DNA of 60,963 nucleotides, taken from positions 1 through 60,963 of the forward strand of contig CAJXYT010000002.1 in NCBI GenBank assembly GCA_913063505.1, in the 5' to 3' direction. This document shows positions 1 to 60,963 of this stretch, in pieces. Under the pieces are notes generated by a model, which did not search any database, was not told the DNA's origin, and saw only the letters and a program-made list of their open reading frames with translations. Both the position numbers and the translations under genes were made by a program. Source of the DNA: an uncultured Gammaproteobacteria bacterium. GTDB lineage: Bacteria; Pseudomonadota; Gammaproteobacteria; Steroidobacterales; Woeseiaceae. The stretch's first letter is position 1. Each line of letters starts with the position of its first letter.

Positions 1-269
1 TATATCCCAGGTCCCAATAGAAATAGGAAGCCAAAGAAATACGGATAAAAAAACGCGATTGCGCGTGCGTTTAAAACTAAGGCTGAGTTAAGGAGCCAAA
101 CGAGCACTACTATGCTTAAACCTAGGACAACCCAAACATATCTGCTTTGCCAATCTCTTTTGGATACAGAGGCAGCAAGAATGACCGCAAATATCAAACT
201 TGCTGCCGAGAGCAGTTTTAATGCAGAAACCAGTAAATCCTGAAGATTAACCAAGGTAACAGACATCAT
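1..269 (-). CDS. Partial membrane protein, probable N-terminus of an AraC-type regulator
   Basis: An open frame of 89 codons starts at 269 and runs off the left edge. The product begins with a short amphipathic stretch and then has about three hydrophobic segments, the last ending in FLFLLGPG. That pattern resembles the multi-spanning sensor half of AraC regulators with a seven-helix N-terminal domain, such as the gene at 887-2011. The DNA-binding half lies outside the window, so the assignment is inference. Two ATG codons occur in a row (269 and 266). The first overlaps the TAA of the small upstream frame (269-526) as TAATG, which suggests translational coupling. The segment is AT-rich like its surroundings. 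Confidence 0.5.
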   Translation of the reverse strand, partial: MMSVTLVNLQDLLVSALKLLSAASLIFAVILAASVSKRDWQSRYVWVVLGLSIVVLVWLLNSALVLNARAIAFFYPYFFGFLFLLGPGI

Positions 270-526
270 TATAAATTAATTAAATGTCTTACTGTCCGTC
301 CAGCGAGTTCATTTTTTAAGCTTTGAAAATAGCGAGCGCAAAACAACGTTTCGTTGTAGGAAAGATTCGTGTTAAGCAAAAACTTATCTGCGCAGCTCAA
401 AAGCTTGGTATACTTTTTAACCAGCTCAGGGTTTATACCCTCCTCCATCTGAAGTCGAATACGAAACTGAAGAGAGGCGTTTGTGTCAGCTTGAATAAAC
501 CAACTATGTATTTTTATTTTGAGCAT
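269..526 (-). CDS. Small hypothetical protein upstream of the partial membrane gene
   Basis: An 85-codon frame whose stop codon overlaps the start of the next gene (TAATG). The product is polar and mixed-charge, with no signal peptide or membrane segment, and I recognise no domain. No clear Shine-Dalgarno sequence precedes the ATG at 526. The case for a real gene is the coupling arrangement and the shared strand. The AT-rich context makes a chance frame of this length fairly likely, so I hold it weakly. It could also be a gene remnant. Confidence 0.3.
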   Translation of the reverse strand: MLKIKIHSWFIQADTNASLQFRIRLQMEEGINPELVKKYTKLLSCADKFLLNTNLSYNETLFCARYFQSLKNELAGRTVRHLINL

Positions 527-539
527 GACGGTTATTAAT

Positions 540-886
540 TGAGCGAAAAGGATGCATAGGAATTAAACTAAATATAATCAAAACACACACAATAAGGCAT
601 AATAAAAAGTAGGTTAAAACAAATCAAAAGCACTCAAAATATCTCAAAAAAGGCACAACGTTGGTTTACCAAAAAATAACAAATTAATTTAGCATTTTTC
701 TAGACAGCGCATTGCTCAGAAAGCTTCAAGTCCAGAAATTAATCTCTTCACTCCACGTGCAACAAACAACCTCATGGATGGATATATGCAGTTTCATATA
801 GGGATCGCCAAGCGTTTTTTAAAAAAACCATAGCTCGTTTCACTCACAATGTTTTAGATTTAACCGCTAAACACAGCCATAGCTAA
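540..886. other. AT-rich intergenic region between divergent genes
   Basis: About 350 bases without a credible gene, strikingly AT-rich with A-runs and a T6/A7 block near 819-833 that is self-complementary. It separates divergent transcription units and so presumably holds both promoters. I could not pick one clear -35/-10 pair among the many AT-rich matches. No tRNA or repeat array is visible. Confidence 0.6.
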
Positions 887-2011
887 GTGAAATCTACCAT
901 TGCCATTGTTATTGCGACCCTTCTTCTCTGGACCTCACTGGTGGCGTTCTTTTACGCGCTAAAAAAACGTTCCACATCTTCTGAAGGACGAAAAAAAATT
1001 CTAGGATACTTGCTTCTATATATAGGTCCGATGGTGCTTGCCAGCATGGTATTCACCCTACGATTACTTGTTTCCCCTCCACAAGACTATTTTTTATTGG
1101 GTTCTAATTTTATGCTGTTGATGTTTCTGTTTACAGGCAGGTATCAGTATTTAAGCTTTATCGTTAGGGGCACTTCCTACAAAGCTTATAGTCATTTTAT
1201 AGAATGGTTGCCAGGGGTGTTGGGCATAGGGTTATATGTTTCACTGCAGCTTGACGGCTCTGCAGTTCCACTGACTTTTCCTGGCTTAGACAGGGAATTT
1301 GTACAAGCCACAATGACACTTTATAATTTGCCAGCGCTGCTATGGTTCTTTATTCTATTGAATATTATAGAGTTAATTTTTATCTTCTTTCAAACGAATC
1401 TATTGAAAGAGATCTCATGGAAGGTCTCTTGGGGAAGGCCTCTTTTGGCCATACACTATATTACTATTCTATCTGCGTTAGCGCGTATTCTGCTCGTGGT
1501 AACGTTTATTATGGGTAATATATTAGTATGGAGGGTATCACTTTTAGTAGTGTTTCTCGCACAGGCTATGCAGTTAGCAGTTAGTCTAGTCGCGATCAAC
1601 ACGGTTTTGCCTCAGTGGGCTAAGGGGATTACGCCTCAGGGAAAAATAGATATAGCGTTATGGGGGAGATTCATGGAACTGTTAAACAGTAGGAAAGGAT
1701 ATTTAAGTCGCCATTTAAAAATGCAGGACATATCACTTGATTTAGGTGTTCAAGACAGAGAGTTGCGCGCTGCAATCGGGCTGAACACAGAGAATAGCTT
1801 CCCTACCATCATTACGTTGTTTAGGTTAACGCACTTTATAGAACATACAAAGAGAGAGGACCTAAGAAATCATAGTCTTGAGCAGCTTGCTGCCCAAAGT
1901 GGATTTAATTCCAGAACGTCACTACACCGCGCTTGCATCAAGTGGACAAAGATGTCTGCGTCAGAGTTGATCAACAGCGAGCGTACAATAGAGCTCACTA
2001 AGTTCATTTAG
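887..2011 (+). CDS. AraC-family transcriptional regulator with membrane-spanning N-terminus
   Basis: A 374-residue protein with GTG start. Residues 1 to about 235 hold roughly six or seven hydrophobic segments separated by short loops. Residues from about 255 form a cytoplasmic C-terminal half ending in an AraC-type helix-turn-helix (AAQSGFNSRTSLHRA, near 345-360). This architecture, a seven-helix sensor fused to an AraC DNA-binding domain, is known from two-domain regulators of many Bacteroidetes and gammaproteobacteria. The ligand is unknown. The gene is AT-rich and stands alone: divergent from the gene at the left edge and convergent, 12 bases apart, with the chimeric frame at 2024. The chimeric frame ends in a related HTH tail, so paralogous regulators seem to have accumulated here. 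Confidence 0.8.
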   Translation: MKSTIAIVIATLLLWTSLVAFFYALKKRSTSSEGRKKILGYLLLYIGPMVLASMVFTLRLLVSPPQDYFLLGSNFMLLMFLFTGRYQYLSFIVRGTSYKAYSHFIEWLPGVLGIGLYVSLQLDGSAVPLTFPGLDREFVQATMTLYNLPALLWFFILLNIIELIFIFFQTNLLKEISWKVSWGRPLLAIHYITILSALARILLVVTFIMGNILVWRVSLLVVFLAQAMQLAVSLVAINTVLPQWAKGITPQGKIDIALWGRFMELLNSRKGYLSRHLKMQDISLDLGVQDRELRAAIGLNTENSFPTIITLFRLTHFIEHTKREDLRNHSLEQLAAQSGFNSRTSLHRACIKWTKMSASELINSERTIELTKFI

Positions 2012-2023
2012 AATCCTGTTAGT

Positions 2024-2731
2024 CTAGTCACTATCAAGGGACAAGCTTTTTCGAAAAGCCGGAAGACTGCAGCCTTCTATTTCCAGAAACACCTTGTATA
2101 ATGATGTTCTAGACGCGTATCCAACATCATTAGACAAGGCATCTATAGAGTTTTCTTCTAGATATCCGTTTTTCATGAGCAGTATGGAACGCTGAATGCG
2201 TATGGTTTTTTTTAACCATGCATAGGAGGTGTCCGATTCTTTGAAGTATGCTGACCACTCCAGTTGCGAAAAGGGGGTTCCTTTGTAAAACTCGTGTGGT
2301 GTAACGTAGTTGTCGAAAATGAGCGCTTCAGCATTTTTAATCTCACTAGAAATAAAAAAATCCACCTGCTCAGGCGTTAACGAACTTACTGAAACAGGGT
2401 CTTCAAGGATTAGCGCGCCGGGCGTAAAAATGTCGTTCAGCACGCCGATCTGCGCCAACGTTCCACCAAAAGAATGGCCGAGTAGAACATCAGGAGACAT
2501 CGGCAGTGCCTCGGCCAGATCGCCAAGTAAGGCATCAAACGAGAAGTCCCCATTGCCTCGGCCGCTTTCGCCATGACCGCGCATGTCAGCAGCGAGTACC
2601 TGCCAGCCCTTATCAGCGAGACGCCGGGCCGGTTCGCACATCGCCCCGCCGTTTGAGGTGATCCCATGCAGAGCGACCATGGTGCGCGCAGCCCCCGGAT
2701 CACCCCAGCGCATGACGTTCAGGGCGACCAT
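2024..2731 (-). CDS. Chimeric reading frame: alpha/beta hydrolase N-half joined to AraC HTH tail
   Basis: The 235-codon frame has two unrelated parts. Residues 1 to about 118 are an alpha/beta hydrolase: oxyanion-region LHGITSNGG, the strand motif AADMRGHGESG and the nucleophile elbow GHSFGG near residues 85-90. From about residue 130 the sequence becomes an AraC C-terminal domain (IDALSNDVGYASRTSLYK, about 196-213) like the one at 887-2011. The hydrolase half lacks the later catalytic Asp/His region, so it cannot be a complete hydrolase. Base composition changes at the same place: GC-rich above about 2385, AT-rich below about 2345. I infer a recombination or deletion junction between 2345 and 2385. 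The 5' half was probably the last gene of the nucleoside operon, 1 base after the GATase-like gene. Whether the fusion protein is made or works is unknown. Confidence 0.75.
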   Translation of the reverse strand: MVALNVMRWGDPGAARTMVALHGITSNGGAMCEPARRLADKGWQVLAADMRGHGESGRGNGDFSFDALLGDLAEALPMSPDVLLGHSFGGTLAQIGVLNDIFTPGALILEDPVSVSSLTPEQVDFFISSEIKNAEALIFDNYVTPHEFYKGTPFSQLEWSAYFKESDTSYAWLKKTIRIQRSILLMKNGYLEENSIDALSNDVGYASRTSLYKVFLEIEGCSLPAFRKSLSLDSD

Positions 2732-2732
2732 A

Positions 2733-3488
2733 TTATTGCCCGGCGGCCCATGCGGTCATGCGCTGCCACATTGTGGCGTAACCTTTCCAATCCAAGAACG
2801 AGGGCGGTGCCCAGTGCGGAGCACAATCGGATGCAAATGCAACACTGCGCCCCTTGCCATGAGTGCCGATAACGATCAGCGGGTCGTCCCCTACAGTCAC
2901 GACAACCTCACCATCTGCTTTTGCTGTCACCCGATTATATCCGAGCAGGTCAGGCCAGACACCTTCGATCCCAGCAACGAGGGGATGATTGACATCGATC
3001 ACTTGCGGCGTAACACCCTGAGGACATTCCACACGGTCATCATCTATTTCGAGGGTTACCGGCAAAGCCGTCTCGATCGCCGTGCCGCGATACTGTCCCT
3101 TGGCGTCAATTCCTTGGAATGTCAGCCAGCCGCCGATCATGATTAAGCCGCCACCATTTTCGACATACTGACGGATCGTTTCCAATCGGTTTGGCAAGGA
3201 TTTAGAGTGTGCAAATGTATCGGGGTGCAAGAGCAGCGTATTAGCACCGACATCACTCAGGATCACACAGTCATATTGGGCTAGGTCTGTCGTCTCAAAT
3301 GGAAAGTCGCGAGCGGCGACATGAGCGGGTTGATAGGTAACTTCCCACCCCCCTGCCTCAAGGGCCTCACGCAGCCATTTCACACCCTCAGTGTATTCCG
3401 TGGTGGTAAAGCTATCAAAGCCTTTTTGGTGAATTGAATGAGTGCTCCAGGATTCGCCTGCGATCAGGACGCGCGGTTGTTTTGCCAT
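2733..3488 (-). CDS. Glutamine amidotransferase-like protein (PF07090/ThuA-like fold)
   Basis: A 251-residue cytoplasmic protein starting MAKQPRVLIAGESW. It matches my recall of the GATase1-like family often annotated as cytoplasmic protein or putative glutamine amidotransferase, with the glycine-rich VENGGGLIMIGGW motif near residue 110-122 and a C-terminal TMWQRMTAW segment. No biochemical role is established for this family. It follows the nucleoside hydrolase by 18 bases in a run of six same-strand genes, so a part in nucleoside or sugar salvage is inferred from context only. Length and both ends look intact. Confidence 0.75.
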   Translation of the reverse strand: MAKQPRVLIAGESWSTHSIHQKGFDSFTTTEYTEGVKWLREALEAGGWEVTYQPAHVAARDFPFETTDLAQYDCVILSDVGANTLLLHPDTFAHSKSLPNRLETIRQYVENGGGLIMIGGWLTFQGIDAKGQYRGTAIETALPVTLEIDDDRVECPQGVTPQVIDVNHPLVAGIEGVWPDLLGYNRVTAKADGEVVVTVGDDPLIVIGTHGKGRSVAFASDCAPHWAPPSFLDWKGYATMWQRMTAWAAGQ

Positions 3489-3506
3489 GGTAGTAATCTC
3501 CGTTTT

Positions 3507-4466
3507 CTATATGTCTAGATTTGCGAGGCGCGTTAGCGCATCGACGAAAGTATGAAGGGTCCGGTCGCAGTCCAACTGAGTCACGACATCGACGTTTGCC
3601 ACCGCATCGCCACGCAAGCCGAAATCGACGACAGTACGCCCATAGGTGTGACGACCAGTAAGTTCGATATCGACGCGAGCAGGCTGTGTTTGTGCCAGCT
3701 CGGGCTGCGCCGCAACAAGGCTGGCCACCGGATCGTTTAACGGCATGAATTTGGGTGCCATGGCGATACCAGGGCGAAACGTCGTGACCAGCGATTGTAA
3801 CAGTTCAGTAGCAAAAGAGCCGACCGGGCCGCCAATGGCATGGGTGCGCTTGATCAGGTCAGGGGTGATGCCTACGGGGCTAAGGGCGTCTATCGGAAGC
3901 ATCGTGATCGGAATACCCGCGCCCAGCACGACATGTGCCGCTTCGGGGTCGCAAAGGATATTCCATTCCGCAGCGGCGGTCTTGTTGCCTAGCCCCCAAG
4001 ATCCACCCAGCATGACGATCCGCTCCAGTGTGGCCGCAATCTCAGGCGTGCGGCGCAGCGCCATGGCAAGGTTCGTCAGCGGGCCAGTGGTGACGATGGT
4101 CGTGACATCTCCCGACAGCACAGTTTGCGCGATCAGATCCGCAGAATGGCGCGAGTCAAGGTCCTGTCCCTCAAGATCAGGCCTCTCAGGATCGAGCGCG
4201 GACGCCATGTCAAGAACGCCTGCGATCATACGTTCGCGCACCAAAGGATTTAACGCGCCAGCTCCTACGGGGATGTTAGATCGACCAGATAGGTGCAGCG
4301 TGATGGCGGCGTTGCGCGCAGTTCGGTCGCCTGCTAGATGGCCGGCGCCGGTGGTCACTGCCCGCAGATCAATTGCAGCATGACCGGCTGCTACAAGAAT
4401 TCCGAGGGCATCATCATTTCCGGGGTCGCAATCGAGGATAATAGGTAAAGACATAGACAAACTCAC
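3507..4466 (-). CDS. Inosine-uridine preferring nucleoside hydrolase
   Basis: A 319-residue nucleoside hydrolase that splits the N-glycosidic bond of nucleosides to free base and ribose. The N-terminal calcium-binding signature LDCDPGNDDA lies at about residues 11-20. The internal TTGPLTNLAMAL motif and the C-terminal region with GRTVVDF also fit the IunH family, and length is normal. The GTG at 4466 overlaps the stop of the permease gene (GTGA), indicating translational coupling; an in-frame ATG lies 12 bases inside. Its place directly behind a BMP-type ABC importer says that imported nucleosides are hydrolysed in the cytoplasm. Confidence 0.9.
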   Translation of the reverse strand: MSLSMSLPIILDCDPGNDDALGILVAAGHAAIDLRAVTTGAGHLAGDRTARNAAITLHLSGRSNIPVGAGALNPLVRERMIAGVLDMASALDPERPDLEGQDLDSRHSADLIAQTVLSGDVTTIVTTGPLTNLAMALRRTPEIAATLERIVMLGGSWGLGNKTAAAEWNILCDPEAAHVVLGAGIPITMLPIDALSPVGITPDLIKRTHAIGGPVGSFATELLQSLVTTFRPGIAMAPKFMPLNDPVASLVAAQPELAQTQPARVDIELTGRHTYGRTVVDFGLRGDAVANVDVVTQLDCDRTLHTFVDALTRLANLDI

Positions 4467-5365
4467 AATTTAGCTGGCTTGTTGCGGACATATATCCGCC
4501 AGCGGGAAAAGGTTAGGGCAAGGATCGCCACCAGATAGGGCAGCATCAGCACGAACTGCGCGGGAATATCGAAGGCCTGCAGGCGATCCCCAAGCGCACC
4601 GAAAAAGCCAAACAAAACCGCAGCACTCGCTGTCGCCCAGGGATGTCCTGCTCCAAACAGCGTTGCAGCAAGACCAATGAACCCGCGACCAGCTGTCATA
4701 TTGGGTAGGAAGAAATGCAGCTTATCCATCGCAAGCTGTGCGCCAGCGAGCCCAGAAAAAAGGCCGCTGATCGTCACGGCCAGAAATTTCATCCGCACCA
4801 CGTTGATACCAGCGGAGCGCGCCGCGTGTTCGTCTTCACCCGCAGCGCGCAGATAAGAACCCGTCGGCGTGCGATACAAAAACACCCAGCAGGCGGGCAC
4901 GGCCAGAACAGTCAGCAGCACGATGATGCTTTGCCCCTCTAACGCCGGACCCAGAAGCGGAATAAAGGACAGGCTGTCCTCCGGGACGTGCCACATTTCA
5001 GGAAAACCAAGCGGCCGCAGCCCACCCGGACTATTGTACCAGCGCTCCAGTACAAACAGTGTTCCACCTGCGGCCAACAGGTTGATCCCTAGCCCCGCAA
5101 CGATGAATCCGGCCCCGAACCGCAAGGTGATGGTCGAGAATACCAACGAGGTACCAACCGCTCCAAAGATGCCCGCGCTGAATCCAGCTAGCGCGCTGCC
5201 CGTTGCCGACCCGACCGCGATGGCACTAAAAGCCGAGACCAGCATCATACCTTCTACGGCGACGTTCAGGATGTTTGCGCGCAGGGTGATCATTGCCGCA
5301 AGTGCCGCCAGCACTAATGGGGTCGACTGCTCCAGTACTGAGGCAAGCAAGGATTCATATGACAT
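4463..5365 (-). CDS. ABC transporter permease, BMP-type nucleoside importer (second permease)
   Basis: A 300-residue integral membrane protein with about eight to nine hydrophobic segments and the family motif LNVAVEGMML near residues 33-42. This belongs to the NupQ/YufQ type permease that pairs with BMP-family binding proteins. It partners the permease encoded just upstream (11-base gap) to form the heterodimeric channel. A strong AGGAGG ribosome-binding site precedes the ATG. The 3' end overlaps the nucleoside hydrolase start by 4 bases. Confidence 0.88.
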   Translation of the reverse strand: MSYESLLASVLEQSTPLVLAALAAMITLRANILNVAVEGMMLVSAFSAIAVGSATGSALAGFSAGIFGAVGTSLVFSTITLRFGAGFIVAGLGINLLAAGGTLFVLERWYNSPGGLRPLGFPEMWHVPEDSLSFIPLLGPALEGQSIIVLLTVLAVPACWVFLYRTPTGSYLRAAGEDEHAARSAGINVVRMKFLAVTISGLFSGLAGAQLAMDKLHFFLPNMTAGRGFIGLAATLFGAGHPWATASAAVLFGFFGALGDRLQAFDIPAQFVLMLPYLVAILALTFSRWRIYVRNKPAKL

Positions 5366-5376
5366 GGGAATTCCTC

Positions 5377-6426
5377 CTAGAATGCGTCGAATGTTTGGTT
5401 ATTGCTACCCTTGCGGGTCAAACGTGCCGTCATCAGCAACACCAGTAAACCAGTGAGCAAAATAACCAGTGAGCGGGGGACCTCGGTCGAGATCTGCATG
5501 TAAGCGGCTCCGTTTAGCATCAACGCATAGTACAGCGCAGTGAACAGCGACGCAGCGGGATTGACCCGAGCCAAAAGGGCGCACGTCAACGCGATCAGTC
5601 CGTATTCCGGTGAGAAATTCTGCTCAAACCGATGCCCGATCCCCAACACATAAAGCGCGCCTGCGAGACCAGCAAAGCCACCCGCGATCAACATCGCCGT
5701 AATCACCCGCCTGCCCGCGGCAATTCCTACGGCCTCAGCGTAGCGCAGGTTCGTACCAGCTGAGCGGACCTCGGTGCCCCATTGAGTGCGGAACAGAACG
5801 ACCCAGCTGACCAACGACAGAACCACCGCGATCATAAATCCGCTAGTGGCCCCTGGAATACCGGGGATCGTCGGCAACCAGATATGTTCCGGCAGCTTCC
5901 AACTGACCGCGCCGTACGCCGTCGTATCGCGGATCACTTGGTTAACCAAATATGAGGTGAACAGCAGCACAATGGTATTGAGCATCAGCGTCACGACCAC
6001 TTCATCGACGCCCAGTTTGACCTTTAGAATACCCGGCACCCAACCGACTGCAGCGCCCGCAGCAATACCGGTAATGACGGCAAGCGGAAACAGGATTATG
6101 GCGGGCAACCCGGCGAATGCGATGCCCACGGCTGTCGTGGCGATCGCCCCGGCGAATAGCTGCCCCTCGCCGCCCACGTTGAATACGCCCGCCCGAAAGG
6201 CAAACGTGATACCCACCGAGATCAGCACCAGCGGCGTCGCGCGATTGAGGAACAATGCAAAGTTGCTGAGGGAATCGAAATTCGCGAACAGAAGCTCACG
6301 GTAGGCCAACACCGGCTCATCCGAAATTGCAGCAACCAAAAGGAAGCCCAATGCCATAGTCAGCGCAATGGCCCCTAGGGGTGCTATTAACGCATGAAGT
6401 GACTCTTTGAAATTGGTATTTATCAT
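5377..6426 (-). CDS. ABC transporter permease, BMP-type nucleoside importer (first permease)
   Basis: A 349-residue membrane protein of the NupP/YufP type. It shows the diagnostic motif RAGVFNVGGEGQLFAG at about residues 78-93, followed by multiple hydrophobic segments. With the product of 4463-5365 it should form the transmembrane pore of a nucleoside ABC importer. Its ATG overlaps the stop of the ATPase gene by 4 bases (6423-6426). Composition is GC-rich and recalls alphaproteobacterial (Rhodobacteraceae-like) operons of the same order, which hints at transfer; that origin is inference. Confidence 0.88.
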   Translation of the reverse strand: MINTNFKESLHALIAPLGAIALTMALGFLLVAAISDEPVLAYRELLFANFDSLSNFALFLNRATPLVLISVGITFAFRAGVFNVGGEGQLFAGAIATTAVGIAFAGLPAIILFPLAVITGIAAGAAVGWVPGILKVKLGVDEVVVTLMLNTIVLLFTSYLVNQVIRDTTAYGAVSWKLPEHIWLPTIPGIPGATSGFMIAVVLSLVSWVVLFRTQWGTEVRSAGTNLRYAEAVGIAAGRRVITAMLIAGGFAGLAGALYVLGIGHRFEQNFSPEYGLIALTCALLARVNPAASLFTALYYALMLNGAAYMQISTEVPRSLVILLTGLLVLLMTARLTRKGSNNQTFDAF

Positions 6427-7955
6427 GCTGCTTGTTCTTTGCCACCGTTCATCAAAATACCGACAGTCTCCTCGTCAGCGTCCTCGCGGGTCAGAATCTG
6501 CATGATGCGGCCCGAGTAGATGACTGCAATCCGGTCAGCGAGCGCGAATATCTCGGAAAGTTCGGACGAGATAAGAAGGATACCATTTCCCTTATCCGCA
6601 GCCGAGAGGACCTCGGAGTAGACGAATTCCGATGCGCCGATATCGAGGCCGCGTGTTGGCTGACTGACCAGCAAGACCTTGGGGTCACGGGCAAATTCGC
6701 GTGCTAGTACGACCTTTTGCATGTTACCACCAGACAGCGAGCCCACGGCAAGGCCGGGCTTGGCTCCACGAATATCGAACTGCTCGATCCCCTTTTGGGT
6801 GAACTCAGCCAGCCGACCCTTATCCACGAAACCACGCCACAAAATGCCTTCCCTCAGGTAATTCGTCGCCGCCATATTTTCGGCGATGCTCATGTTACGG
6901 CTCAGGCCCCGGTCCAGCCTATCTTCGGGGACGAAACCCAGCCCAGCCTCTTGGCGCTCTGCGACGGATGCATTGTTGATATCCGCACCATCCAGCCGGA
7001 TCGTGCCAGCTTGAATCGGGATTAGGCCCGCTATCGCCTCGGCTAGTTCGGTCTGTCCGTTACCGTCCACGCCAGCTACCCCCAGCACCTCTCCGGCGCG
7101 CACGTCCAAATTGATGCCGTCCAACAGAAGCCGCCCGTCGGAATTGGTGATGCTGACGTTTTCAAGTTGCAACACGTTGTTACCGAACGTGCGTACACCT
7201 TGGCCCTGACGACCCATCAGAAAGACGTCCCTGCCGACCATATCCCGGGCGATATCATTCTCGGTCACGATTTTGGTGATATGTGTCGAGATGTTTTTAC
7301 CGCGCCGCAGAATCGTTACCCGGTCAGAGACCGCTTTTACTTCACGCAGTTTATGAGTAATGAAAAGAACGGTCCGCCCACGATCACGCAGGTTAGTAAT
7401 GACTTTAAGGAGTTCTTCGACCTCGGGCGGCGTCAGCACGGCTGTTGGCTCGTCCAGAATCAAAAGCTCCGCGTCGAACACCAGCGCCTTGAGGATTTCT
7501 ACCCGCTGCCGTTGCCCTACCGACAGCGTGCTTACGATTGCCTCGGGATCGAGGGCGAAACTGTAAGTGTCAATAAGAGTGCCCGCGCGCTCCACCATAG
7601 CGCGGCGATCCGAGAAAATTCCAAAGCGGCGCAGGTGATGGCCAAGAAACAGGTTTTCTGCAACGCTCATCGACGGCACCAGCGTAAAATGCTGGTGCAC
7701 CATGCCAATGCCCATATCGCCAGCGGCCAGAGGATCGCGGATCGTCGTTTCCTTACCGTTAAATGTGATTTTGCCACCATCAGGAGCGTGGATGCCAACC
7801 AGAATGTTCATAAGCGTGGATTTGCCCGCGCCATTTTCGCCGCACACCACATGAACTTCGCCGCGCCGGACTGACAGGTCGACATGCTCCAGCGCGACGA
7901 TGTCACCGAACTGTTTGGCGATACCGTCGAGCACAAGAATATTGTCATGATCCAT
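6423..7955 (-). CDS. ABC transporter ATP-binding protein, BMP-type nucleoside importer
   Basis: A 510-residue protein with two fused ABC domains, as usual for sugar and nucleoside importers of the RbsA/NupO type. The first domain has Walker A GENGAGKST (about residues 39-47), signature LSVGQRQR and Walker B LLILDEPTAVL. The second has a degenerate Walker A (GVDGNGQTE) and signature LSGGNMQK, an asymmetry normal for this family. It energises the two permeases encoded next. A 78-base gap separates it from the binding-protein gene. Confidence 0.9.
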   Translation of the reverse strand: MDHDNILVLDGIAKQFGDIVALEHVDLSVRRGEVHVVCGENGAGKSTLMNILVGIHAPDGGKITFNGKETTIRDPLAAGDMGIGMVHQHFTLVPSMSVAENLFLGHHLRRFGIFSDRRAMVERAGTLIDTYSFALDPEAIVSTLSVGQRQRVEILKALVFDAELLILDEPTAVLTPPEVEELLKVITNLRDRGRTVLFITHKLREVKAVSDRVTILRRGKNISTHITKIVTENDIARDMVGRDVFLMGRQGQGVRTFGNNVLQLENVSITNSDGRLLLDGINLDVRAGEVLGVAGVDGNGQTELAEAIAGLIPIQAGTIRLDGADINNASVAERQEAGLGFVPEDRLDRGLSRNMSIAENMAATNYLREGILWRGFVDKGRLAEFTQKGIEQFDIRGAKPGLAVGSLSGGNMQKVVLAREFARDPKVLLVSQPTRGLDIGASEFVYSEVLSAADKGNGILLISSELSEIFALADRIAVIYSGRIMQILTREDADEETVGILMNGGKEQAA

Positions 7956-8033
7956 CGTGAAGCACCTGTTTTCGTTAGTGTACCTTCTCTAAGGTGGCGG
8001 CCGACCTGCAGGGCCTCCCATCATTCTTAGTAA

Positions 8034-9029
8034 TCAGAAAGCTGAGTCGACCTCGATCTTGCCACTGGTGACTTTCGCCTCAGCCGCCTCTATCTTTGCC
8101 TTCACCTGTTCGGGAATGATCGTATTATTGTAGATCAGCGCGACCCCCTCATCTTCCAGACCAAAGACCTTAATTGTGCCGAACTCGGCTTCGCCCGCTT
8201 TGATCTGCTCAATCGAGTTGTAGATCGAATTGCCGATCTGCTTGACCATGGACGCAAGCACGTTGTCGGGGTGGATGCCGTTCTGATTGGAATCCACGCC
8301 GATGGCATACTTGTCTGAATCTGCCGCAGCCTTAAGGGTGCCCAGCCCAGCAGGGCCCGCCACGTTATAAATGACATTGGCGCCGTTCTCGATGGCGGTG
8401 CGGGTCAGGTCATAGGCCTTTTGAGCGTCATTGAAGTTACCGATGAAAATAATCTGAATCTCGATGTCCGGCACCATGGTGGTGGCACCCTGTTTAAAGC
8501 CGAGAATGAAGTCCTGAATGATTGGCAGGTCCATACCTGCGACGATGGCGATTTTCGATTTACCTGATGACAGCGGGAAGTTTTCGGTGTCTGTCGCGGC
8601 GACCGCTGCAAGCGTACCTGCGAGATACGATCCTTCATTCTGAGCATATTTGATTGAAAGAACATTTGGCTCGGTCAGTTCATCATCAAAGAAGACGTAC
8701 ATCTGATCTGGGTTTTTCGGTGCGACTTCAGCCAGATTGTCGTGCATGTTGGGGCCGGTAAAGATCACGTCCCAATTGCCCGAGTTCGAGACGGCCTCAA
8801 GGTTTTGACGCCACAGCTGCGGGTCGGTGGGCGATGCCTGAAGCAGGCGGGCTTTTACACCTTCCTCTTCGACGCGCGCGAAACCTATTGCAGCGTTGTC
8901 GTTAAAGCCCATATCGCCGAGATTATCACTCATCACATAGACGGCGCTGAAATCATCCTGCGAAAATGTGGGCCCCGATATTAGCGTGGCGGCGATCGCA
9001 AAACTGCTTAAAATATGTCTCATCTTCAT
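8034..9029 (-). CDS. BMP-family substrate-binding protein of a nucleoside ABC importer
   Basis: A 331-residue exported protein with an N-terminal signal peptide (basic MKMRH, hydrophobic core, likely cleavage near GPTFSQ-DD). No lipobox cysteine is seen, so it is probably a free periplasmic protein. The body has the BMP/Med fold signature DMGFNDNAAIGF near residues 38-49 and a C-terminal IIPEQVKAKI stretch. BMP proteins of this type bind purine or other nucleosides for ABC import. It is the first gene of the operon, with AGGAG seven bases before the ATG and a candidate operator dyad about 55-75 bases upstream. Usual family length. Confidence 0.9.
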   Translation of the reverse strand: MKMRHILSSFAIAATLISGPTFSQDDFSAVYVMSDNLGDMGFNDNAAIGFARVEEEGVKARLLQASPTDPQLWRQNLEAVSNSGNWDVIFTGPNMHDNLAEVAPKNPDQMYVFFDDELTEPNVLSIKYAQNEGSYLAGTLAAVAATDTENFPLSSGKSKIAIVAGMDLPIIQDFILGFKQGATTMVPDIEIQIIFIGNFNDAQKAYDLTRTAIENGANVIYNVAGPAGLGTLKAAADSDKYAIGVDSNQNGIHPDNVLASMVKQIGNSIYNSIEQIKAGEAEFGTIKVFGLEDEGVALIYNNTIIPEQVKAKIEAAEAKVTSGKIEVDSAF

Positions 9030-9082
9030 ATTCAGTCTCCTAATACAGGGGGTTTTGTTACTAAACCGTTGCAGTCAATCGA

Positions 9083-9106
9083 TTGCGTGCCGTTGACGGC
9101 ATGCAA
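9083..9106. promoter_or_regulatory. 22-24 base dyad upstream of the nucleoside operon, candidate repressor operator
   Basis: The arms TTGCGTGCCGT and ACGGCATGCAA are separated by TG and pair with a single mismatch. The site lies 54-77 bases before the start codon of the binding-protein gene, where a LacI- or GntR-type repressor would act. The responsible regulator is not encoded in the window next to the operon. Function is inferred from position and symmetry. Confidence 0.45.
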
Positions 9107-9134
9107 AAAAACACGCGAGCGCTCCTACCGCGCG
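9105..9134 (-). terminator. Terminator-like hairpin and T-run after the N-heterocycle operon
   Basis: Read on the minus strand, a GC-rich imperfect hairpin (CGCG arms at 9114-9117 and 9131-9134) is followed by a run of seven T (9105-9111). It lies about 75 bases past the stop of the molybdenum hydroxylase gene and would separate that operon from the nucleoside operon. The stem is imperfect. Confidence 0.4.
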
Positions 9135-9208
9135 AATCTACTACAAAGGGGGGGTACAACACATAAATTATTTATATGTATGCGCCTATGTACCGCTCAA
9201 CAGTTATT

Positions 9209-11959
9209 CTACTTTGATTTAATGGCCGCCAACAATCGATCTGGGCTCGCCGGCAGATTACGGATCACCGCGCCGGTTGCATACCGGATGGCGTTCAGAA
9301 TCGCTGGCGCAGTTCCGACAAGCACATGCTCACCCAAACCTTTAGCACCGTAAGGCCCATGTGGGTCCGCCTCTTCGATAAATAGCGTTTCGATCTCCGG
9401 CACATCACCGGCAGTCGGAATCAGGTAATCGTGGAGATTGTTGGTCTTTCCAGGTACAAATTCTTCCATTAATGCCATTCCGATACCCTGCGCAATACCA
9501 CCGTGAACCTGACCTTCCGCAAGTACAGGGTTTATGACTTTCCCAACATCGTGGGCGGCGGTGACTTTCATTAGCTTGGTGACTCCTAGTGCAATATCTA
9601 CGGACAATTCAACCATCTGTGCTCCGTAGCCAAATGAAGCATAAGGTTCTCCCTGACCATCCTTATCGAGGGGCTGTGTCGGAGGATCGTATGTCTCTTC
9701 AGCCGTCGCAATGAAGCCATCTTGATCAGCCGGCAATCGATCAAGCTGTACCGTCCACGTACTATTTTCCACAGAGGCAAGCAGTGTATTTCCATTCAGT
9801 TGTAAGCGGGCCGATAGTGGCGCATCGCATATTGTGAGCAACTTATTTCGCAATACGCTCCCAGCCAGAAATGCGGCCTTACCCGAAATAAATGTTTGCC
9901 TTGATGCCGACGTTTTTCCGGCATCCGCTGTTAGGTCAGTATCGCCATAAACTAAATCGAAGCAATCAATCGAAATTCCTATGGCATCTGCGCAAATCTG
10001 GCTAATAACCGTGTTTGATCCCTGGCCGATATCGACCGCCCCCTGAAACAAAACGATACGCCCATCGTCTCGTAATCCCACCCGTATAGTCGATGGGTTG
10101 GGCAATGATGTATTGCCACATCCGTACCACAAACCCGCAATGCCAACACCGAAACGCATTGGAGTGCCCTGAGCTGATTCGTTGCGCATCTCAGCGTTAC
10201 GAATTGCCTGCTGCCAGTGTGGCCGCAATGCTTCAAAGCACGCGACAATGCCGACGCCTCTATCAAAGCGTTGTCCCGTTACCGTTGGCAATCCGTTCGC
10301 AAGCGCATTGCGAACCCGAAATTCGAGCGGATCAATCGCCAATTGCTCGGCGAGAAGGTCAAACAGTGTTTCCTGTGCAACAGCAGATTGCGGTACGCCG
10401 AATCCTCGAAAGGCACCCGCTGGAGGGCAATGTGTATGTATTGCAGCAGATTCGGCGCGGTAGTTTTCAATACGATATGGCCCGCACGCATGAATCGGCA
10501 CACGGTTGGCAACCGTTGGCCCCCAGGATGCATAGGCGCCGGTATTGAACATACCGGCGAACGTCATCGCTGTAATCTTGCCGTCTTTGCTAGCACCGAT
10601 CCTGGACTGAATACTGGATGGGTGGCGCTTTGTCGTCGACAACATCGATTCGGTGCGTGAATACACCATCTTTACCGGTTGCTTCAAATGCCACGCGGCT
10701 ATCGCCACAAACGGTTGCAACGACAGATCCAATTTGGAGCCGAAGCCCCCACCTACTGATGATGGAATAATTCGGACCTGGTTTTTCGAAATGCCCATAA
10801 TCTCGGCCAGACTGTCCCTATCCATATACGGCGCCTGTGTGCAGGCCCATACTTCGATGCGCTCGCCGACGCGTCGCGCGAAACCCGCTTCGGGTTCAAT
10901 GTAGGCGTGCTCGATAAACCCGGTTGTGAAAGTGCCTTCCACCACGACGTCAGCAGCCTCGAAACCGGATTCAACGTCGCCGCTTTCCACATATCCACCG
11001 GTCAAACGATTATTCGCCCGCCCGATATGTAGCTGCGGCGCACGTTCATCGGCAGCCTCAGTTACGGTTGTGACGTCTGTTAGCTTTTGCCACGTTATTG
11101 GCAGATTCGAGATATCCAGAGTAATGATGTCGTCGGCAGTACCGACAACAAGTGCTACGGCTTCACCCTCAAACCGTGTTTCGGATTCGGCGAAAACCGG
11201 CTGGTCGATAAATTCCGGAATGACGCCAAAGCAATTCCGACCCGGAACATCCTTGGCCGTAAATACGGCGACTACCCCATCTGTTTCGTTTACGTACTCG
11301 TCAAGATCTCCGAACGAAAAGGCGGCGTGCGGATAAGGACTGCGAATCGCTCTTGCAAGTAAGGCGTCGTCTGGCCAGTCGTCGGCTGCAAAAAGGTCCG
11401 AACCAGCGACTTTCGGTGCTCCATCCAAGCGGATGATCGGCACACCAACCGAGTTGGCTCTCTGACCAGGATACGACGCTGGCGCTTCTTCCTGCACATT
11501 CGCGTTGACGATGGCGCGAATAATATTGCGATACCCGGTGCAGCGACACAACACTCCGCCAATAGCATTTTCCACTTGCTGCTCACTGGGGTGTGGCGTA
11601 CGTCGTAGTAATGCCTCGGCCACAACTATCATGCCAGGCGTGCATATCCCACATTGAGCAGCGCCGTGTCGCAAGAAAGATTGTTGAAGGTTCCCTTTTG
11701 CAACGCTGCGTCCACTTTGCAGCCCTTCGACGGTTTCAATATTGCAGCCATCAGCCTGTTGTGCAGCCATCATGCAGGCGCAAACGGGCTTATTATCGAC
11801 TAAAATTGTGCAGGCGCCACAGTCACCTGCATTGCAACCAATTTTAGTACCGGTAAGCCCCAGCTCTTCTCGTAACACCCGCGAAAATCGCGTGCCTGCG
11901 ATTGTGCTAACGCTGACTGGTTCGCCGTTGAGTTCAAAGTTGATCTTTGAGGTGCTCAT
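9209..11959 (-). CDS. Molybdenum hydroxylase, fused [2Fe-2S] and Moco-binding subunit (nicotinate dehydrogenase-like)
   Basis: A 916-residue xanthine-oxidase-family protein that unites two subunits usually encoded apart. Residues 1-75 carry a plant-type [2Fe-2S] site (C42, C47, C50, C62). Residues about 100-145 carry the second [2Fe-2S] site (C103, C106, C138, C140). The remainder is the molybdopterin domain, with GGGFGSK, GAFRGFG, GQGSN and a terminal GAKGLGEH holding the expected catalytic Glu. This fused layout resembles the Desulfovibrio gigas aldehyde oxidoreductase. I place the start at 11959 because that ATG overlaps the TGA of the FAD subunit; a longer frame to 12115 only reads into that gene. 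Context with 6-hydroxynicotinate reductase and enamidase suggests hydroxylation of nicotinate or a similar heterocycle. The exact substrate is inference. Confidence 0.85.
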   Translation of the reverse strand: MSTSKINFELNGEPVSVSTIAGTRFSRVLREELGLTGTKIGCNAGDCGACTILVDNKPVCACMMAAQQADGCNIETVEGLQSGRSVAKGNLQQSFLRHGAAQCGICTPGMIVVAEALLRRTPHPSEQQVENAIGGVLCRCTGYRNIIRAIVNANVQEEAPASYPGQRANSVGVPIIRLDGAPKVAGSDLFAADDWPDDALLARAIRSPYPHAAFSFGDLDEYVNETDGVVAVFTAKDVPGRNCFGVIPEFIDQPVFAESETRFEGEAVALVVGTADDIITLDISNLPITWQKLTDVTTVTEAADERAPQLHIGRANNRLTGGYVESGDVESGFEAADVVVEGTFTTGFIEHAYIEPEAGFARRVGERIEVWACTQAPYMDRDSLAEIMGISKNQVRIIPSSVGGGFGSKLDLSLQPFVAIAAWHLKQPVKMVYSRTESMLSTTKRHPSSIQSRIGASKDGKITAMTFAGMFNTGAYASWGPTVANRVPIHACGPYRIENYRAESAAIHTHCPPAGAFRGFGVPQSAVAQETLFDLLAEQLAIDPLEFRVRNALANGLPTVTGQRFDRGVGIVACFEALRPHWQQAIRNAEMRNESAQGTPMRFGVGIAGLWYGCGNTSLPNPSTIRVGLRDDGRIVLFQGAVDIGQGSNTVISQICADAIGISIDCFDLVYGDTDLTADAGKTSASRQTFISGKAAFLAGSVLRNKLLTICDAPLSARLQLNGNTLLASVENSTWTVQLDRLPADQDGFIATAEETYDPPTQPLDKDGQGEPYASFGYGAQMVELSVDIALGVTKLMKVTAAHDVGKVINPVLAEGQVHGGIAQGIGMALMEEFVPGKTNNLHDYLIPTAGDVPEIETLFIEEADPHGPYGAKGLGEHVLVGTAPAILNAIRYATGAVIRNLPASPDRLLAAIKSK

Positions 11960-12804
11960 CTCAGAGCATCTACGCATAAAAGAATCGCTCGTCGTACCAA
12001 TTCCGCCGTGGCCTCCAATCGATACTGACCACTGGAGCGAATATCGTCGATTGGCGATAGCGGCGCAAAGAATTTTGTCGCATGCGGCAGGCGGCTCATT
12101 TGTCGCAATTGGCATCCTTTTAGCTCGGCTTCCAGGTCACGTAAGCGACACGCGACCGCCGAACATGATCCTACGCTTATACTGATATTTTCAATCGAAT
12201 CATCGCTGCCCGGCTCAAGTACCACAGCAACCATAGAAATTGAAATAACCAGATATTTTCGTGAGCCGAGTTTTAGGAATGAACTTACGCTACGTTCGTC
12301 AGACTTAGGGACTAGCACTGCAGACATCAATTCTGTCCCAGCCAGTACGGTCTGTCGTGGTCCAGTAATAAAGTCTTTCAAATTCACGACCCGCCGACCG
12401 TTAGCCGACGACAACTCCACGCTGGCATTCAATGCCATTAAGGGAGGCACACCATCTGCCGCAGGCGATGCATTGCACAAATTACCAGCAATTGTGCCAG
12501 CGTTCTGAATTTGGATTCCTCCCACTTCGCAGGCCGCTAATTTCAGACAATCAAACGATTTGGGTAAATTTGCGGCCAGCACATCAGACCATGTTGAGGA
12601 TGCCCCGATTCGCCAGTGGTCTCCTACATCTTTAATGCCAGTTAAGTCCGGAATTGCTGTTACGTCGAGAACGTGGCCCAAACTATTGTGATCGCCCAAG
12701 GCGGCATAGACATCGGTGCCACCGGCAAGTACTTGCCGAGGACTTTGATCGAGGAGTGCTAGTGCTTCATCGAGGTTATTGGGACGCTCGTAACTTTGTT
12801 GCAC
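11956..12804 (-). CDS. FAD-binding subunit of the molybdenum hydroxylase
   Basis: A 282-residue protein of the CoxM/XdhB flavoprotein family. The FAD motifs are visible: VLAGGTDVYA near residues 25-34 and the NAGTIAGNLCNASPAADG stretch near 101-118. It passes electrons from the iron-sulphur centres of the fused Moco subunit to an acceptor. No CO-dehydrogenase-type insertion is seen and the length is normal. Its TGA overlaps the ATG of the Moco subunit by 4 bases, and 10 bases separate it from the amidohydrolase gene, so the two subunits are made together. Confidence 0.88.
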   Translation of the reverse strand: MQQSYERPNNLDEALALLDQSPRQVLAGGTDVYAALGDHNSLGHVLDVTAIPDLTGIKDVGDHWRIGASSTWSDVLAANLPKSFDCLKLAACEVGGIQIQNAGTIAGNLCNASPAADGVPPLMALNASVELSSANGRRVVNLKDFITGPRQTVLAGTELMSAVLVPKSDERSVSSFLKLGSRKYLVISISMVAVVLEPGSDDSIENISISVGSCSAVACRLRDLEAELKGCQLRQMSRLPHATKFFAPLSPIDDIRSSGQYRLEATAELVRRAILLCVDALR

Positions 12805-12814
12805 GACTTACCCT

Positions 12815-14008
12815 TTATATCTCTAGACTAGCTAGCGTTTCAGCGGGCGGCGTATTTCGTGAGCGTCGGCAACGAACGACACCATCAATGATGACCATAC
12901 TGATACCGGGTAAATCGCCTAACGCCACACTATCGAGAAGCGTATCACCGGCAGAATGCTGAGCACGATCCATGATGACAAAATCGCCTACACGACCGAT
13001 TTCGATCAAGCCACAATTGAGCTCCCTAATCCGAGCGGTGTTGCCTGTCGCAAAACAGAACACAGTCTCCGGTGCTACGTTGCCCATCGAACTAAGCATT
13101 GCGATTAGTCGCAGGATTCCGAGTGGTTGAACTCCAGAACCAGCCGGTGAGTCCGTTCCCAGACTGATGCGCTCAGCCTGATCGAGCTCGATCGTCGTGC
13201 GCATCGCATACAGCCCAGCAACTTCATTACCATTGTGCACAATCTCGACAGCTCTCGTACAGGACTCACAAAGACATCGAATCTGATCAATCGGTAGGGC
13301 TGTAGGCCCACCATTTATGTGTCCGATGACATCGGCATCGGCTTCAAGAACAACGTCCGCATCGATAAGACTGGAGCCCGGAATCGAAGGGCCGCCAGTA
13401 TGAATGGTACTTTGAATACCGTATTTTCGTGCCCAGGCAACCATTTGTTTAGCTTCTGCACCACTCTTGACGCCGCCCAGTCCTACTTCGCCGAGCAACT
13501 TTACGCCGGCGTCCGCCAATTCTTTGAAGTCATGTTCCTCCATACCTTGTTCGAGGATCGGCGCTCCAGCATGCACTTTGACACCGCCCGGTCTGTGTAT
13601 TGAAAAAGAGCGTTGTGCGGTAATGGCCATCGCTTTCAGGCCAACAATATCTTTGGGGCGGCCGGGCAAATGAACTTCACCAGCTGAAATCATTGTCGTA
13701 ACCCCGCCATTGAGATAGCTGTCAATCCAGCCAGTCTGGTTTTGCCGCGGCGTCCAGTCGCCGACCACAGGATGCACATGACTATCAATTAATCCCGGTG
13801 CAACGCAGGTTCCGTTTGCGTTGACAACTCTATCAGCGTTCTCAGTATTGAGCTCTGAGTAGCGACCAATATCGGCGATTACACCATCAACGACGATAAT
13901 CGTATCCGCATCCAAAATTGGCTGCGCCAAATCACCCGATAGTAATAATCCAATACCCCGGACCACAAGCTTACCTTGCGAATTTGTTTGTCCTTGAAAT
14001 GACTCCAT
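12815..14008 (-). CDS. Enamidase-like metal-dependent amidohydrolase
   Basis: A 397-residue cytoplasmic amidohydrolase. The metal-binding DSHVHP motif sits near residues 75-80, further metal-region motifs IHTGGP and GHING come later, and LGTDSPAG follows. The product resembles enamidase of Eubacterium barkeri, which hydrolyses 1,4,5,6-tetrahydro-6-oxonicotinate to 2-formylglutarate and ammonia. A 6-hydroxynicotinate reductase gene in the same operon strongly supports that reaction here, but a related cyclic amide is possible. It lies between the hydroxylase genes and the PF06684 pair, with short gaps on both sides (10 and 28 bases). Confidence 0.75.
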   Translation of the reverse strand: MESFQGQTNSQGKLVVRGIGLLLSGDLAQPILDADTIIVVDGVIADIGRYSELNTENADRVVNANGTCVAPGLIDSHVHPVVGDWTPRQNQTGWIDSYLNGGVTTMISAGEVHLPGRPKDIVGLKAMAITAQRSFSIHRPGGVKVHAGAPILEQGMEEHDFKELADAGVKLLGEVGLGGVKSGAEAKQMVAWARKYGIQSTIHTGGPSIPGSSLIDADVVLEADADVIGHINGGPTALPIDQIRCLCESCTRAVEIVHNGNEVAGLYAMRTTIELDQAERISLGTDSPAGSGVQPLGILRLIAMLSSMGNVAPETVFCFATGNTARIRELNCGLIEIGRVGDFVIMDRAQHSAGDTLLDSVALGDLPGISMVIIDGVVRCRRSRNTPPAETLASLEI

Positions 14009-14036
14009 GCTTTCCTAGTTTCCCGTTTGAGTGTTT

Positions 14037-14621
14037 CTAGCGAAGCTCATCTTTTCCAGCCGCATCTGCGTGTGTTAGTCCGCCAACGCGAGGAAGCGGT
14101 CGACCGCTGTCCGTCACGGCAACCGCAACTAAAATTTCATTAGTCCTGGGACCATCGTGTAGGCGTACCTCCATTGCATCAAAGTGGCTGCGAACATTAG
14201 CAGCATCTTTGTGCCCGAGTGGAACATCAATTGATGTTCCAGCTCCCCCCATTTTTTTTGACGACGGAATCAGCGCAGCGCCTTGTTGTACGGCAGAACG
14301 TAGTGGTTTTCCAAGGCGCGGATGCAGGATCGCTGCGGCATGTTCCAGCTCCCCACCGGCACCAACGATAGCGGCCTTGCCATAGCTCTCAATTTCCGAC
14401 GGTGGCACTCCCAATGCAGCAACGGCTCGACGACCGAGGAGATCACCCAGTTCTGCACCGATTCGCATCAAAACCTCGAGGTCTTCGACAAATTTCCCTG
14501 CACAGGGATTATCGACTACCGCGAATGCCACAGCCTTTCGGGTCACTGGATTGACCGCGCGATCCATCTCCCGGCAGGTTTCCTCAACAATAACCAGAAT
14601 CTTTCGGATATTCGCATTCAT
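14037..14621 (-). CDS. PF06684 (DUF1185, amino acid synthesis family) protein, copy 2
   Basis: A 194-residue protein of the family named amino acid synthesis (PF06684, formerly DUF1185). The first crystal structures showed a variant of the chorismate mutase fold; no reaction has been established that I know of. Family features are the IRKILVIVEE N-terminus, the VDNPCAGKFVEDLE motif near residues 36-49 and GKAAIVGAGGELEHAAA near 80-96. The ATG overlaps the TGA of the preceding paralogue. The paralogues are clearly related along their length but diverged, so a heteromer is plausible. Membership of the operon suggests a role in handling ring-cleavage products or stabilising a pathway intermediate. 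Confidence 0.8.
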   Translation of the reverse strand: MNANIRKILVIVEETCREMDRAVNPVTRKAVAFAVVDNPCAGKFVEDLEVLMRIGAELGDLLGRRAVAALGVPPSEIESYGKAAIVGAGGELEHAAAILHPRLGKPLRSAVQQGAALIPSSKKMGGAGTSIDVPLGHKDAANVRSHFDAMEVRLHDGPRTNEILVAVAVTDSGRPLPRVGGLTHADAAGKDELR

Positions 14622-15199
14622 CGCAAACCATCCTCACCGAGAATATCGTTTGCTTGCAAACCACCCATTCGTGCATGAATACGGGAACCGGTCGCCATAG
14701 CCAAACAAAGTACCAGTTCGTCTGGTCTGGGCGCATCGGGTACTTGCAGTGGTAATGTATGAAAATGACTTCGCACATATGCAGCGTTGGTGTGCGCCAG
14801 CGGAATGTCGATTGTCGTGCCGACCGCCCCAACCTTCTTTGTGGACGGAACAATAGCCCGTGTGTCGCCAAGTATCTGACGCATACCGTAACCACCTGGC
14901 GTATGCCAGAGCGCGCCATGCTCGAGTTCGCCATTGGCGCCAATAATGCTGCCTTTGCCATACGCCTCGATGTCGCCAGGCTCACAACCCATCGCTTCCA
15001 ATAATTCGCCCGCAAGTTGGAGACCCAGCGGCTCTAGATCCTTCATGGCAGGCTCCAGGACTTCGACATATCGGCCTGCGAACGGGTTACTTACTACTCC
15101 ACAGATACCACCTAGAATTAACGGTACACTTTTAGGTGGACCGAAATCGTGACTTGAGCGATCTAATGTAATAACGATTTTTCGCACAGTAAAACTCAC
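14618..15199 (-). CDS. PF06684 (DUF1185, amino acid synthesis family) protein, copy 1
   Basis: A 193-residue paralogue of the next gene. It has the shared motifs VSNPFAGRYVEVLEP near residues 36-50, YGKGSIIGANGELEHGA and a C-terminal ARMGGLQAND matching RVGGLTHADA in the other copy. The GTG start at 15199 shares a base with the stop of the UPF0280 gene. Two adjacent PF06684 genes in a 6-hydroxynicotinate reductase operon suggest two subunits or two steps. Function is unknown; the cluster makes a catabolic role more likely than the biosynthetic one implied by the family name. Confidence 0.8.
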   Translation of the reverse strand: MSFTVRKIVITLDRSSHDFGPPKSVPLILGGICGVVSNPFAGRYVEVLEPAMKDLEPLGLQLAGELLEAMGCEPGDIEAYGKGSIIGANGELEHGALWHTPGGYGMRQILGDTRAIVPSTKKVGAVGTTIDIPLAHTNAAYVRSHFHTLPLQVPDAPRPDELVLCLAMATGSRIHARMGGLQANDILGEDGLR

Positions 15200-16113
15200 T
15201 ACGTATCTACTCCTTTATGTTCATATGGCCAGCCTAGCGAACGACTATGTCCTTGCAGGTAAATGAAGACACCGTAAAGCTCGCACTTCTTTATCAAGGT
15301 TCGGGCGAATTTCGCACCGCGATCAAGAGCGTCATCAATTGCTTTTTTGTGCAACGCACCTACATTCACAGTGACCAGCCTTTCTCCGAGATCACTGTCG
15401 GGATCAATGTCCAGCGCTCGACTCCGATCGATGCATTCAGCATCACAATCGACTTTATTCGCGATTAACGTCGCTACCGTATCAGCAATCGCCGCATTTT
15501 TTGCGAGAACAGTTACGGCATCGGCAATACCCAGCGACATTGAATGGCCGTCCCAGCCGCTGGTCGCGATTCCACATACACCATCCTCGCCAGCGATCTC
15601 CACTGATGCACCCAGTGTTGCCGTCGAGAGGAAAGGTACAATACCAATGCGCATTTTCTGGCCGGGCTCGAGGTGCAGAGCGATATCGCCGCCGTTATTA
15701 ACAAAAACGCTATCCAAGCCGTCGGCATTTTTCATCGCAGCTAGAACCTCATCCGCGACTGCACCGGCGACAGCCGCCATGGGTGTGACGAAGCAGTCTC
15801 TGAATTGTCTGACGGTTGAAACCATGCGCTGCGACGTAGCGTCATTTATCTTTGTATTGTCTGCAATGAAAAGGGGTGATCGCAACAATGAAAGGTTGTC
15901 CACCAGTCCCTGCAGCATTCCTTCCATACGTTGTGCTGCAAGCGCATACGCCTGCTGCACACCCGCAGTGCTGCCAATCGCCTTGATAACGAGGTTGATT
16001 GGCCCGTGTTGCAAATGCAGACGATTGCCGGATAGCATTACCTGCTGCACCTGTGCAGGCAGCCGTGATTGAACCGCAGCATCGGGTGGACCGCAAAGTG
16101 CACTCGAATTCAT
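15199..16113 (-). CDS. UPF0280 family protein (ApbE-superfamily-like)
   Basis: A 304-residue protein matching UPF0280, a family distantly related to the flavin transferase ApbE. Typical elements are FVTPMAAVAGAVADEVLAAM near residues 110-130, VNNGGDIAL near 140-150 and the GIATSG...GHSMSLGIADAVTV region in the second half. The start is taken as ATG at 16113; a TTG six bases upstream is the only longer option. It follows the reductase gene with a gap of a few bases. Its biochemical role is not established. Because ApbE relatives attach FMN to partner proteins, it could mature the neighbouring reductase, but no signal peptide or flavinylation target motif is evident, so this is speculation. Confidence 0.75.
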   Translation of the reverse strand: MNSSALCGPPDAAVQSRLPAQVQQVMLSGNRLHLQHGPINLVIKAIGSTAGVQQAYALAAQRMEGMLQGLVDNLSLLRSPLFIADNTKINDATSQRMVSTVRQFRDCFVTPMAAVAGAVADEVLAAMKNADGLDSVFVNNGGDIALHLEPGQKMRIGIVPFLSTATLGASVEIAGEDGVCGIATSGWDGHSMSLGIADAVTVLAKNAAIADTVATLIANKVDCDAECIDRSRALDIDPDSDLGERLVTVNVGALHKKAIDDALDRGAKFARTLIKKCELYGVFIYLQGHSRSLGWPYEHKGVDT

Positions 16114-16120
16114 GAGCAAA

Positions 16121-17653
16121 TCACTTCAGCGGCCATGGGTTCTTGGGGTCCCAGCTACTGCTCTGGGCACTGTCGCCGTAGTGATCGCGAATGTCCTCCA
16201 GTGACTGAATATAATCGACGTGACCACCCATTGCAGTGTATTGGTCTCTCGGTAACGTAAATTCTATTGGCGCTACTATTGCTGGTGTCGGTACATAACC
16301 GAAAGAGCTTTCCGGCATACGCGTGACATCGACCATGACCGTGATGCCACCACCAGGCCACACATAAACTGGCGCACCGCCCATCGTCACCCGCGTCAAC
16401 GTCTCTTTGACAGATCGGGTCAGGCTCACCGGATTCTCGGTGACGCCAGCCCGCAACGATCCGCCCGCGCCAGCAACAAATAACACTGAGCATAGTGAGG
16501 GCTCGCAGTTTTCCCGAATACGGTCCACGACACTTTGCACCGCATCCGGCATCACTGTCTCCACTGGCTGCAAGTTGTCATCGAGGACGCAATAGATGCT
16601 TTCATCGCCCGTTGTGGTGGTCATCAATAGCCGACTTCCTGGGCGTGCAACACCATCATCGATTGACTCGATAATAGAAAATGGGTCGCTGATATCTGTG
16701 CCACCCCAGCCCTGCCCGGAATTGGCAACACTGAAGTATCTGCCGGGCGTTGAGCGCCGTCCACATACGCGAATCCCGGAGGGCGCCATTCCAAGACAAC
16801 GTCCGGCCTGATGCTCCGACAGAACCCCGGTAATATGTTCGTCAATGACAATGACTTCGTCGACATGGCCATGCCACTGCTTCGCGAAGATACCAATTGT
16901 TGCCGAGCCACAACCAACACGCATACGCTGTTCGGTAACGCCATCGATGACGGGCGCACGTCCTGCCTGCACCAGCACCGTACAGCCTCCTGCAACGACA
17001 AGTTCGACTGGCTGACGGTTGCACAACGCCATAATGGTATTGCAGGTAACCTTACCCTCTCGTTTGCTACCGCCCGTGAGGTGATTGACCCCTCCAACGG
17101 ACAACATCTGCGACCCATACTCGCCGGTCGTCACATGCCCAATGCGCTGCCCATCGCAAAGGATATCGGCTTGTTCAGCGCCGAGGTGCTTATCCGTATC
17201 TAGTTTGATCTTCACGCCGCAATACGAAAAGATACTCTCACTGACCACTGTGACAGTCTCAACGCCGTTGTACTGTGTCGCTACAATAAATGGTGCCGGC
17301 TTGTAGTCCGGATAAGTTGTACCTGCACCGATAGCGGTAACGAACGTTTCTTGTTGAACCAAGCTGCCATCCCATTCGGCCGCAGCGCCCTCAAACGGGA
17401 CGACCCCGCCGCCGGGAGAGCGCGATTTTTCGAGAAGTACCAGTGGATCAACACGCGCGAGTTCGCCTTCGACGTTCGCATAACGCCCGCAAGCGCCGGA
17501 CCGCTCTGGTCTGATTCGGCAAAGCACTGGGCAAGCATCACAACGTACTATGCCGTCCTTTTCGCGCGCGCCAAAGCGTTCGGTCATTCCGGGAAAACCA
17601 GTTGATTTGCTCGACTTCTTGTCGGTGCTGGATTTGATCGTTTCAGTCGCCAT
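16121..17653 (-). CDS. hnr: 6-hydroxynicotinate reductase-like iron-sulphur protein
   Basis: A 510-residue protein matching the family of 6-hydroxynicotinate reductase (Hnr), which in Eubacterium barkeri reduces 6-hydroxynicotinate to 1,4,5,6-tetrahydro-6-oxonicotinate with reduced ferredoxin (EC 1.3.7.1). An N-terminal cysteine cluster C-x2-C-x3-C-x8-C near residues 39-56 (starting RCDACPVLC) fits an Fe-S site, and the central part has many glycine-rich stretches. It is the first gene of a seven-gene minus-strand operon ending with the Mo hydroxylase. A ferredoxin and ferredoxin-NADP reductase lie 3-4 kb away on the same strand. The promoter region is shared with the divergent symporter genes. 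Substrate identity is inferred from enamidase in the same operon. Confidence 0.75.
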   Translation of the reverse strand: MATETIKSSTDKKSSKSTGFPGMTERFGAREKDGIVRCDACPVLCRIRPERSGACGRYANVEGELARVDPLVLLEKSRSPGGGVVPFEGAAAEWDGSLVQQETFVTAIGAGTTYPDYKPAPFIVATQYNGVETVTVVSESIFSYCGVKIKLDTDKHLGAEQADILCDGQRIGHVTTGEYGSQMLSVGGVNHLTGGSKREGKVTCNTIMALCNRQPVELVVAGGCTVLVQAGRAPVIDGVTEQRMRVGCGSATIGIFAKQWHGHVDEVIVIDEHITGVLSEHQAGRCLGMAPSGIRVCGRRSTPGRYFSVANSGQGWGGTDISDPFSIIESIDDGVARPGSRLLMTTTTGDESIYCVLDDNLQPVETVMPDAVQSVVDRIRENCEPSLCSVLFVAGAGGSLRAGVTENPVSLTRSVKETLTRVTMGGAPVYVWPGGGITVMVDVTRMPESSFGYVPTPAIVAPIEFTLPRDQYTAMGGHVDYIQSLEDIRDHYGDSAQSSSWDPKNPWPLK

Positions 17654-17679
17654 TATGGACTCATAGACTTACATAATAA

Positions 17680-17691
17680 TAAGTATACATA
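17680..17691. promoter_or_regulatory. Candidate MarR operator before the reductase operon
   Basis: TAAGTATACATA is a near-perfect 12-base dyad lying 27 bases before the reductase start. A closely similar string, TAGGTACACATA, sits 40 bases before the ferredoxin reductase gene (21678-21689). A MarR gene is in the same locus, so a shared operator is plausible. The evidence is two similar sites only. Confidence 0.3.
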
Positions 17692-17875
17692 TAGAAAAAA
17701 CAAACATACCAGTACATGACCGTTCAGCAAGCGCTGAAGGCTTGTACCAGCCATTCCCTCAGATACTCTGGAAAGTACTATTTAATTGCATTATTGTAGG
17801 TATGCAATAGAAATACGTCGGGACATCAATGACGGGCGAGCGCAAGACTAATTCAGAATCGGGATATTCACGAGC

Positions 17876-18118
17876 ATGAATTCCAAATCTAACATACACC
17901 ACCATCGACCATTCTGGTGGCGTGTTTGCTGTGGTGGTGTGATAGCACTTTCTGTCGTAACTTTTACGCCATTTGTTATTGGCGGCCACGCATCTCGTAT
18001 TTTGCACCTTCCGTACTCGTTAGCGGCCGGTCTCATTATTGCACTCGCGTTCATCGCGCTAACAATTGCCGGCTCCTTCTTGTATCCAAAACCTCTTGGT
18101 CGCGGCGACAACAAATGA
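17876..18118 (+). CDS. Small membrane protein, symporter accessory subunit (DUF485/DUF3311-like)
   Basis: An 80-residue protein with two hydrophobic segments (about residues 18-35 and 44-68), ending in a basic tail. Small two-helix proteins of this kind are commonly encoded directly before sodium:solute symporters and are thought to assist them. Its TGA overlaps the ATG of the symporter gene (ATGA at 18115-18118), which supports a functional pair. The histidine-rich N-terminus (HHHRPFWWR) is unusual but typical of such cytoplasmic starts. The domain name is recalled, not searched. Confidence 0.65.
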   Translation: MNSKSNIHHHRPFWWRVCCGGVIALSVVTFTPFVIGGHASRILHLPYSLAAGLIIALAFIALTIAGSFLYPKPLGRGDNK

Positions 18119-19533
18119 ATGGATGGATATTGGGGATTGGCAGTGTATATCTCTGCACGTTGATTGCTGCCGCCTTGCGCGCTCGCAAATCGAACCATTC
18201 AGACAACGATTTTCTCATGGCAGGATCGAATCTCGGGGCGCTTGTCGGCTGCTTAACGGTCGCCGCTACACTATTTAGCACATTTACATTGATGGGGATG
18301 CCAGACCTGTTTCGTAATCACGGTATTGGTGCTTGGATCTTTCTTGGGGTTTCTGACTGCGCGTTGGCATTTGTTGCTTTGTGGTTCGGTGTCAATATCC
18401 GCCGCCGAATATCGGCAGATGACTTTAATGGATTTTCCGGCTGGCTCGGGCAAAAATACCGTGGTCGTCATGCGACGTACGTCTACTTGTTTGGCATCTT
18501 TGTCTTCCTAATCCCCTATGTCGCGATTCAGATAAAGGGAGTTTCACTGTTCTTGAATTCGATAATTCCGAGTGTCATGCCAAGCTGGGCGTGGTCGGTC
18601 GCGATAGTCGGTGTGATCCTCGCCTACAGTGAACTGGGTGGGCTTAAAGCCATAATTTTCGCAGACTCAATTCAAGGTGTGGTGTTGTTTGGGGCCACTA
18701 TTATTATTGCAAGCAGTTGCGTGTCCTATTTCGGCGGTATTGGCCCCATGTTTGATTCGATCGAATCGACGTCGCCAGCACTCTTGTCAATTCCCGGGCC
18801 GTCTGGATTGTTCACCTATCAATTTCTTATAGCGTCATTTTTGGCCATCGCAATGATCCCGGTGACACAGCCACAAATGGGTACCCGTTTGATTATTATG
18901 CGTGACAGCTCGTCGCTCGCTCGAATGGCGGTGCTGCTCGCTCTATTCTCTTTCGTTCTCGTACTCGCAACACTACCCATTGGCCTTTACGGCGCCGCGC
19001 TCTATCCCACGAGTGCGACCGGTGAATTTATAGCGCAGGTCTTGGTATACGATCAGTCACCGATTGTCGCTGCGGTGGTTGTAGTTGGACTAATCGCAGC
19101 CGCAATCTCAACAGCAGATTCGCAACTGTTCGCGCTGGGTAGCGAGCTGCGTTCAGGTATATCCAAGCCACAATATCGATCGCTGGCGTTGGTGCGCAGC
19201 GCAATCGTCGTATTCGCCTTGTCAGCGCTGGTAGTGTCACTAGTGAGTAATACAAATATCGTTCTATTGGCACGAACCAGTTTTGCTGGAACGGCATTGC
19301 TAGCACCCATGATACTGTCGGCTGTGTTTTTTCCGAAGCAACTGCATCGCCTTATTCCGCTACTGACTGGCCTGGGTTTGATCGCATTCCTCGCATCTAT
19401 TTTCGGCTTGACGGGTGATGCTGTTTGGGGGCTGCGCATGGACCTCCTGATATTCATAGTGGTTGCGCTTGGCACCGCAATAATCCTTATGTTCAGCAAT
19501 CACTACCTGCCCGATGAGCGAAAAATCATATGA
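18115..19533 (+). CDS. Sodium:solute symporter (SSS family)
   Basis: A 472-residue transporter with about 13 hydrophobic segments and the SSS-type features DNDFLMAGSNLG near residue 30, YSELGGLKAIIFADSIQG in the middle and AAAISTADSQLFALGSE in the second half. The start at 18115 follows from the ATGA overlap with the small accessory gene; a longer frame begins inside that gene out of its own frame. The pair is divergent from the N-heterocycle operon and shares its upstream region, so it probably imports the pathway's substrate (nicotinate or a related acid) with sodium. Substrate is inference. Confidence 0.85.
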   Translation: MNGWILGIGSVYLCTLIAAALRARKSNHSDNDFLMAGSNLGALVGCLTVAATLFSTFTLMGMPDLFRNHGIGAWIFLGVSDCALAFVALWFGVNIRRRISADDFNGFSGWLGQKYRGRHATYVYLFGIFVFLIPYVAIQIKGVSLFLNSIIPSVMPSWAWSVAIVGVILAYSELGGLKAIIFADSIQGVVLFGATIIIASSCVSYFGGIGPMFDSIESTSPALLSIPGPSGLFTYQFLIASFLAIAMIPVTQPQMGTRLIIMRDSSSLARMAVLLALFSFVLVLATLPIGLYGAALYPTSATGEFIAQVLVYDQSPIVAAVVVVGLIAAAISTADSQLFALGSELRSGISKPQYRSLALVRSAIVVFALSALVVSLVSNTNIVLLARTSFAGTALLAPMILSAVFFPKQLHRLIPLLTGLGLIAFLASIFGLTGDAVWGLRMDLLIFIVVALGTAIILMFSNHYLPDERKII

Positions 19534-19715
19534 GGGCTTGTTCGTAGTTGAGTTGGCAAAATTACTCGGCGCGCGGCAGTATTCTGGGTATTCGCACGCC
19601 GATCGTTTTCTCGGATTCCGTCATGGATTGCTGTCGTCCTTCACCGCGCCTTGATGAACATCACGTGGAAATTTTCGAAGAACTATACGGACCAGATTCC
19701 AAACTAGATTCGTAA
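19514..19715 (+). pseudogene. Remnant of a CaiB/BaiF CoA-transferase with the middle deleted
   Basis: Both ends of a CoA-transferase gene survive within about 200 bases. The frame from ATG 19514 reads MSEKSYEGLFVVELAKLLGA, the usual start of CaiB/BaiF proteins. In another frame, from about 19575 to the stop at 19713-19715, it reads GSILGIRTPIVFSDS and then RPSPRLDEHHVEIF, the characteristic C-terminus. The normal protein is near 400 residues, so around 1 kb is missing and the frame is lost. The ATG overlaps the end of the symporter gene by 20 bases, so the intact gene was probably the third gene of that unit. A CoA-transferase would fit activation of a dicarboxylate from ring cleavage; that is inference. 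Confidence 0.7.
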
Positions 19716-19732
19716 GCGGATTCGGTTAACGT

Positions 19733-20266
19733 CTAGGTTAATCGCGCCAGCAAACGTAAAAAAATCTCTTGCTCATCCACGGACAACGGCGCAAGTGTTT
19801 CGCTGGATACCTGGCGAGCCGCAGTCTCCAGCGACTCGATTAACTTGAGTCCCTTGGCAGTCAAGATTAGTGCGGATTTTCGTTTATCGGCCGGATCCGT
19901 CGTTTTTTGAATCAATTGGCGCTGAACCAGGCGATTCACAATACCCATGATTGTTGCAGGGTCCGTATGCGTGCGCCGACCAAGGAGATTTTGCGATACA
20001 CAACCTTCATCGCGAATTTTCACCAACGATGTAAATTGCATTGGAGTTAGTCCGCTATCCGTAAGAAGAGCTTGAAAAATGCCACCTGATCGTTGGTGGG
20101 CGCGCCGCAGAAGAAACCCGGCTTGTTGTTCGATCGCGTACAACTGATCATCTGCCGTTACAGCTAGCGATGATTTCTCGCCGCCATCTTCTTTTCTACT
20201 TGACGTAGATTTGGTCATTTTCTTGCGCCATTCAAATAGGTGCCTCGCATGCCGTAGGTCTAGCAT
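19733..20266 (-). CDS. MarR-family transcriptional regulator
   Basis: A 177-residue regulator with a winged-helix core: GLTPMQFTSLVKI (helix 2 region, about residues 90-102), the recognition region LLGRRTHTDPATIMGIVNRLV and the wing TTDPADKRKSALILTAKG. MarR proteins usually repress catabolic genes until an aromatic acid binds, and MarR regulators (NicR type) control nicotinate degradation in other proteobacteria. The start is uncertain: ATG 20266 gives the longest product, but an internal ATG at 20218 (MTKSTSSRK) is closer to usual family length. It lies between the symporter unit and the ferredoxin gene and is the likely local regulator. Confidence 0.85.
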   Translation of the reverse strand: MLDLRHARHLFEWRKKMTKSTSSRKEDGGEKSSLAVTADDQLYAIEQQAGFLLRRAHQRSGGIFQALLTDSGLTPMQFTSLVKIRDEGCVSQNLLGRRTHTDPATIMGIVNRLVQRQLIQKTTDPADKRKSALILTAKGLKLIESLETAARQVSSETLAPLSVDEQEIFLRLLARLT

Positions 20267-20358
20267 ATCCGCTTCTGTTATAGGGCGATTGGCTATTGAA
20301 GTAATGTTGCCCTATTCGAGCACGAACGCAGTGGGAAAGTTATTTCTGAGAGACTGCG

Positions 20359-20700
20359 CTAGTCTGTATTGCCGGGTTTTTCACTAAAGTAGCGATCAAA
20401 CTTGTCTTTTTCATCTCGATACTCATCGGCATCGGCCGGTGAAACTCCTTTTCGTGTGATGTTTGGCCAGATTTCAGAGTACTTCGTATTTACACCCAAC
20501 CAGAATTGTTCCGGCGTATCCTCATCGTCCGGTTTGATCGCCTCGAGTGGACACTCGGGCTCGCAGATCCCGCAGTCGATACACTCTTCGGGATGAATAA
20601 CTAAAAAGTTGTCACCCTCATAGAAGCAATCAACCGGGCATACCTCCACACAATCCATTAATTTGCACTTCACACATGCATCGGTAACGATAAAAGTCAC
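20359..20700 (-). CDS. fdxA: Ferredoxin FdxA, 7Fe type
   Basis: A 113-residue ferredoxin with the Azotobacter-type arrangement. N-terminal cysteines C9, C12, C17 and C21 ([13 protein letters not shown]) and the second cluster [12 protein letters not shown] near residues 40-51 should bind one [3Fe-4S] and one [4Fe-4S] cluster. The long acidic C-terminal extension (about residues 58-113) is normal for FdxA. It lies 89 bases after the ferredoxin-NADP reductase gene on the same strand. In this locus it is the obvious electron donor for the ferredoxin-dependent 6-hydroxynicotinate reductase; it could equally be a housekeeping ferredoxin. Confidence 0.92.
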
Positions 20701-20789
20701 GCAAATCTCCTCAAAAAAAATGACTGATTCGCAACCGCAGTCTATACGACATTACGGCACCGATCAGGCAGTCACGAAACTCTCTAACG

Positions 20790-21638
20790 TCAGCCGACGA
20801 AAGCTCGCTCAATTACAAAACTCCCCGGGGCAGAATTACTGCCTTCTTTAAGCCCATGCTCCTCAAGCATGGAAGCCATATCTTTATTGAATGCCATAGA
20901 ACCGCAAACCATCACCCTGGCGGTTTGCGGGTTAAATCGATTTCCAACCAACCCCAAATCTTTCGCGAAATCACCAAGCTGTATGCGCTCGGTAATTCTG
21001 CCCCGCGTCTTGAACTCGCCACGCGTAACCGTTGGATAGTAAGTAAATCGATCTCGTAACAGCTCTCCAAAGATCTCATCGGCATGAATCTCTTCTTCTA
21101 GGAAGTTGCGGTAGGCAAGTTCCTGCTCTTCCCTCACAGTATGCGTGATAATAATCTCGTCGAACTTTTCGTGCGTTTCCGTATCGCGTAAAACAGAAAG
21201 AAACGGAGCCAACCCGGTACCGGTTCCGATCATGAATAGACGTTGCCCGGGCCTGAGCGCATCCGTAACCAGTGTGCCGGTTGGCTTCTTACTTAGGAAC
21301 ATATAGTCGCCAACTTTCAGATGCTGCAAGCGGGAAGTTAGGGGCCCTTCCGGCACCTTAACTGAGAAAAATTCGAGGTGCTCCTCCCAGTTAGGGCTCA
21401 CGATAGAGTAAGCCCTTAATAATGGGCGATCGCCATCTTTTAGCCCAATCATCACGAACTCACCAGAGCGAAAGCGAAAACTATCTGGGCGCTCAATCCG
21501 AAAACTAAACAAGCCATTTGTCCAGTGGTGTACCCAGGTGACCCGCTGTAGGAACAGCTTTTTGGCCTCGGCCATGGCCTGTAACTCCGGCAATGTTGCC
21601 GATCCTACGGTTTTTTCTTGATTCATCCCAATACCCAC
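20790..21638 (-). CDS. fpr: Ferredoxin--NADP(+) reductase
   Basis: A 282-residue FAD enzyme that moves electrons between NADPH and ferredoxin. FAD-binding RAYSIVSP (about residues 95-102) and GPLTSRLQ, the NADP-binding GTGTGLAPFLS near 156-166, VCGSMAFN and the terminal FVIERAFVG are all characteristic of the bacterial Fpr subclass. The GTG at 21638 has GAGG at suitable distance; an ATG 12 bases later is the alternative. It precedes fdxA on the same strand. The pair would give reduced ferredoxin for ring reduction under aerobic conditions. The upstream region has a dyad resembling the one before the reductase operon. Confidence 0.92.
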   Translation of the reverse strand: MGIGMNQEKTVGSATLPELQAMAEAKKLFLQRVTWVHHWTNGLFSFRIERPDSFRFRSGEFVMIGLKDGDRPLLRAYSIVSPNWEEHLEFFSVKVPEGPLTSRLQHLKVGDYMFLSKKPTGTLVTDALRPGQRLFMIGTGTGLAPFLSVLRDTETHEKFDEIIITHTVREEQELAYRNFLEEEIHADEIFGELLRDRFTYYPTVTRGEFKTRGRITERIQLGDFAKDLGLVGNRFNPQTARVMVCGSMAFNKDMASMLEEHGLKEGSNSAPGSFVIERAFVG

Positions 21639-21674
21639 ATAGGTTCCTCGTCCCTAAACGTCGGGGCGAGAATA

Positions 21675-21692
21675 TCATAGGTACACATATGA
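21675..21692. promoter_or_regulatory. Dyad upstream of ferredoxin reductase, candidate MarR operator
   Basis: TCATAGGTACACATATGA pairs at seven of nine positions. It lies 37 bases before the fpr start and shares TAxGTAxACATA with the site at 17680-17691. A third partial match, with one extra base, overlaps the upstream MarR start (20255-20267). Shared control by the MarR protein is a hypothesis. Confidence 0.3.
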
Positions 21693-21843
21693 ACAAATGA
21701 TCTGATGCCGATAGTCGCCTGCGGATCACTAGAAAGCCACGCTCAACTGAATGTTGCTGCCATGAGTCCCTTTGGATGAGCGATTATCATACGTATATTG
21801 ATACTGATGGCCTCCTTATTTTGTAGTGATATATAATATTAAA

Positions 21844-21860
21844 TTGGTCTAACTGGCCAA
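21844..21860. promoter_or_regulatory. Candidate GntR-type operator before the sugar operon
   Basis: TTGGTCTAACTGGCCAA has TTGG and CCAA arms around a 9-base centre, the style of FadR-like GntR operators. It sits about 80 bases before the first gene of the sugar/glycoside operon, in a 299-base gap between divergent genes that otherwise shows only AT-rich promoter-like sequence. No GntR gene is in the window. Confidence 0.3.
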
Positions 21861-21937
21861 AATAGAAGGCATAATCGATTGAAGGGTGCCGATCTGCGGT
21901 AACTTGAGCCATACTGATATTCACGGAGAGCAATTCA

Positions 21938-22993
21938 GTGAGAACAACAAAAGGCCCCGCGATATTTCTCGCTCAGTTTGTAACGGACGAGGCTCCGTTT
22001 AACACGCTGGACAGCATAGCGAAATGGGCCGCCGACCTCGGCTTCAAAGGTTTACAGATCCCAACCTGGGATGAGCGCCTTATTGACCTAGCGCAGGCCG
22101 CTAATAGTCGCGCTTATTGCGATGACCTGCGCGCGACGCTCGACAAGCATGGCCTGGAACCGACCGAGCTGTCGACGCACCTGCAGGGCCAACTCGTTGC
22201 GGTACACCCCGCTTACGATACATTGTTCGATGCCTTTGCCGCGCCTCACGTTCGTGGCAAACCGGACGCTCGACAGCGGTGGGCCGTTGATCAACTGCTG
22301 CTAGCTGCGAGGGCATCTGCCAATCTTGGACTTACGGAGCATGCCACGTTTTCCGGCGCACTGGCCTGGCCCTATCTGTATCCATGGCCACAGCGGCCGG
22401 CAGGTCTGGTTGAAACCGCGTTCGATGAGCTCGCAAATCGCTGGTTACCGATTCTTGATGCCTTCGATGAGGCAGGCGTTAATCTTTGCTATGAAATTCA
22501 CCCCGGCGAAGATTTGCACGACGGCATCACATTCGAAATGTTTCTTGAGCGGGTTAATAATCATCCGCGCTGCAATATGCTGTATGACCCTAGTCACTAC
22601 GTGCTGCAGGCACTTAACTATGTCGATCACATCGACATCTATCACGAGCGCATCAAGATGTTCCATGTCAAGGATGCTGAACTGAATCCGACTGGCCGTC
22701 AGGGTGTTTATGGTGGCTATCAACCGTGGATTGACCGCGCGGGGCGTTTCCGCTCGCTAGGTGACGGTCAGGTCGATTTCAGCGCTATATTCTCGAAGTT
22801 TGCACAGTACGATTTTGCCGGCTGGGCCGTTCTCGAATGGGAATGCTGCTTGAAGCACCCCGAAGACGGAGCCCGTGAAGGCGCTAAATTTATCAGTGAT
22901 CACATTATTCGAGTCACAGAGCGTGCGTTTGATGATTTCGCAGGTGTGGACATTGATGCTGATGCGAATAGATTGCTATTGGGACTCTCTTAA
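21938..22993 (+). CDS. Sugar phosphate isomerase/epimerase-like TIM-barrel protein
   Basis: A 351-residue cytoplasmic protein of the xylose-isomerase-like TIM-barrel superfamily. Visible landmarks are LGFKGLQIPTWDERL near residues 34-48, CYEIHPGED near 188-196 and the metal-region MLYDPSHYV and KMFHVKDAE, where Glu, Asp, His and Glu residues would bind a divalent metal. The GTG start has GGAG upstream. It heads a six-gene plus-strand operon with a Gfo/Idh dehydrogenase, a GMC flavoprotein and ribokinase. Members of this superfamily include epimerases and lyases acting on 3-keto-sugars, which fits the neighbours. Exact substrate unknown. Confidence 0.8.
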   Translation: MRTTKGPAIFLAQFVTDEAPFNTLDSIAKWAADLGFKGLQIPTWDERLIDLAQAANSRAYCDDLRATLDKHGLEPTELSTHLQGQLVAVHPAYDTLFDAFAAPHVRGKPDARQRWAVDQLLLAARASANLGLTEHATFSGALAWPYLYPWPQRPAGLVETAFDELANRWLPILDAFDEAGVNLCYEIHPGEDLHDGITFEMFLERVNNHPRCNMLYDPSHYVLQALNYVDHIDIYHERIKMFHVKDAELNPTGRQGVYGGYQPWIDRAGRFRSLGDGQVDFSAIFSKFAQYDFAGWAVLEWECCLKHPEDGAREGAKFISDHIIRVTERAFDDFAGVDIDADANRLLLGLS

Positions 22994-23004
22994 GGATTAA
23001 GGTT

Positions 23005-24165
23005 ATGGCAAAAACGTTATCAAATAGAAGGATTCGGTTGGGAATGGTCGGCGGTGGTCAGGACGCACTTATCGGTAATGCGCATCGCATAGCGGCACGA
23101 TTAGACGACGAATACGAGCTGTGCGCCGGCGCATTATCATCGAACCCGGTACGTGCGATGGCGTCTGCACAAGAAATTGGCCTTCCCACGGATAGGTCTT
23201 ATGGCAGTTATGCAGAGATGGCAAGTAGCGAAGCTGCCCGCGAAGATGGTATCGATGTCGTGGCAATTGTCACACCGAATGATACGCATCACGCGATCGC
23301 AAAAGCCTTTCTTGCCGCCGGCATACACGTCATTTGTGATAAGCCGATGACCGTGACTATTGAAGAAGCTGAGTCTCTTCAAGATGCCGCACGAAGCGCT
23401 GGGCGGATTCTGGCGGTGACGTATAACTACACTGGATATGCAATGGTGCGAGAAGCCAGGGAAATTATTGAACGTGGTGACCTCGGCGCAATTCGGGTCG
23501 TGCAGGTCCAGTATGCTCAGGACTGGCTCACTGAGCCAATCGAATTAGATGGACAGAAGCAGGCCGCATGGCGTACTGATCCGGCAAAATCAGGTGTAGG
23601 CGGCACTATCACTGACATCGGTACACATGCTTATCATCTGGCGTGCTTTGTAAGCGGCCTCAAACTCGAAGCTTTGTGCGCAGATCTCACAACGTTCGTT
23701 GATGGACGCCGGCTGGACGACAATGCACACCTGCTGCTGCGTTTCGCAGGTGGAGCCAAGGGTATGTTGTGGGCTAGTCAGGTGGCGGTTGGCAACGAAA
23801 ATAATGTACGACTTGGCATCTACGGCGATAAAGGCGGCCTTACTTGGCAGCAGGAACAACCCAATGAAATAAGCTTCAGTTTGTTTGGCAAGGCACCGCA
23901 ACGAATTACGCGCGGCGGCCCATCAGGTCATCCAGCTTCATCCACGAGCATTATAAGAATGCCGAACGGACATCCCGAGGGTTATCTGGAAGGATTCGCA
24001 ACCATCTATAGCCAAGTAGCCGCTGCAATCCGTGCGGCCAGTGAGGGCAAAGCGCCGGACATTAATGTTTTGTTTCCAACGGGCGACGATGGCAAGGCTG
24101 GCGTTGAATTCGTCGATGCCGCTGTTCGCTCAAGTGCAGCCGGTGGCGTATGGGTCGAACTTTAG
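23005..24165 (+). CDS. Gfo/Idh/MocA-family NAD(P)-dependent oxidoreductase
   Basis: A 386-residue dehydrogenase. The Rossmann motif [14 protein letters not shown] is at residues 11-24, and the family signature around HVICDKPMT near residues 110-118 supplies the conserved Lys. The substrate domain has [15 protein letters not shown] near 200-214, with the conserved Asp and His. The family oxidises or reduces sugar or inositol hydroxyls. It lies 11 bases after the TIM-barrel gene. In 3-keto-sugar pathways such enzymes reduce the keto-sugar back to the sugar; that is a context inference. Confidence 0.88.
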
Positions 24166-24229
24166 CTGGTCCTGGTCAGGCCATCACTGACAGCCTGGCC
24201 TGACACCCGAATAATTGAGGATTACGAAA

Positions 24230-24829
24230 TTGGCAGATAATCGAACACACCTTACAAGGCGGACCGCTATCAAGGGCGCCGTGGCATTGCTTGGCGGCAC
24301 GCTAACCACAGCGCAGCTTGGCCTGCTGGGCAACTCGTTTGCCGCTATCGCCGAAGACGCATCGCCTCGTTTCCTCTGCCCGAAACAATTTACAATGCTT
24401 AGCCGCATTGCGGACCTGATTATTCCCGAGACCGATACGGCGGGGGCGCTGGGTGTCGGCGCACCTCATTTCATCGATATGATGCTGGCGGACTGGGCGT
24501 CTCCGCAACGGCAGGCGGAGTATGTCGCGGGCCTTGATAGCATTGACGTGCGTGCCCGCGATGCCGGAGCAAGCAGTTTTTTGGCCAGCACGACTGAGCA
24601 GCAGATGGTTTTGCTACGCGCGCTTGATAATGAGTTCTTTGCCGAACACTCCACGGATCCATTTTTTGGGGTACTCAAGAAAATGGTGCTATTCGCTTAC
24701 TACTCGTCCGAAATTGGGGCGACGGTTGAGCTGAGATTTCAGCGTATTCCCGGAGACTATCTCCCGTGCGTGCCAATGGCGGATGACAGCCATGCGTGGT
24801 TTTGGAGCCAATACAACTATGCCCTCTGA
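24230..24829 (+). CDS. Gluconate 2-dehydrogenase subunit 3-like protein (LacC-type), Tat-exported
   Basis: About 199 residues. The N-terminus has a twin-arginine signal (LTRRTAIKGAVALLGG) and the body matches the gluconate 2-dehydrogenase subunit 3 family (PF13618), with LIIPETDTAGALGVGAPHFID near residues 65-85. These small subunits escort the flavin subunit across the membrane. I favour TTG at 24230, with GAGG nine bases upstream; a TTG at 24215 would add five residues. The 3' end overlaps the GMC flavoprotein gene by 11 bases. Similar pairs are glucoside 3-dehydrogenases (LacC/LacA) or sugar dehydrogenases. A cytochrome c subunit is not encoded here. Confidence 0.8.
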   Translation: MADNRTHLTRRTAIKGAVALLGGTLTTAQLGLLGNSFAAIAEDASPRFLCPKQFTMLSRIADLIIPETDTAGALGVGAPHFIDMMLADWASPQRQAEYVAGLDSIDVRARDAGASSFLASTTEQQMVLLRALDNEFFAEHSTDPFFGVLKKMVLFAYYSSEIGATVELRFQRIPGDYLPCVPMADDSHAWFWSQYNYAL

Positions 24830-26528
24830 AATTTCGAACGATTTCGACGCGATTGTCGTAGGCTCCGGTATTTCCGGCGGCTGGGCGGCGAAAGAGCTGA
24901 CCGAACGTGGCCTCAAGGTACTGTTGCTCGAGCGAGGACGTAACGTCACGCATCGCCAGGACTATGTAACGGAAGGAAAAGCAGCCTGGGAAATGCCCTA
25001 TGCTGGCCAGATACCCGAGTCGCTGACCGAGAGTGATTATGCCGTACAGAATCAATGCTACGCATTCTCCGACTACACGAAACACTTTTTCGTCAACGAC
25101 CGCGAGAACCCCTACGCGACGCCGGATAATAAGCCGTTTTCCTGGATCCGCGGCCATCAGCTGGGCGGTCGCTCCCTGCTCTGGCATCGGCACAGTTATC
25201 GTCTAAGTGCCCTCGATTTCGAAGCCAATAAACTCGATGGTCACGGTACCGATTGGCCGATTCGTTACAAAGATCTGGCTCCTTGGTACGACCACGCAGA
25301 AAATTTTGCAGGCATCAGTGGATCGCACGAAGGATTATCACAACTTCCTGATGGTGTCTTCCAGCCGCCGTTCCCGATGAATTGTGTCGAAAAAGATATT
25401 AAAAAGAACATTGAGGCTGCGTTTCCCGACCGTAAACTAATCATGGGCCGCGTGGCGCATCTGACCGAACCCACTAAAGAGCAAATAGCGCTGGGTCGCT
25501 CACGTTGTATGAATCGCGATGAATGTCAGCGTGGCTGCTCGTTTGGTGCCTATTTCTCCAGTTTATCGGCGACGCTTCCGGCGGCCAATCGAACCGGTAA
25601 CCTGACCACGGTTACCGACGCTGTCGTGGACAGCGTTATCTATGATAGCGACAGCAATCGTGCGTCCGGCGTCCGAGTCGTTGACGCCAATAACCACGAA
25701 CACCGCAGCTATGGTGCTCGACTCGTGTTCCTCTGCGCATCGACGCTTGGTACTACGCAGATCATGCTCAACTCAACATCAGAGCGTTTTCCCAATGGGA
25801 TAGCCAATTCCAGCGGTACCCTCGGCCGCTACTTGATGGATCATATTGGTGGCGTGGGAGCAAGTGGCGTCTTTCCAGGCCATCAGGATATGTACGATGC
25901 TGGACGACGGGGTGGGGGTCTCTACTTACCCCGGTTTCGCAATGTTATGGATAAAGACGAGCGTTTCCTGCGTGGCTTCGGCTATCAGGGCGGCGCTTAT
26001 CGATCAAGCTGGTCGCGCGGCAATAACACTCCAGGCATCGGCATTGATTTTAAGGCCGCACTTCAGCGGCCCGGCCCATGGACTTTCGACATGGTTGGTT
26101 TCGGCGAAATGTTGCCGGATGAACGGAATCATGTGCGACTTAGTAAGAAGAACAAGGATTCCTGGGGCATGCCCATTCTGGAGATCGACTGCGAACATCG
26201 TGAAAATGAACTTGCGATGTTCGACGCGATCGCAGCCGACGCGGAGGAGTTACTGAATGCGGCGGGGCTAACCGACATCAGTGTGAATCAGGACAAAGCG
26301 GCACCAGGATTAATGATCCATGAAATGGGAACGGCACGAATGGGTCATGATCCAAAGACATCGGTTTTGAACAAGTTCAACCAGGCTCATGATGTGCCGA
26401 ACTTATTTGTAACCGACGGCTCCGCGATGACCTCGTCCGCCTGCCAGAATCCATCACTCACCTACATGGCGCTAACGGCGCGTGCGGCGGCAGCAGCCGT
26501 TGAAATGCTTCAGGAAGGAAAATTATGA
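24819..26528 (+). CDS. GMC-family FAD oxidoreductase (LacA-like sugar/glycoside dehydrogenase)
   Basis: A 569-residue flavoprotein. The FAD motif IVVGSGISGGWAAKEL is at residues 11-26, HQLGGRSLLW near 112-121 matches the GMC pattern, a cysteine-containing CMNRDECQRGCSFG stretch lies near 230-243, and the C-terminal HEMGTARMG and SACQNPSLT carry the active-site His/Asn region. Start at ATG 24819 gives the usual N-terminus and an 11-base overlap with the Tat subunit. It would be co-exported with that subunit and oxidise a sugar or glycoside, possibly at C3. Electron acceptor unknown. Confidence 0.87.
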   Translation: MPSEISNDFDAIVVGSGISGGWAAKELTERGLKVLLLERGRNVTHRQDYVTEGKAAWEMPYAGQIPESLTESDYAVQNQCYAFSDYTKHFFVNDRENPYATPDNKPFSWIRGHQLGGRSLLWHRHSYRLSALDFEANKLDGHGTDWPIRYKDLAPWYDHAENFAGISGSHEGLSQLPDGVFQPPFPMNCVEKDIKKNIEAAFPDRKLIMGRVAHLTEPTKEQIALGRSRCMNRDECQRGCSFGAYFSSLSATLPAANRTGNLTTVTDAVVDSVIYDSDSNRASGVRVVDANNHEHRSYGARLVFLCASTLGTTQIMLNSTSERFPNGIANSSGTLGRYLMDHIGGVGASGVFPGHQDMYDAGRRGGGLYLPRFRNVMDKDERFLRGFGYQGGAYRSSWSRGNNTPGIGIDFKAALQRPGPWTFDMVGFGEMLPDERNHVRLSKKNKDSWGMPILEIDCEHRENELAMFDAIAADAEELLNAAGLTDISVNQDKAAPGLMIHEMGTARMGHDPKTSVLNKFNQAHDVPNLFVTDGSAMTSSACQNPSLTYMALTARAAAAAVEMLQEGKL

Positions 26529-27376
26529 AACGCAGAGAGTTGTTAAAAGGGATGGCGGCTATATCAGTAAGTCCAATACTAACGTCGTGTGCACCAGCAG
26601 AAAAAGCGGCGACTAAGAGGCGCCTTGATAAGGTTGGCATCCAGCTTTACACGGTGCGCGACCGAATGGCCGCTGACGTGCCTGACACTCTTGCTCAACT
26701 TGTCGACATTGGCTATCGGGAGGTGGAATTTGCCGGCTACTTCGACCACAGTCCGAAAGATATTCGGACATTTCTGGATGACCTCGGACTAAGCGCGCCC
26801 TCCGCACATACGATGTTGCAACCGATGCGTGAAACGCCTGAACAACTGATTGAGAATGCTCTTGTCGTAGGCCATCAATATCTTGTGCTGGCCGGGCTGC
26901 GACCGGAGGAGCGCGCCACGCTTGACGACTACCGGCAACACGCTAACCTGATCAACGAGTTTGCCGAGCAATGTCATGCTGCGGGATTGAAGTTCGCGTA
27001 TCACAATCACGACTATGAGTTCGGAAATCTGGATGGGATACGTCCGATGGATTTGTTGCTGGCCGAGACCGAGCCATCGCATATGCAGGTCGAAATTGAC
27101 CTGTATTGGATCAAAAAAGCCGGGGCCGATCCGTTTTCGTACTTCGAAAAACATCCAGGCCGCTTCCCACTTTGCCACGTAAAGGACATGGCAGCGGACG
27201 GTTCAATGGTAGATGTGGGCGCTGGCGGAATCGATTTCTCGGCATTATTCGCTGCAAGTGACCTGTCCGGATTTCGTCATTATTACGTCGAGCACGACCA
27301 CGAGCATGGCGACGTGGTTGATACATTGGAGAGCGCTGCAAACAGTTATTCTGCTGTCTCAAAGCTGGAGTTTTGA
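26525..27376 (+). CDS. Exported sugar isomerase/epimerase-like TIM-barrel protein
   Basis: A 283-residue TIM-barrel protein of the xylose isomerase-like superfamily with an export signal. The start MKRRELLKGMAA is Tat-like, and ILTSC near residues 18-22 is a possible lipobox. Barrel motifs are VGIQLYTVRD near 37-46, FAYHNHDYEF near 158-167, VEIDLYWIKKAG and PLCHVKDMA. Close relatives in periplasmic 3-keto-glycoside systems act as lyases or hydrolases on oxidised glycosides, matching the exported GMC pair encoded just before. The ATG overlaps the GMC stop (ATGA). Substrate is unproven. Confidence 0.8.
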   Translation: MKRRELLKGMAAISVSPILTSCAPAEKAATKRRLDKVGIQLYTVRDRMAADVPDTLAQLVDIGYREVEFAGYFDHSPKDIRTFLDDLGLSAPSAHTMLQPMRETPEQLIENALVVGHQYLVLAGLRPEERATLDDYRQHANLINEFAEQCHAAGLKFAYHNHDYEFGNLDGIRPMDLLLAETEPSHMQVEIDLYWIKKAGADPFSYFEKHPGRFPLCHVKDMAADGSMVDVGAGGIDFSALFAASDLSGFRHYYVEHDHEHGDVVDTLESAANSYSAVSKLEF

Positions 27377-27441
27377 CGATTATTCACTCAGCTCTATGCG
27401 TGCAGAGCCTGATTATTTACTCCAACACTTGAGGTGATGAT

Positions 27442-28371
27442 ATGAAAAAGCTGGTCGTAGTGGGCTCTTCCAATACCGACATGATCATCCAGGTACCACA
27501 TATCCCGGCGCCAGGCGAAACGATAATGGGCAGCGAATTTCTGACCGCTGCAGGTGGCAAGGGAGCCAATCAAGCCGTGGCCGCGGCCCGGGTCGGCGGA
27601 AATGTCAGCCTGGTGGCTTGCGTCGGCGCTGACATGTTCGGCGAGCAGGCTTTGGCGGGCTTCGTAAGCGACGGGATTAATACGGATCATTGCCGAGTGG
27701 ATGACAGCGCGCCATCGGGAGTCGCACAGATCTTGGTTGCTGACAGTGGTGAAAACAGCATTGCCGTAGCACCCGGTGCTAATTTCCTGTTGAGTCCGCA
27801 ATGCATCGTCGCGGCGGGAAATCTGCTGAACGACGCCGCAGTTGTTTTGATGCAGCTGGAGATTCCGCTCGATACGGTACTCGAGGGTGCTCGCCTCGCT
27901 CATGCGGGCGGTGCCAAAGTTATCCTCAATCCGGCACCCGCCTGTGTACTGCCGGATGAGATCTTCCCACTGCTCGATTTACTTACACCCAATGAGTCTG
28001 AAATAGAACTCCTGACCGGCATTAGCGTTACCGACGAAAATAGTATGGCCGCTGCGGCGTCCGTCTTACATGAGCGCGGTGTGTTAGTCGTGCTGCTGAC
28101 CCGTGGCTCGCAAGGTGTTTTCTTGTCAGAAAAGCAGGGCGACGAAATACGGACTAGCGCTTTTCCGGCTTTCCCAGTTGTGCCTATTGATACGACAGCA
28201 GCTGGCGACGTGTTCAATGGCTGCCTCGCAGTCGGTCTGGCCGGTGGCCATCCGCTGGCTGAATCAATCGAATTCGCCCAAGCCGCGGCTGCGATCTCGG
28301 TGCAGACTTTGGGTGCACAGACCAGTGCGCCGGCCCGGGAGGCGGTTAAAGAATTCCTACGATTGGCGTGA
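27442..28371 (+). CDS. rbsK: Ribokinase (PfkB family)
   Basis: A 309-residue carbohydrate kinase. PfkB signature 1 appears as TAAGGKGANQAVAAARVGG (about residues 35-53) and signature 2 as DTTAAGDVFNG (about 252-262), holding the catalytic Asp. Length and layout match RbsK, which phosphorylates D-ribose at O5. A GAGGTG-like site precedes the ATG. It closes the sugar operon after a 65-base gap. It could also serve the ribose released by the nucleoside hydrolase encoded 23 kb away. Another sugar is possible. Confidence 0.82.
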   Translation: MKKLVVVGSSNTDMIIQVPHIPAPGETIMGSEFLTAAGGKGANQAVAAARVGGNVSLVACVGADMFGEQALAGFVSDGINTDHCRVDDSAPSGVAQILVADSGENSIAVAPGANFLLSPQCIVAAGNLLNDAAVVLMQLEIPLDTVLEGARLAHAGGAKVILNPAPACVLPDEIFPLLDLLTPNESEIELLTGISVTDENSMAAAASVLHERGVLVVLLTRGSQGVFLSEKQGDEIRTSAFPAFPVVPIDTTAAGDVFNGCLAVGLAGGHPLAESIEFAQAAAAISVQTLGAQTSAPAREAVKEFLRLA

Positions 28372-28523
28372 GGTTTATTTTAATAGCGAGAGTGATATAA
28401 GTGGGGGGGGGTGTGACTTTTAATTGTTAGTGGAGCGGTCATACTCGGACACAGACAAAGCCTGCGTGCCAATAATGGCTCGCTGATTATAGTCAGCCTA
28501 GTGGTTTGGGTACCGGGATGGGT

Positions 28524-28557
28524 GCTGCGTAGCTACGCAGCGAGTCAGTTTACTCGC
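28524..28557. terminator. Perfect palindrome and adjoining hairpin after the small lysine-rich gene
   Basis: Positions 28524-28541 are a perfect 18-base palindrome (GCTGCGTAG/CTACGCAGC). It abuts a second hairpin, GCGAGT-CAGTTT-ACTCGC at 28540-28557, which ends exactly at the stop codon of the small gene at 28558. No T-run follows, so this may be a factor-dependent terminator, an mRNA-stabilising end or a protein-binding site. The 186 bases between ribokinase and this point otherwise hold only a run of nine G (28403-28411). Confidence 0.4.
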
Positions 28558-28665
28558 CTACGCGCTTTTTTCATTTTTCTTGGCTTTCTTCGCGGCTTTT
28601 TTCTCTTTTGGGGTCATACGCGGTTGTTTCTTCGCTTCTTTGTTGCTCTTCTGTTCTTTACCCAT
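28558..28665 (-). CDS. Small lysine-rich protein (35 aa)
   Basis: A 35-codon gene too short for routine calling. The product begins MGKEQKSNKEAKKQPRMT, continues PKEKKAAKKAKKNEKSA and is almost entirely charged, with about 15 lysines. I recall very similar 30-40 residue proteins with the core MTPKEKKAAKKAKK in many proteobacteria, which is the main reason for calling it real. Function is unknown; nucleic-acid or ribosome association would fit the charge. The reading frame ends immediately at a hairpin and palindrome. Confidence 0.65.
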   Translation of the reverse strand: MGKEQKSNKEAKKQPRMTPKEKKAAKKAKKNEKSA

Positions 28666-28939
28666 GACGTTTGCCCCAGTGTGAGATCGAATTCGCGGCC
28701 TTTATCGGGGATATAGTACGCCAGCACACTCTTGATTGTTCGACTGTATTTCGATTGAGCTTGCAAGCAGAGTAACGTCCTAGATAACTATCAGTGCCCA
28801 CGCTGCAGTAGAATAATGGTCAAGTGGTTGATCCAAACCATCCTGACATCAGTTTTGGAACTCGTAGCTCTTGTAACGGCCCCTACCTCGATACTGGCCA
28901 ACTGTGTAACTTATCTTCGAGCGGAATATTGGGGGTTCT
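28666..28939. other. Intergenic region between small lysine-rich gene and crotonase gene
   Basis: No convincing gene. A 53-codon plus-strand frame from 28816 into the crotonase 3' end has a hydrophobic start but no recognisable family or ribosome-binding site, so I do not call it. No repeat or RNA gene is visible. Confidence 0.5.
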
Positions 28940-29653
28940 TCAAGGGCTTCGTAAACCCACCAGCGCGGCATCAATGAGATCCAAAGGTATGCTGAACCGG
29001 ATTCTTCGGATGAGTGCGGCGCGTATTCTTCGTTTCGACGCGGTATGTGCTCGCAAGTCGAGATTCTTGTAAGAGTGTGCGAGAGTTTCGGCGCGAGACA
29101 TTAGCTCAGTCGGATCGACTAGTTCGTCGAAAAACCCGGCGTCTTTAGCGGATTCGACATCGAAGTATTCGGACAGAGTGACAGCCCGCTGGAAGGCTGC
29201 TGGGTCGAGTCGGTGCCGTAACGTCGCCGCGGCAACGCGTGGCATGGTCATGCCGATAGCTACCTCGTTTGCAGCAATCTTAAAATCGCCGCGGCTACCG
29301 ATCACATAGTCAGTCGACAACATAAGAAAAACACCCATCGCCAGCGAGTGGCCGTTGCAGGCTGCAATGACCGGGTAGGGATAACCCATGACGCGGGCAG
29401 TCAAGCCATAGCCGGCGCGTAACATTCGCAGCGCATTGAGGCCTCCACTCTTCATAACGTGAAGGTCAAATCCAGCTGAGAAGACGGCTTCCCGACCGGT
29501 AATTATTACTGTGGCGCCGGCAGATTCGGCCCGATCAAATGCCCGGTAAATATCACGCAAGACCTGCGGTGATAAAGCATTGCGTTTGCCATCATCAATA
29601 CGAATAGTGGCCACGTTGTCCTGTAAACTGAATTGAACGAGCTTATCCATCAT
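28940..29653 (-). CDS. Enoyl-CoA hydratase/isomerase family protein (crotonase)
   Basis: A 237-residue crotonase-fold protein. The oxyanion-hole regions are FSAGFDLHVM near residues 57-66 and CNGHSLAMGVFLMLSTDYV near 98-116, in the expected places. The usual catalytic glutamates are not obvious, and the length is short, so the exact reaction cannot be assigned. It may act as a crotonase-type hydratase, isomerase or thioesterase on an acyl-CoA. AGGAT lies before ATG 29653; the next codon is also ATG. It follows the MTHFR-like gene by 169 bases on the same strand, with a coding-like tail between them. Confidence 0.82.
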   Translation of the reverse strand: MMDKLVQFSLQDNVATIRIDDGKRNALSPQVLRDIYRAFDRAESAGATVIITGREAVFSAGFDLHVMKSGGLNALRMLRAGYGLTARVMGYPYPVIAACNGHSLAMGVFLMLSTDYVIGSRGDFKIAANEVAIGMTMPRVAAATLRHRLDPAAFQRAVTLSEYFDVESAKDAGFFDELVDPTELMSRAETLAHSYKNLDLRAHTASKRRIRAALIRRIRFSIPLDLIDAALVGLRSP

Positions 29654-29659
29654 AAAATC

Positions 29660-29803
29660 CTACCTATCAAGTAGTTTAGCGCAAGCACGAGCAGCGTCCG
29701 TGCAGTAAGAGGTCCTGCTCAATTCCTTGGCAGCGCCGATAATTACTATTGGCGAATGTATGCCCGCGCCTACTGCTTGCCTCTGCGCTCGGTTTTTTGC
29801 TCA
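29660..29803 (-). pseudogene. Possible C-terminal remnant of an unidentified gene
   Basis: Between the MTHFR-like gene and crotonase the minus strand keeps an open frame of about 46 codons with no start codon, ending at 29660-29662. It reads as ordinary protein (AGIHSPIVIIGAAKELSR, then a Cys/Ala/Leu-rich helix ending ACAKLLDR). I cannot name the family. The lack of a start and the coding-like sequence suggest a truncated gene tail; chance is a real alternative. Confidence 0.25.
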
Positions 29804-29822
29804 GGGGCCATTCATCACTCGA

Positions 29823-30728
29823 TTAACTCTCTTTGCTAAAACCAGCTAGCTCGGTCGCTGCTACCATTTCCTGGTGCAGGCCTGGCGCCATCAGATGCGC
29901 ACCGGAGACACCGATAATCTCGCTGGCTTGTTGCATTAGTTCGGCGCAGATACGAACGCCTTCATCGCGAGGTTCGCTCGCTGTTTCCATGCGCCGTATG
30001 ACGCTGTCCGGCATGATCGTGCCGAATAAATTGTCTCGCATCCATGTTGCACCTTTAGCTGAACGCAGTGGTCCGAGGCCAACAATGAAGTATAGCTTTT
30101 CGTTTACACCGTGCTCGACGAGCCTTCGCATATAGCGACTGAGGATATCCATGTCATAGCAATATTGAGTTTGCACGAAGCGAGCGCCGGCCGCGTGCTT
30201 CTCCATCAATCTGTCCGGTGTCCAGTCGTCAGTAGGGTCACATGGCGCATCCGCCGCAGCCGGGAAAAAGTTTGGGGCTGTGCTCAGTTCCGCTCCCGAT
30301 AACGTGGTCTTTTCTTCGCTCATCGTACGCATTACTGTCAACAAGTCCCTGGAGTTGAAGTCGAAAACACCCTTGGCATCTTTGTTGTCCCCAGCGTCTA
30401 CGTTATCGCCAGCGAGTGCCAGCACGTTACTGATACCGAAAGCAGCAGCGCCGAGCAAGTCACTCTGGATCGCTATTCGATTCCGATCGCGGCAAGTCAT
30501 TTGCATGATCGGTTCTACGTTTATTTGCTTGAGATGGATAGCGGCGGCAAGGCTGGACATACGGACTCGGGCACCGGCTCCATCTGTCAGATTTACGGCT
30601 GAAACGGCAGGCTTCAGTATCTCAGCAGCTGCAGTCAGCGAATCAAAATCAGCACCACGAGGGGGCGTAATTTCAGCGGTCACGGTAAATCGGCCAGATT
30701 CCAGATCTTTTTGTAATGGGTTTGTCAT
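29823..30728 (-). CDS. Methylenetetrahydrofolate reductase-family protein
   Basis: A 301-residue TIM-barrel flavoprotein of the MetF family. The N-terminus has VTAEITPPRGADFDSL near residues 16-31, including the conserved Glu. NVLALAGDN near 103-111 and FVQTQYCYD near 183-191 match the folate- and FAD-binding loops. Start is ATG 30728; a TTG six bases upstream is the only extension. It reduces 5,10-methylene-tetrahydrofolate or, as in C1-oxidising bacteria, may run the other way. The metE/metH context is absent, and the neighbour is a crotonase, so a one-carbon catabolic role is possible. Confidence 0.85.
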   Translation of the reverse strand: MTNPLQKDLESGRFTVTAEITPPRGADFDSLTAAAEILKPAVSAVNLTDGAGARVRMSSLAAAIHLKQINVEPIMQMTCRDRNRIAIQSDLLGAAAFGISNVLALAGDNVDAGDNKDAKGVFDFNSRDLLTVMRTMSEEKTTLSGAELSTAPNFFPAAADAPCDPTDDWTPDRLMEKHAAGARFVQTQYCYDMDILSRYMRRLVEHGVNEKLYFIVGLGPLRSAKGATWMRDNLFGTIMPDSVIRRMETASEPRDEGVRICAELMQQASEIIGVSGAHLMAPGLHQEMVAATELAGFSKES

Positions 30729-30798
30729 ATTCAACTTGTAGTATCGTGGTTGGATAAAACCACAGGCTAACCAAATTTAGGATGGTATGTTTAAGGAC

Positions 30799-30825
30799 TA
30801 TAATGCCATTTCATATGGTCATATG
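30799..30825 (+). promoter_or_regulatory. Perfect -10 box and CATATG direct repeat in a divergent promoter region
   Basis: TATAAT at 30799-30804 is oriented toward the DUF5916 gene, without a good -35 match. CATATG-GT-CATATG at 30812-30825 follows. The site lies between two divergent genes, about 100 bases from each start. Regulatory function is inferred from position only. Confidence 0.3.
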
Positions 30826-30928
30826 CGATTCATTGTGCGATCGGCTAACGCACGTTAGGGTACTGTTTTTTGATTGAGAGTCGTTTATTATGCCGATCCT
30901 ATTTTTTTTCCATGAAACCTAGCCTGTT

Positions 30929-33145
30929 ATGGCACTAAAAAATTCACCATATCTTCAAATAACCTTGCTTTGCATTCTAGCGCTTGGACAAACACCAGTT
31001 CTGTCAGCGACTCTCAACGAGAGGCCTGTACTTCAAAGTGGGGAGATGGCAAGTGAGCCACTTCTAGATGGCACCGTGTTTGGTGATCCGGCCTGGGCGG
31101 AACTAACTCCAGCGAGTGGCTTCCAGCAAATTCAGCCTGATGATGGATCTCCTGCGACGCAAAAAACGGAAGTGTATGTTGGCTTCTTAGATGACGCTTT
31201 ATACATCGGAATGATCGCATACGATGATGCCCCAGATGACATACTCGTTACTGATAGTCGTCGCGACTCCGAACTAGGTGACACAGATAGTTTTCAGCTA
31301 ATCATTGATGGTCTTCGAGACGGTCAAAATGGTTATATATTTGGCACTAACCCAGCGGGTATTCAATACGATGGTCAAGTAACCCGTGAAGGCGCAGGCG
31401 GTGCGATGGGCTCTGGAGGCGGCGGCTTCAATCTGAACTGGGATGGTTCTTGGGAAGTTGCAACCACCATAAGCGATATTGGTTGGAGTGCTGAGATGCG
31501 AATCCCATTCAGCACCCTGCGATATGGTCGTGGTGATATACAAACATGGGGAATAAATTTCCAACGAAATATTCGTCGAAATAATGAAATAGTTTTTTGG
31601 GCTCCTTTGTCTAAGCAACACAAGTTGTACCGTCTATCTGAGGCTGGTAGCGTTACTGGATTAGAGCCATCTAAACTACGTAATTTGCAAATTTCACCCT
31701 ACTTTCTTGGCCAGTCTGAACAAGCTGGTGGCGTAGCTGGCACACAAAGCAGCACCGAAGTTGGTTTCGACATCAAGTATTCGATTACACCAAGCCTCAC
31801 GTTGGACGCGACCTATAACACTGACTTTGCCCAGGTTGAGGCTGATGAACAACAAATGAATCTGGATAGATTCAGCCTCTTCTTTAAAGAAAAACGACCT
31901 TTTTTCCTTGAAAATGCCGCACAGTTTTCTGTGGGTGATGAGCGGGCAGTTCAGATGTTTTTCAGTCGGCGTATCGGCATTAGTAGTGGAGGTGATCAGC
32001 TACCAATCGTGGGCGGAGCACGGTTATCGGGGAAGATCGCCGGTAACACGAATGTGGGTTTTCTTCACATGCATTCGGAGGCCGTTGCAGGTGTTGCACC
32101 GGGTAATAAGTTCACGGTTGCAAGAGTAAATCAGGAGCTACCCAGCCGTTCATCTATCGGCTTCATGTACGTCGGTCGTGATGGAGATGGTTCTCATCTT
32201 GTTGCACCCGGTGAGGACAAGAATCAGACTTATTCTGTGGATGGTCGTTGGGGTATTGGTGAGAATCTGATGCTAGAAGGCTGGGCTGCAAAAACAGCAA
32301 CACCTGGGCTGGATGGTCGTGATGAAGCGTTTTCTGCTAAAGCGATTTATAACTCGAGTGAGTGGCTGAACCGATTCGAGTACGGTCAGGTCGGTGAGGA
32401 CTTCAATCCTGAGGCCGGCTTTCTTAAGCGTTCGAACTATCGACGTATGACAGCATTGGTTCTGCGCAGAATTCGGCCGAAAGATAAATGGGGGTTACTT
32501 GAGGTAAGACCACATATTTCTTATACCAGTTACTGGGATTTCGACGGCTTTCATGAGACTGGTTTTTTGCACGTGGACAATCATTGGGAGTTTCGTAACG
32601 GCTACAGAGTTGATACTGGCATGAATTTCACTCGTGAAGGCGTGCATACTGCTTTTGATATTGTTGACGGAGTCACCATTCAGCCGGGTACTTATGACCA
32701 TACTGAAGTCCAGGTTCGGTTTAATACCAATAAAGCCGCGCCTCTTAGCTTACAAAGCGTAACGTATGTAGGTGGTCAGTTCGGCGGTAATCGTATTGCC
32801 GTTAAGTCGAGTGTTATTTATAGGATTGGAGATTCATTTAGATCTGAGCTGACTTATAACTACAACAAATATGATCTTCCAGTGCCTGGGGGGCAATTTA
32901 ACGCTAACCTTACACAACTGCGTTTATCCTATGCATTTACACCTAAGATTCTGTTGCAAACGTTGGTTCAGTACAATCAAGTAAAGGATACACTTGGTAC
33001 GAATTTTCGCTTTTCATGGTTACAGACTGCAAATTCCGGCTTCTTTCTTGTCTACAACGAAGTTGACGAACGAGGTATCGGTGCAAATCCGAGAGGTAAA
33101 GAGGTAATCATTAAGTACAGTCATATATTTGATGTTTTTAATTGA
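30929..33145 (+). CDS. DUF5916/CBM9-like outer-membrane protein
   Basis: A 738-residue exported protein with a signal peptide (hydrophobic core to about residue 27, ending VLSA). Residues about 40-220 look like the family-9 carbohydrate-binding-like domain (LLDGTVFGDPAWAEL and a later GINFQRNIRRNNE). The rest is a long beta-strand-rich DUF5916 domain with FFKEKRPFFLENA near residues 320-332, ending in a beta-barrel-like C-terminus with a terminal FN. Members are thought to be outer-membrane proteins; ligand unknown. It stands alone, with promoter-like sequence upstream. Confidence 0.8.
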   Translation: MALKNSPYLQITLLCILALGQTPVLSATLNERPVLQSGEMASEPLLDGTVFGDPAWAELTPASGFQQIQPDDGSPATQKTEVYVGFLDDALYIGMIAYDDAPDDILVTDSRRDSELGDTDSFQLIIDGLRDGQNGYIFGTNPAGIQYDGQVTREGAGGAMGSGGGGFNLNWDGSWEVATTISDIGWSAEMRIPFSTLRYGRGDIQTWGINFQRNIRRNNEIVFWAPLSKQHKLYRLSEAGSVTGLEPSKLRNLQISPYFLGQSEQAGGVAGTQSSTEVGFDIKYSITPSLTLDATYNTDFAQVEADEQQMNLDRFSLFFKEKRPFFLENAAQFSVGDERAVQMFFSRRIGISSGGDQLPIVGGARLSGKIAGNTNVGFLHMHSEAVAGVAPGNKFTVARVNQELPSRSSIGFMYVGRDGDGSHLVAPGEDKNQTYSVDGRWGIGENLMLEGWAAKTATPGLDGRDEAFSAKAIYNSSEWLNRFEYGQVGEDFNPEAGFLKRSNYRRMTALVLRRIRPKDKWGLLEVRPHISYTSYWDFDGFHETGFLHVDNHWEFRNGYRVDTGMNFTREGVHTAFDIVDGVTIQPGTYDHTEVQVRFNTNKAAPLSLQSVTYVGGQFGGNRIAVKSSVIYRIGDSFRSELTYNYNKYDLPVPGGQFNANLTQLRLSYAFTPKILLQTLVQYNQVKDTLGTNFRFSWLQTANSGFFLVYNEVDERGIGANPRGKEVIIKYSHIFDVFN

Positions 33146-33146
33146 C

Positions 33147-33366
33147 GCTCTGTATTGGGTGAGCCTGCCTTCAAGAAAAGACATATAATAGAGCCGCTCC
33201 GGACTACCGGGAAGTGTCGGCAAATTGTCACTCTTGCCCGTAATGCATTGATGGCTTCCTCGGCCGTTGTCCACCAGCTGGGATCAAGCGTCGTGAAATT
33301 GTCAGTCTGCGGTTCCTGAGGGGCGGAACAGGCGACGAGTAGACTTAATAAGTAGGTAGCTAATTT
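33147..33366 (-). pseudogene. Frameshifted lipoprotein remnant
   Basis: On the minus strand a frame without start codon reads LATYLLSLLVACSAPQEP, a lipoprotein signal with lipobox LVAC (Cys codon at 33328-33330). It continues as DPSWWTTAEEAINALR. Near 33235 the sensible reading moves to another frame (SDNLPTLPGSPERLYYMSFL), which then collides with the 3' end of the DUF5916 gene. This looks like the N-terminal part of an eroded lipoprotein gene. Family not recognised. The rest of the gap to 33454 holds the helicase promoter region, with a 6-bp inverted repeat (CCGTAG...CTACGG at 33391-33417). Confidence 0.5.
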
Positions 33367-33454
33367 ACAGAGTTCTCCCGGGTTCCGTAGTAGACGAATA
33401 CCACGCTACGGATAGTGCTAAAATTCCCTGCTACCGAAAATTCTGGATCCCCGC

Positions 33455-35344
33455 ATGACCAAGCCCAAGATCGCGACGCCATCGTTTCGCGATATGAATA
33501 TCGCTGAACCCTTTTTGGCCGTTTTGGATGAGATCGGCTATGAAACACCGACGCCAATTCAGGCGCAGGCAATTCCACATCTGCTGCAAGGCCTCGATCT
33601 TTTAGGTCATGCCCCAACGGGCACCGGAAAAACGGCAGCCTTCGCGCTACCGTTGCTGTCGCGGCTCAATATGGACGACAAAAACGTTCAGGTGATGACG
33701 CTAACACCGACTCGTGAGCTCGCGATTCAGGTTGCAGAGGCTTTTCAACGCTACGCCTCGCATCTCAAAGGTTTTCATGTATTGCCGATTTACGGTGGCC
33801 AGGAATACTCGGGTCAAATTCGAGCATTGAAGCGTGGGGTTCAGGTTGTAGTCGGAACGCCCGGGCGCGTCATGGATCATATGCGCAAAGGCACCCTAAA
33901 ATTGGGCGGATTGCAGGCGCTGGTTCTCGACGAAGCTGATGAAATGCTGCGCATGGGCTTCATTGATGAGGTTCAGTGGATTCTGGACCAGACACCGGAA
34001 AAACGGCAAATGGCCTTATTTTCGGCAACCATGCCAAAAGAAGTCGAACGCATAGCGCGCCGCCACTTGAACAATCCACAGGAAGTTTCGATTAAAGCTC
34101 GAACCGCAACAGCCGAGACCATTCGGCAGCGGTACTGGCAGGTCAGCGGCTTGCACAAACTGGACGCACTGACGCGAATCCTTGAGGTCGAGGACTTCGA
34201 AGCGATCCTGATGTTCGTGCGAACCAAGACGGCGACAACAGAGCTTGCTGAGAAACTGGAGGCGCGAGGTTATTCGGCCGCAGCCATGAACGGCGATATG
34301 GCGCAGGCGCACCGTGAACAAACAGTCGAACGATTAAAGCGCGGCTCGCTTGATATTCTTGTGGCAACGGACGTCGCTGCACGCGGACTCGACGTCGAAA
34401 GAATCAGTCACGTTGTGAACTACGACATTCCCTACGATACGGAGGCGTATATTCATCGAATCGGGCGTACCGGTCGGGCAGGTCGATCAGGCGAAGCAAT
34501 CCTGTTCGTTGCACCGCGGGAGCGACGGATGCTTTCCGCCATCGAGCGAGCGACCCGGCAAAAAATAGAACGCCTTCAGTTGCCGACGACAGAGACTGTT
34601 AACAACAAGCGCATTGCTGACTTTAAACAGAAAATTAGCGACACGTTGGCAGGTGGCGAAATGACCTTCATGCAGAACCTTGTTGAGCAGTATCGAAACG
34701 AGCACGATGTTCCTGCCCTAGATATTGCGGCTGCTCTTGCGAAAATGTCGATCGGCGATAAGCCACTCTTGTTGAGTGCAGACAAGGAACGAAAGGCACG
34801 CGACTTTGATAAGGAGTCAGCGCCTCGAGGAAAAAAACGCCACGACAGAACGATACCTGAGCTTGATTCGGACAAGCAGCGATATCGTATCGAGGTTGGC
34901 CATGAGCATGGTGTTAAGCCTGGTAATATTGTCGGCGCAATAGCGAATGAGGCAGGGCTGGCGGGTGACCATATCGGTAGTATTTCTATTGATCAGGAGT
35001 TCAGTCTTGTTGACTTGCCAGCGGGTATGCCAAAGGACATCTTTATGGACCTGAGAAAGGTCAGAGTGTGTGGCCGGCCGATGAATATTTCGATATATGG
35101 CAAGGCTGAAAAGCCGAGTCGGAGTTCACCAGGCAAGAAAGACTCTGGCAAGAAAGACTTCGGCAAGAAAGACTCTGGCAAGAAAGACTTCGGCAAGAAA
35201 GACTCTGGCAAGAAAAACTTTGGTAATAAAACGTCTGGCAAGAAGGCTCCGGGAAAGAAAGCCCCAAGCAAAAGAACCGCGGGTAAGCTGTCGCTGGGCA
35301 GTAAGGCCTCCGCGAAAGCGAAGCACAGAAAAGGAACAGATTGA
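33455..35344 (+). CDS. deaD: ATP-dependent RNA helicase DeaD/CsdA
   Basis: A 629-residue DEAD-box helicase. It has the Q motif (GYETPTPIQAQ, near residue 29), Walker A APTGTGKT near 52-59, LDEADEML, SAT, and HRIGRTGRAG near 336-345. A linker and a DbpA/CsdA-type RNA-binding domain follow (RYRIEVGHEHGVKPGNIVGAI, near 473). The protein ends in a long Lys-rich tail made of tandem GKKDSGKKDF units (see repeat). DeaD unwinds structured RNA in ribosome assembly and cold adaptation. The stop overlaps the start of the mini-amidohydrolase frame (TGATG). Confidence 0.92.
   Translation: MTKPKIATPSFRDMNIAEPFLAVLDEIGYETPTPIQAQAIPHLLQGLDLLGHAPTGTGKTAAFALPLLSRLNMDDKNVQVMTLTPTRELAIQVAEAFQRYASHLKGFHVLPIYGGQEYSGQIRALKRGVQVVVGTPGRVMDHMRKGTLKLGGLQALVLDEADEMLRMGFIDEVQWILDQTPEKRQMALFSATMPKEVERIARRHLNNPQEVSIKARTATAETIRQRYWQVSGLHKLDALTRILEVEDFEAILMFVRTKTATTELAEKLEARGYSAAAMNGDMAQAHREQTVERLKRGSLDILVATDVAARGLDVERISHVVNYDIPYDTEAYIHRIGRTGRAGRSGEAILFVAPRERRMLSAIERATRQKIERLQLPTTETVNNKRIADFKQKISDTLAGGEMTFMQNLVEQYRNEHDVPALDIAAALAKMSIGDKPLLLSADKERKARDFDKESAPRGKKRHDRTIPELDSDKQRYRIEVGHEHGVKPGNIVGAIANEAGLAGDHIGSISIDQEFSLVDLPAGMPKDIFMDLRKVRVCGRPMNISIYGKAEKPSRSSPGKKDSGKKDFGKKDSGKKDFGKKDSGKKNFGNKTSGKKAPGKKAPSKRTAGKLSLGSKASAKAKHRKGTD
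35132..35221 (+). repeat. Six tandem 15-base units encoding GKKD(S/F) repeats
   Basis: Units of the form GGCAAGAAAGACTYY begin at 35132, 35147, 35162, 35177, 35192 and 35207; the last has AAA for GAC-flanking bases. They encode the alternating GKKDS/GKKDF tail of the helicase, giving a basic, disordered end likely to bind RNA. The near identity of the units points to recent slippage, so copy number may vary between strains. Confidence 0.9.
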
Positions 35345-35655
35345 TGCACGCGCAAATCTTCAAGTTGGTGACAAGCGGCATCGTTGCTGGACTATTATTC
35401 AGCTCCGTAGTTGCTGACGAAATTACCGTCATAAAAGTGGGTTCATTATTTGACTTGCGTAGCGGTAAAGTTATCCAAGGCGCGGTAACTGCCGTCAAAG
35501 ACGACAGGATCACGGCTGTCGGTGGCCCCAATACAGAAATTCCCGCCGACGCAGCGGTCGTCATCGCCGTACACGGCGATCCACTGACCGATATTCCAGA
35601 AATGGAAGATGTCGACTTCGTCATGAAAGGCGGAGTTGTTTACAAGGATAAGTAA
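35344..35655 (+). pseudogene. Internally deleted, in-frame secreted amidohydrolase (103 codons)
   Basis: The frame has a signal peptide (MHAQIFKLVTSGIVAG, ending VVADE). It continues with the typical N-terminal strands of imidazolonepropionase-like amidohydrolases (KVGSLFDLRSGKVIQGAV, DDRITAVG). At about residue 74 it jumps straight to the family C-terminus (VHGDPLTDIPEM, DFVMKGGVVYK). The roughly 300 residues of the metal-binding barrel are absent, so no hydrolase activity is possible. The frame is kept, so a small exported protein could still be made. The start overlaps the deaD stop, and the next helicase gene begins 8 bases after its stop. Confidence 0.75.
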
Positions 35656-35662
35656 CAGAACG

Positions 35663-37048
35663 ATGTCTGACTCGACTGACTTCAGCCTGCTCAAATTAAG
35701 ATCGGAGCTGCTGGGAAACCTCACCGATCTTAATTACAACGAGATGACGTTGGTGCAAGCAGAGACATTGCCTCTGCTGATCGACGGGCGCGACGTACTC
35801 GCGCGAGCCAAGACGGGAAGCGGTAAGACCGCAGCTTTCGGCCTTGGACTGCTGAACAAACTGAACGTTGATTTATTCAAGGTGCAAGCACTCGTGCTCT
35901 GTCCAACACGTGAGCTCGCTGACCAGGTCGCAAAAGAGATTCGGCGACTGGCGCGCAGAATTCCGAACATCAAGATACTCAGCGTGTGCGGTGGCGCTCC
36001 ATTGCGAGACCAAATAGCTTCTTTGCAACGCAGTCCGCATATCATCGTCGGTACGCCGGGGCGTGTTCATAAACACCTGCGTAGTGGCACCCTCAATCTG
36101 GATCAATTGCAGACCTTCGTTCTTGATGAAGCGGACCGCATGCTGGATATGGGATTTATGAATGAGCTCGATGCGATACTTGCATTCGTACCCGACGAGC
36201 GCCAAACCGTGTTATTCAGCGCGACATATCCGGAGGCAATTGCCGATATTAGCGCTCGAGTGCAGTGCGAGCCGCAAACAGTAGACGTCACTGAAGATGA
36301 GCGGCCTGCACAAATTTCGCAGACATGGTGCACGGTTACTCGTGAGAATCGTAATGCCGAATTGGTTCGCGTGTTACGAGCCTGGGGTGGAACCCTGAAT
36401 TTGGTGTTCTGCAATACTAAGATAGATTGTGCCGAAGTCACTGAACATCTTCGAGTAGAGGGAATAGTTGCCGTTGCCTTGCACGGTGATCTGGACCAGA
36501 CACAGCGAAATCAGGTTCTGGTTCGATTCTCGAACCGCAGTGCGAGCGTGCTAATCGCGACGGATGTTGCGGCACGCGGACTCGATGTGAAAGACATCGA
36601 TGCGGTTTTCAATTATGAACTGCCGCAGCAAGCAGAAATTTATGTGCATCGAATTGGAAGAACCGGTCGTGCCGGAAAGACCGGCGTTGCAGTAAGCCTG
36701 GTCGAAGATCGGGAAATATGGCGCCTTGAAGAAATTGAGAAGGCATTGCCGGATGCCGTTTTGCAGCAACGCGGCATTCCGGATGCGAAGCGTGGCGATG
36801 ATTCTTTGGTTCCACTGATGACTACTGTGCAAATAAGTGGTGGACGAAAAAACAAGCTCCGCCCCGGAGACTTATTAGGTGCGCTTACAGCGCAGGGTGG
36901 AATTCCGGGCAGCGCGGTTGGTTCGATCGACTTGTTCGACGCTTACTGTTACGTCGCAATAGAGAATGCACATGTCGCAAAGGCATTGCACCAACTTGGT
37001 GACCGGCCGATAAAGGGACGTAAATATCGGGCTCGAGCGCGAAAGTAA
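35663..37048 (+). CDS. dbpA: ATP-dependent RNA helicase DbpA
   Basis: A 461-residue DEAD-box helicase. Landmarks are Walker A AKTGSGKT near residue 45, LDEADRMLDMGF, SAT, and HRIGRTGRAGKTG near 332-344. The C-terminal domain GRKNKLRPGDLLGALT with GSIDLFDAYCYV is the DbpA RNA-binding domain that recognises hairpin 92 of 23S rRNA. Length agrees with Escherichia coli DbpA. ATG at 35663 gives the proper N-terminus; a longer frame starts inside the previous gene. It lies in tandem with deaD, apart from the mini-amidohydrolase frame. Confidence 0.9.
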   Translation: MSDSTDFSLLKLRSELLGNLTDLNYNEMTLVQAETLPLLIDGRDVLARAKTGSGKTAAFGLGLLNKLNVDLFKVQALVLCPTRELADQVAKEIRRLARRIPNIKILSVCGGAPLRDQIASLQRSPHIIVGTPGRVHKHLRSGTLNLDQLQTFVLDEADRMLDMGFMNELDAILAFVPDERQTVLFSATYPEAIADISARVQCEPQTVDVTEDERPAQISQTWCTVTRENRNAELVRVLRAWGGTLNLVFCNTKIDCAEVTEHLRVEGIVAVALHGDLDQTQRNQVLVRFSNRSASVLIATDVAARGLDVKDIDAVFNYELPQQAEIYVHRIGRTGRAGKTGVAVSLVEDREIWRLEEIEKALPDAVLQQRGIPDAKRGDDSLVPLMTTVQISGGRKNKLRPGDLLGALTAQGGIPGSAVGSIDLFDAYCYVAIENAHVAKALHQLGDRPIKGRKYRARARK

Positions 37049-37056
37049 GAAATGAT

Positions 37057-38298
37057 GTGCTGAACTTCTTGCGACATAACATTCGCTGGATAGCAGGCGG
37101 ATTCACGCTCACCTTTTTCTCGAGTTTCGGACAGACCTATTTTATCTCCGTATCGATTTCAGAGTGGCGAGAAGCATTCGACCTGAGTCACGGTGAATTC
37201 GGTCGTCTCTATATGTTTGCGACCTTAGCGAGTGCGGCATGCCTGCCGTTTATCGGCAAGCTTATTGACTCTATTCCGGCACACAGGATGATCGCAGTAG
37301 TTATTCCGGTCTTGTCGGTCGCAGCGGCACTGGCTGGTTTTGCGGCATCACTCTGGATGTTGGTAGTTGCGATTTTTCTGCTCAGGTTATTCGGCCAGGG
37401 AATGATGACACATATAGCATTGACCACAACGGGTCGCTGGTTTTCTGCCGAGCGCGGTCGCGCCGTGTCATTGGTCGTACTGGGAAATCAGGTTGGTGAA
37501 GCAACGATTCCACTGGTTTTCTCGGTTGTGGCTATCGCGTATGGTCATCAAACCGGTTGGTATCTTGGTGCCGCAGCATTGCTGCTTATTGGGCTGCCAT
37601 TTTCATTCTGGGCATACAGCGTTCCGCGGGAACCGCATGGCTGCAGCGCCAGCGATAGTAAGTCAGACCGACATGTCCGCAATTGGACTCGCAGCGAAGT
37701 CATGCGGGACCCAGTTTTCTGGGCATTGCTGACTGGTGTGCTGGCCCCCGGATTTATTGGCACGACGATCTTTTACCACCAGAATTATCTGACGGAGCTC
37801 AATGGCTGGCCACCGCAACTGTTTGTACAGTCATTGATTACCCTATCTACGATGACGGTGATTTTCACTTTGATATCGGGCGCGGTGATCAATAAATTCG
37901 GTGCGAGGGTAATGCTGCCATACTTTCTCATCCCGTTGGCGATTGCTTGTTTCTTGTTAGCGGCAAGCGGGCCGGCACTGAGTGTCTATGTAGTAATGGT
38001 GTTCCTGGGCATCAGTTACGGTATTTCATGGACATTATTTGGATCACTGTGGCCTGAAATTTACGGAACGACACATCTTGGATCAATTCGCGCCATAACC
38101 GTTTCCGCCATAGTATTCGCCACGGCTGCTGGTCCGGGGCTTACAGGAACACTTATCGATTTCGGAATCACACTGCCGAGGCAAATGAATTATTTCGGCA
38201 GTTATTGTTTGATGGCGGTAGTTGTAATGACCATCGCGGCCGTTCTCCTGAAGCGGCGGATTAATCCAGGGGACAGCGACGAACTATTTCAAGATTAG
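37057..38298 (+). CDS. Major facilitator superfamily transporter
   Basis: A 413-residue protein with about twelve hydrophobic segments in two halves. The intracellular loop region RLYMFATLASAACLPFIGKLID near residues 49-70 is MFS-like. The GTG start lies 8 bases after the dbpA stop, without a strong ribosome-binding site, so coupling to dbpA is likely. Substrate cannot be read from the sequence; relatives are often annotated as oxalate/formate- or monocarboxylate-type carriers. Its 3' end overlaps the convergent NYN gene by 15 bases. Confidence 0.8.
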   Translation: MLNFLRHNIRWIAGGFTLTFFSSFGQTYFISVSISEWREAFDLSHGEFGRLYMFATLASAACLPFIGKLIDSIPAHRMIAVVIPVLSVAAALAGFAASLWMLVVAIFLLRLFGQGMMTHIALTTTGRWFSAERGRAVSLVVLGNQVGEATIPLVFSVVAIAYGHQTGWYLGAAALLLIGLPFSFWAYSVPREPHGCSASDSKSDRHVRNWTRSEVMRDPVFWALLTGVLAPGFIGTTIFYHQNYLTELNGWPPQLFVQSLITLSTMTVIFTLISGAVINKFGARVMLPYFLIPLAIACFLLAASGPALSVYVVMVFLGISYGISWTLFGSLWPEIYGTTHLGSIRAITVSAIVFATAAGPGLTGTLIDFGITLPRQMNYFGSYCLMAVVVMTIAAVLLKRRINPGDSDELFQD

Positions 38299-38781
38299 TT
38301 TTTCATCGATAGGCACAAAGCGGCTTGCCGGTCCGATGAGTTGGTTAGACGTCAACGCTCGAACGCCATAGACCTCTGACTGTGTTCTGAATCGATCCCG
38401 AATACGATCAAGCAAAATCCCGAAATCGCCATCGCCCGACGCAAGAACAATCGTATCGCATTGATTGGCTGCTTCGAATACATCTAGTGCGATGCCAACA
38501 TCCCAGTCGGCCTTCGCTGTTCCATCGCGGCGCTTTAATACGGCTTTGAGTTGAACGTCAAAACCAATTGCTCTGAGAATGTTCTGAAACTGTATTTGTT
38601 TGGCGTCGCCACGATCTGTGGCATAGGCGTACGCACATACAACATCACGATCCTTGGTTACTTGAGCCCAAAACTTGTTGTAGTCGAAATTGCCCTGATA
38701 GGTCTGGCGACAGGTGTAATAGATGTTTTGAACATCGACAAAAATGCCGACCTTCTCCGAGCCCTTGTCAGCTTTATGCAA
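38284..38781 (-). CDS. NYN-domain (LabA/DUF88-like) protein, putative ribonuclease
   Basis: About 165 residues. The PIN-like NYN fold shows the conserved acidic positions [12 protein letters not shown] (near residues 10-21), [11 protein letters not shown] near 93-103 and [14 protein letters not shown] near 115-128. Such proteins are thought to act as metal-dependent RNases in RNA processing. I prefer TTG at 38781, which removes a non-homologous extension; an ATG at 38826 would lengthen the product to 180 residues and deepen the overlap with ybiT. Both genes are on the minus strand and probably co-transcribed. Confidence 0.75.
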
Positions 38782-40384
38782 CGTGCGATCTCTCGTCAGA
38801 AATCTGCGCGCGCAGATATTCGTCATAGGTACCGCGGAAGTCGACGATACCGTTCGGTGTCATATCGATGATTCGCGTTGCGAGTGATGATACGAAATCA
38901 CGATCATGACTGATAAAGATCAAGGTTCCCGGATAATTTTCCAATGCGAGATTGAGTGCCTCGATAGACTCCATATCAAGGTGATTGGTTGGTTCATCCA
39001 TGACGATGACGTTCGGTTTCTGCAAAATTATTTTGCCGAACATGAGCCTGCGCTGCTCACCACCAGATACGACTTTCACAGATTTTTCGCTGTCATCTCT
39101 TGAGAACAGCATGCGCCCCAGCGTTCCACGCAGCATCTGCTCATCGGCGCCTTTTGGCTGCCATTGAGTGATCCAGTCGAACAGTGTCATGTCGGTCTCG
39201 AACTCCGGCGTGTTGTCCTGAGCAAAGACCCCAGTGGATGCATTTTCAGACCACTTGACCTCACCCGTGTCGACGTCGATTTCTTGCAGTAGAGCTCGGG
39301 CGAGCGTTGTCTTGCCAATTCCGTTCTGACCGAGAATGGCTAGGCGCGCCCCAGCGTCGATTGTCAGATCAAGATTCTCAAACAAAGGACCTGCATCGAA
39401 GCCTTTGCTGATGCCAGTCGCTTCGACCGCAATACGTCGCAGCGGTTTGTTCTGCTCAAAGCGAATGTATGGGCTGACTCGGCTGGATGGCTTGATATCC
39501 TCGAGCTTAATCTTTTCGAGCTGTCTTGCGCGCGACGTCGCCTGACGCGCCTTTGATGCGTTCGCAGAAAAGCGACTGACAAACGCCTGAAGTTCGGCCA
39601 TTTTGACTTTCTTCTTAGCGTTGTCGGCATACATGCGCTCGCGTGCCTGCGTTGCCGCGGTCATGTATTCGTCATAGTTGCCGGGGAAAACCTGCAATTT
39701 GCCGTAGTCGAGATCAGCCATGTGTGTGCACACGCTGTTCAGGAAGTGGCGATCATGCGAGATGATGATCATCGTGGACTTGCTACCCTCCAGGAATTCT
39801 TCCAGCCAGCGAATGGTGTTGATATCAAGATTGTTGGTGGGCTCGTCGAGCAACAATACATCCGGGTCCGAGAACAGAGCCTGAGCCAGCAGGACCCGAA
39901 GCTTCCAGCCCGGCGCTACGGCGCTCATCGGACCATAGTGCTGACTGACAGGAATGCCGATACCTACCAGTAATTCGCCCGCTCTGGATTCGGCCGAATA
40001 GCCATCTAGTTCCGCAAATTCGACTTCGAGGTCCGCAACCTGCATGCCTTCCTCGTCGCTCATTTCTGGCAGAGAGTAAAGGCGCTCCCGTTCCTGCGAC
40101 ACCCGCCATAGCCGGTTATAGCCCATGATGACGGCATCGATAACCCGGTATTCCTCATAGGCGAACTGGTCCTGCGACAACTGTCCGACTCGAGCATTCG
40201 GATCGACAGAAACATTGCCAACACTGGGCTCCAGCTGGCCAGCCAGAATTTTCATCAGAGTCGATTTACCACAGCCGTTCGCTCCGATAAGGCCATAGCG
40301 ATTGCCATTGCCGAAGGTGACGGAAACATTTTCGAACAGGGGTTTAGCGCCGAACTGAATCGACAAATTTGCTGCAGAGATCAA
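38774..40384 (-). CDS. ybiT: ABC-F family ATPase YbiT
   Basis: A 536-residue soluble protein with two ABC cassettes and no membrane part. The first cassette has Walker [10 protein letters not shown] near 36-44, the YbiT-type degenerate signature [15 protein letters not shown] and [12 protein letters not shown] lysine/arginine-rich linker follows. The second has [21 protein letters not shown] and [14 protein letters not shown] proteins bind the ribosomal E site and tune translation. The modified first signature identifies the YbiT subgroup. The 3' end overlaps the NYN gene. Confidence 0.9.
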
Positions 40385-40562
40385 CGGAGTGCACCAATTA
40401 AAGGGGCCGGGCGGCGTAAAATGCTGTCCGGCTAGTGTTTGGGCGGCGGATCATAGCAAAAATGTCGCTGCTTGGGGTAGCTGGAAGTTTGACTGTTTTG
40501 CACGACAGTTGGTGATTTCAACTATCATGGCATACATGTTCACACTGACTGATAGCTGATTC

Positions 40563-41645
40563 ATGGCGCGTAAGTGCAAGGCGGTTATTGACCTCGATGC
40601 GATACGGGCAAATTACGCGATAGCCTGCGATCTAGCACCAGACTCCAGATCAATTGCGGTAATTAAAGCAGATGCTTACGGCCATGGGGCCGTGGAGGTC
40701 ATGCGTGCACTTGAGGGGGTCGCACCGGCGTTTGCTGTCGCGATCATCGATGAAGCTTTGGAACTACGAGATGCCGGTCTCACCAAGATGATACTGGTGA
40801 TGGAGGGCGTCGACGGTATCGCCGACCTTGAAAGCGCTGCAAGGAATAATCTGACTATTGTGGTGCACAGCGAGTCGCAGCTACAGGACCTGGAGCAAGC
40901 TACGCTTTCGAATCCCGTAAGTGTATGGCTAAAAGTCGACACGGGTATGCATAGATTAGGTATAGATCCTGATGGGGTAGAGGACGCAGTGATGCAGCTT
41001 CGTGCCAGCAAGAACTGTGATCTTCCGCTAGTTGTCTGCACACACCTCGCTTCATCGGAAGACCCTAACAGCAAGGCGATGGACAAACAGATCGAGACAT
41101 TCGACCGCTCTGTCATCAACCTGGATGTTCTTGAAAGCATCGCCAATTCGGGTGGAATACTTGCCGCAGCTAAGAGCCATCGGGATTGGAATCGACCTGG
41201 ATATCTGCTCTATGGCAACACGCCTTTTGGTGACGCGAGGGAAAGCGCGAGTGACTTGCGGCCGGCGATGACCCTGCAGTCCGAAGTGATTGCGATTCGC
41301 GAGGTGCCAGCGACCGAGTCTGTTGGTTATGGCGGACGATGGACGGCGACTGGCAGAGCAACAATCGCGACCGTCGCGATTGGTTATGCGGATGGTTATC
41401 CACGTCATGCAGCCGACGGAACGCCAACATTGGTAAACGGTCAGATCGCACCGCTCGCAGGTGCCGTCTCAATGGATATGATCACTGTTGATGTCACGGA
41501 GTTGGACGGAGTGAAAATTGGCGACCCAGTTATCCTCTGGGGACCGGATCTTTCTGTCAATCGGGTAGCGTCTGCATCGGGCACGATCGGTTACGAGTTG
41601 TTGACAGGATTGATGCCGCGTGTACCTCGTCGATATTTGAAATAG
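40563..41645 (+). CDS. alr: Alanine racemase
   Basis: A 360-residue PLP enzyme that converts L- to D-alanine for peptidoglycan. AVIKADAYGHG near residues 31-41 holds the PLP lysine. VWLKVDTGMHRLG near 122-134 and the C-terminal IGYADGYPRHAA and AGAVSMDMITVDVT are family motifs. Length normal. It lies 178 bases from the divergent ybiT, in a gap with no other gene. The short stretch after its stop (41646-41809) has a coding-like tail of 27 codons (GGMLASIYYVDAKPNE, ending EIIVEA) that I cannot identify. Confidence 0.92.
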   Translation: MARKCKAVIDLDAIRANYAIACDLAPDSRSIAVIKADAYGHGAVEVMRALEGVAPAFAVAIIDEALELRDAGLTKMILVMEGVDGIADLESAARNNLTIVVHSESQLQDLEQATLSNPVSVWLKVDTGMHRLGIDPDGVEDAVMQLRASKNCDLPLVVCTHLASSEDPNSKAMDKQIETFDRSVINLDVLESIANSGGILAAAKSHRDWNRPGYLLYGNTPFGDARESASDLRPAMTLQSEVIAIREVPATESVGYGGRWTATGRATIATVAIGYADGYPRHAADGTPTLVNGQIAPLAGAVSMDMITVDVTELDGVKIGDPVILWGPDLSVNRVASASGTIGYELLTGLMPRVPRRYLK

Positions 41646-41809
41646 GCCTTGCGCCAATCATTCTACTGGCGGAATTGAGAAGGTGTCGGTGTCGCCGTCA
41701 TAGTGGGGTATATGGCGATATCATCGTGGGCGGTATGCTCGCATCTATCTACTACGTTGATGCGAAACCGAATGAGCGAGAAATAATCGTCGAAGCCTGA
41801 CCTACGTGA

Positions 41810-42397
41810 CTAGTGCTTATGTCCATGGCGGAATAGGACGACATGTATCAGTGACCCAGAAATGAAGGCCTGTAACAAAGCGAGAGTTCGTGTCTCGGCT
41901 AAATCGAACAATGACGCGCCGATGAGAAATCCAGCAACCGTCGACAGAATTACGAGCGCGAACAATACGGTAGTGACGGTTATGCCGAAATTTGGTCGGG
42001 CGATACACCAAATCGCCATTCCGACAGGGAGTCGGTGTAACACAATCGCATAGGCCAGAGCGATTCCGTTTTCAGGTAGCAGCGCGACACCGTCAATGAC
42101 GGCATGTATAAGCAGGCCGGTGGCGGCGAGACCGACGATGAAAAGGTGTGCTGTATCAGTCGCTTTGTGGAACAGACGTTCGAGCAGCATCGGGAACGCT
42201 AATCCGAGAGCGATGACGAGTGCGGCTAGCCATCCAGCCTGTCGCAATGCTTCGGGCACAACATGCGTGGCGATGATCGCAGCGATTGTCAGCAGGATTA
42301 CACCATCCAGGATACGCTTTGCCGTCGGATTCTTGCGGCCCGCCGCGTAGATGACAGGGCCCAGCAATAGCGCCGCGATGCTTAAAAGTAAAGTCAT
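41810..42397 (-). CDS. ZIP-family-like metal permease
   Basis: A 195-residue membrane protein with about six to seven hydrophobic segments. The ZIP-type metal-binding helices show LLIHAVIDGVAL near residues 94-105 and IVLHRLPVGMAIW near 118-130. The C-terminus ends HVVLFRHGHKH, a histidine-rich tail that may bind metal. The loss of some outer helices makes it shorter than classical ZIPs. It is divergent, by 37 bases, from a FixH-like gene and a di-haem peroxidase, so a metal-handling module is plausible. Confidence 0.72.
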   Translation of the reverse strand: MTLLLSIAALLLGPVIYAAGRKNPTAKRILDGVILLTIAAIIATHVVPEALRQAGWLAALVIALGLAFPMLLERLFHKATDTAHLFIVGLAATGLLIHAVIDGVALLPENGIALAYAIVLHRLPVGMAIWCIARPNFGITVTTVLFALVILSTVAGFLIGASLFDLAETRTLALLQAFISGSLIHVVLFRHGHKH

Positions 42398-42434
42398 GGT
42401 GTCAGGTCGTGATGAGTGTGGTTAGAATGGTCTC

Positions 42435-43400
42435 ATGATTTCGCGCCGCGCCGTTCTTTATTGCCAACTTATTTCGCTTTTCACTGTTCTTTTCTCAGGG
42501 GACGTCTCCGCGCACGGCGGCGTCGTTGAAGAAGACGATCTTTGTGTCATCAAGGTGAACTACCTGCGCGCCCATTTTAAAGTCTACCAACCGGGCGCTT
42601 TGGGGCATGAGCAATATTGTGAAGACCTGCCGATGGCGACGGAAAGCGTGTTCGTGATGGAGTATCTGCACGATTCATTGTCGGAAATGCCAATCGATTT
42701 TCGGATAATCAGAGACGTTACCGGGAAAGGTCGATTCGCCCGCATGGAAGATATCGACCTGATTGACGACATCGATAGTGCGACGGTCTTCTACCGAGCA
42801 CCCGTCGTTGAGCCAGATATCTACCTGGTTAACTACCAGTTTACCGAGGAAGGCGACTTCATCGGTATTGTATCTGCAAGGCACCCGGACACGGGCAAAG
42901 TCTACGCTGCTGTTTTTCCATTTGAGGTAGGATTTACCGGGCTGGGTTACTGGCCATTTTTCATAGGAATGCTAATGTTGATTCAATTTCAGTACCTTTT
43001 CATGAGTGGCCGACTGAAGCGCTGGTTTGGCAAGGAAGTGGCCGTCGCAGCGTGTTTTGTTTTAGGTCTTCTGTTGTCTCCGGTTTCGTTTGCGGAAAAC
43101 TTGGTGGTCACCTATACGACCTCTGATGGGGATCCCGAGATTAACAAAATGCATGACTGGATAGTGCATATCGAGAATGATGATGGGCTTGAAATTGAAG
43201 ACGCAATCGTTGATGTTGAAGGGGGTATGCCCGAGCATAATCATGGTTTGCCAACAAAACCGCTAATCACCGCCGAGCTCGGCGGTGGCGACTACAAGCT
43301 GGAAGGGATGCGCTTTCACATGAGTGGTTATTGGGAAATTATCGTCAGTATAACGACGGATAATGGCTCTTCGAAAGTGACGATACCACTGCAGCTATGA
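42435..43400 (+). CDS. Two-part periplasmic protein with C-terminal FixH/YtkA-like domain
   Basis: A 321-residue protein with a signal peptide (residues 1-26, ending VSAHG). Residues about 27-165 are an acidic exported domain I do not recognise, starting HGGVVEEDDLCVIKVNY. A hydrophobic segment lies near 172-190 and a second near 200-216. The C-terminal part from about 220 (VVTYTTSDGDPEINKMHDW, then GGMPEHNHGLPT and GMRFHMSGYWEI) looks like the FixH/YtkA-like domain. The second hydrophobic piece resembles an internal signal peptide ending SFAEN, so two exported proteins may have fused. The stop overlaps the peroxidase start by 4 bases. Confidence 0.7.
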   Translation: MISRRAVLYCQLISLFTVLFSGDVSAHGGVVEEDDLCVIKVNYLRAHFKVYQPGALGHEQYCEDLPMATESVFVMEYLHDSLSEMPIDFRIIRDVTGKGRFARMEDIDLIDDIDSATVFYRAPVVEPDIYLVNYQFTEEGDFIGIVSARHPDTGKVYAAVFPFEVGFTGLGYWPFFIGMLMLIQFQYLFMSGRLKRWFGKEVAVAACFVLGLLLSPVSFAENLVVTYTTSDGDPEINKMHDWIVHIENDDGLEIEDAIVDVEGGMPEHNHGLPTKPLITAELGGGDYKLEGMRFHMSGYWEIIVSITTDNGSSKVTIPLQL

Positions 43401-44584
43401 GTTTTGGGCTTCTTAAAATCGCTGCGGCCCTGGCCGCGCTCGGCCTGTTCGTTAGCGCTTGCGATAGAGGCGCATCCCGGGCACCGGAATGGACTGAGGC
43501 CGAAGTCACGACTCTTAAATCCCTGTGGCTGGAATCCTTACCGGATTTACCCGACGATCCGAGCAATGCTGTCGCAAACAATGCGATCGCAGCTGAGTTT
43601 GGCAGAAAATTATTTTTAGATGCTCGCTTGAGCGCTAACGGTGGAGTTTCTTGTTCGACCTGCCACCAGGTAGCACGTCGATTCACCGACGGACTGAGAA
43701 AAGCGCGAGCACTAGGATTGAGCGACCGTAACACACCCAGTATTGTTGGTTCTCAGTACAGTCCCTGGCAATACTGGGATGGACGTAGAGATAGCCAATG
43801 GGCGCAAGCACTTGCGCCGCTGGAAAATGCACACGAGCACGGAACTAGTAGAGCACAGGTAGTCGACACTGTTTTCGGGGACACAGACTATCGAATGACC
43901 TACGAAGCGTTGTTTGGTCCGCTGCAAAATCCTGCGGGGTCTAGTAACGTCGAACTGAACATTGCGTTCGCAAACATTGGTAAATCGATAGCCGCATTCG
44001 AGCGGACGATTATGCCAACGACCTCTCGTTTCGACGAATACGTTGCAGCTCTCGTTAGAGGTAATGCGGACGCGCAACGCGAGATACTGAATGCAGACGA
44101 GAAAGCAGGATTACGCTTATTCATCAGCAAAGCAAATTGCACGCAATGTCATAACGGACCACTATTAACGAATCATGAATTTCACAACACGGGAGTGCTT
44201 AATTTTCCTGGTGATGTACCCGATAAGGCGAGAGCGGGCGGTGTGAGAGAGGTCTTCGGCAGCGAATTCAACTGTCGGAGTATCTACAGCGATGACTCCG
44301 CCGGGCATTGTCCAGAGCTCGACTTCGCGCGAACCGGAATCGAATTGATTGGAGCCACCAAGACACCGTCGTTACGGAATCTCGAACATACCGCGCCGTT
44401 CATGCACAAGGGGCAGTTGCCAAGCATCGCCGACGTTTTGGATCATTACAACAAAGCGCCGGATGCAATGATCGGTCATAACGAGGCTGAGCCGCTCGGG
44501 CTTAATACTGCTGAGCTCCAGCAATTAGAAGCTTTTCTGACTACCCTGACAGCACCGGTATCGGAACTAGGTGTTGAGCTCTAA
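43397..44584 (+). CDS. Di-haem cytochrome c peroxidase/MauG-family lipoprotein
   Basis: A 395-residue exported protein with a lipoprotein-type signal (LGLFVSAC at about residues 15-22). It has two c-type haem motifs, CSTCH at 86-90 and CTQCH near 248-252. The motif RNTPSI near 115 and the late TPSLRNLEHTAPFMHKG stretch are typical of bacterial CCP/MauG proteins. It would reduce hydrogen peroxide or act as an oxidant on a partner protein in the periplasm. It is coupled to the FixH-like gene and faces a ZIP-like permease. Confidence 0.87.
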   Translation: MSFGLLKIAAALAALGLFVSACDRGASRAPEWTEAEVTTLKSLWLESLPDLPDDPSNAVANNAIAAEFGRKLFLDARLSANGGVSCSTCHQVARRFTDGLRKARALGLSDRNTPSIVGSQYSPWQYWDGRRDSQWAQALAPLENAHEHGTSRAQVVDTVFGDTDYRMTYEALFGPLQNPAGSSNVELNIAFANIGKSIAAFERTIMPTTSRFDEYVAALVRGNADAQREILNADEKAGLRLFISKANCTQCHNGPLLTNHEFHNTGVLNFPGDVPDKARAGGVREVFGSEFNCRSIYSDDSAGHCPELDFARTGIELIGATKTPSLRNLEHTAPFMHKGQLPSIADVLDHYNKAPDAMIGHNEAEPLGLNTAELQQLEAFLTTLTAPVSELGVEL

Positions 44585-44615
44585 GTTGGGTAGTAGAACA
44601 TCTTCATTCGTCATC

Positions 44616-44723
44616 ATGGATGGCGAGCAAAATGAGCTGTTCGATCGTTGGCAAGAACCTTTGCAAATTCGAGAGCAGATATGCACTATCTGGACTGAGC
44701 TTAAAAGTGAGGAAGACGCGTGA
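44616..44723 (+). CDS. Possible 35-residue protein before the MOSC gene
   Basis: A short frame reading MDGEQNELFDRWQEPLQI followed by REQICTIWTELKSEEDA. Its stop overlaps the GTG of the MOSC gene (GTGA). In frame it extends back to a TTG at 44586. Composition is coding-like, but I recognise no family, and it could be the tail of a deleted gene rather than a real small protein. Confidence 0.3.
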   Translation: MDGEQNELFDRWQEPLQIREQICTIWTELKSEEDA

Positions 44724-45310
44724 ATCAATTGAAGGGTACGGTCGTGTCCGTTCATACCGGTGCGAGCGGTCAATTCGGCAAGAATGAGCAACCTTCGATT
44801 ATGGTCGAGGTAGAGGGTATTGCTGGTGATCGTCACGGTTCATCTAAGCGAGCCGCTTGGGCCGTTACCGACAAGCAGCCAGAAGGAACTGTGCGCCGCA
44901 ATGAGAGGATTTGGTCTGCAATTTCGGTTGAAGAGCTGATGCAAATTACTGAGGACATGGACCTTGCTGAGCCACTAACCGCGGCAACAATTGGTGCCAA
45001 TTTTTGTTTCGAGGGGATACCTGAGTTTTCCAGATTGCCGCGAGGCACTACGTTTCGATTTCCGTCTGGGGCGGAGCTTCAGGTCGAAAACTTCAATCCG
45101 CCGTGTCTCGGCATGGGTAAGAAGCTTGCTGAATTGATGCAGACACGATCGGGCAAGCAACTTGAGAATACGGCTTTCTCAAAGGCGTCGAAGCTGAGTC
45201 GTGGTCTTGTCGGCGTGGTTGAGGTTGCTGGGGAAGTAAGAAGCGGCGATACGGTAGACATTATCGTCTATGAACACCCGTCGTGGTTGGCGCGAACGGA
45301 ATTGCCCTAG
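44720..45310 (+). CDS. MOSC-domain protein
   Basis: A 196-residue protein of the MOSC family, the sulphur-carrier domain of molybdenum-cofactor sulphurases. It is compact and all-beta, with GIAGDRHG near residues 35-42, NFCFEGIPEFSRLPRGTTFRF near 94-114, the conserved cysteine region NPPCLGMGKK near 129-138 and a terminal EVRSGDTVDIIVYEHPS. Small MOSC proteins are linked to Moco and drug-amide reduction systems; the exact role is unclear. GTG start with GGAAGA upstream. Confidence 0.85.
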   Translation: MNQLKGTVVSVHTGASGQFGKNEQPSIMVEVEGIAGDRHGSSKRAAWAVTDKQPEGTVRRNERIWSAISVEELMQITEDMDLAEPLTAATIGANFCFEGIPEFSRLPRGTTFRFPSGAELQVENFNPPCLGMGKKLAELMQTRSGKQLENTAFSKASKLSRGLVGVVEVAGEVRSGDTVDIIVYEHPSWLARTELP

Positions 45311-45311
45311 T

Positions 45312-45533
45312 TCAGAGAGTCGTAAACCAGTTTGTTGCCGAATAGTGCCACACTGCTTTTGTGTGTGATATTTCCAGTGGCTTGAGATTAAGCAAATTCT
45401 TACCGAAAAATATCAAATCGACGAGATTCCCAATCTTGATCGATCTGGTTGAGCGATTTTGATCATCCACGAAAGCTGTCGGTGGTTGTTGACGCACGGG
45501 GCCTGAGTATATCAAAAGCATGGCCGGGCTCAC
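45312..45533 (-). pseudogene. Remnant of a YtcJ-like amidohydrolase
   Basis: The 73-codon frame ends with a recognisable amidohydrolase C-terminus: SIKIGNLVDLIFFGKNLLNL and then PLEISHTKAVW, which parallels the usual GSIEVGKxADLVVLDxNP...EEIxDTKV pattern. The preceding 25 residues (MSPAMLLIYSG...PPTAFVDDQ) may be a joined N-terminal scrap. The catalytic barrel is missing, and a family-typical glycine position has changed. I read it as a decayed gene tail wedged between the MOSC and HAD genes. Confidence 0.5.
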
Positions 45534-45549
45534 CTAATTGACGGTTTGA

Positions 45550-46203
45550 CTAGCGGTTGATGGAAAATACGCTTTCAATGGTCTCTTTTAAGCGCGCTGG
45601 ATTGTCAACGATTGAGACGGCACCTGCGTCTGTAAGTTCTTCGATCGATCCATAGCCGTATGATACGCCTATCGGTTGCATGTTATTTGCGATCGCGCCG
45701 ATGAGATCATACTTCCTATCTCCAATCATCACGCGATCGAAGGCGCCCGGAATTTCTTCGATTGCGTATCGCAATAAAGTGATTTTGTTTGCGTGAGTAC
45801 CGTCAAATTCACTGCCAAATACTCTCTCGAAATACGGTCTCATTTCGAAATGATCAATGATCCGTTGCGCCATGATCCTGGGCTTGCTGGTTGCGACGAA
45901 CAATGTGTAACCAGCATCAGCAATGGAGGCCAGCGCCTCATGAATTCCGTCATAGGGTTTATTTTCGAGCCAACCGATTTCATTAAATCGTTCGCGATAC
46001 AGATGAATCGCTTTTAACGTAAGCTCTTCGCCGACCATTTTTGGAAATGTGTCGTATAAAGGTGGGCCGATACAAAACTGCAAATACTCGTCGGATGGAC
46101 GTGGGAGTCCGAGTTTATCGACGGCGTAAAGAATGCACTTACTAATGCCTTCGAACGAATCGGTTAGCGTACCGTCGAGGTCGAAGTAGACGTGGGATGG
46201 CAT
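45550..46203 (-). CDS. HAD-superfamily phosphatase (phosphoglycolate phosphatase-like)
   Basis: A 217-residue HAD hydrolase. Motif I YFDLDGTLTDS (residues 6-16) has the nucleophilic Asp. Motif II is FVATSKP near 105-111 and motif IV is MIGDRKYDLIGA near 158-169. The cap domain sits between motifs I and II, as in Gph and PgmB-type enzymes. It dephosphorylates a small metabolite in the cytoplasm, substrate unknown. Stand-alone gene; the downstream neighbour is the amidohydrolase remnant. Confidence 0.87.
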   Translation of the reverse strand: MPSHVYFDLDGTLTDSFEGISKCILYAVDKLGLPRPSDEYLQFCIGPPLYDTFPKMVGEELTLKAIHLYRERFNEIGWLENKPYDGIHEALASIADAGYTLFVATSKPRIMAQRIIDHFEMRPYFERVFGSEFDGTHANKITLLRYAIEEIPGAFDRVMIGDRKYDLIGAIANNMQPIGVSYGYGSIEELTDAGAVSIVDNPARLKETIESVFSINR

Positions 46204-46291
46204 CGGGATAGCATATCAGTATGGTTAGTATTTGAGCGTTTTTTTTGGACTAGTTTTCGACAAAGAAAGTAGGGTAGTTGGTTGACATTGA

Positions 46292-46303
46292 GCCACTAGT
46301 GGC
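46292..46303. promoter_or_regulatory. TTGACA box and perfect 12-base palindrome before the FAD oxidoreductase
   Basis: GCCACTAGTGGC at 46292-46303 is a perfect palindrome starting 5 bases after TTGACA (46282-46287), about 80 bases before the start of the FAD oxidoreductase gene. No good -10 box is found at normal spacing. A regulator site is possible. Confidence 0.25.
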
Positions 46304-46380
46304 AGGCGGCTTTGTCCTCCATAGCATATGATCAGAACGTTGTTTCTTGCATAATGAGACTCGCAATCTTAAGAATCTAA

Positions 46381-47742
46381 ATGATGGCTGATCCATTCCT
46401 CGAAAATACCGTTTCGCAAACTTGGACACAATCGCTCAAGCCTCCCGAGGCGTTGCCGGCTGCGGCTGACGTCGTCATCATCGGTGGTGGCATCGTTGGC
46501 GTATCCACGGCCTGGTTTCTCGCCAAAAAAGGTATTGATGTAGTGCTTTGCGAGAAGGGCCATATCGCGGGGGAACAATCAGGACGGAATTGGGGTTGGG
46601 TACGTGTGCAGGGCAGGGATAGCAGAGAAATTCCCATGGTCCTCGAGAGTATGCGCATCTGGGAAGGTCTTAAGGAAGAAATTGGCGAGGATGTCGGATT
46701 TGCGCGCGGCGGTTGTTTTTGGACAGCGAATTCTGAAAAAGAATTGCAGGAACAAGAAGACTGGTTGGGCATAGCCAAAGAATACGATATTGGCACGCGT
46801 CTGATAGGGTCTAAGGAATTGCAGCAACTCGTACATAGCTCAGCACTGGGTTGGGCTGGCGCGATGTACACAGAAAGTGACGGCCGTGCAGAGCCGCACC
46901 TAGCGACACCTGCAATTGCAAGAGCTGCCGTGCAGCACGGTGCGAAAGTTTTAACGGCTTGTGCGGTGCGAGGGATCGAAACGTCAGGCGGCGCTGTGTC
47001 CGCGGTTGTTACTGAAAGCGGCACGATAAAAACGTCGACAGTTTTATGTGCCGCTGGTGCCTGGACGTCAATGTTTTGCCGCTCTTTGGACATCAACGTG
47101 CCGCAACTCAAGATACGAGGAACCGTAGCAAGAACAGCACCGGCAGAGAACGTTCTGGATGGTGCGATGTTTGGTGATAGTTTGGGAATTCGCCGCCGTC
47201 AGGATGGCGGATACACAGTCGCGTCTGGGGCGGTGTCCGAACATCCGATAACACCGTCTTCTTTCCGCTATTTCAACAAATTTGTGCCGGCCATGTTGAT
47301 GGATTTTGGGCATCTACGGCTTTCTTTTGGACAAGAGTTTGTCGACGAATGGAACACACCCCGAACCTGGTCGCTTGATAAAGCATCACCTTTCGAGGAG
47401 ACGCGAGTGCTTAATCCGTCCCCAACACCTCGCGTACTTAAAGCCATTCGACGAAGTCTGGATACAATGTTCCCGCAACTGGCAGCGACGCCGTTCGTAG
47501 AAGCCTGGGCTGGCATGATCGAAGCGACGCCGGACGTCGTTCCCGTGATCGACTCCATCGGCAATCTGCCAGGCTTTCACATAGCGACCGGATTCAGCGG
47601 TCACGGTTTTGGTATCGGACCTGGGGCAGGTAAGGTTATCGCTGGTATGTTGAGCGGTTCTGATTCAGGCATCGACATTTCCGAATTCAGGCTGAGCCGA
47701 TTTTTTGACGGTAGCCCGATAAAACCCCAGTCATCTATATGA
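46381..47742 (+). CDS. FAD-dependent oxidoreductase, DAO (D-amino acid oxidase/glycine oxidase) family
   Basis: A 453-residue flavoprotein. The FAD motif DVVIIGGGIVGVSTAWFL lies near residues 30-47, with GEQSGRNWGWVR near 64-75 covering the isoalloxazine. The C-terminal ATGFSGHGFGIGPGAGKVIA near 402-421 is the second FAD-contact motif of DadA/ThiO-like enzymes. It oxidises a secondary amine or amino acid; substrate unknown. Two ATG codons occur at the start. Its stop overlaps the ATG of the SDR remnant (ATGA). Confidence 0.85.
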   Translation: MMADPFLENTVSQTWTQSLKPPEALPAAADVVIIGGGIVGVSTAWFLAKKGIDVVLCEKGHIAGEQSGRNWGWVRVQGRDSREIPMVLESMRIWEGLKEEIGEDVGFARGGCFWTANSEKELQEQEDWLGIAKEYDIGTRLIGSKELQQLVHSSALGWAGAMYTESDGRAEPHLATPAIARAAVQHGAKVLTACAVRGIETSGGAVSAVVTESGTIKTSTVLCAAGAWTSMFCRSLDINVPQLKIRGTVARTAPAENVLDGAMFGDSLGIRRRQDGGYTVASGAVSEHPITPSSFRYFNKFVPAMLMDFGHLRLSFGQEFVDEWNTPRTWSLDKASPFEETRVLNPSPTPRVLKAIRRSLDTMFPQLAATPFVEAWAGMIEATPDVVPVIDSIGNLPGFHIATGFSGHGFGIGPGAGKVIAGMLSGSDSGIDISEFRLSRFFDGSPIKPQSSI

Positions 47743-48060
47743 GTGATGTGACCAACCATCCTGATAGTTCTTATGCCGCGGCAGCCATTGGCATTCGCGT
47801 TTCCGTCGTCTGCCCACAAGCTGTTGCTACTCGTCTTGCAAGACGATTCGGGGGCAACTGAAGGGGACTTTGGTGGTAATGAGCTCGACGGGATTCTGCA
47901 AGCTGACGACGTTGCGAATATCATCGTGGAGCAGGCCCTCGAAGGACGCTTCATAAGCCTAACGCACCCGCAGGTAACGACTTACATACAACGCAAAGCT
48001 GGTGACTACGATCGTTGGATCAGCGGTATGCGAAAATTCAGGCGCTCGCTTGCCAAATGA
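47739..48060 (+). pseudogene. Short-chain dehydrogenase (SDR) remnant with deletion and frameshift
   Basis: From ATG 47739 the frame reads MSDVTNHPDSS, then AAAAIGIRVSVVCPQAVATR, an SDR segment that normally lies after the catalytic Tyr-Lys, and ends at a premature stop near 47862. The neighbouring frame picks up with GDFGGNELDGILQADDVA and then FISLTHPQVTTYIQRKAGDY, ending KFRRSLAK, a typical SDR C-terminus. The NAD-binding half and catalytic residues are absent. Its start overlaps the FAD oxidoreductase stop, so it was once part of that operon. Convergent overlap with the phosphatase gene at 48038-48060. Confidence 0.7.
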
Positions 48061-48364
48061 TGGCTGAGCGCTGTCCCGACCGGCAGTAAGCTAGCACTGG
48101 TCCATCACATTCGTCGATGATGCGAAGTTGCTCCTGAATAGCCTCGTGTGCTATCGGCATGCCGGAGACGGGAATGTGGTGGAACGATATTCCGACTCTT
48201 ATGCATTCTATAGAAATAGCATCAACTGTAGGTTGACCGAGCTCTTCATGGTCCGGGCGATTACAGATCACCGCACGGAAACCAGCCGCCGCGATCTCGT
48301 CAAGATCGTCAGGGAAAATCTGTGGTGCCACGGCGTAATTATCTGCAATTCTTGAAATATTCAT
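48038..48364 (-). CDS. TIGR01244-family phosphatase-like protein, probably C-terminally truncated
   Basis: A 108-residue protein of the DUF442/TIGR01244 family, a tyrosine-phosphatase-like fold. The N-terminus MNISRIADNYAVAPQI and EIAAAGFRAVICNRPDHEE near residues 23-41 are typical. The P-loop YCRSGQRS (about 93-100) has the catalytic Cys and Arg. The family normally continues about 30 residues past this loop, but here the frame stops after IIWQASA, where it meets the convergent SDR remnant. It may therefore be non-functional. A TauE/SafE permease tail, a common partner of this family, lies just upstream. Confidence 0.7.
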   Translation of the reverse strand: MNISRIADNYAVAPQIFPDDLDEIAAAGFRAVICNRPDHEELGQPTVDAISIECIRVGISFHHIPVSGMPIAHEAIQEQLRIIDECDGPVLAYCRSGQRSAIIWQASA

Positions 48365-48376
48365 TTTCGAATTCCG

Positions 48377-48568
48377 CTAAAAGGTGAGTCCAAGTGCGGC
48401 AGGTGCTGAGCGAACGAGTATGTAGATACCCATGATGATTAGAGAATAGCCGGACCAGACCCTGAGTTTATCTCACTCTATGCGTTTTGCTAGATAGCTG
48501 CCTGCAAAACTGCCCGCGATTCTGAGCCTGATGACAATAATCAGGAGATCGACGCCCAGCCTCTGTGT
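48377..48568 (-). pseudogene. C-terminal remnant of a TauE/SafE (TSUP) permease
   Basis: The minus strand reads RIAGSFAGSYLAKRIE, one stop codon, then DKLRVWSGYSLIIMGIYIL and a short tail before the stop at 48377-48379. This is the last helix pair of a TSUP permease, with the usual LRxxFGxxLIxMGxYxL pattern. No N-terminal part is found upstream. The next 200 bases up to the malate synthase gene hold promoter-like sequence only. Confidence 0.6.
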
Positions 48569-48639
48569 TGATCTAGGTACAGCGAATGGATAGGTCTTCG
48601 AGTGCTAACCGATTATGCCAACGTAACCTTTTGATTTTA

Positions 48640-48669
48640 TTGACAAGAAAGTGTTCCTTACGCTTTAAA
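48640..48669 (+). promoter_or_regulatory. Candidate promoter for malate synthase
   Basis: TTGACA (48640-48645), 18 bases, TTTAAA (48664-48669). It lies about 100 bases upstream of glcB and is the best match in the 390-base region with no intact gene. Assigned by consensus only. Confidence 0.3.
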
Positions 48670-48767
48670 CCGTGTTGGACCGCCACGCCCGTTCTCTTGT
48701 GAGACTAACAGTGTGAAATTTTAATAGTCACAAAGTATTATAGCGTACGATTTCCGATCTCCTATCA

Positions 48768-50975
48768 ATGAAGGGCCATTCCTTGTCAGACGAAAATAAC
48801 AGAATCATCGGCGGATTAAGTATTAATCCGATATTTGCGGATTTCGTGGAGACAGAGCTCCTTCCTGCGATCGGATTTGAACATGCGATGTTCTGGAGTG
48901 GCGTCGAGTCGATCATTAACGACCTCACTCCCAAAAATCATGAGCTATTAAAAATTCGCGATGAGCTTCAGGATAAGATCGACGACTGGCACAAGGCTCG
49001 GCAAGGAAGCGACTGGGATCACGACGAATATGTCGCGTTCCTGAAGGATATCTCGTACCTCGAGCCAAGCGACACATTCGTGAAGATCGAAACCGCGAAT
49101 GTAGATGCAGAGCTCGCTAGTGTCGCCGGCCCACAGCTTGTCGTACCCGTGAGCAACGCTCGCTTCGCAATCAATGCAGCCAACGCACGCTGGGGCAGTC
49201 TTTACGATGCTCTGTATGGCACGGATGTTATTGCCAAAGATGAGGGCAGGGAGAGTACCGGCGCTTACAGTGCTCGCCGCGGCGCAGCGGTCATACGTTA
49301 TGCAACGGAGTTTCTTGACAGGACTCTTCCGCTCGTCGGTGCGAGTCATGGCGATGTGAATGCTTACGGAATAGACCGTGGCGAAGACGGTGTACGCTTC
49401 GTTGCATCTCATGCGAATGGTGAGACACTGAACCTCAAGTCGCCCGAGCAATTTGTCGGGTTCAAAGAAAGTGAATCTCGCATGCAGTTCTTGTTTCGCA
49501 ACAACGGTCTGCATATCGAATTACTGATAAATCCTGATCATCCGATCGGGAAGGACGCTACCGCAAACCTTGCTGACGTGGTTCTCGAATCGGCACTAAC
49601 CGTTATTCAAGACTGCGAAGATTCAGTAACTGCCGTTGATGCCGCTGACAAGGTGAGCGTGTATCGCAATTGGCTGGGACTGATGCGCGGTGATCTGACC
49701 GCGAGTTTCATGAAAGGCGGCAAAGAGGTGACCCGAACTCTTGCAAAAGATCGGGTGTACACCTCGATCAACAACGAAGAATTAGTCCTGTCCGGGCGAA
49801 GTCTGCTGTTGATTAGAAATGTTGGTCACCTGATGTCAAATGACGCGATTCTCGACGCTGCCGGCGACGAAGTGTTCGAAGGCATCCTAGATGCAATTGT
49901 CACCGTGGCCTCTGCACTCACCGATCGCCGTCGTGACGGACTGCAACCGAACAGTCGTACAGGCAGTATCTATATTGTGAAGCCGAAGATGCACGGTCCA
50001 GCAGAAGTTGCGTATACAGACACACTCTTTGGCCGCGTTGAGCAATTATTTGATTTGGAGGAAAACACGATCAAGGTCGGCATCATGGATGAGGAACGTC
50101 GTACCACCGTTAATTTACCCCTCTGCATAAAGGCAGCGAAAGGCAGAGTTGTTTTTATTAATACCGGTTTTCTGGATCGTACCGGTGACGAAATTCACAC
50201 CAGCATGCAGGCCGGAATGGTGCTACCCAAAGAAGCCATAAAAGAGCAGGCGTGGGTTCACACCTATGAGGACTGGAACGTCGATGTGGGCATCCGTTGT
50301 GGGTTGCCAGGTTTGGCGCAGATCGGAAAAGGGATGTGGCCGAAGCCAGATGAAATGCTTCAGATGGTCGAGACGAAGCAGGCGCATCCTGAAGCTGGAG
50401 CGAGCTGCGCTTGGGTGCCATCACCTACAGCCGCCACCCTGCACGCGATGCATTATCACGCGGTTGACGTGCAGGCAGTTCAGAAGGAGCTTGCCAGCCG
50501 GACGTTGGCCAGTCTTGATAAAATCTTGACACCACCGCTTGGCGATGTCTCCACCCTGTCGGCAGACGAAATCCAGAGAGAGATTGAGAACAATGCACAG
50601 GGGATTCTCGGATACGTGGTGCGCTGGATTGATCAGGGAGTCGGTTGCTCGAAAGTACCGGACATTACTAACGTTGGCCTAATGGAAGATCGTGCGACTT
50701 TGCGGATATCCAGTCAGCATATCGCGAATTGGTTGCTACACGGTGTGACGAGCAAAGAGCAGGTGATATCGATCTTCAAACGGATGGCAGAAGTCGTCGA
50801 CAATCAGAATGATAGTGATGCATCATACAGGCGTATGAGTGAAGACACTGATAGTAGCATCGCTTTCCAAGCCGCCTGTGCTTTGGTGCTGGAAGGTTGC
50901 AACCAACCAAACGGTTACACTGAACCCCTCTTGCACCAGTATCGCCGGAAAAAGAAAGCGGAGCTTGCCCGTTAA
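48768..50975 (+). CDS. glcB: Malate synthase G
   Basis: A 735-residue enzyme that condenses glyoxylate with acetyl-CoA to malate. Its length is diagnostic of isoform G. Motifs include GLMRGDLTAS, VYTSINNEELVLSGRSLLLI, IYIVKPKMHGPAEVAY, GIMDEERRTTVNL and FLDRTGDEIHTSMQAG, which contains the acetyl-CoA/glyoxylate-binding region. ATG 48768 lacks a clear ribosome-binding site; a TTG at 48783 (MSDENNRI) preceded by GAAGG is an alternative start. Isocitrate lyase is not in the window, as is usual for glcB. Confidence 0.95.
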   Translation: MKGHSLSDENNRIIGGLSINPIFADFVETELLPAIGFEHAMFWSGVESIINDLTPKNHELLKIRDELQDKIDDWHKARQGSDWDHDEYVAFLKDISYLEPSDTFVKIETANVDAELASVAGPQLVVPVSNARFAINAANARWGSLYDALYGTDVIAKDEGRESTGAYSARRGAAVIRYATEFLDRTLPLVGASHGDVNAYGIDRGEDGVRFVASHANGETLNLKSPEQFVGFKESESRMQFLFRNNGLHIELLINPDHPIGKDATANLADVVLESALTVIQDCEDSVTAVDAADKVSVYRNWLGLMRGDLTASFMKGGKEVTRTLAKDRVYTSINNEELVLSGRSLLLIRNVGHLMSNDAILDAAGDEVFEGILDAIVTVASALTDRRRDGLQPNSRTGSIYIVKPKMHGPAEVAYTDTLFGRVEQLFDLEENTIKVGIMDEERRTTVNLPLCIKAAKGRVVFINTGFLDRTGDEIHTSMQAGMVLPKEAIKEQAWVHTYEDWNVDVGIRCGLPGLAQIGKGMWPKPDEMLQMVETKQAHPEAGASCAWVPSPTAATLHAMHYHAVDVQAVQKELASRTLASLDKILTPPLGDVSTLSADEIQREIENNAQGILGYVVRWIDQGVGCSKVPDITNVGLMEDRATLRISSQHIANWLLHGVTSKEQVISIFKRMAEVVDNQNDSDASYRRMSEDTDSSIAFQAACALVLEGCNQPNGYTEPLLHQYRRKKKAELAR

Positions 50976-50984
50976 TTTTTTGAC

Positions 50985-51743
50985 GTGATTTTTTCGCGAA
51001 CGGTTTTCCTATTCATCATTCTGATACCGATCGGATCCTGGGCCAACGAAGGCCTGACGATCGCTGTTGCCAGTAATTTTCAGCGGACTGCCGCGAAGCT
51101 TGCAGCCGAATTCACTTCAGTTACGCAGACTCCAATAAGGATTAGTGCTGCCTCGACTGGCAATTTGTATAACCAGATCATCAACGGTGCACCCTACGAT
51201 ATTTTCCTCGCTGCAGATGTCGAGCGACCAAAGAGGCTGGAAGACAATGAATTCACTGTTGTTGGCTCCAGAATGACGTACGCAACTGGAGCATTGGTGT
51301 TGTGGTCCTCGGATAGCTCCTTTGAAGACGGCGGATGCGCTGCCGCTATCAAGGGCGGCTCGTATAGAAAGCTCGCAATAGCAAATCCTGAAATCGCGCC
51401 GTATGGCCTGGCTGCGAAGGAGTATCTGCAGGCGATCGGGAGTTGGCGTGACGCTTCGAGCCGAATGGTATTTGGTGAAAATATCTCGCAGACACTGCTA
51501 TTCGCAGTTACCGGTAATGTGACATTCGCATTGGTCGCTCGCGCTCAGGTAGTCGCCGGCTTGCCGGTTGATGCGACGTGCACGTGGAACGTACCGTCGA
51601 GTATGCACAGTGACATTGAACAACAAGGCGTTCTATTGACTCACTCAAAGAATCTGGAGTCAGCATGGCGCTTCATGCGTTTTCTGCGTGAACCAAGAGC
51701 GATTAAAATAATCGAAAGCAGCGGTTACACGGTTACCAAATAA
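50985..51743 (+). CDS. modA: Molybdate ABC transporter substrate-binding protein ModA
   Basis: A 252-residue periplasmic protein with signal peptide (cleavage likely after SWA-NE). The ModA pattern is clear: TIAVASNFQRTAAKLAAEF near residues 25-43, SAASTGNLYNQIINGAPYDIFLAAD and ANPEIAPYGLAAKEYL near 130-145. It binds molybdate for import. GTG start, 9 bases after glcB. The stop shares bases with modB (TAATG). Molybdenum is needed by the hydroxylase at 9.2-12 kb. Confidence 0.92.
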   Translation: MIFSRTVFLFIILIPIGSWANEGLTIAVASNFQRTAAKLAAEFTSVTQTPIRISAASTGNLYNQIINGAPYDIFLAADVERPKRLEDNEFTVVGSRMTYATGALVLWSSDSSFEDGGCAAAIKGGSYRKLAIANPEIAPYGLAAKEYLQAIGSWRDASSRMVFGENISQTLLFAVTGNVTFALVARAQVVAGLPVDATCTWNVPSSMHSDIEQQGVLLTHSKNLESAWRFMRFLREPRAIKIIESSGYTVTK

Positions 51744-52405
51744 TGGACATTGGCCCCCTTTGGTTATCCCTGCAGTTGGCGTTTGTAACGACCGTGCTGC
51801 TGATTCTGCTGGGCGCACCGTTGGCGTGGTGGTTATCACAAAGTCGATCTCGTTGGCAGCCCGTCGTTCAGGCGATCGTCGCGATGCCTATCGTATTACC
51901 GCCAACGGTATTGGGTTTCTACCTGTTGATAGTGCTAGGTCCAGAAGGCGCGATTGGCAGTTGGTGGGTGCGACTCACCGGTGATACTTTAACGTTCTCA
52001 TTTACTGGACTCGTGATTGCATCTTGCATATATAGCCTGCCTTTCGCCGTACAGCCGATGCAGAATGCGTTCGAGTCATTGTCCCGCAGCAAGCTTGAGG
52101 CGGCGTGGACTCTTGGCGCATCAAAGTTGGACGCATTTTTTTCTGTCACTGTACCGCTGTCGTTACGTGGATTCGTTAGTGCCATCGTTCTCGCGTTCGC
52201 GCACACGCTGGGTGAGTTTGGTGTGGTTCTGATGATTGGTGGCAATATTCCAGGCGAGTCGCGAGTCGTCTCGATCGCGATTTATGAGCACGTCGAGACA
52301 CTCAACTTCGCCGCGGCACATCGACTATCCCTGGCGCTGATCCTTTTCGCGTTCGTTATTCTGTTCGGTATGTTTCTGGTCAATCGCCGGTGGCAGTCAC
52401 GATGA
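51743..52405 (+). CDS. modB: Molybdate ABC transporter permease ModB
   Basis: A 220-residue permease with about five to six hydrophobic segments. The cytoplasmic EAA-like loop EAAWTLGASKLDAFFSVTVPLS near residues 131-152 contacts the ATPase. The N-terminal LWLSLQLAFVTT and the HTLGEFGVVLMIGGNIPGES motif near 154-173 are characteristic of ModB. It overlaps modA by 1 base and modC by 4 bases. Confidence 0.92.
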   Translation: MDIGPLWLSLQLAFVTTVLLILLGAPLAWWLSQSRSRWQPVVQAIVAMPIVLPPTVLGFYLLIVLGPEGAIGSWWVRLTGDTLTFSFTGLVIASCIYSLPFAVQPMQNAFESLSRSKLEAAWTLGASKLDAFFSVTVPLSLRGFVSAIVLAFAHTLGEFGVVLMIGGNIPGESRVVSIAIYEHVETLNFAAAHRLSLALILFAFVILFGMFLVNRRWQSR

Positions 52406-53421
52406 ATCACATCGAGCTGCATTACTCGCTGCGAAAAGGTGATTTCAAGCTGGAGGTGGATACCAGGATTCCTGCTGCAGGTATTACTGGCGTGTTCGGT
52501 GAGTCCGGCTCCGGGAAGACCACCTTGTTGCGCTGTATCGCCGGACTTGAGGCGTCGACTGATGGCGACTTGCGTCCAGTGCACAAACGCCGTATTGGTT
52601 ATGTTTTTCAAGAGTCGCAGCTATTCCCGCACCTGACGGTGCAGAAGAATCTGGAGTATGGGCGGCGCAGAAATCCAGATACTCACCGGTCTATCGCTGA
52701 GTTTGCGAGCATGCTCGAAGTTGATCGGCTACTCGATCGCTCAGTAAGTGATTTGTCGGGCGGCGAAGCACAGCGTGTTTGCATTGCTCGGGTACTGTGT
52801 CAGGAACCGCAGTTGATACTCATGGATGAGCCGCTGTCTGCACTCGATGCACGACGCCGTAGCAATATGCTTCCATATCTTGATCGATTGCATGCCGAAA
52901 CGTCAGTGCCAATTATTTATGTGAGTCACAATATCGACGAAATTTGTCGATTGAGTGACCATCTCGTTCTGCTCGACAATGGCAAGATCGTTGTGGAAGG
53001 TGGCTTGCAAGAGACCCTGGTGAGAATCGACCTGCCGCAACTCAGCGGCCAGAATGCCGGAGCGGTTCTCGAGGCCAAACAGTCACGCTACGACGCAGAG
53101 TTCGACCTTTCGCTGTTCGAGTTCTCGGGTGGCGAGTTGTGGGTGCCGGGTCGCCAGGGTATGGCGACAGCTCGGCTGAGGATTAGCGCAGGGGACATCA
53201 GTTTGAGTCGTGCCCCAGCGGAGTCGAGTACGATCCTCAATATACTTCCCGCCGTCATTGAAGGAATGGCTGCAGAGACTGCGTCTACTCAACTGGTGCG
53301 GGTGAGGTTAGGAGCTAGCTTCCTCGTTGCGCGCATTACCCGACGATCATTGTACGAACTAAAATTACAGGTCGGCGACAATGTCTTTGCGCAAATAAAA
53401 TCAGTGACTGTTCGTTACTGA
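52402..53421 (+). CDS. modC: Molybdate ABC transporter ATP-binding protein ModC
   Basis: A 339-residue ATPase. Walker A GESGSGKTTL lies near residues 31-40, the signature LSGGEAQRV near 123-131 and Walker B LILMDEPLSALDARRR near 142-157. The C-terminal 80 residues form the TOBE/Mop-like molybdate-sensing domain (LNILPAVIEGM). ATG 52402 overlaps the modB stop; a GTG 12 bases earlier is the only longer option. Normal length. Confidence 0.93.
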   Translation: MNHIELHYSLRKGDFKLEVDTRIPAAGITGVFGESGSGKTTLLRCIAGLEASTDGDLRPVHKRRIGYVFQESQLFPHLTVQKNLEYGRRRNPDTHRSIAEFASMLEVDRLLDRSVSDLSGGEAQRVCIARVLCQEPQLILMDEPLSALDARRRSNMLPYLDRLHAETSVPIIYVSHNIDEICRLSDHLVLLDNGKIVVEGGLQETLVRIDLPQLSGQNAGAVLEAKQSRYDAEFDLSLFEFSGGELWVPGRQGMATARLRISAGDISLSRAPAESSTILNILPAVIEGMAAETASTQLVRVRLGASFLVARITRRSLYELKLQVGDNVFAQIKSVTVRY

Positions 53422-53640
53422 AACGAGACTTAAGAGCGACTCTTCGGTGATTTCATTTGGTAGTCGTTCAGACATGGCCTCTTCCAGAGAAATCCTCATG
53501 TGCCGATCATGAAAAAAATGGTCACGTATAAACCTTGTAAGGAAATGATATCCAATATTTCCCTTAAATCCGTAACGACCTAGACTTTCCGGTGTAAGAT
53601 GTTCGCCGCAGATTTGAGCGGTGGAGCATTGATGGCGAAT
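53401..53640 (-). other. Coding-like open frame without start, behind modC
   Basis: The minus strand is open from beyond 53640 to the stop at 53401-53403. It reads as plausible protein: HLTPESLGRYGFKGNIGYHF, then LTRFIRDHFFHDRH and ISLEEAMSERLPNEITEESL. There is no start codon at a sensible place, and it overlaps the 5' end of the racemase gene. I cannot name the family. It may be the tail of an eroded gene, in line with other remnants in the window. Confidence 0.3.
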
Positions 53641-54345
53641 ACGGACAAGGTTGTAGGAATTATCGGCGGGATGGGTCCGGAGGCGACGGTGGACTTCATG
53701 TCTCGCGTCCTATTGGCAACGCCAGCAGTTAAGGATCAGGATCATGTCCGTATGATCGTCGAAAACAACCCTCGAATTCCAAGCAGACAAGCTGCGATGA
53801 AAGGCGAGGGCGAGGATCCAGGCGCAGCAATTGCCGCAATCGCGGCTCGTCTGGAGATGGCCGGTGCAGATTTCTTAGTAATGCCCTGCAACCTGGCACA
53901 TGCGTGGCGAAGTGATATCGAATCCGCTGTCAGTATTCCGTTTATCAGCATTGTTGATCAGTCAGTTCAGTCCGCGCTCCGCCGAAGTGATGATGGTAGT
54001 GCTGTCGGCCTCATGACGACGCCTGGCTGTTTCACCGCAGGGCTCTACCAACGAGCTTTAGCAGAGACAGACAGACCAGTGATTTTGCAAACGCCTAATG
54101 AACTATCGGCTACGATGCCGCTGGTCGAAAGAATTAAAGGTGGTGACAAGTCGCGCGCGGTAACGACGGGCTTGCGACGCTTGGCCGATGAGCTTATCAA
54201 CCGCGGCGCGAAGGTCCTGATCGCTGCCTGCACAGAATTCCCACTTGTCCTCGACGAATCGATGTTTTCTGTCACCTTCATTTCATCGACCGATGTACTC
54301 GCAAAGAAAACGGTATCGTTGGCACTTAGCGGCAACCCCTCTTAG
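53632..54345 (+). CDS. Aspartate/glutamate racemase family protein
   Basis: A 237-residue racemase-fold protein. VGIIGGMGPEATVDFMSRV is at residues 7-25. The two catalytic cysteines appear as MPCNLAHAW near 93-101 and ACTEFPLVL near 200-208, the arrangement of PLP-independent Asp/Glu racemases. ATG 53632 has GGAG six bases upstream; an upstream TTG/ATG frame only adds non-homologous residues. It precedes a PLP desulfhydrase/sulfo-lyase gene by 19 bases, so the pair may use D-amino acids. Confidence 0.88.
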   Translation: MANTDKVVGIIGGMGPEATVDFMSRVLLATPAVKDQDHVRMIVENNPRIPSRQAAMKGEGEDPGAAIAAIAARLEMAGADFLVMPCNLAHAWRSDIESAVSIPFISIVDQSVQSALRRSDDGSAVGLMTTPGCFTAGLYQRALAETDRPVILQTPNELSATMPLVERIKGGDKSRAVTTGLRRLADELINRGAKVLIAACTEFPLVLDESMFSVTFISSTDVLAKKTVSLALSGNPS

Positions 54346-54364
54346 AAATCATTAGGAAAAAGAT

Positions 54365-55363
54365 ATGAATCTATCCGACTTTCCGCGAGTGCGCCTCGCG
54401 CACCTTCCGACGCCGCTGGAGCATATGCCACGCTTGAGCGAACATCTTGGCGGTCCGGAAATATTCGTGAAACGTGATGACTGCACAGGCCTCGCAACGG
54501 GTGGTAACAAGACTCGGAAGCTTGAGTTCTCAATGGGTGAGGCAGTCAAGCAAGGCGCGGATACGATCATTACCGTTGGAGCGATCCAATCGAACCATGT
54601 CCGCCAAGCAGCAGCCGCCGCATGTAAACTTGGTATGGCCTGCGAAGTGCTTCTCGAAAGTCGCGTGAGTGATCCGAGCGAAATTTATTCGAGGTCCGGC
54701 AACGTTTTTCTTGATCGAATCTTCGGTGCAAATCTACGGCAATTTGATGCCGGTACCGATTTTAATGCGGCGATGAAGTCAGTCGCCGATGAGGTGAGGA
54801 GCGCTGGCGGTACGCCGTATATCATCCCGGGTGGCGCATCGAATGCTGTAGGAGCATTAGGCTATGTCGACTGCGGCGTTGAAATGTTGGGCCAGTTTAA
54901 AGAGCAGAACCTCACAATCGATCATCTCGTTTCAGCTACAGGCAGTGCAGGCACGCATGCGGGCCTTGCCGTCGGACTCCGGGCGAGCGGCAATGACTTA
55001 CCGATTCTTGGTATTGGAGTAAATGCGCCGCAGGATGTACAGGAAGAGCGCGTTTACAAATTGGCAGTTGAGACAGCGGAGCTTGTCGGTGCAAAGGATT
55101 GTGTTGCTCGCGAGGACATTATCGCTGACTGCAACTACATCGGTTCGGGCTATGGGGTACCGACAGAGTCGATGAATGAGGCGATTCTGATGCTGGCTCG
55201 TTTCGAGGGTTTACTATTCGATCCCGTGTATAGCGGTAAGGCATTGGCGGGTATGATCGACCACGTTCGTCAGGGTCGGTTCACCAAGGGGCAGAATATC
55301 GTATTTCTGCATACGGGCGGCTCGGCGGGACTGTTCGCGTACTCAGACACCTTATCAACGTAA
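54365..55363 (+). CDS. D-cysteine desulfhydrase / L-cysteate sulfo-lyase family PLP enzyme
   Basis: A 332-residue PLP enzyme of the ACC deaminase/D-cysteine desulfhydrase family. IFVKRDDCTGLATGGNKTRK lies near residues 33-52 and includes the PLP lysine. GAIQSNHVRQAAAAA near 76-90, IPGGASNAVGALGYVDC near 150-166 and the terminal VFLHTGGSAGLFAY fit. DcyD releases sulphide from D-cysteine; CuyA, which marine bacteria use, releases sulphite from cysteate. The sequence alone does not separate them for me. Racemase upstream suggests a D-substrate. Confidence 0.85.
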   Translation: MNLSDFPRVRLAHLPTPLEHMPRLSEHLGGPEIFVKRDDCTGLATGGNKTRKLEFSMGEAVKQGADTIITVGAIQSNHVRQAAAAACKLGMACEVLLESRVSDPSEIYSRSGNVFLDRIFGANLRQFDAGTDFNAAMKSVADEVRSAGGTPYIIPGGASNAVGALGYVDCGVEMLGQFKEQNLTIDHLVSATGSAGTHAGLAVGLRASGNDLPILGIGVNAPQDVQEERVYKLAVETAELVGAKDCVAREDIIADCNYIGSGYGVPTESMNEAILMLARFEGLLFDPVYSGKALAGMIDHVRQGRFTKGQNIVFLHTGGSAGLFAYSDTLST

Positions 55364-55383
55364 GGGCTGATAGCAACGCTCTC

Positions 55384-55527
55384 CTAACTTGCCGAATTCA
55401 AACTCCAGTCGTAGGTGCGAAATACGAGTTTGTATTCCTGCGCTTTAGCTAAAGTTGTTGATAATTCTGCCGCAGAAAGTTCGGAAATGTAGGCGATAAG
55501 TCCGCTTCCAATGAAATCTTCGTCAAG
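55384..55527 (-). other. Coding-like stretch between the desulfhydrase and GNAT genes
   Basis: The minus strand has a start-less frame reading GSGLIAYISELSAAELSTTL, then KAQEYKLVFRTYDW before a stop at 55384-55386. An adjacent frame carries a plausible lead-in (LQDNAITPTTFDL), as if a frameshift separated them. Family unknown. It may be another eroded gene tail; chance is possible. Confidence 0.25.
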
Positions 55528-55588
55528 TCAAACGTCGTTGGCGTAATCGCGTTATCCTGCAGGTACTGACACAAGCAAGGACGACGCG

Positions 55589-56077
55589 TTGTTTTTGATT
55601 CGAGATTTTGACGAAGCTCGGCATTTGACCGGGGTGCGAGCGTGCCTGATTGAGTTACAGGATTTTGAACGCTCGTTAGATCCTCGAATGCCGTCGGGCG
55701 TCGAGATAGTTGATGACTACATTCCAAAAATGCTGAAACGCTGTGTTGAGTGCAATGGAATAGTGCTGGTGGCAGAGTCGAATGAGAAGGTCGCTGGCTT
55801 CGCTACGACTCTCATCAAAGTCAGAAGTGAAGAACTTGAGGACGCCAACATTGAGTACGGTCTGATCTCTGATCTGATTGTTTCAAGTCAATTTAGAAAG
55901 CGGGGACTTGGGAAGGTGTTATTACAGGCCGCAGAGTCATACGCTGAGTGCAATGGAGTGAGGTGGTTGAGAATTTCGGTTCTCGCTGAAAATAATGTCG
56001 CAGATAATCTGTATGACTCCATGGGGTTCAAAAAGCTGTTCGTTGAGCGCGAAAAAGAACTTGCCGGGCCATGGTGA
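55589..56077 (+). CDS. GNAT-family N-acetyltransferase
   Basis: A 162-residue acetyltransferase. The acetyl-CoA motif appears as SDLIVSSQFRKRGLGKVLLQ near residues 94-113 (RxxGxG/A form). VAESNEKVAGFATT near 57-70 is the beta4 region, and NNVADNLYDSMGFKK near 135-149 is the C-terminal motif. TTG start, with AAGGA eight bases upstream. It acts on an unknown amine in the cytoplasm. It stands between two operons. Confidence 0.82.
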   Translation: MFLIRDFDEARHLTGVRACLIELQDFERSLDPRMPSGVEIVDDYIPKMLKRCVECNGIVLVAESNEKVAGFATTLIKVRSEELEDANIEYGLISDLIVSSQFRKRGLGKVLLQAAESYAECNGVRWLRISVLAENNVADNLYDSMGFKKLFVEREKELAGPW

Positions 56078-56153
56078 GTGTCTCTCACCCTCCCTCCAAT
56101 GTAGGTTGGCAGGTATGGGTTTCTTGATTAGTATCTAATCTGGGGGGGTTAGC

Positions 56154-57080
56154 ATGTGCTCAATGATTTCAATAAAAACATTGACCAAGACCTACGCGGG
56201 CGGCTTCGAGGCGTTGAAAGACGTCAGTCTCGAGATTGATCAGGGTGAAATTTTTGCTCTACTGGGACCAAATGGCGCCGGCAAAACGACTCTGATCAAC
56301 GTCGTCTGCGGCATTGTGAACGCAAGTTCCGGTGAAGTGCTCGTCGATGGGAGTGATATTGTTAGCGATTATCGCTTAACCCGGTCAAAGATCGGCCTCG
56401 TTCCGCAGGAACTTCCATCTGAGTCATTTGAGACGGTCTGGAATACCTGTTGCTTTAGCCGCGGTTTATTTGGCAGACCTGCCGACTCGAAGCATCTTGA
56501 GAGGGTATTGAAGTCACTGTCTTTATGGGACAAGAAAGATACTGTCAGCATGCAGTTATCGGGCGGTATGAAGCGCCGCGTGCTGATTGCCAAGGCCTTA
56601 GCTCACGAACCCGAAATATTGTTTCTCGATGAGCCAACAGCAGGCGTCGATGTGGAGCTGCGGCAGGATATGTGGAACGTGGTCACCAGCCTCCGCGATC
56701 AGGGCGTAACTGTCATTCTTACTACTCACTACATCGAGGAGGCGGAGCAATTGGCCGACCGAGTCGGCGTGATCAACCATGGTGAGATCATTCTCGTAGA
56801 GGAAAAAGCGAAGTTGATGCGCGACATGGGAAAGAAGCAATTAGTTTTGCATTTGCAGAAGCCATTGGTGGACATCCCTTCGCAGCTTTCCAGTTACGAT
56901 CTGGGCCTGAGCAAAGATCAGCGTGATCTGACGTATACCTATGACACTAAGCGGCAAAGTACTGGCATTACTGCGTTGCTGAGCGATCTGCGTACAGTGG
57001 GCATTTACTTTAATGACTTGCAGACATCACAGAGTTCGCTTGAAGATATTTTCGTCGACTTAGTGAACGAGGGCCGATGA
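56154..57080 (+). CDS. ABC-2 type exporter, ATP-binding protein
   Basis: A 308-residue ATPase. Walker [12 protein letters not shown] lies near residues 37-47, signature [16 protein letters not shown] near 131-146 and Walker [13 protein letters not shown] near 154-165. The C-terminal 80 residues are the extension common to exporters of the NodI/CcmA/DrrA type. The ATG follows a G-run by seven bases. It overlaps the permease gene by 4 bases. Substrate unknown; family members export lipids, polysaccharides or drugs. Confidence 0.88.
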
Positions 57081-57838
57081 ACTATTACGCAATTAAAGCG
57101 ATTTATCGCTACGAAATGGCACGAATGTTTCGGACTGCCGTGCAAAGCATTATTGCACCAGTGCTATCCACGTCTCTTTACTTTGTGATATTCGGGTCAG
57201 CAATAGGCTCGCGCATTACCGAAATCGACGGTATAAGCTACGGAGCATTTATTGCGCCTGGCCTCGTCATGTTGTCGATCATGACAGAGAGTATTTCAAA
57301 CTCGTCATTCGCTATTTACTTCCCAAAGTTTACGGGCACTATCTTCGAGGTGCTTTCTGCGCCGGTATCCTACGGCGAAGTGCTATTAGGGTACGTTGGT
57401 GCAGCAGCAACGAAATCTGTGATCATCGGAAGTATTATTCTCGCGACCGCAAGCTTATTTGTTGATATTGAGATCGCACACCCGCTGTTCATGATCGCCT
57501 TTTTATTGCTGATCTGCGTATCATTTTGTCTGTTTGGCTTCATTCTTGGCCTTTGGGCTACCGGCTGGGAAAAGCTCACTATCGTACCGACGCTGATCAT
57601 CATGCCGCTCACCTTTCTTGGCGGAACGTTTTATTCGATCAGCATGTTGCCGCCGGTGTGGCAGACGATCAGTCTATTCAACCCAGTCGTCTATCTCATT
57701 AGTGGTTTTCGCTGGACCTTCTATGATAATGCGGATGTTGGTATCGGGCTGAGTCTGGGAGTTACGGTGGGTTTTCTGATTGTCTGTTTACTCACGGTTC
57801 GTTGGATTTTCAAAACAGGCTACCGATTGCGAAGCTGA
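57077..57838 (+). CDS. ABC-2 type exporter permease
   Basis: A 253-residue membrane protein with six hydrophobic segments in the ABC-2 layout. [25 protein letters not shown] near residues 78-102 is the cytoplasmic coupling region, and [22 protein letters not shown] near 176-197 is the ABC-2 signature. It forms a homodimeric pore with the ATPase encoded just upstream (ATGA overlap). The pair is complete without a third gene. Confidence 0.88.
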
Positions 57839-57879
57839 TGTTGGTCTGCCACAAGCTTAAATATCCATAAAGGTCTTTC

Positions 57880-59151
57880 ATGTCGCGAATAATAATGATG
57901 CTATCCCTTATTCTTGTCGGGGAGACTGTTTTCAGTCTGCCGTTTAATGTACCCCTATTTTTTCGACCTACAGTGCTGGAAGTATTCGGCGTCAGCAATA
58001 CGCAACTCGGGGATATGTTTGCTGTTTATGGCGTTGCAGCGATGCTCGCCTATTTCCCAGGCGGCGCACTCGCGGACCATTTTTCGGCGCGTACTCTGAT
58101 AGTGACGTCACTATTCCTTACCGCCATCGGTGGGCTCTATATGGCGACGTTTCCAGGCGTTACTGAAATGCGGTTTCTCTATGGATACTGGGGCGTCACG
58201 ACGGTATTCCTTTTTTGGGGTGCCTTTATCAAAGCAACCCGTGAGTGGGGCGGTGATCGCTCGCAAGGATTGGCGTTTGGGTTGGTGGAAGGAGGTAGGG
58301 GCGTGGTCGCTGCATCTGCCGCGTCGATCGGGGTGTTTATTTTGGCAGTTTATATGCCCGAAGATGCTCGATTTGCAACTCCTTTGGAGCGCGAAAGCGG
58401 GCTTCGAATGGTGGTCTGGTACTACACGCTGCTAGTGTTCTTAACCGCCGTCTTCGCCTGGTTCGCAATTCCGGCCATGAAGACGGTACGTGAGGTTACT
58501 TTCAATCCAATAAAAAAAATGTCAGTCGTCTTGAGCCGACCTATTATCTGGGCACAGGCTGCTATCATCGTTTCTGCTTATTGCATGTATAAGGGCCTCG
58601 GTAACTACTCGTTGTATGCTGTACAGGTTTTGGGAATGGATGAGGTTGAGGGCGCCAGACTTGCTTCCTACGGCGCGTGGACCCGGCCAGTAGCAGCGCT
58701 TATTGCTGGGTTGATCGCAGATCGATTCACCGCGATCCGCTCAATTGTAGTGATGTTTGGAATTCTCTGCATATCGTATGGATTGTGGTCACTTGCGGTG
58801 CCAAGCGATTCGGGTAATTTTATAATTTATGCCAACTTTTTTACGACTTACGCTGCCGTCTATGCGTTGCGGGCTGTGTACTTTGCGTTACTTGAAGAAA
58901 ATCACACTCCGATGCATTTAACCGGCGTAGCCGTCGGTTTGGTTTCGGTTGTTGGTTACACCCCTGACGTATTTTTTGCGCCAATCACAGGTCGTATACT
59001 GGATGCGAATCCTGGGCTTGTTGGTTTCCAACATTACTTCTTGTTAAATTCTATAATTGCAGCACTGGGGGTCATCGCCGCAGTCAGTCTGATCCTGCTG
59101 AAGCGTGGCGATGCGGCTCACTGGAAAGATACGATCGCGGAAGCGAAATAA
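57880..59151 (+). CDS. Major facilitator superfamily transporter
   Basis: A 423-residue protein with about twelve hydrophobic segments. The MFS loop 2-3 motif appears as PGGALADHFSARTLI near residues 60-74 and its second-half counterpart as IAGLIADRFTAIRSIVV near 274-290. TM1 begins directly at the N-terminus (MMLSLILVGETVF). Substrate cannot be assigned. It starts 41 bases after the ABC permease on the same strand, so it may be co-transcribed with the exporter. Confidence 0.82.
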   Translation: MSRIIMMLSLILVGETVFSLPFNVPLFFRPTVLEVFGVSNTQLGDMFAVYGVAAMLAYFPGGALADHFSARTLIVTSLFLTAIGGLYMATFPGVTEMRFLYGYWGVTTVFLFWGAFIKATREWGGDRSQGLAFGLVEGGRGVVAASAASIGVFILAVYMPEDARFATPLERESGLRMVVWYYTLLVFLTAVFAWFAIPAMKTVREVTFNPIKKMSVVLSRPIIWAQAAIIVSAYCMYKGLGNYSLYAVQVLGMDEVEGARLASYGAWTRPVAALIAGLIADRFTAIRSIVVMFGILCISYGLWSLAVPSDSGNFIIYANFFTTYAAVYALRAVYFALLEENHTPMHLTGVAVGLVSVVGYTPDVFFAPITGRILDANPGLVGFQHYFLLNSIIAALGVIAAVSLILLKRGDAAHWKDTIAEAK

Positions 59152-59326
59152 ATCGATGTCCATTTAGGTTTGACAGACAATGACGGTAATCGTTTATCTG
59201 GGGGGTGAGTCACCGCCTGATGAGTTGCATCTCAAGACGTTGATGTGAACCAAATCGAACATCGGTGTGAAACAGCTGTCTGACTGGCGTACGCTACTCT
59301 GGTGCGGGAAACATCTGGGAGCAATA

Positions 59327-59731
59327 ATGAAGAAAATTGTACTAATAACAGCGTTGCTAGTGACGGCCTCGGCCTCTCACGCAGCCAATATTGTTAAGGA
59401 ATTCCGCGGATCAGACAGTACGACGACAGCGATGTTTACGGTCGAAGCACCGTGGCTGCTCGATTGGCGTTTGGACGGCGACTACGATGCACTCATCGCG
59501 CTGGACATCACACTGATTGAGGCGAGTACGGGCCGACACGTTGGCCGTGTTTTACACACCAAGCACAAAGGCAATGGTTTGAAGCTTTTCGATCATGCAG
59601 GTCGTTATCAATTACGGGTCAGTTCAACGTTGGCCCGATGGATCCTGAAAGTGAAACAAATTCAACCTGAAGAAAAAGAGCTGTATATACCAAAGAAGTC
59701 TCAACTGAAAAAAGACACTCCCTTTAGGTGA
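59327..59731 (+). CDS. Exported hypothetical protein (134 aa)
   Basis: A 134-residue protein with a clear signal peptide (MKKIVLITALLVTASASHAA-N). The mature part is about 114 residues with TTTAMFTVEAPWLLDWRLDG near residues 33-52, a GRYQLRVSSTLARWILKVKQI segment and a basic C-terminal tail. I recognise no named domain; the pattern suggests a small beta-sandwich secreted protein. ATG 59327 has GGGAG upstream, which decides the start over a longer frame from 59267. Confidence 0.7.
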   Translation: MKKIVLITALLVTASASHAANIVKEFRGSDSTTTAMFTVEAPWLLDWRLDGDYDALIALDITLIEASTGRHVGRVLHTKHKGNGLKLFDHAGRYQLRVSSTLARWILKVKQIQPEEKELYIPKKSQLKKDTPFR

Positions 59732-59792
59732 GAAAGCTCGTCTACAGCGATAAGCATAGCGAGCTGCATAGTGTTGTGCGATTATCAAGTGC

Positions 59793-60860
59793 GTGAATGA
59801 TCTGACTGACAAGAAGAGTAGCGCTCTGGTGAGTTTTGCGGCGGTCATCGTCGTAATCTACGGAATGCAAATGGCCAAGGTATTGCTCGTGCCATTTCTT
59901 ATCGCGGCCTTTCTTGCTCTCATCACTGTTCGGCCGATGCTCTGGTTGCAGCAACGACGAATCCCCAGTTTCCTGGCCGCGCTGATCATCGTGTTTTCGA
60001 TGATGTTGTTACTCGCTATCGTCGGCGCGATCCTCGGAAATTCGATAGGCGATTTCACTGCTGCGCTGCCCGGATATCAGGAAAGACTCGATGTCATTAA
60101 GGATGGCGTTATCGATTTCGCCATCAGGCATTTCAATTTTGACGAATCGATAGAAAACGTCGGCGACATGATTGACCCAGGCTGGGCCATGGGTCTTGTC
60201 GCGTCGATTCTGAATAGCCTAAAGGACGTCCTGACAAATGCGTTTCTGATCATCTTTACGATGATTTTTATGCTCCTCGAAGTGTCGAGTGTTGGTACAA
60301 AGTTCGAAGCCGCTTTCGGTCGCAGCGCGGAGTCGATGCAAGGGCCAAGAGCGTTCTTGCAAAACCTTGGTCGCTACCTAGGTATCAAGACGATCGTCAG
60401 TACCGCGACCGGTACTTGCGCTGGCGTTCTTACCTGGTCACTTGGTCTGGACTTCCCGCTGCTTTGGGCGATGCTAGCCTTTCTTTTGAATTATGTGCCG
60501 ACTATTGGGTCAATAATCGCTGCCGTACCGGCGGTCTTGCTGGCACTCGTTCAATTAGGGCCTGGCGCTGCCGGTGCAACTGCGATGGGCTTTGCTGCAA
60601 TTAATGTCGTATTCGGCAATGTCATCGAACCGCGTTTGATGGGTTACGGCGTCGGAATCTCGCCGTTGGTCGTTTTCATCGGTTTGGTTTTCTGGGGTTG
60701 GGTCTTCGGTCCGGTCGGTATGTTGCTGTCGGTACCGTTAACGATGACCCTCAAGCTGGGGCTAGAAAGCGATGCGCGCACTCGATGGGTCGCGATTCTG
60801 ATTGGCTCAGAACGAGATGCCCAATATGCACTGCAAAACCACAACACCGCCGAAGACTAA
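59793..60860 (+). CDS. AI-2E family transporter (PerM-like)
   Basis: A 355-residue membrane protein of the AI-2E/UPF0118 family. About seven to eight hydrophobic segments are arranged as usual: two near the N-terminus, a soluble loop (residues about 85-145), then the C-terminal cluster. PLLWAMLAFLLNYVPTIGSIIA near 222-243 and GNVIEPRLMGYGVGISPLVV near 273-292 are the conserved signatures. Members export AI-2 or act as Na+/H+ antiporters; the role here is unproven. GTG start. Confidence 0.88.
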   Translation: MNDLTDKKSSALVSFAAVIVVIYGMQMAKVLLVPFLIAAFLALITVRPMLWLQQRRIPSFLAALIIVFSMMLLLAIVGAILGNSIGDFTAALPGYQERLDVIKDGVIDFAIRHFNFDESIENVGDMIDPGWAMGLVASILNSLKDVLTNAFLIIFTMIFMLLEVSSVGTKFEAAFGRSAESMQGPRAFLQNLGRYLGIKTIVSTATGTCAGVLTWSLGLDFPLLWAMLAFLLNYVPTIGSIIAAVPAVLLALVQLGPGAAGATAMGFAAINVVFGNVIEPRLMGYGVGISPLVVFIGLVFWGWVFGPVGMLLSVPLTMTLKLGLESDARTRWVAILIGSERDAQYALQNHNTAED

Positions 60861-60963
60861 TTATTCAAGCAGCATCCAGATCGTGGGATTTATTATCGAT
60901 AGAGCCCACCGCCGCGGCCGGCTATGATTGCTTCAACATTACCCCGGAGTTGGATGCTTAGCG

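Follow-up and report, generated by a model that had tools for sequence, protein, structure and literature searches.

A putative reductive nicotinate degradation locus with linked ferredoxin and ferredoxin-NADP reductase genes in a gammaproteobacterium of the Woeseiaceae

Ring-reducing breakdown of nicotinate is best known from an anaerobe. The window (the whole 60,963-nt stretch of DNA analysed here, from a Woeseiaceae gammaproteobacterium) encodes a homologue of 6-hydroxynicotinate reductase (Hnr), which raises the questions of what the surrounding locus degrades and of where the reductase would obtain its electrons. We consider it probable that the locus encodes reductive nicotinate degradation of the Eubacterium barkeri/Azorhizobium type, with a ferredoxin (FdxA) and a ferredoxin-NADP reductase (Fpr) feeding Hnr and a UPF0280 protein fitting its flavin. 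A molybdenum (Mo) hydroxylase would convert nicotinate into 6-hydroxynicotinate, the ring of which Hnr would reduce to 1,4,5,6-tetrahydro-6-oxonicotinate with reduced FdxA as electron donor, and Fpr would re-reduce FdxA from NADPH. The UPF0280 protein would probably assist the fitting of Hnr's flavin, and an enamidase would open the tetrahydro-oxonicotinate ring, giving 2-formylglutarate and ammonia. Later steps would be encoded elsewhere; as the original prediction had it, no gene acting on 2-formylglutarate after ring opening was recognised among the scanned window proteins.

Organisation of the locus

All genes named in the original prediction were recovered with unchanged coordinates (Table 1), and their identities and tight packing can be read from the sequence. 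The Mo hydroxylase with its FAD subunit, the enamidase-like hydrolase and Hnr do share one operon, as had been proposed, with starts and stops that overlap or lie close together from Hnr to the Mo large subunit. The order on the minus strand is Hnr, UPF0280, two PF06684 genes overlapping by 4 bases, enamidase, FAD subunit and Mo large subunit, so that three genes that had gone unmentioned lie between Hnr and the hydrolase. The fdxA and fpr genes had been said to follow on the same strand. They are indeed on that strand but do not follow in the reading direction, both being located 5′ of the operon. Since a divergent SSF symporter gene and a MarR gene lie in between, fdxA and fpr probably form a separate transcription unit.

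Table 1. Features of the locus and its surroundings in the window
Feature	Position	Strand	Basis or remark
PF07090 putative glutamine amidotransferase-like protein	2733..3488	-	directly after Mo subunit in G007
Inosine-uridine-type nucleoside hydrolase (PF01156)	3507..4466	-	syntenic in G010
Bmp-type ABC importer	4463..9029	-	binding protein 8034-9029, ATPase 6423-7955, permeases 5377-6426 and 4463-5365
Mo hydroxylase large subunit, fused [2Fe-2S] and molybdopterin	9209..11959	-	Pfam; both Mo parts nicotinate dehydrogenase-like
FAD subunit of Mo hydroxylase	11956..12804	-	FAD_binding_5, CO_deh_flav_C (Pfam)
Enamidase (Ena) homologue, amidohydrolase	12815..14008	-	46% identity to E. barkeri enamidase
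AA_synth/DUF1185 (PF06684) protein 2	14037..14621	-	Pfam 238.1 bits, above gathering score
AA_synth/DUF1185 (PF06684) protein 1	14618..15199	-	Pfam 208.5 bits, above gathering score
UPF0280 protein, ApbE (flavin transferase)-like fold	15199..16119	-	NCBIfam NF003322; start may be ATG 16113
Hnr homologue, 510 aa	16121..17653	-	homologue identity and deposited annotation
SSF sodium:solute symporter, divergent from Hnr	17917..19533	+	Pfam/NCBIfam; true start probably further in
MarR-type regulator	19733..20266	-	Pfam
FdxA ferredoxin, locus-specific second copy	20359..20700	-	NCBIfam FdxA_Protbact 157.3 bits, cut-off 135
Fpr, ferredoxin-NADP reductase	20790..21638	-	near full-length match to solved enzymes

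The symporter, which possibly serves substrate uptake, is found at the corresponding position in loci L002, L003, L004 and G006 as well (L002 and L003 are taken to be G010 and G007, respectively), and MarR-like genes are found near 27 of 31 other Hnr clusters. Downstream of the operon, same-strand genes continue to about position 2733, comprising those of a Bmp-type ABC importer and of a nucleoside hydrolase, both of which are only possible members of the pathway, and a PF07090 gene. The contig also carries an enoyl-CoA hydratase-like gene (28940-29653) with no visible link to the locus. The window yielded neither a tRNA nor an Rfam family at its gathering score, and promoter and terminator scans of it, being near shuffle level, were not used.

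Hydroxylase, enamidase and the likely substrate

The open reading frame of the Mo large subunit (9209-12115) contains MoCoBD_1, MoCoBD_2 and Fer2_2 domains above the Pfam cut-off; Fer2, with 20.8 bits, narrowly misses its cut-off of 21. The protein most likely starts at the ATG at 11959, overlapping the stop of the FAD subunit gene, which would give 916 rather than 968 aa and fits the homologues. Its middle part matches E. barkeri nicotinate dehydrogenase with 292 bits (3hrd_A; 159 for the next enzyme), and its C-terminal part does so with 198 bits (3hrd_B; 157 for the next), so that, judged by sequence only, it would be classed as a nicotinate-hydroxylating enzyme. Over the whole chain, fused aldehyde oxidoreductases rank first (1sij, 358 bits), the E. 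barkeri enzyme being split into chains. The FeS part scores higher with quinoline 2-oxidoreductase (143 bits) than with nicotinate dehydrogenase (131 bits), the best NCBIfam model for the chain is a selenium-dependent xanthine dehydrogenase, below its cut-off, and the best solved matches of the FAD subunit (4zoh_B, 92.5 bits; nicotinate dehydrogenase 3hrd_C, 90.2 bits) do not discriminate.

The search of 398 genomes gave 31 with Hnr besides the window's own, and linkage was counted in these; in one of them, G075, Hnr is in two frames. NicA/NicB replaces the Mo hydroxylase in 14 of these 31 clusters, and the two were seen together in none (0/31).

The predicted enamidase-like hydrolase was borne out in that its nearest solved relative is the E. 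barkeri enamidase (2VUN; 46% identity over 383 aligned residues, E 2e-109), the next-best solved chain being at E 6e-6. Residues H77, H79, E174, H203, H230 and D286 are conserved, with an aligned H/E/H/H/D pattern. Homologues of at least 62% identity occur in 18 of the 398 phylum genomes, the window's own included, and all 18 are among the 32 Hnr genomes. Paralogues of 42-43% identity are present in two Hnr-free genomes; compared with the 46% for the E. barkeri enzyme, they indicate that such identity alone is no proof of the reaction.

The substrate had been proposed to be nicotinate or another N-heterocycle. Since E. barkeri nicotinate dehydrogenase is the best match of both Mo domains, and NicAB takes their place in sister clusters, we regard nicotinate as the likeliest substrate. 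That the same hydroxylate-reduce-hydrolyse logic is instead applied to a different N-heterocycle (trigonelline or a similar methylated pyridine betaine, another pyridine carboxylate, or a base set free from a nucleoside, for example) appears improbable to us. It would account for the same-strand Bmp-type importer and nucleoside hydrolase after the Mo subunit in the window and in G010, where both are syntenic, and for the different importer types among clusters; yet in G007, where the importer is missing at the corresponding place, neither it nor the nucleoside hydrolase separates the Mo subunit from the PF07090 gene, and the closest relatives of the hydrolase and of both Mo domains are enzymes of the nicotinate pathway. 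Another heterocycle would also be suited by a Rieske protein, vanillate O-demethylase-like in its C-terminal domain, whose gene accompanies Hnr in 18 of 42 set-B loci and in 4 of the 13 plasmid loci examined (of 26 plasmid matches). Nearly all of these come from Rhodobacterales, and no such gene occurs in the 31-genome sample. Homarine or trigonelline, prompted by these Rieske genes, was considered as a specific substrate and set aside, given the same sample and a limited search of the literature that revealed no link.

Hnr and its constant neighbours

The window reductase shows 57-95% best-segment identity to 48 homologues, several carrying the deposited name '6-hydroxynicotinate reductase'. 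Its assignment as a 6-hydroxynicotinate reductase homologue is anchored indirectly, through deposited annotation and the literature (PMC3511419). The protein has an N-terminal C-x2-C-x3-C-x9-C motif (C38, C41, C45, C55) and further invariant cysteines at 145, 248 and 383, and it matches no Pfam or NCBIfam family. No credible PDB relative was found by sequence; with an AlphaFold model of middling quality (pLDDT 70), Foldseek returned nothing at E 0.001 or better and VIA-align a best Z of 4.7 over 65 residues. A weak Hnr match in G012 proved to be the N-terminal motif of another protein, presumably an AmmeMemoRadiSam-type radical SAM protein, and was excluded from the counts.

Hnr is said, in 2006 work by Alhapel, to contain a covalent flavin and Fe-S clusters. 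A candidate for the factor attaching this flavin is the UPF0280 protein, which passes NCBIfam NF003322 (315.6 bits, cut-off 290), a model that we take to represent UPF0280 from the plasmid annotation of homologues. The Pfam ApbE score (PF02424) is 19.8 bits, below the gathering score of 25.6, and of 27 UPF0280 homologues, 7 match ApbE with an E value of at most 0.01. The predicted structure (pLDDT 88.8), however, matches DVU1097 and then exclusively ApbE/FmnB/Ftp proteins in the PDB down to rank 39. UPF0280 lies within 0.5 kb of Hnr in 31/31 clusters and is the next recognised gene in 30, a constant neighbourhood that is new here. A search of Hnr for an ApbE-type flavinylation motif brought up a sole GSAT-like stretch (249-252), which is without Thr in some homologues, and no site is proposed.

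For neither UPF0280 nor DUF1185 did a literature search reveal an established function, and we infer the roles of both families here from context. PF06684 protein 2 is closely related to the solved structure 2qtp (E 4e-82), which would be the SPO0826 protein of PMC2954203; in the consulted part of that paper, the family is linked to amino-acid metabolism partly via neighbouring branched-chain amino-acid transport genes. As similar transporters adjoin nicotinate-type genes here, we did not follow that reading.

The E. barkeri nicotinate fermentation cluster resembles the locus in its first enzymes, as judged from the hydrolase and both Mo domains, which have their nearest solved relatives there, but the window fuses the FeS and both Mo domains in one chain (separate chains in 3HRD) and has FdxA and Fpr. 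The UPF0280 and PF06684 genes are presumably further additions, as they are not known from the E. barkeri cluster. The core of the locus is already known: in the portion of PMC3511419 consulted, a nicotinate cluster is described from Azorhizobium caulinodans, Bradyrhizobium, Rhodopseudomonas and Bradyrhizobiaceae strain SG-6C, which has the same cluster, degrades nicotinate and 6-hydroxynicotinate as sole carbon source and encodes an Hnr homologue 42% identical to that of E. barkeri. Such a layout is seen in the f64 genomes, with NicAB, one PF06684 gene, and enamidase and Fpr at one end, whereas in the window the Mo subunit is fused, there are two PF06684 genes, and FdxA and an SSF symporter are added. 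Sulfitobacter and other Rhodobacterales '6-hydroxynicotinate reductase' clusters likewise combine Mo hydroxylase, Hnr, UPF0280, a PF06684 pair, enamidase and ferredoxin-NADP reductase, but differ in having another ABC importer type, often a Rieske protein and no linked FdxA that we could find. Clusters with HyuAB (hydantoinase/oxoprolinase) share the Hnr-UPF0280-PF06684 core, usually the Mo hydroxylase and partly Fpr. In them, this oxoprolinase-type cyclic amidase apparently stands in for the enamidase that the window has as ring opener, an observation new here. HyuA was sought within the sequence stretches around these clusters, and Hnr was compared across NicAB and HyuAB clusters in 84 rows, after two short pieces and one duplicate had been dropped.

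Electron supply to Hnr

A limited literature search found no description of electron supply to Hnr in bacteria other than the fermenter. That the locus carries its own NADPH-to-ferredoxin route, as had been suggested, is supported at the sequence level by a locus-specific FdxA and by Fpr linkage above chance. The best solved relative of Fpr is the NADPH:ferredoxin reductase 2bgi (E 2e-93), with 4k1x and 1a8p also matching; it is not the NCBIfam equivalog PRK10926 (125.9, cut-off 390). Among 40 relatives, the locus-type FdxA is present in 4/4 Hnr genomes and 0/36 others, and all four also carry a housekeeping FdxA copy, 60-64% identical. A close Fpr (at least 88% identity) occurs in 3/4 Hnr genomes and 0/36 others; Fpr was not detected in G007, the genome of which is 64% complete. 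The Woeseiaceae locus L004 has an Fpr fragment only, and FdxA is absent.

Among the 31 other Hnr genomes, Fpr lies within 10 kb of Hnr in 12 and within 17 kb in 15 (naive expectations 0.14 and 0.24, respectively), so that the anticipated co-occurrence with the operon elsewhere held for fpr, whereas that of fdxA is lineage-specific, confined to Woeseiaceae and 1 of 31 clusters outside them. As far as they could be probed, neither of the outcomes named beforehand as refuting the prediction was encountered. The Fpr linkage recurs across several families with differing gene orders. On an Fpr tree of 62 rows (four short pieces and three duplicates dropped; 6 of 9 linked g128 copies included), the linked Fprs are not one clade and the 'linked' label requires at least six changes, indicating that Fpr joined, or left, Hnr clusters repeatedly. 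In 14 genomes Fpr is at least 75 kb distant or sits on a different contig, and in two it is undetected; Fpr is therefore not the only route across the Hnr family.

These latter 16 of 31 genomes, the position of fdxA and fpr beyond the divergent gene and the MarR gene, and the fact that Fpr is the sole copy detected in the window's genome would agree with ordinary housekeeping or stress genes that lie near the operon by chance and do not feed Hnr. We hold this to be quite unlikely, since Fpr is no standing gene in Woeseiaceae (any Fpr occurs in 5 of 36 Hnr-free relatives, two same-genus ones being ~50% identical and in a different part of the Fpr tree), the additional FdxA copy is present in Hnr genomes alone, and linkage is repeated in several families that differ in gene order. 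Somewhat less improbable, though still doubtful, is that Fpr partners another ferredoxin or a flavodoxin as the carrier for Hnr and that the linked FdxA is regulatory or protective. In its favour, FdxA is linked in that single cluster outside Woeseiaceae and Fpr in up to 15, but fpr and fdxA are adjacent in Woeseiaceae and, independently, in G441, where a second such pair lies beside the enamidase. We thus retain the reading that FdxA and Fpr at the locus may power the Hnr step, and we infer that electrons flow from NADPH towards Hnr.

More tentatively, and with considerable doubt, proteobacterial Hnr could be viewed as a portable module, in which UPF0280 would be a dedicated ApbE-like flavin transferase, Fpr (in some lineages with a private FdxA) would have been recruited repeatedly, PF06684, with its chorismate-mutase-like fold, would handle the ring-opening enamine, and the enamidase would be swappable for the ATP-dependent HyuAB amidase. 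The repeatedly linked Fpr and the locus-specific ferredoxin provide a concrete, testable answer to the electron supply of Hnr, and the origin of its reported covalent flavin becomes directly testable, given that all clusters of the 31-genome sample have an ApbE-like gene no more than 0.5 kb from Hnr. UPF0280 and DUF1185 gain a pathway context. If the proposed pathway is true, some Woeseiaceae would be able to consume nicotinate (vitamin B3).

Gene layout and enzyme identity

The window comes from a draft genome of 1.45 Mb that is 90% complete, and the nearest named relatives with the locus are three draft genomes (L002-L004), one gammaproteobacterial and two from Woeseiaceae. All the genes recognised in the original prediction are present: a Mo hydroxylase with FAD subunit, an enamidase-like hydrolase, a 6-hydroxynicotinate reductase homologue (Hnr), a ferredoxin (FdxA) and a ferredoxin-NADP reductase (Fpr). 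In gene direction on the minus strand, Fpr, FdxA and MarR are followed by a divergent plus-strand SSF symporter gene and by an operon of Hnr, UPF0280, two PF06684 genes, the amidohydrolase, the FAD subunit and the fused FeS-Mo subunit, with short or overlapping internal junctions. The start of the Mo large subunit is most likely at 11959 rather than 12115, giving 916 aa; many of its homologues have 914-916 aa. A Bmp-type importer, a nucleoside hydrolase and a PF07090 protein lie 180 bases past it and are syntenic in the relative G010 (92-98%); in the relative G007 PF07090 directly follows the Mo subunit and no Bmp gene was found. These genes may supply nicotinate from nucleosides, or may be unrelated.

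Features of the window and of other loci compared (L numbers)
Feature	Sequence	Position	Strand
Alpha/beta hydrolase ORF, 235 aa	window	2024-2731	
Fused FeS-Mo subunit	window	9209-11959	-
FAD subunit	window	11956-12804	-
Amidohydrolase (enamidase homologue)	window	12815-14008	-
PF06684, second	window	14037-14621	-
PF06684, first	window	14618-15199	-
UPF0280	window	15199-16119	-
Hnr	window	16121-17653	-
FdxA	window	20359-20700	-
Fpr	window	20790-21638	-
ModABC-like transporter	window	50985-53421	
Rieske oxygenase	L044	16055-17122	
487-aa protein	L048	6743-8206	
HyuAB	L048	17638-21431	
HyuAB	L096	3513-7252	
HyuAB	L123		
Protein with Hnr-like motif	L054	1495-2610	
Hnr homologue in two matches	L132 (G075)	9143-10659	

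The contig that carries the Mo hydroxylase also encodes a ModABC-like transporter, presumably for molybdate (SBP_bac_11, BPD_transp_1 and ABC_tran with TOBE). In the alpha/beta hydrolase ORF it is mainly the N-terminal part that fits hydrolase models; its C-terminal end, GYASRTSLYKVF, resembles an AraC-type DNA-binding end, so the ORF is perhaps a fusion or the result of a wrong frame.

Among solved structures, the E. barkeri enamidase 2VUN is by far the closest to the amidohydrolase (E 2e-109, against 6e-6 for the next chain; 177 identities over 383 aligned residues), which bears out the enamidase-like assignment. The residues H77, H79, E174, H203, H230 and D286 are kept, and presumably are the metal ligands of the amidohydrolase superfamily. 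Because two Hnr-free genomes hold enamidase paralogues at 42-43% identity, function should be inferred with caution from identity of that order. In its middle part the Mo subunit reaches 292 bits with the large chain of 3HRD, the E. barkeri nicotinate dehydrogenase, against 159 for the next enzyme, and in its C-terminal part 198 against 157. The FeS part is slightly nearer to quinoline 2-oxidoreductase (143 bits) than to nicotinate dehydrogenase (131), the best NCBIfam model for the Mo subunit is selenium-dependent xanthine dehydrogenase, under its cut-off, and FAD subunit scores do not discriminate among solved enzymes. Over the whole Mo chain fused aldehyde oxidoreductases score highest because 3HRD is split into chains.

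For Hnr no Pfam family, NCBIfam family or credible PDB relative was found; several depositors annotate its relatives as 6-hydroxynicotinate reductase. According to a 2012 paper (PMC3511419), E. barkeri Hnr is 42% identical to a Bradyrhizobiaceae homologue, the cluster occurs in Azorhizobium, Bradyrhizobium and Rhodopseudomonas, and both nicotinate and 6-hydroxynicotinate are broken down by strain SG-6C; the pathway core is therefore already described and not new. One Hnr homologue (L132) consists of two overlapping matches whose frames differ to judge by their coordinates, through a frameshift or sequence error. A protein of L054 shares the N-terminal motif CxxCPxxC...GxC of Hnr and looks like a radical SAM protein of the AmmeMemoRadiSam type.

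Sister clusters, constant partners and exchanged parts

Hnr was found in 32 of 398 phylum genomes, the window's included, and its neighbourhood was compared over about 9 kb either side in the 31 others (one stretch being shorter). UPF0280 lies within 0.5 kb of Hnr in all 31 clusters; in 30 no recognised gene separates the two, and in L115 a MarR-like match does. PF06684 is near Hnr in 30. The predicted structure of UPF0280 (pLDDT 88.8) matches DVU1097 and then, through rank 39, only ApbE, FmnB and Ftp entries, with low TM-scores (0.28-0.42 by query length), and its Pfam ApbE score is under the cut-off. Since E. barkeri Hnr reportedly carries a covalent flavin (Alhapel and co-workers, 2006), an economical guess is that UPF0280 would be a dedicated flavin transferase for Hnr; Hnr itself showed no recognisable, conserved target motif of ApbE. 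A chorismate-mutase-like fold is ascribed to PF06684 (PMC2954203). This kind of fold resembles that of RidA proteins, and on account of this likeness one may speculate that PF06684 handles an enamine.

A Mo hydroxylase is present in 30 of the 31 clusters, of the window's type in 16 and NicAB in 14, never both. NicAB is a nicotinate hydroxylase known from work on Pseudomonas putida, and the fact that it and the window-type enzyme replace each other on the Hnr tree (four changes or more) argues that both perform the same step. As ring opener, 11 clusters have enamidase, eight HyuA, none both and 12 neither. Searched genome-wide, enamidase of at least 62% identity occurs in 18 of the 398 genomes, all with Hnr; it is present in none of the eight genomes with HyuA, scored at Hnr loci, versus 17 of the 23 others (Fisher p 4e-4, uncorrected for kinship). 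HyuAB (hydantoinase/oxoprolinase) stands at those eight clusters (e.g. L048, L096 and L123), none of which has enamidase, and no enamidase match in their genomes reached E 1e-60. Three loci of the named sets were labelled as having both alternatives: in L036 the Mo hydroxylase of the window's type has a second one, NicAB-like, near it, L047 combines NicAB with a distant Mo match (27%), and L099 pairs enamidase with what is only a 41% match to HyuA.

Near Hnr in 18 of 42 set-B loci, nearly all from Rhodobacterales, is a Rieske oxygenase with a vanillate O-demethylase-like C-terminal domain, which could demethylate a methylated pyridine ahead of the pathway. Several Hnr clusters encode, close to their importer genes, a protein of 487 aa that matches no Pfam family; that of L048 has a 35-46% identical match in nine other loci.

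Proposed electron supply by Fpr and FdxA

In a set of 40 related genomes (the window's, 24 others of its genus and 15 from its order), Hnr occurs in four: the window's own (G000), G006, G007 and G010. All four carry two FdxA genes, a general copy 60-64% and a locus copy 86-100% identical to the window's, and the locus type is present in none of the 36 Hnr-free relatives (p 1e-5). Three of the four, but none of the 36, have an Fpr of at least 88% identity, and a distant Fpr occurs in five of the 36; in G007, whose genome is 64% complete, no Fpr was detected. The Woeseiaceae contig L004 has an Fpr fragment only and no FdxA. Two genomes of the window's genus that lack Hnr have Fprs outside the clade of the window's Fpr.

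Outside the family, 12 of the 31 other Hnr genomes have Fpr at most 10 kb from Hnr and 15 have it at most 17 kb away, where naive random placement would give 0.14 and 0.24. These genomes are not independent, nine belonging to one genus (g128), in which all nine are linked within 17 kb and each has two or three Fpr copies; on the Fpr tree the six linked g128 copies included form a clade apart from the six free copies sampled from that genus. Linked Fprs occur in several families, the nearest neighbour being variously enamidase, Hnr, NicB, HyuA, the FAD subunit, FdxA or MarR, and on a tree of 62 Fprs the linked label changes seven times, at least six changes being forced by well supported branches. 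In our reading, Fpr and Hnr clusters have been associated repeatedly, gains and losses taken together, and this favours function over shared descent as the cause. Fpr is near Hnr at 18 of the 42 loci of the named sets (11 of the 21 that extend 9 kb or more to either side) and at seven of the 13 plasmid loci examined. Its use is not obligatory, because it is undetected in two of the 31 genomes and at least 75 kb off or on another contig in 14, which makes 16 in which it is undetected or far away. The recurrence of fdxA and fpr with the operon, which the original prediction asked to be checked, holds for fpr; for fdxA it holds in the related Hnr genomes, and outside Woeseiaceae linkage was seen once (G441, adjoining Fpr and enamidase).

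The original observation was right and its interpretation survived its own tests. The best explanation, which we consider probable, counting the whole-chain and FeS results of the Mo subunit, is a reductive nicotinate-degradation locus supplied with electrons by Fpr and FdxA. A search of freely accessible literature found no prior report of the three things added here: evidence for a locus-borne electron supply, UPF0280 as a constant partner, and the exchange of enamidase with HyuAB.
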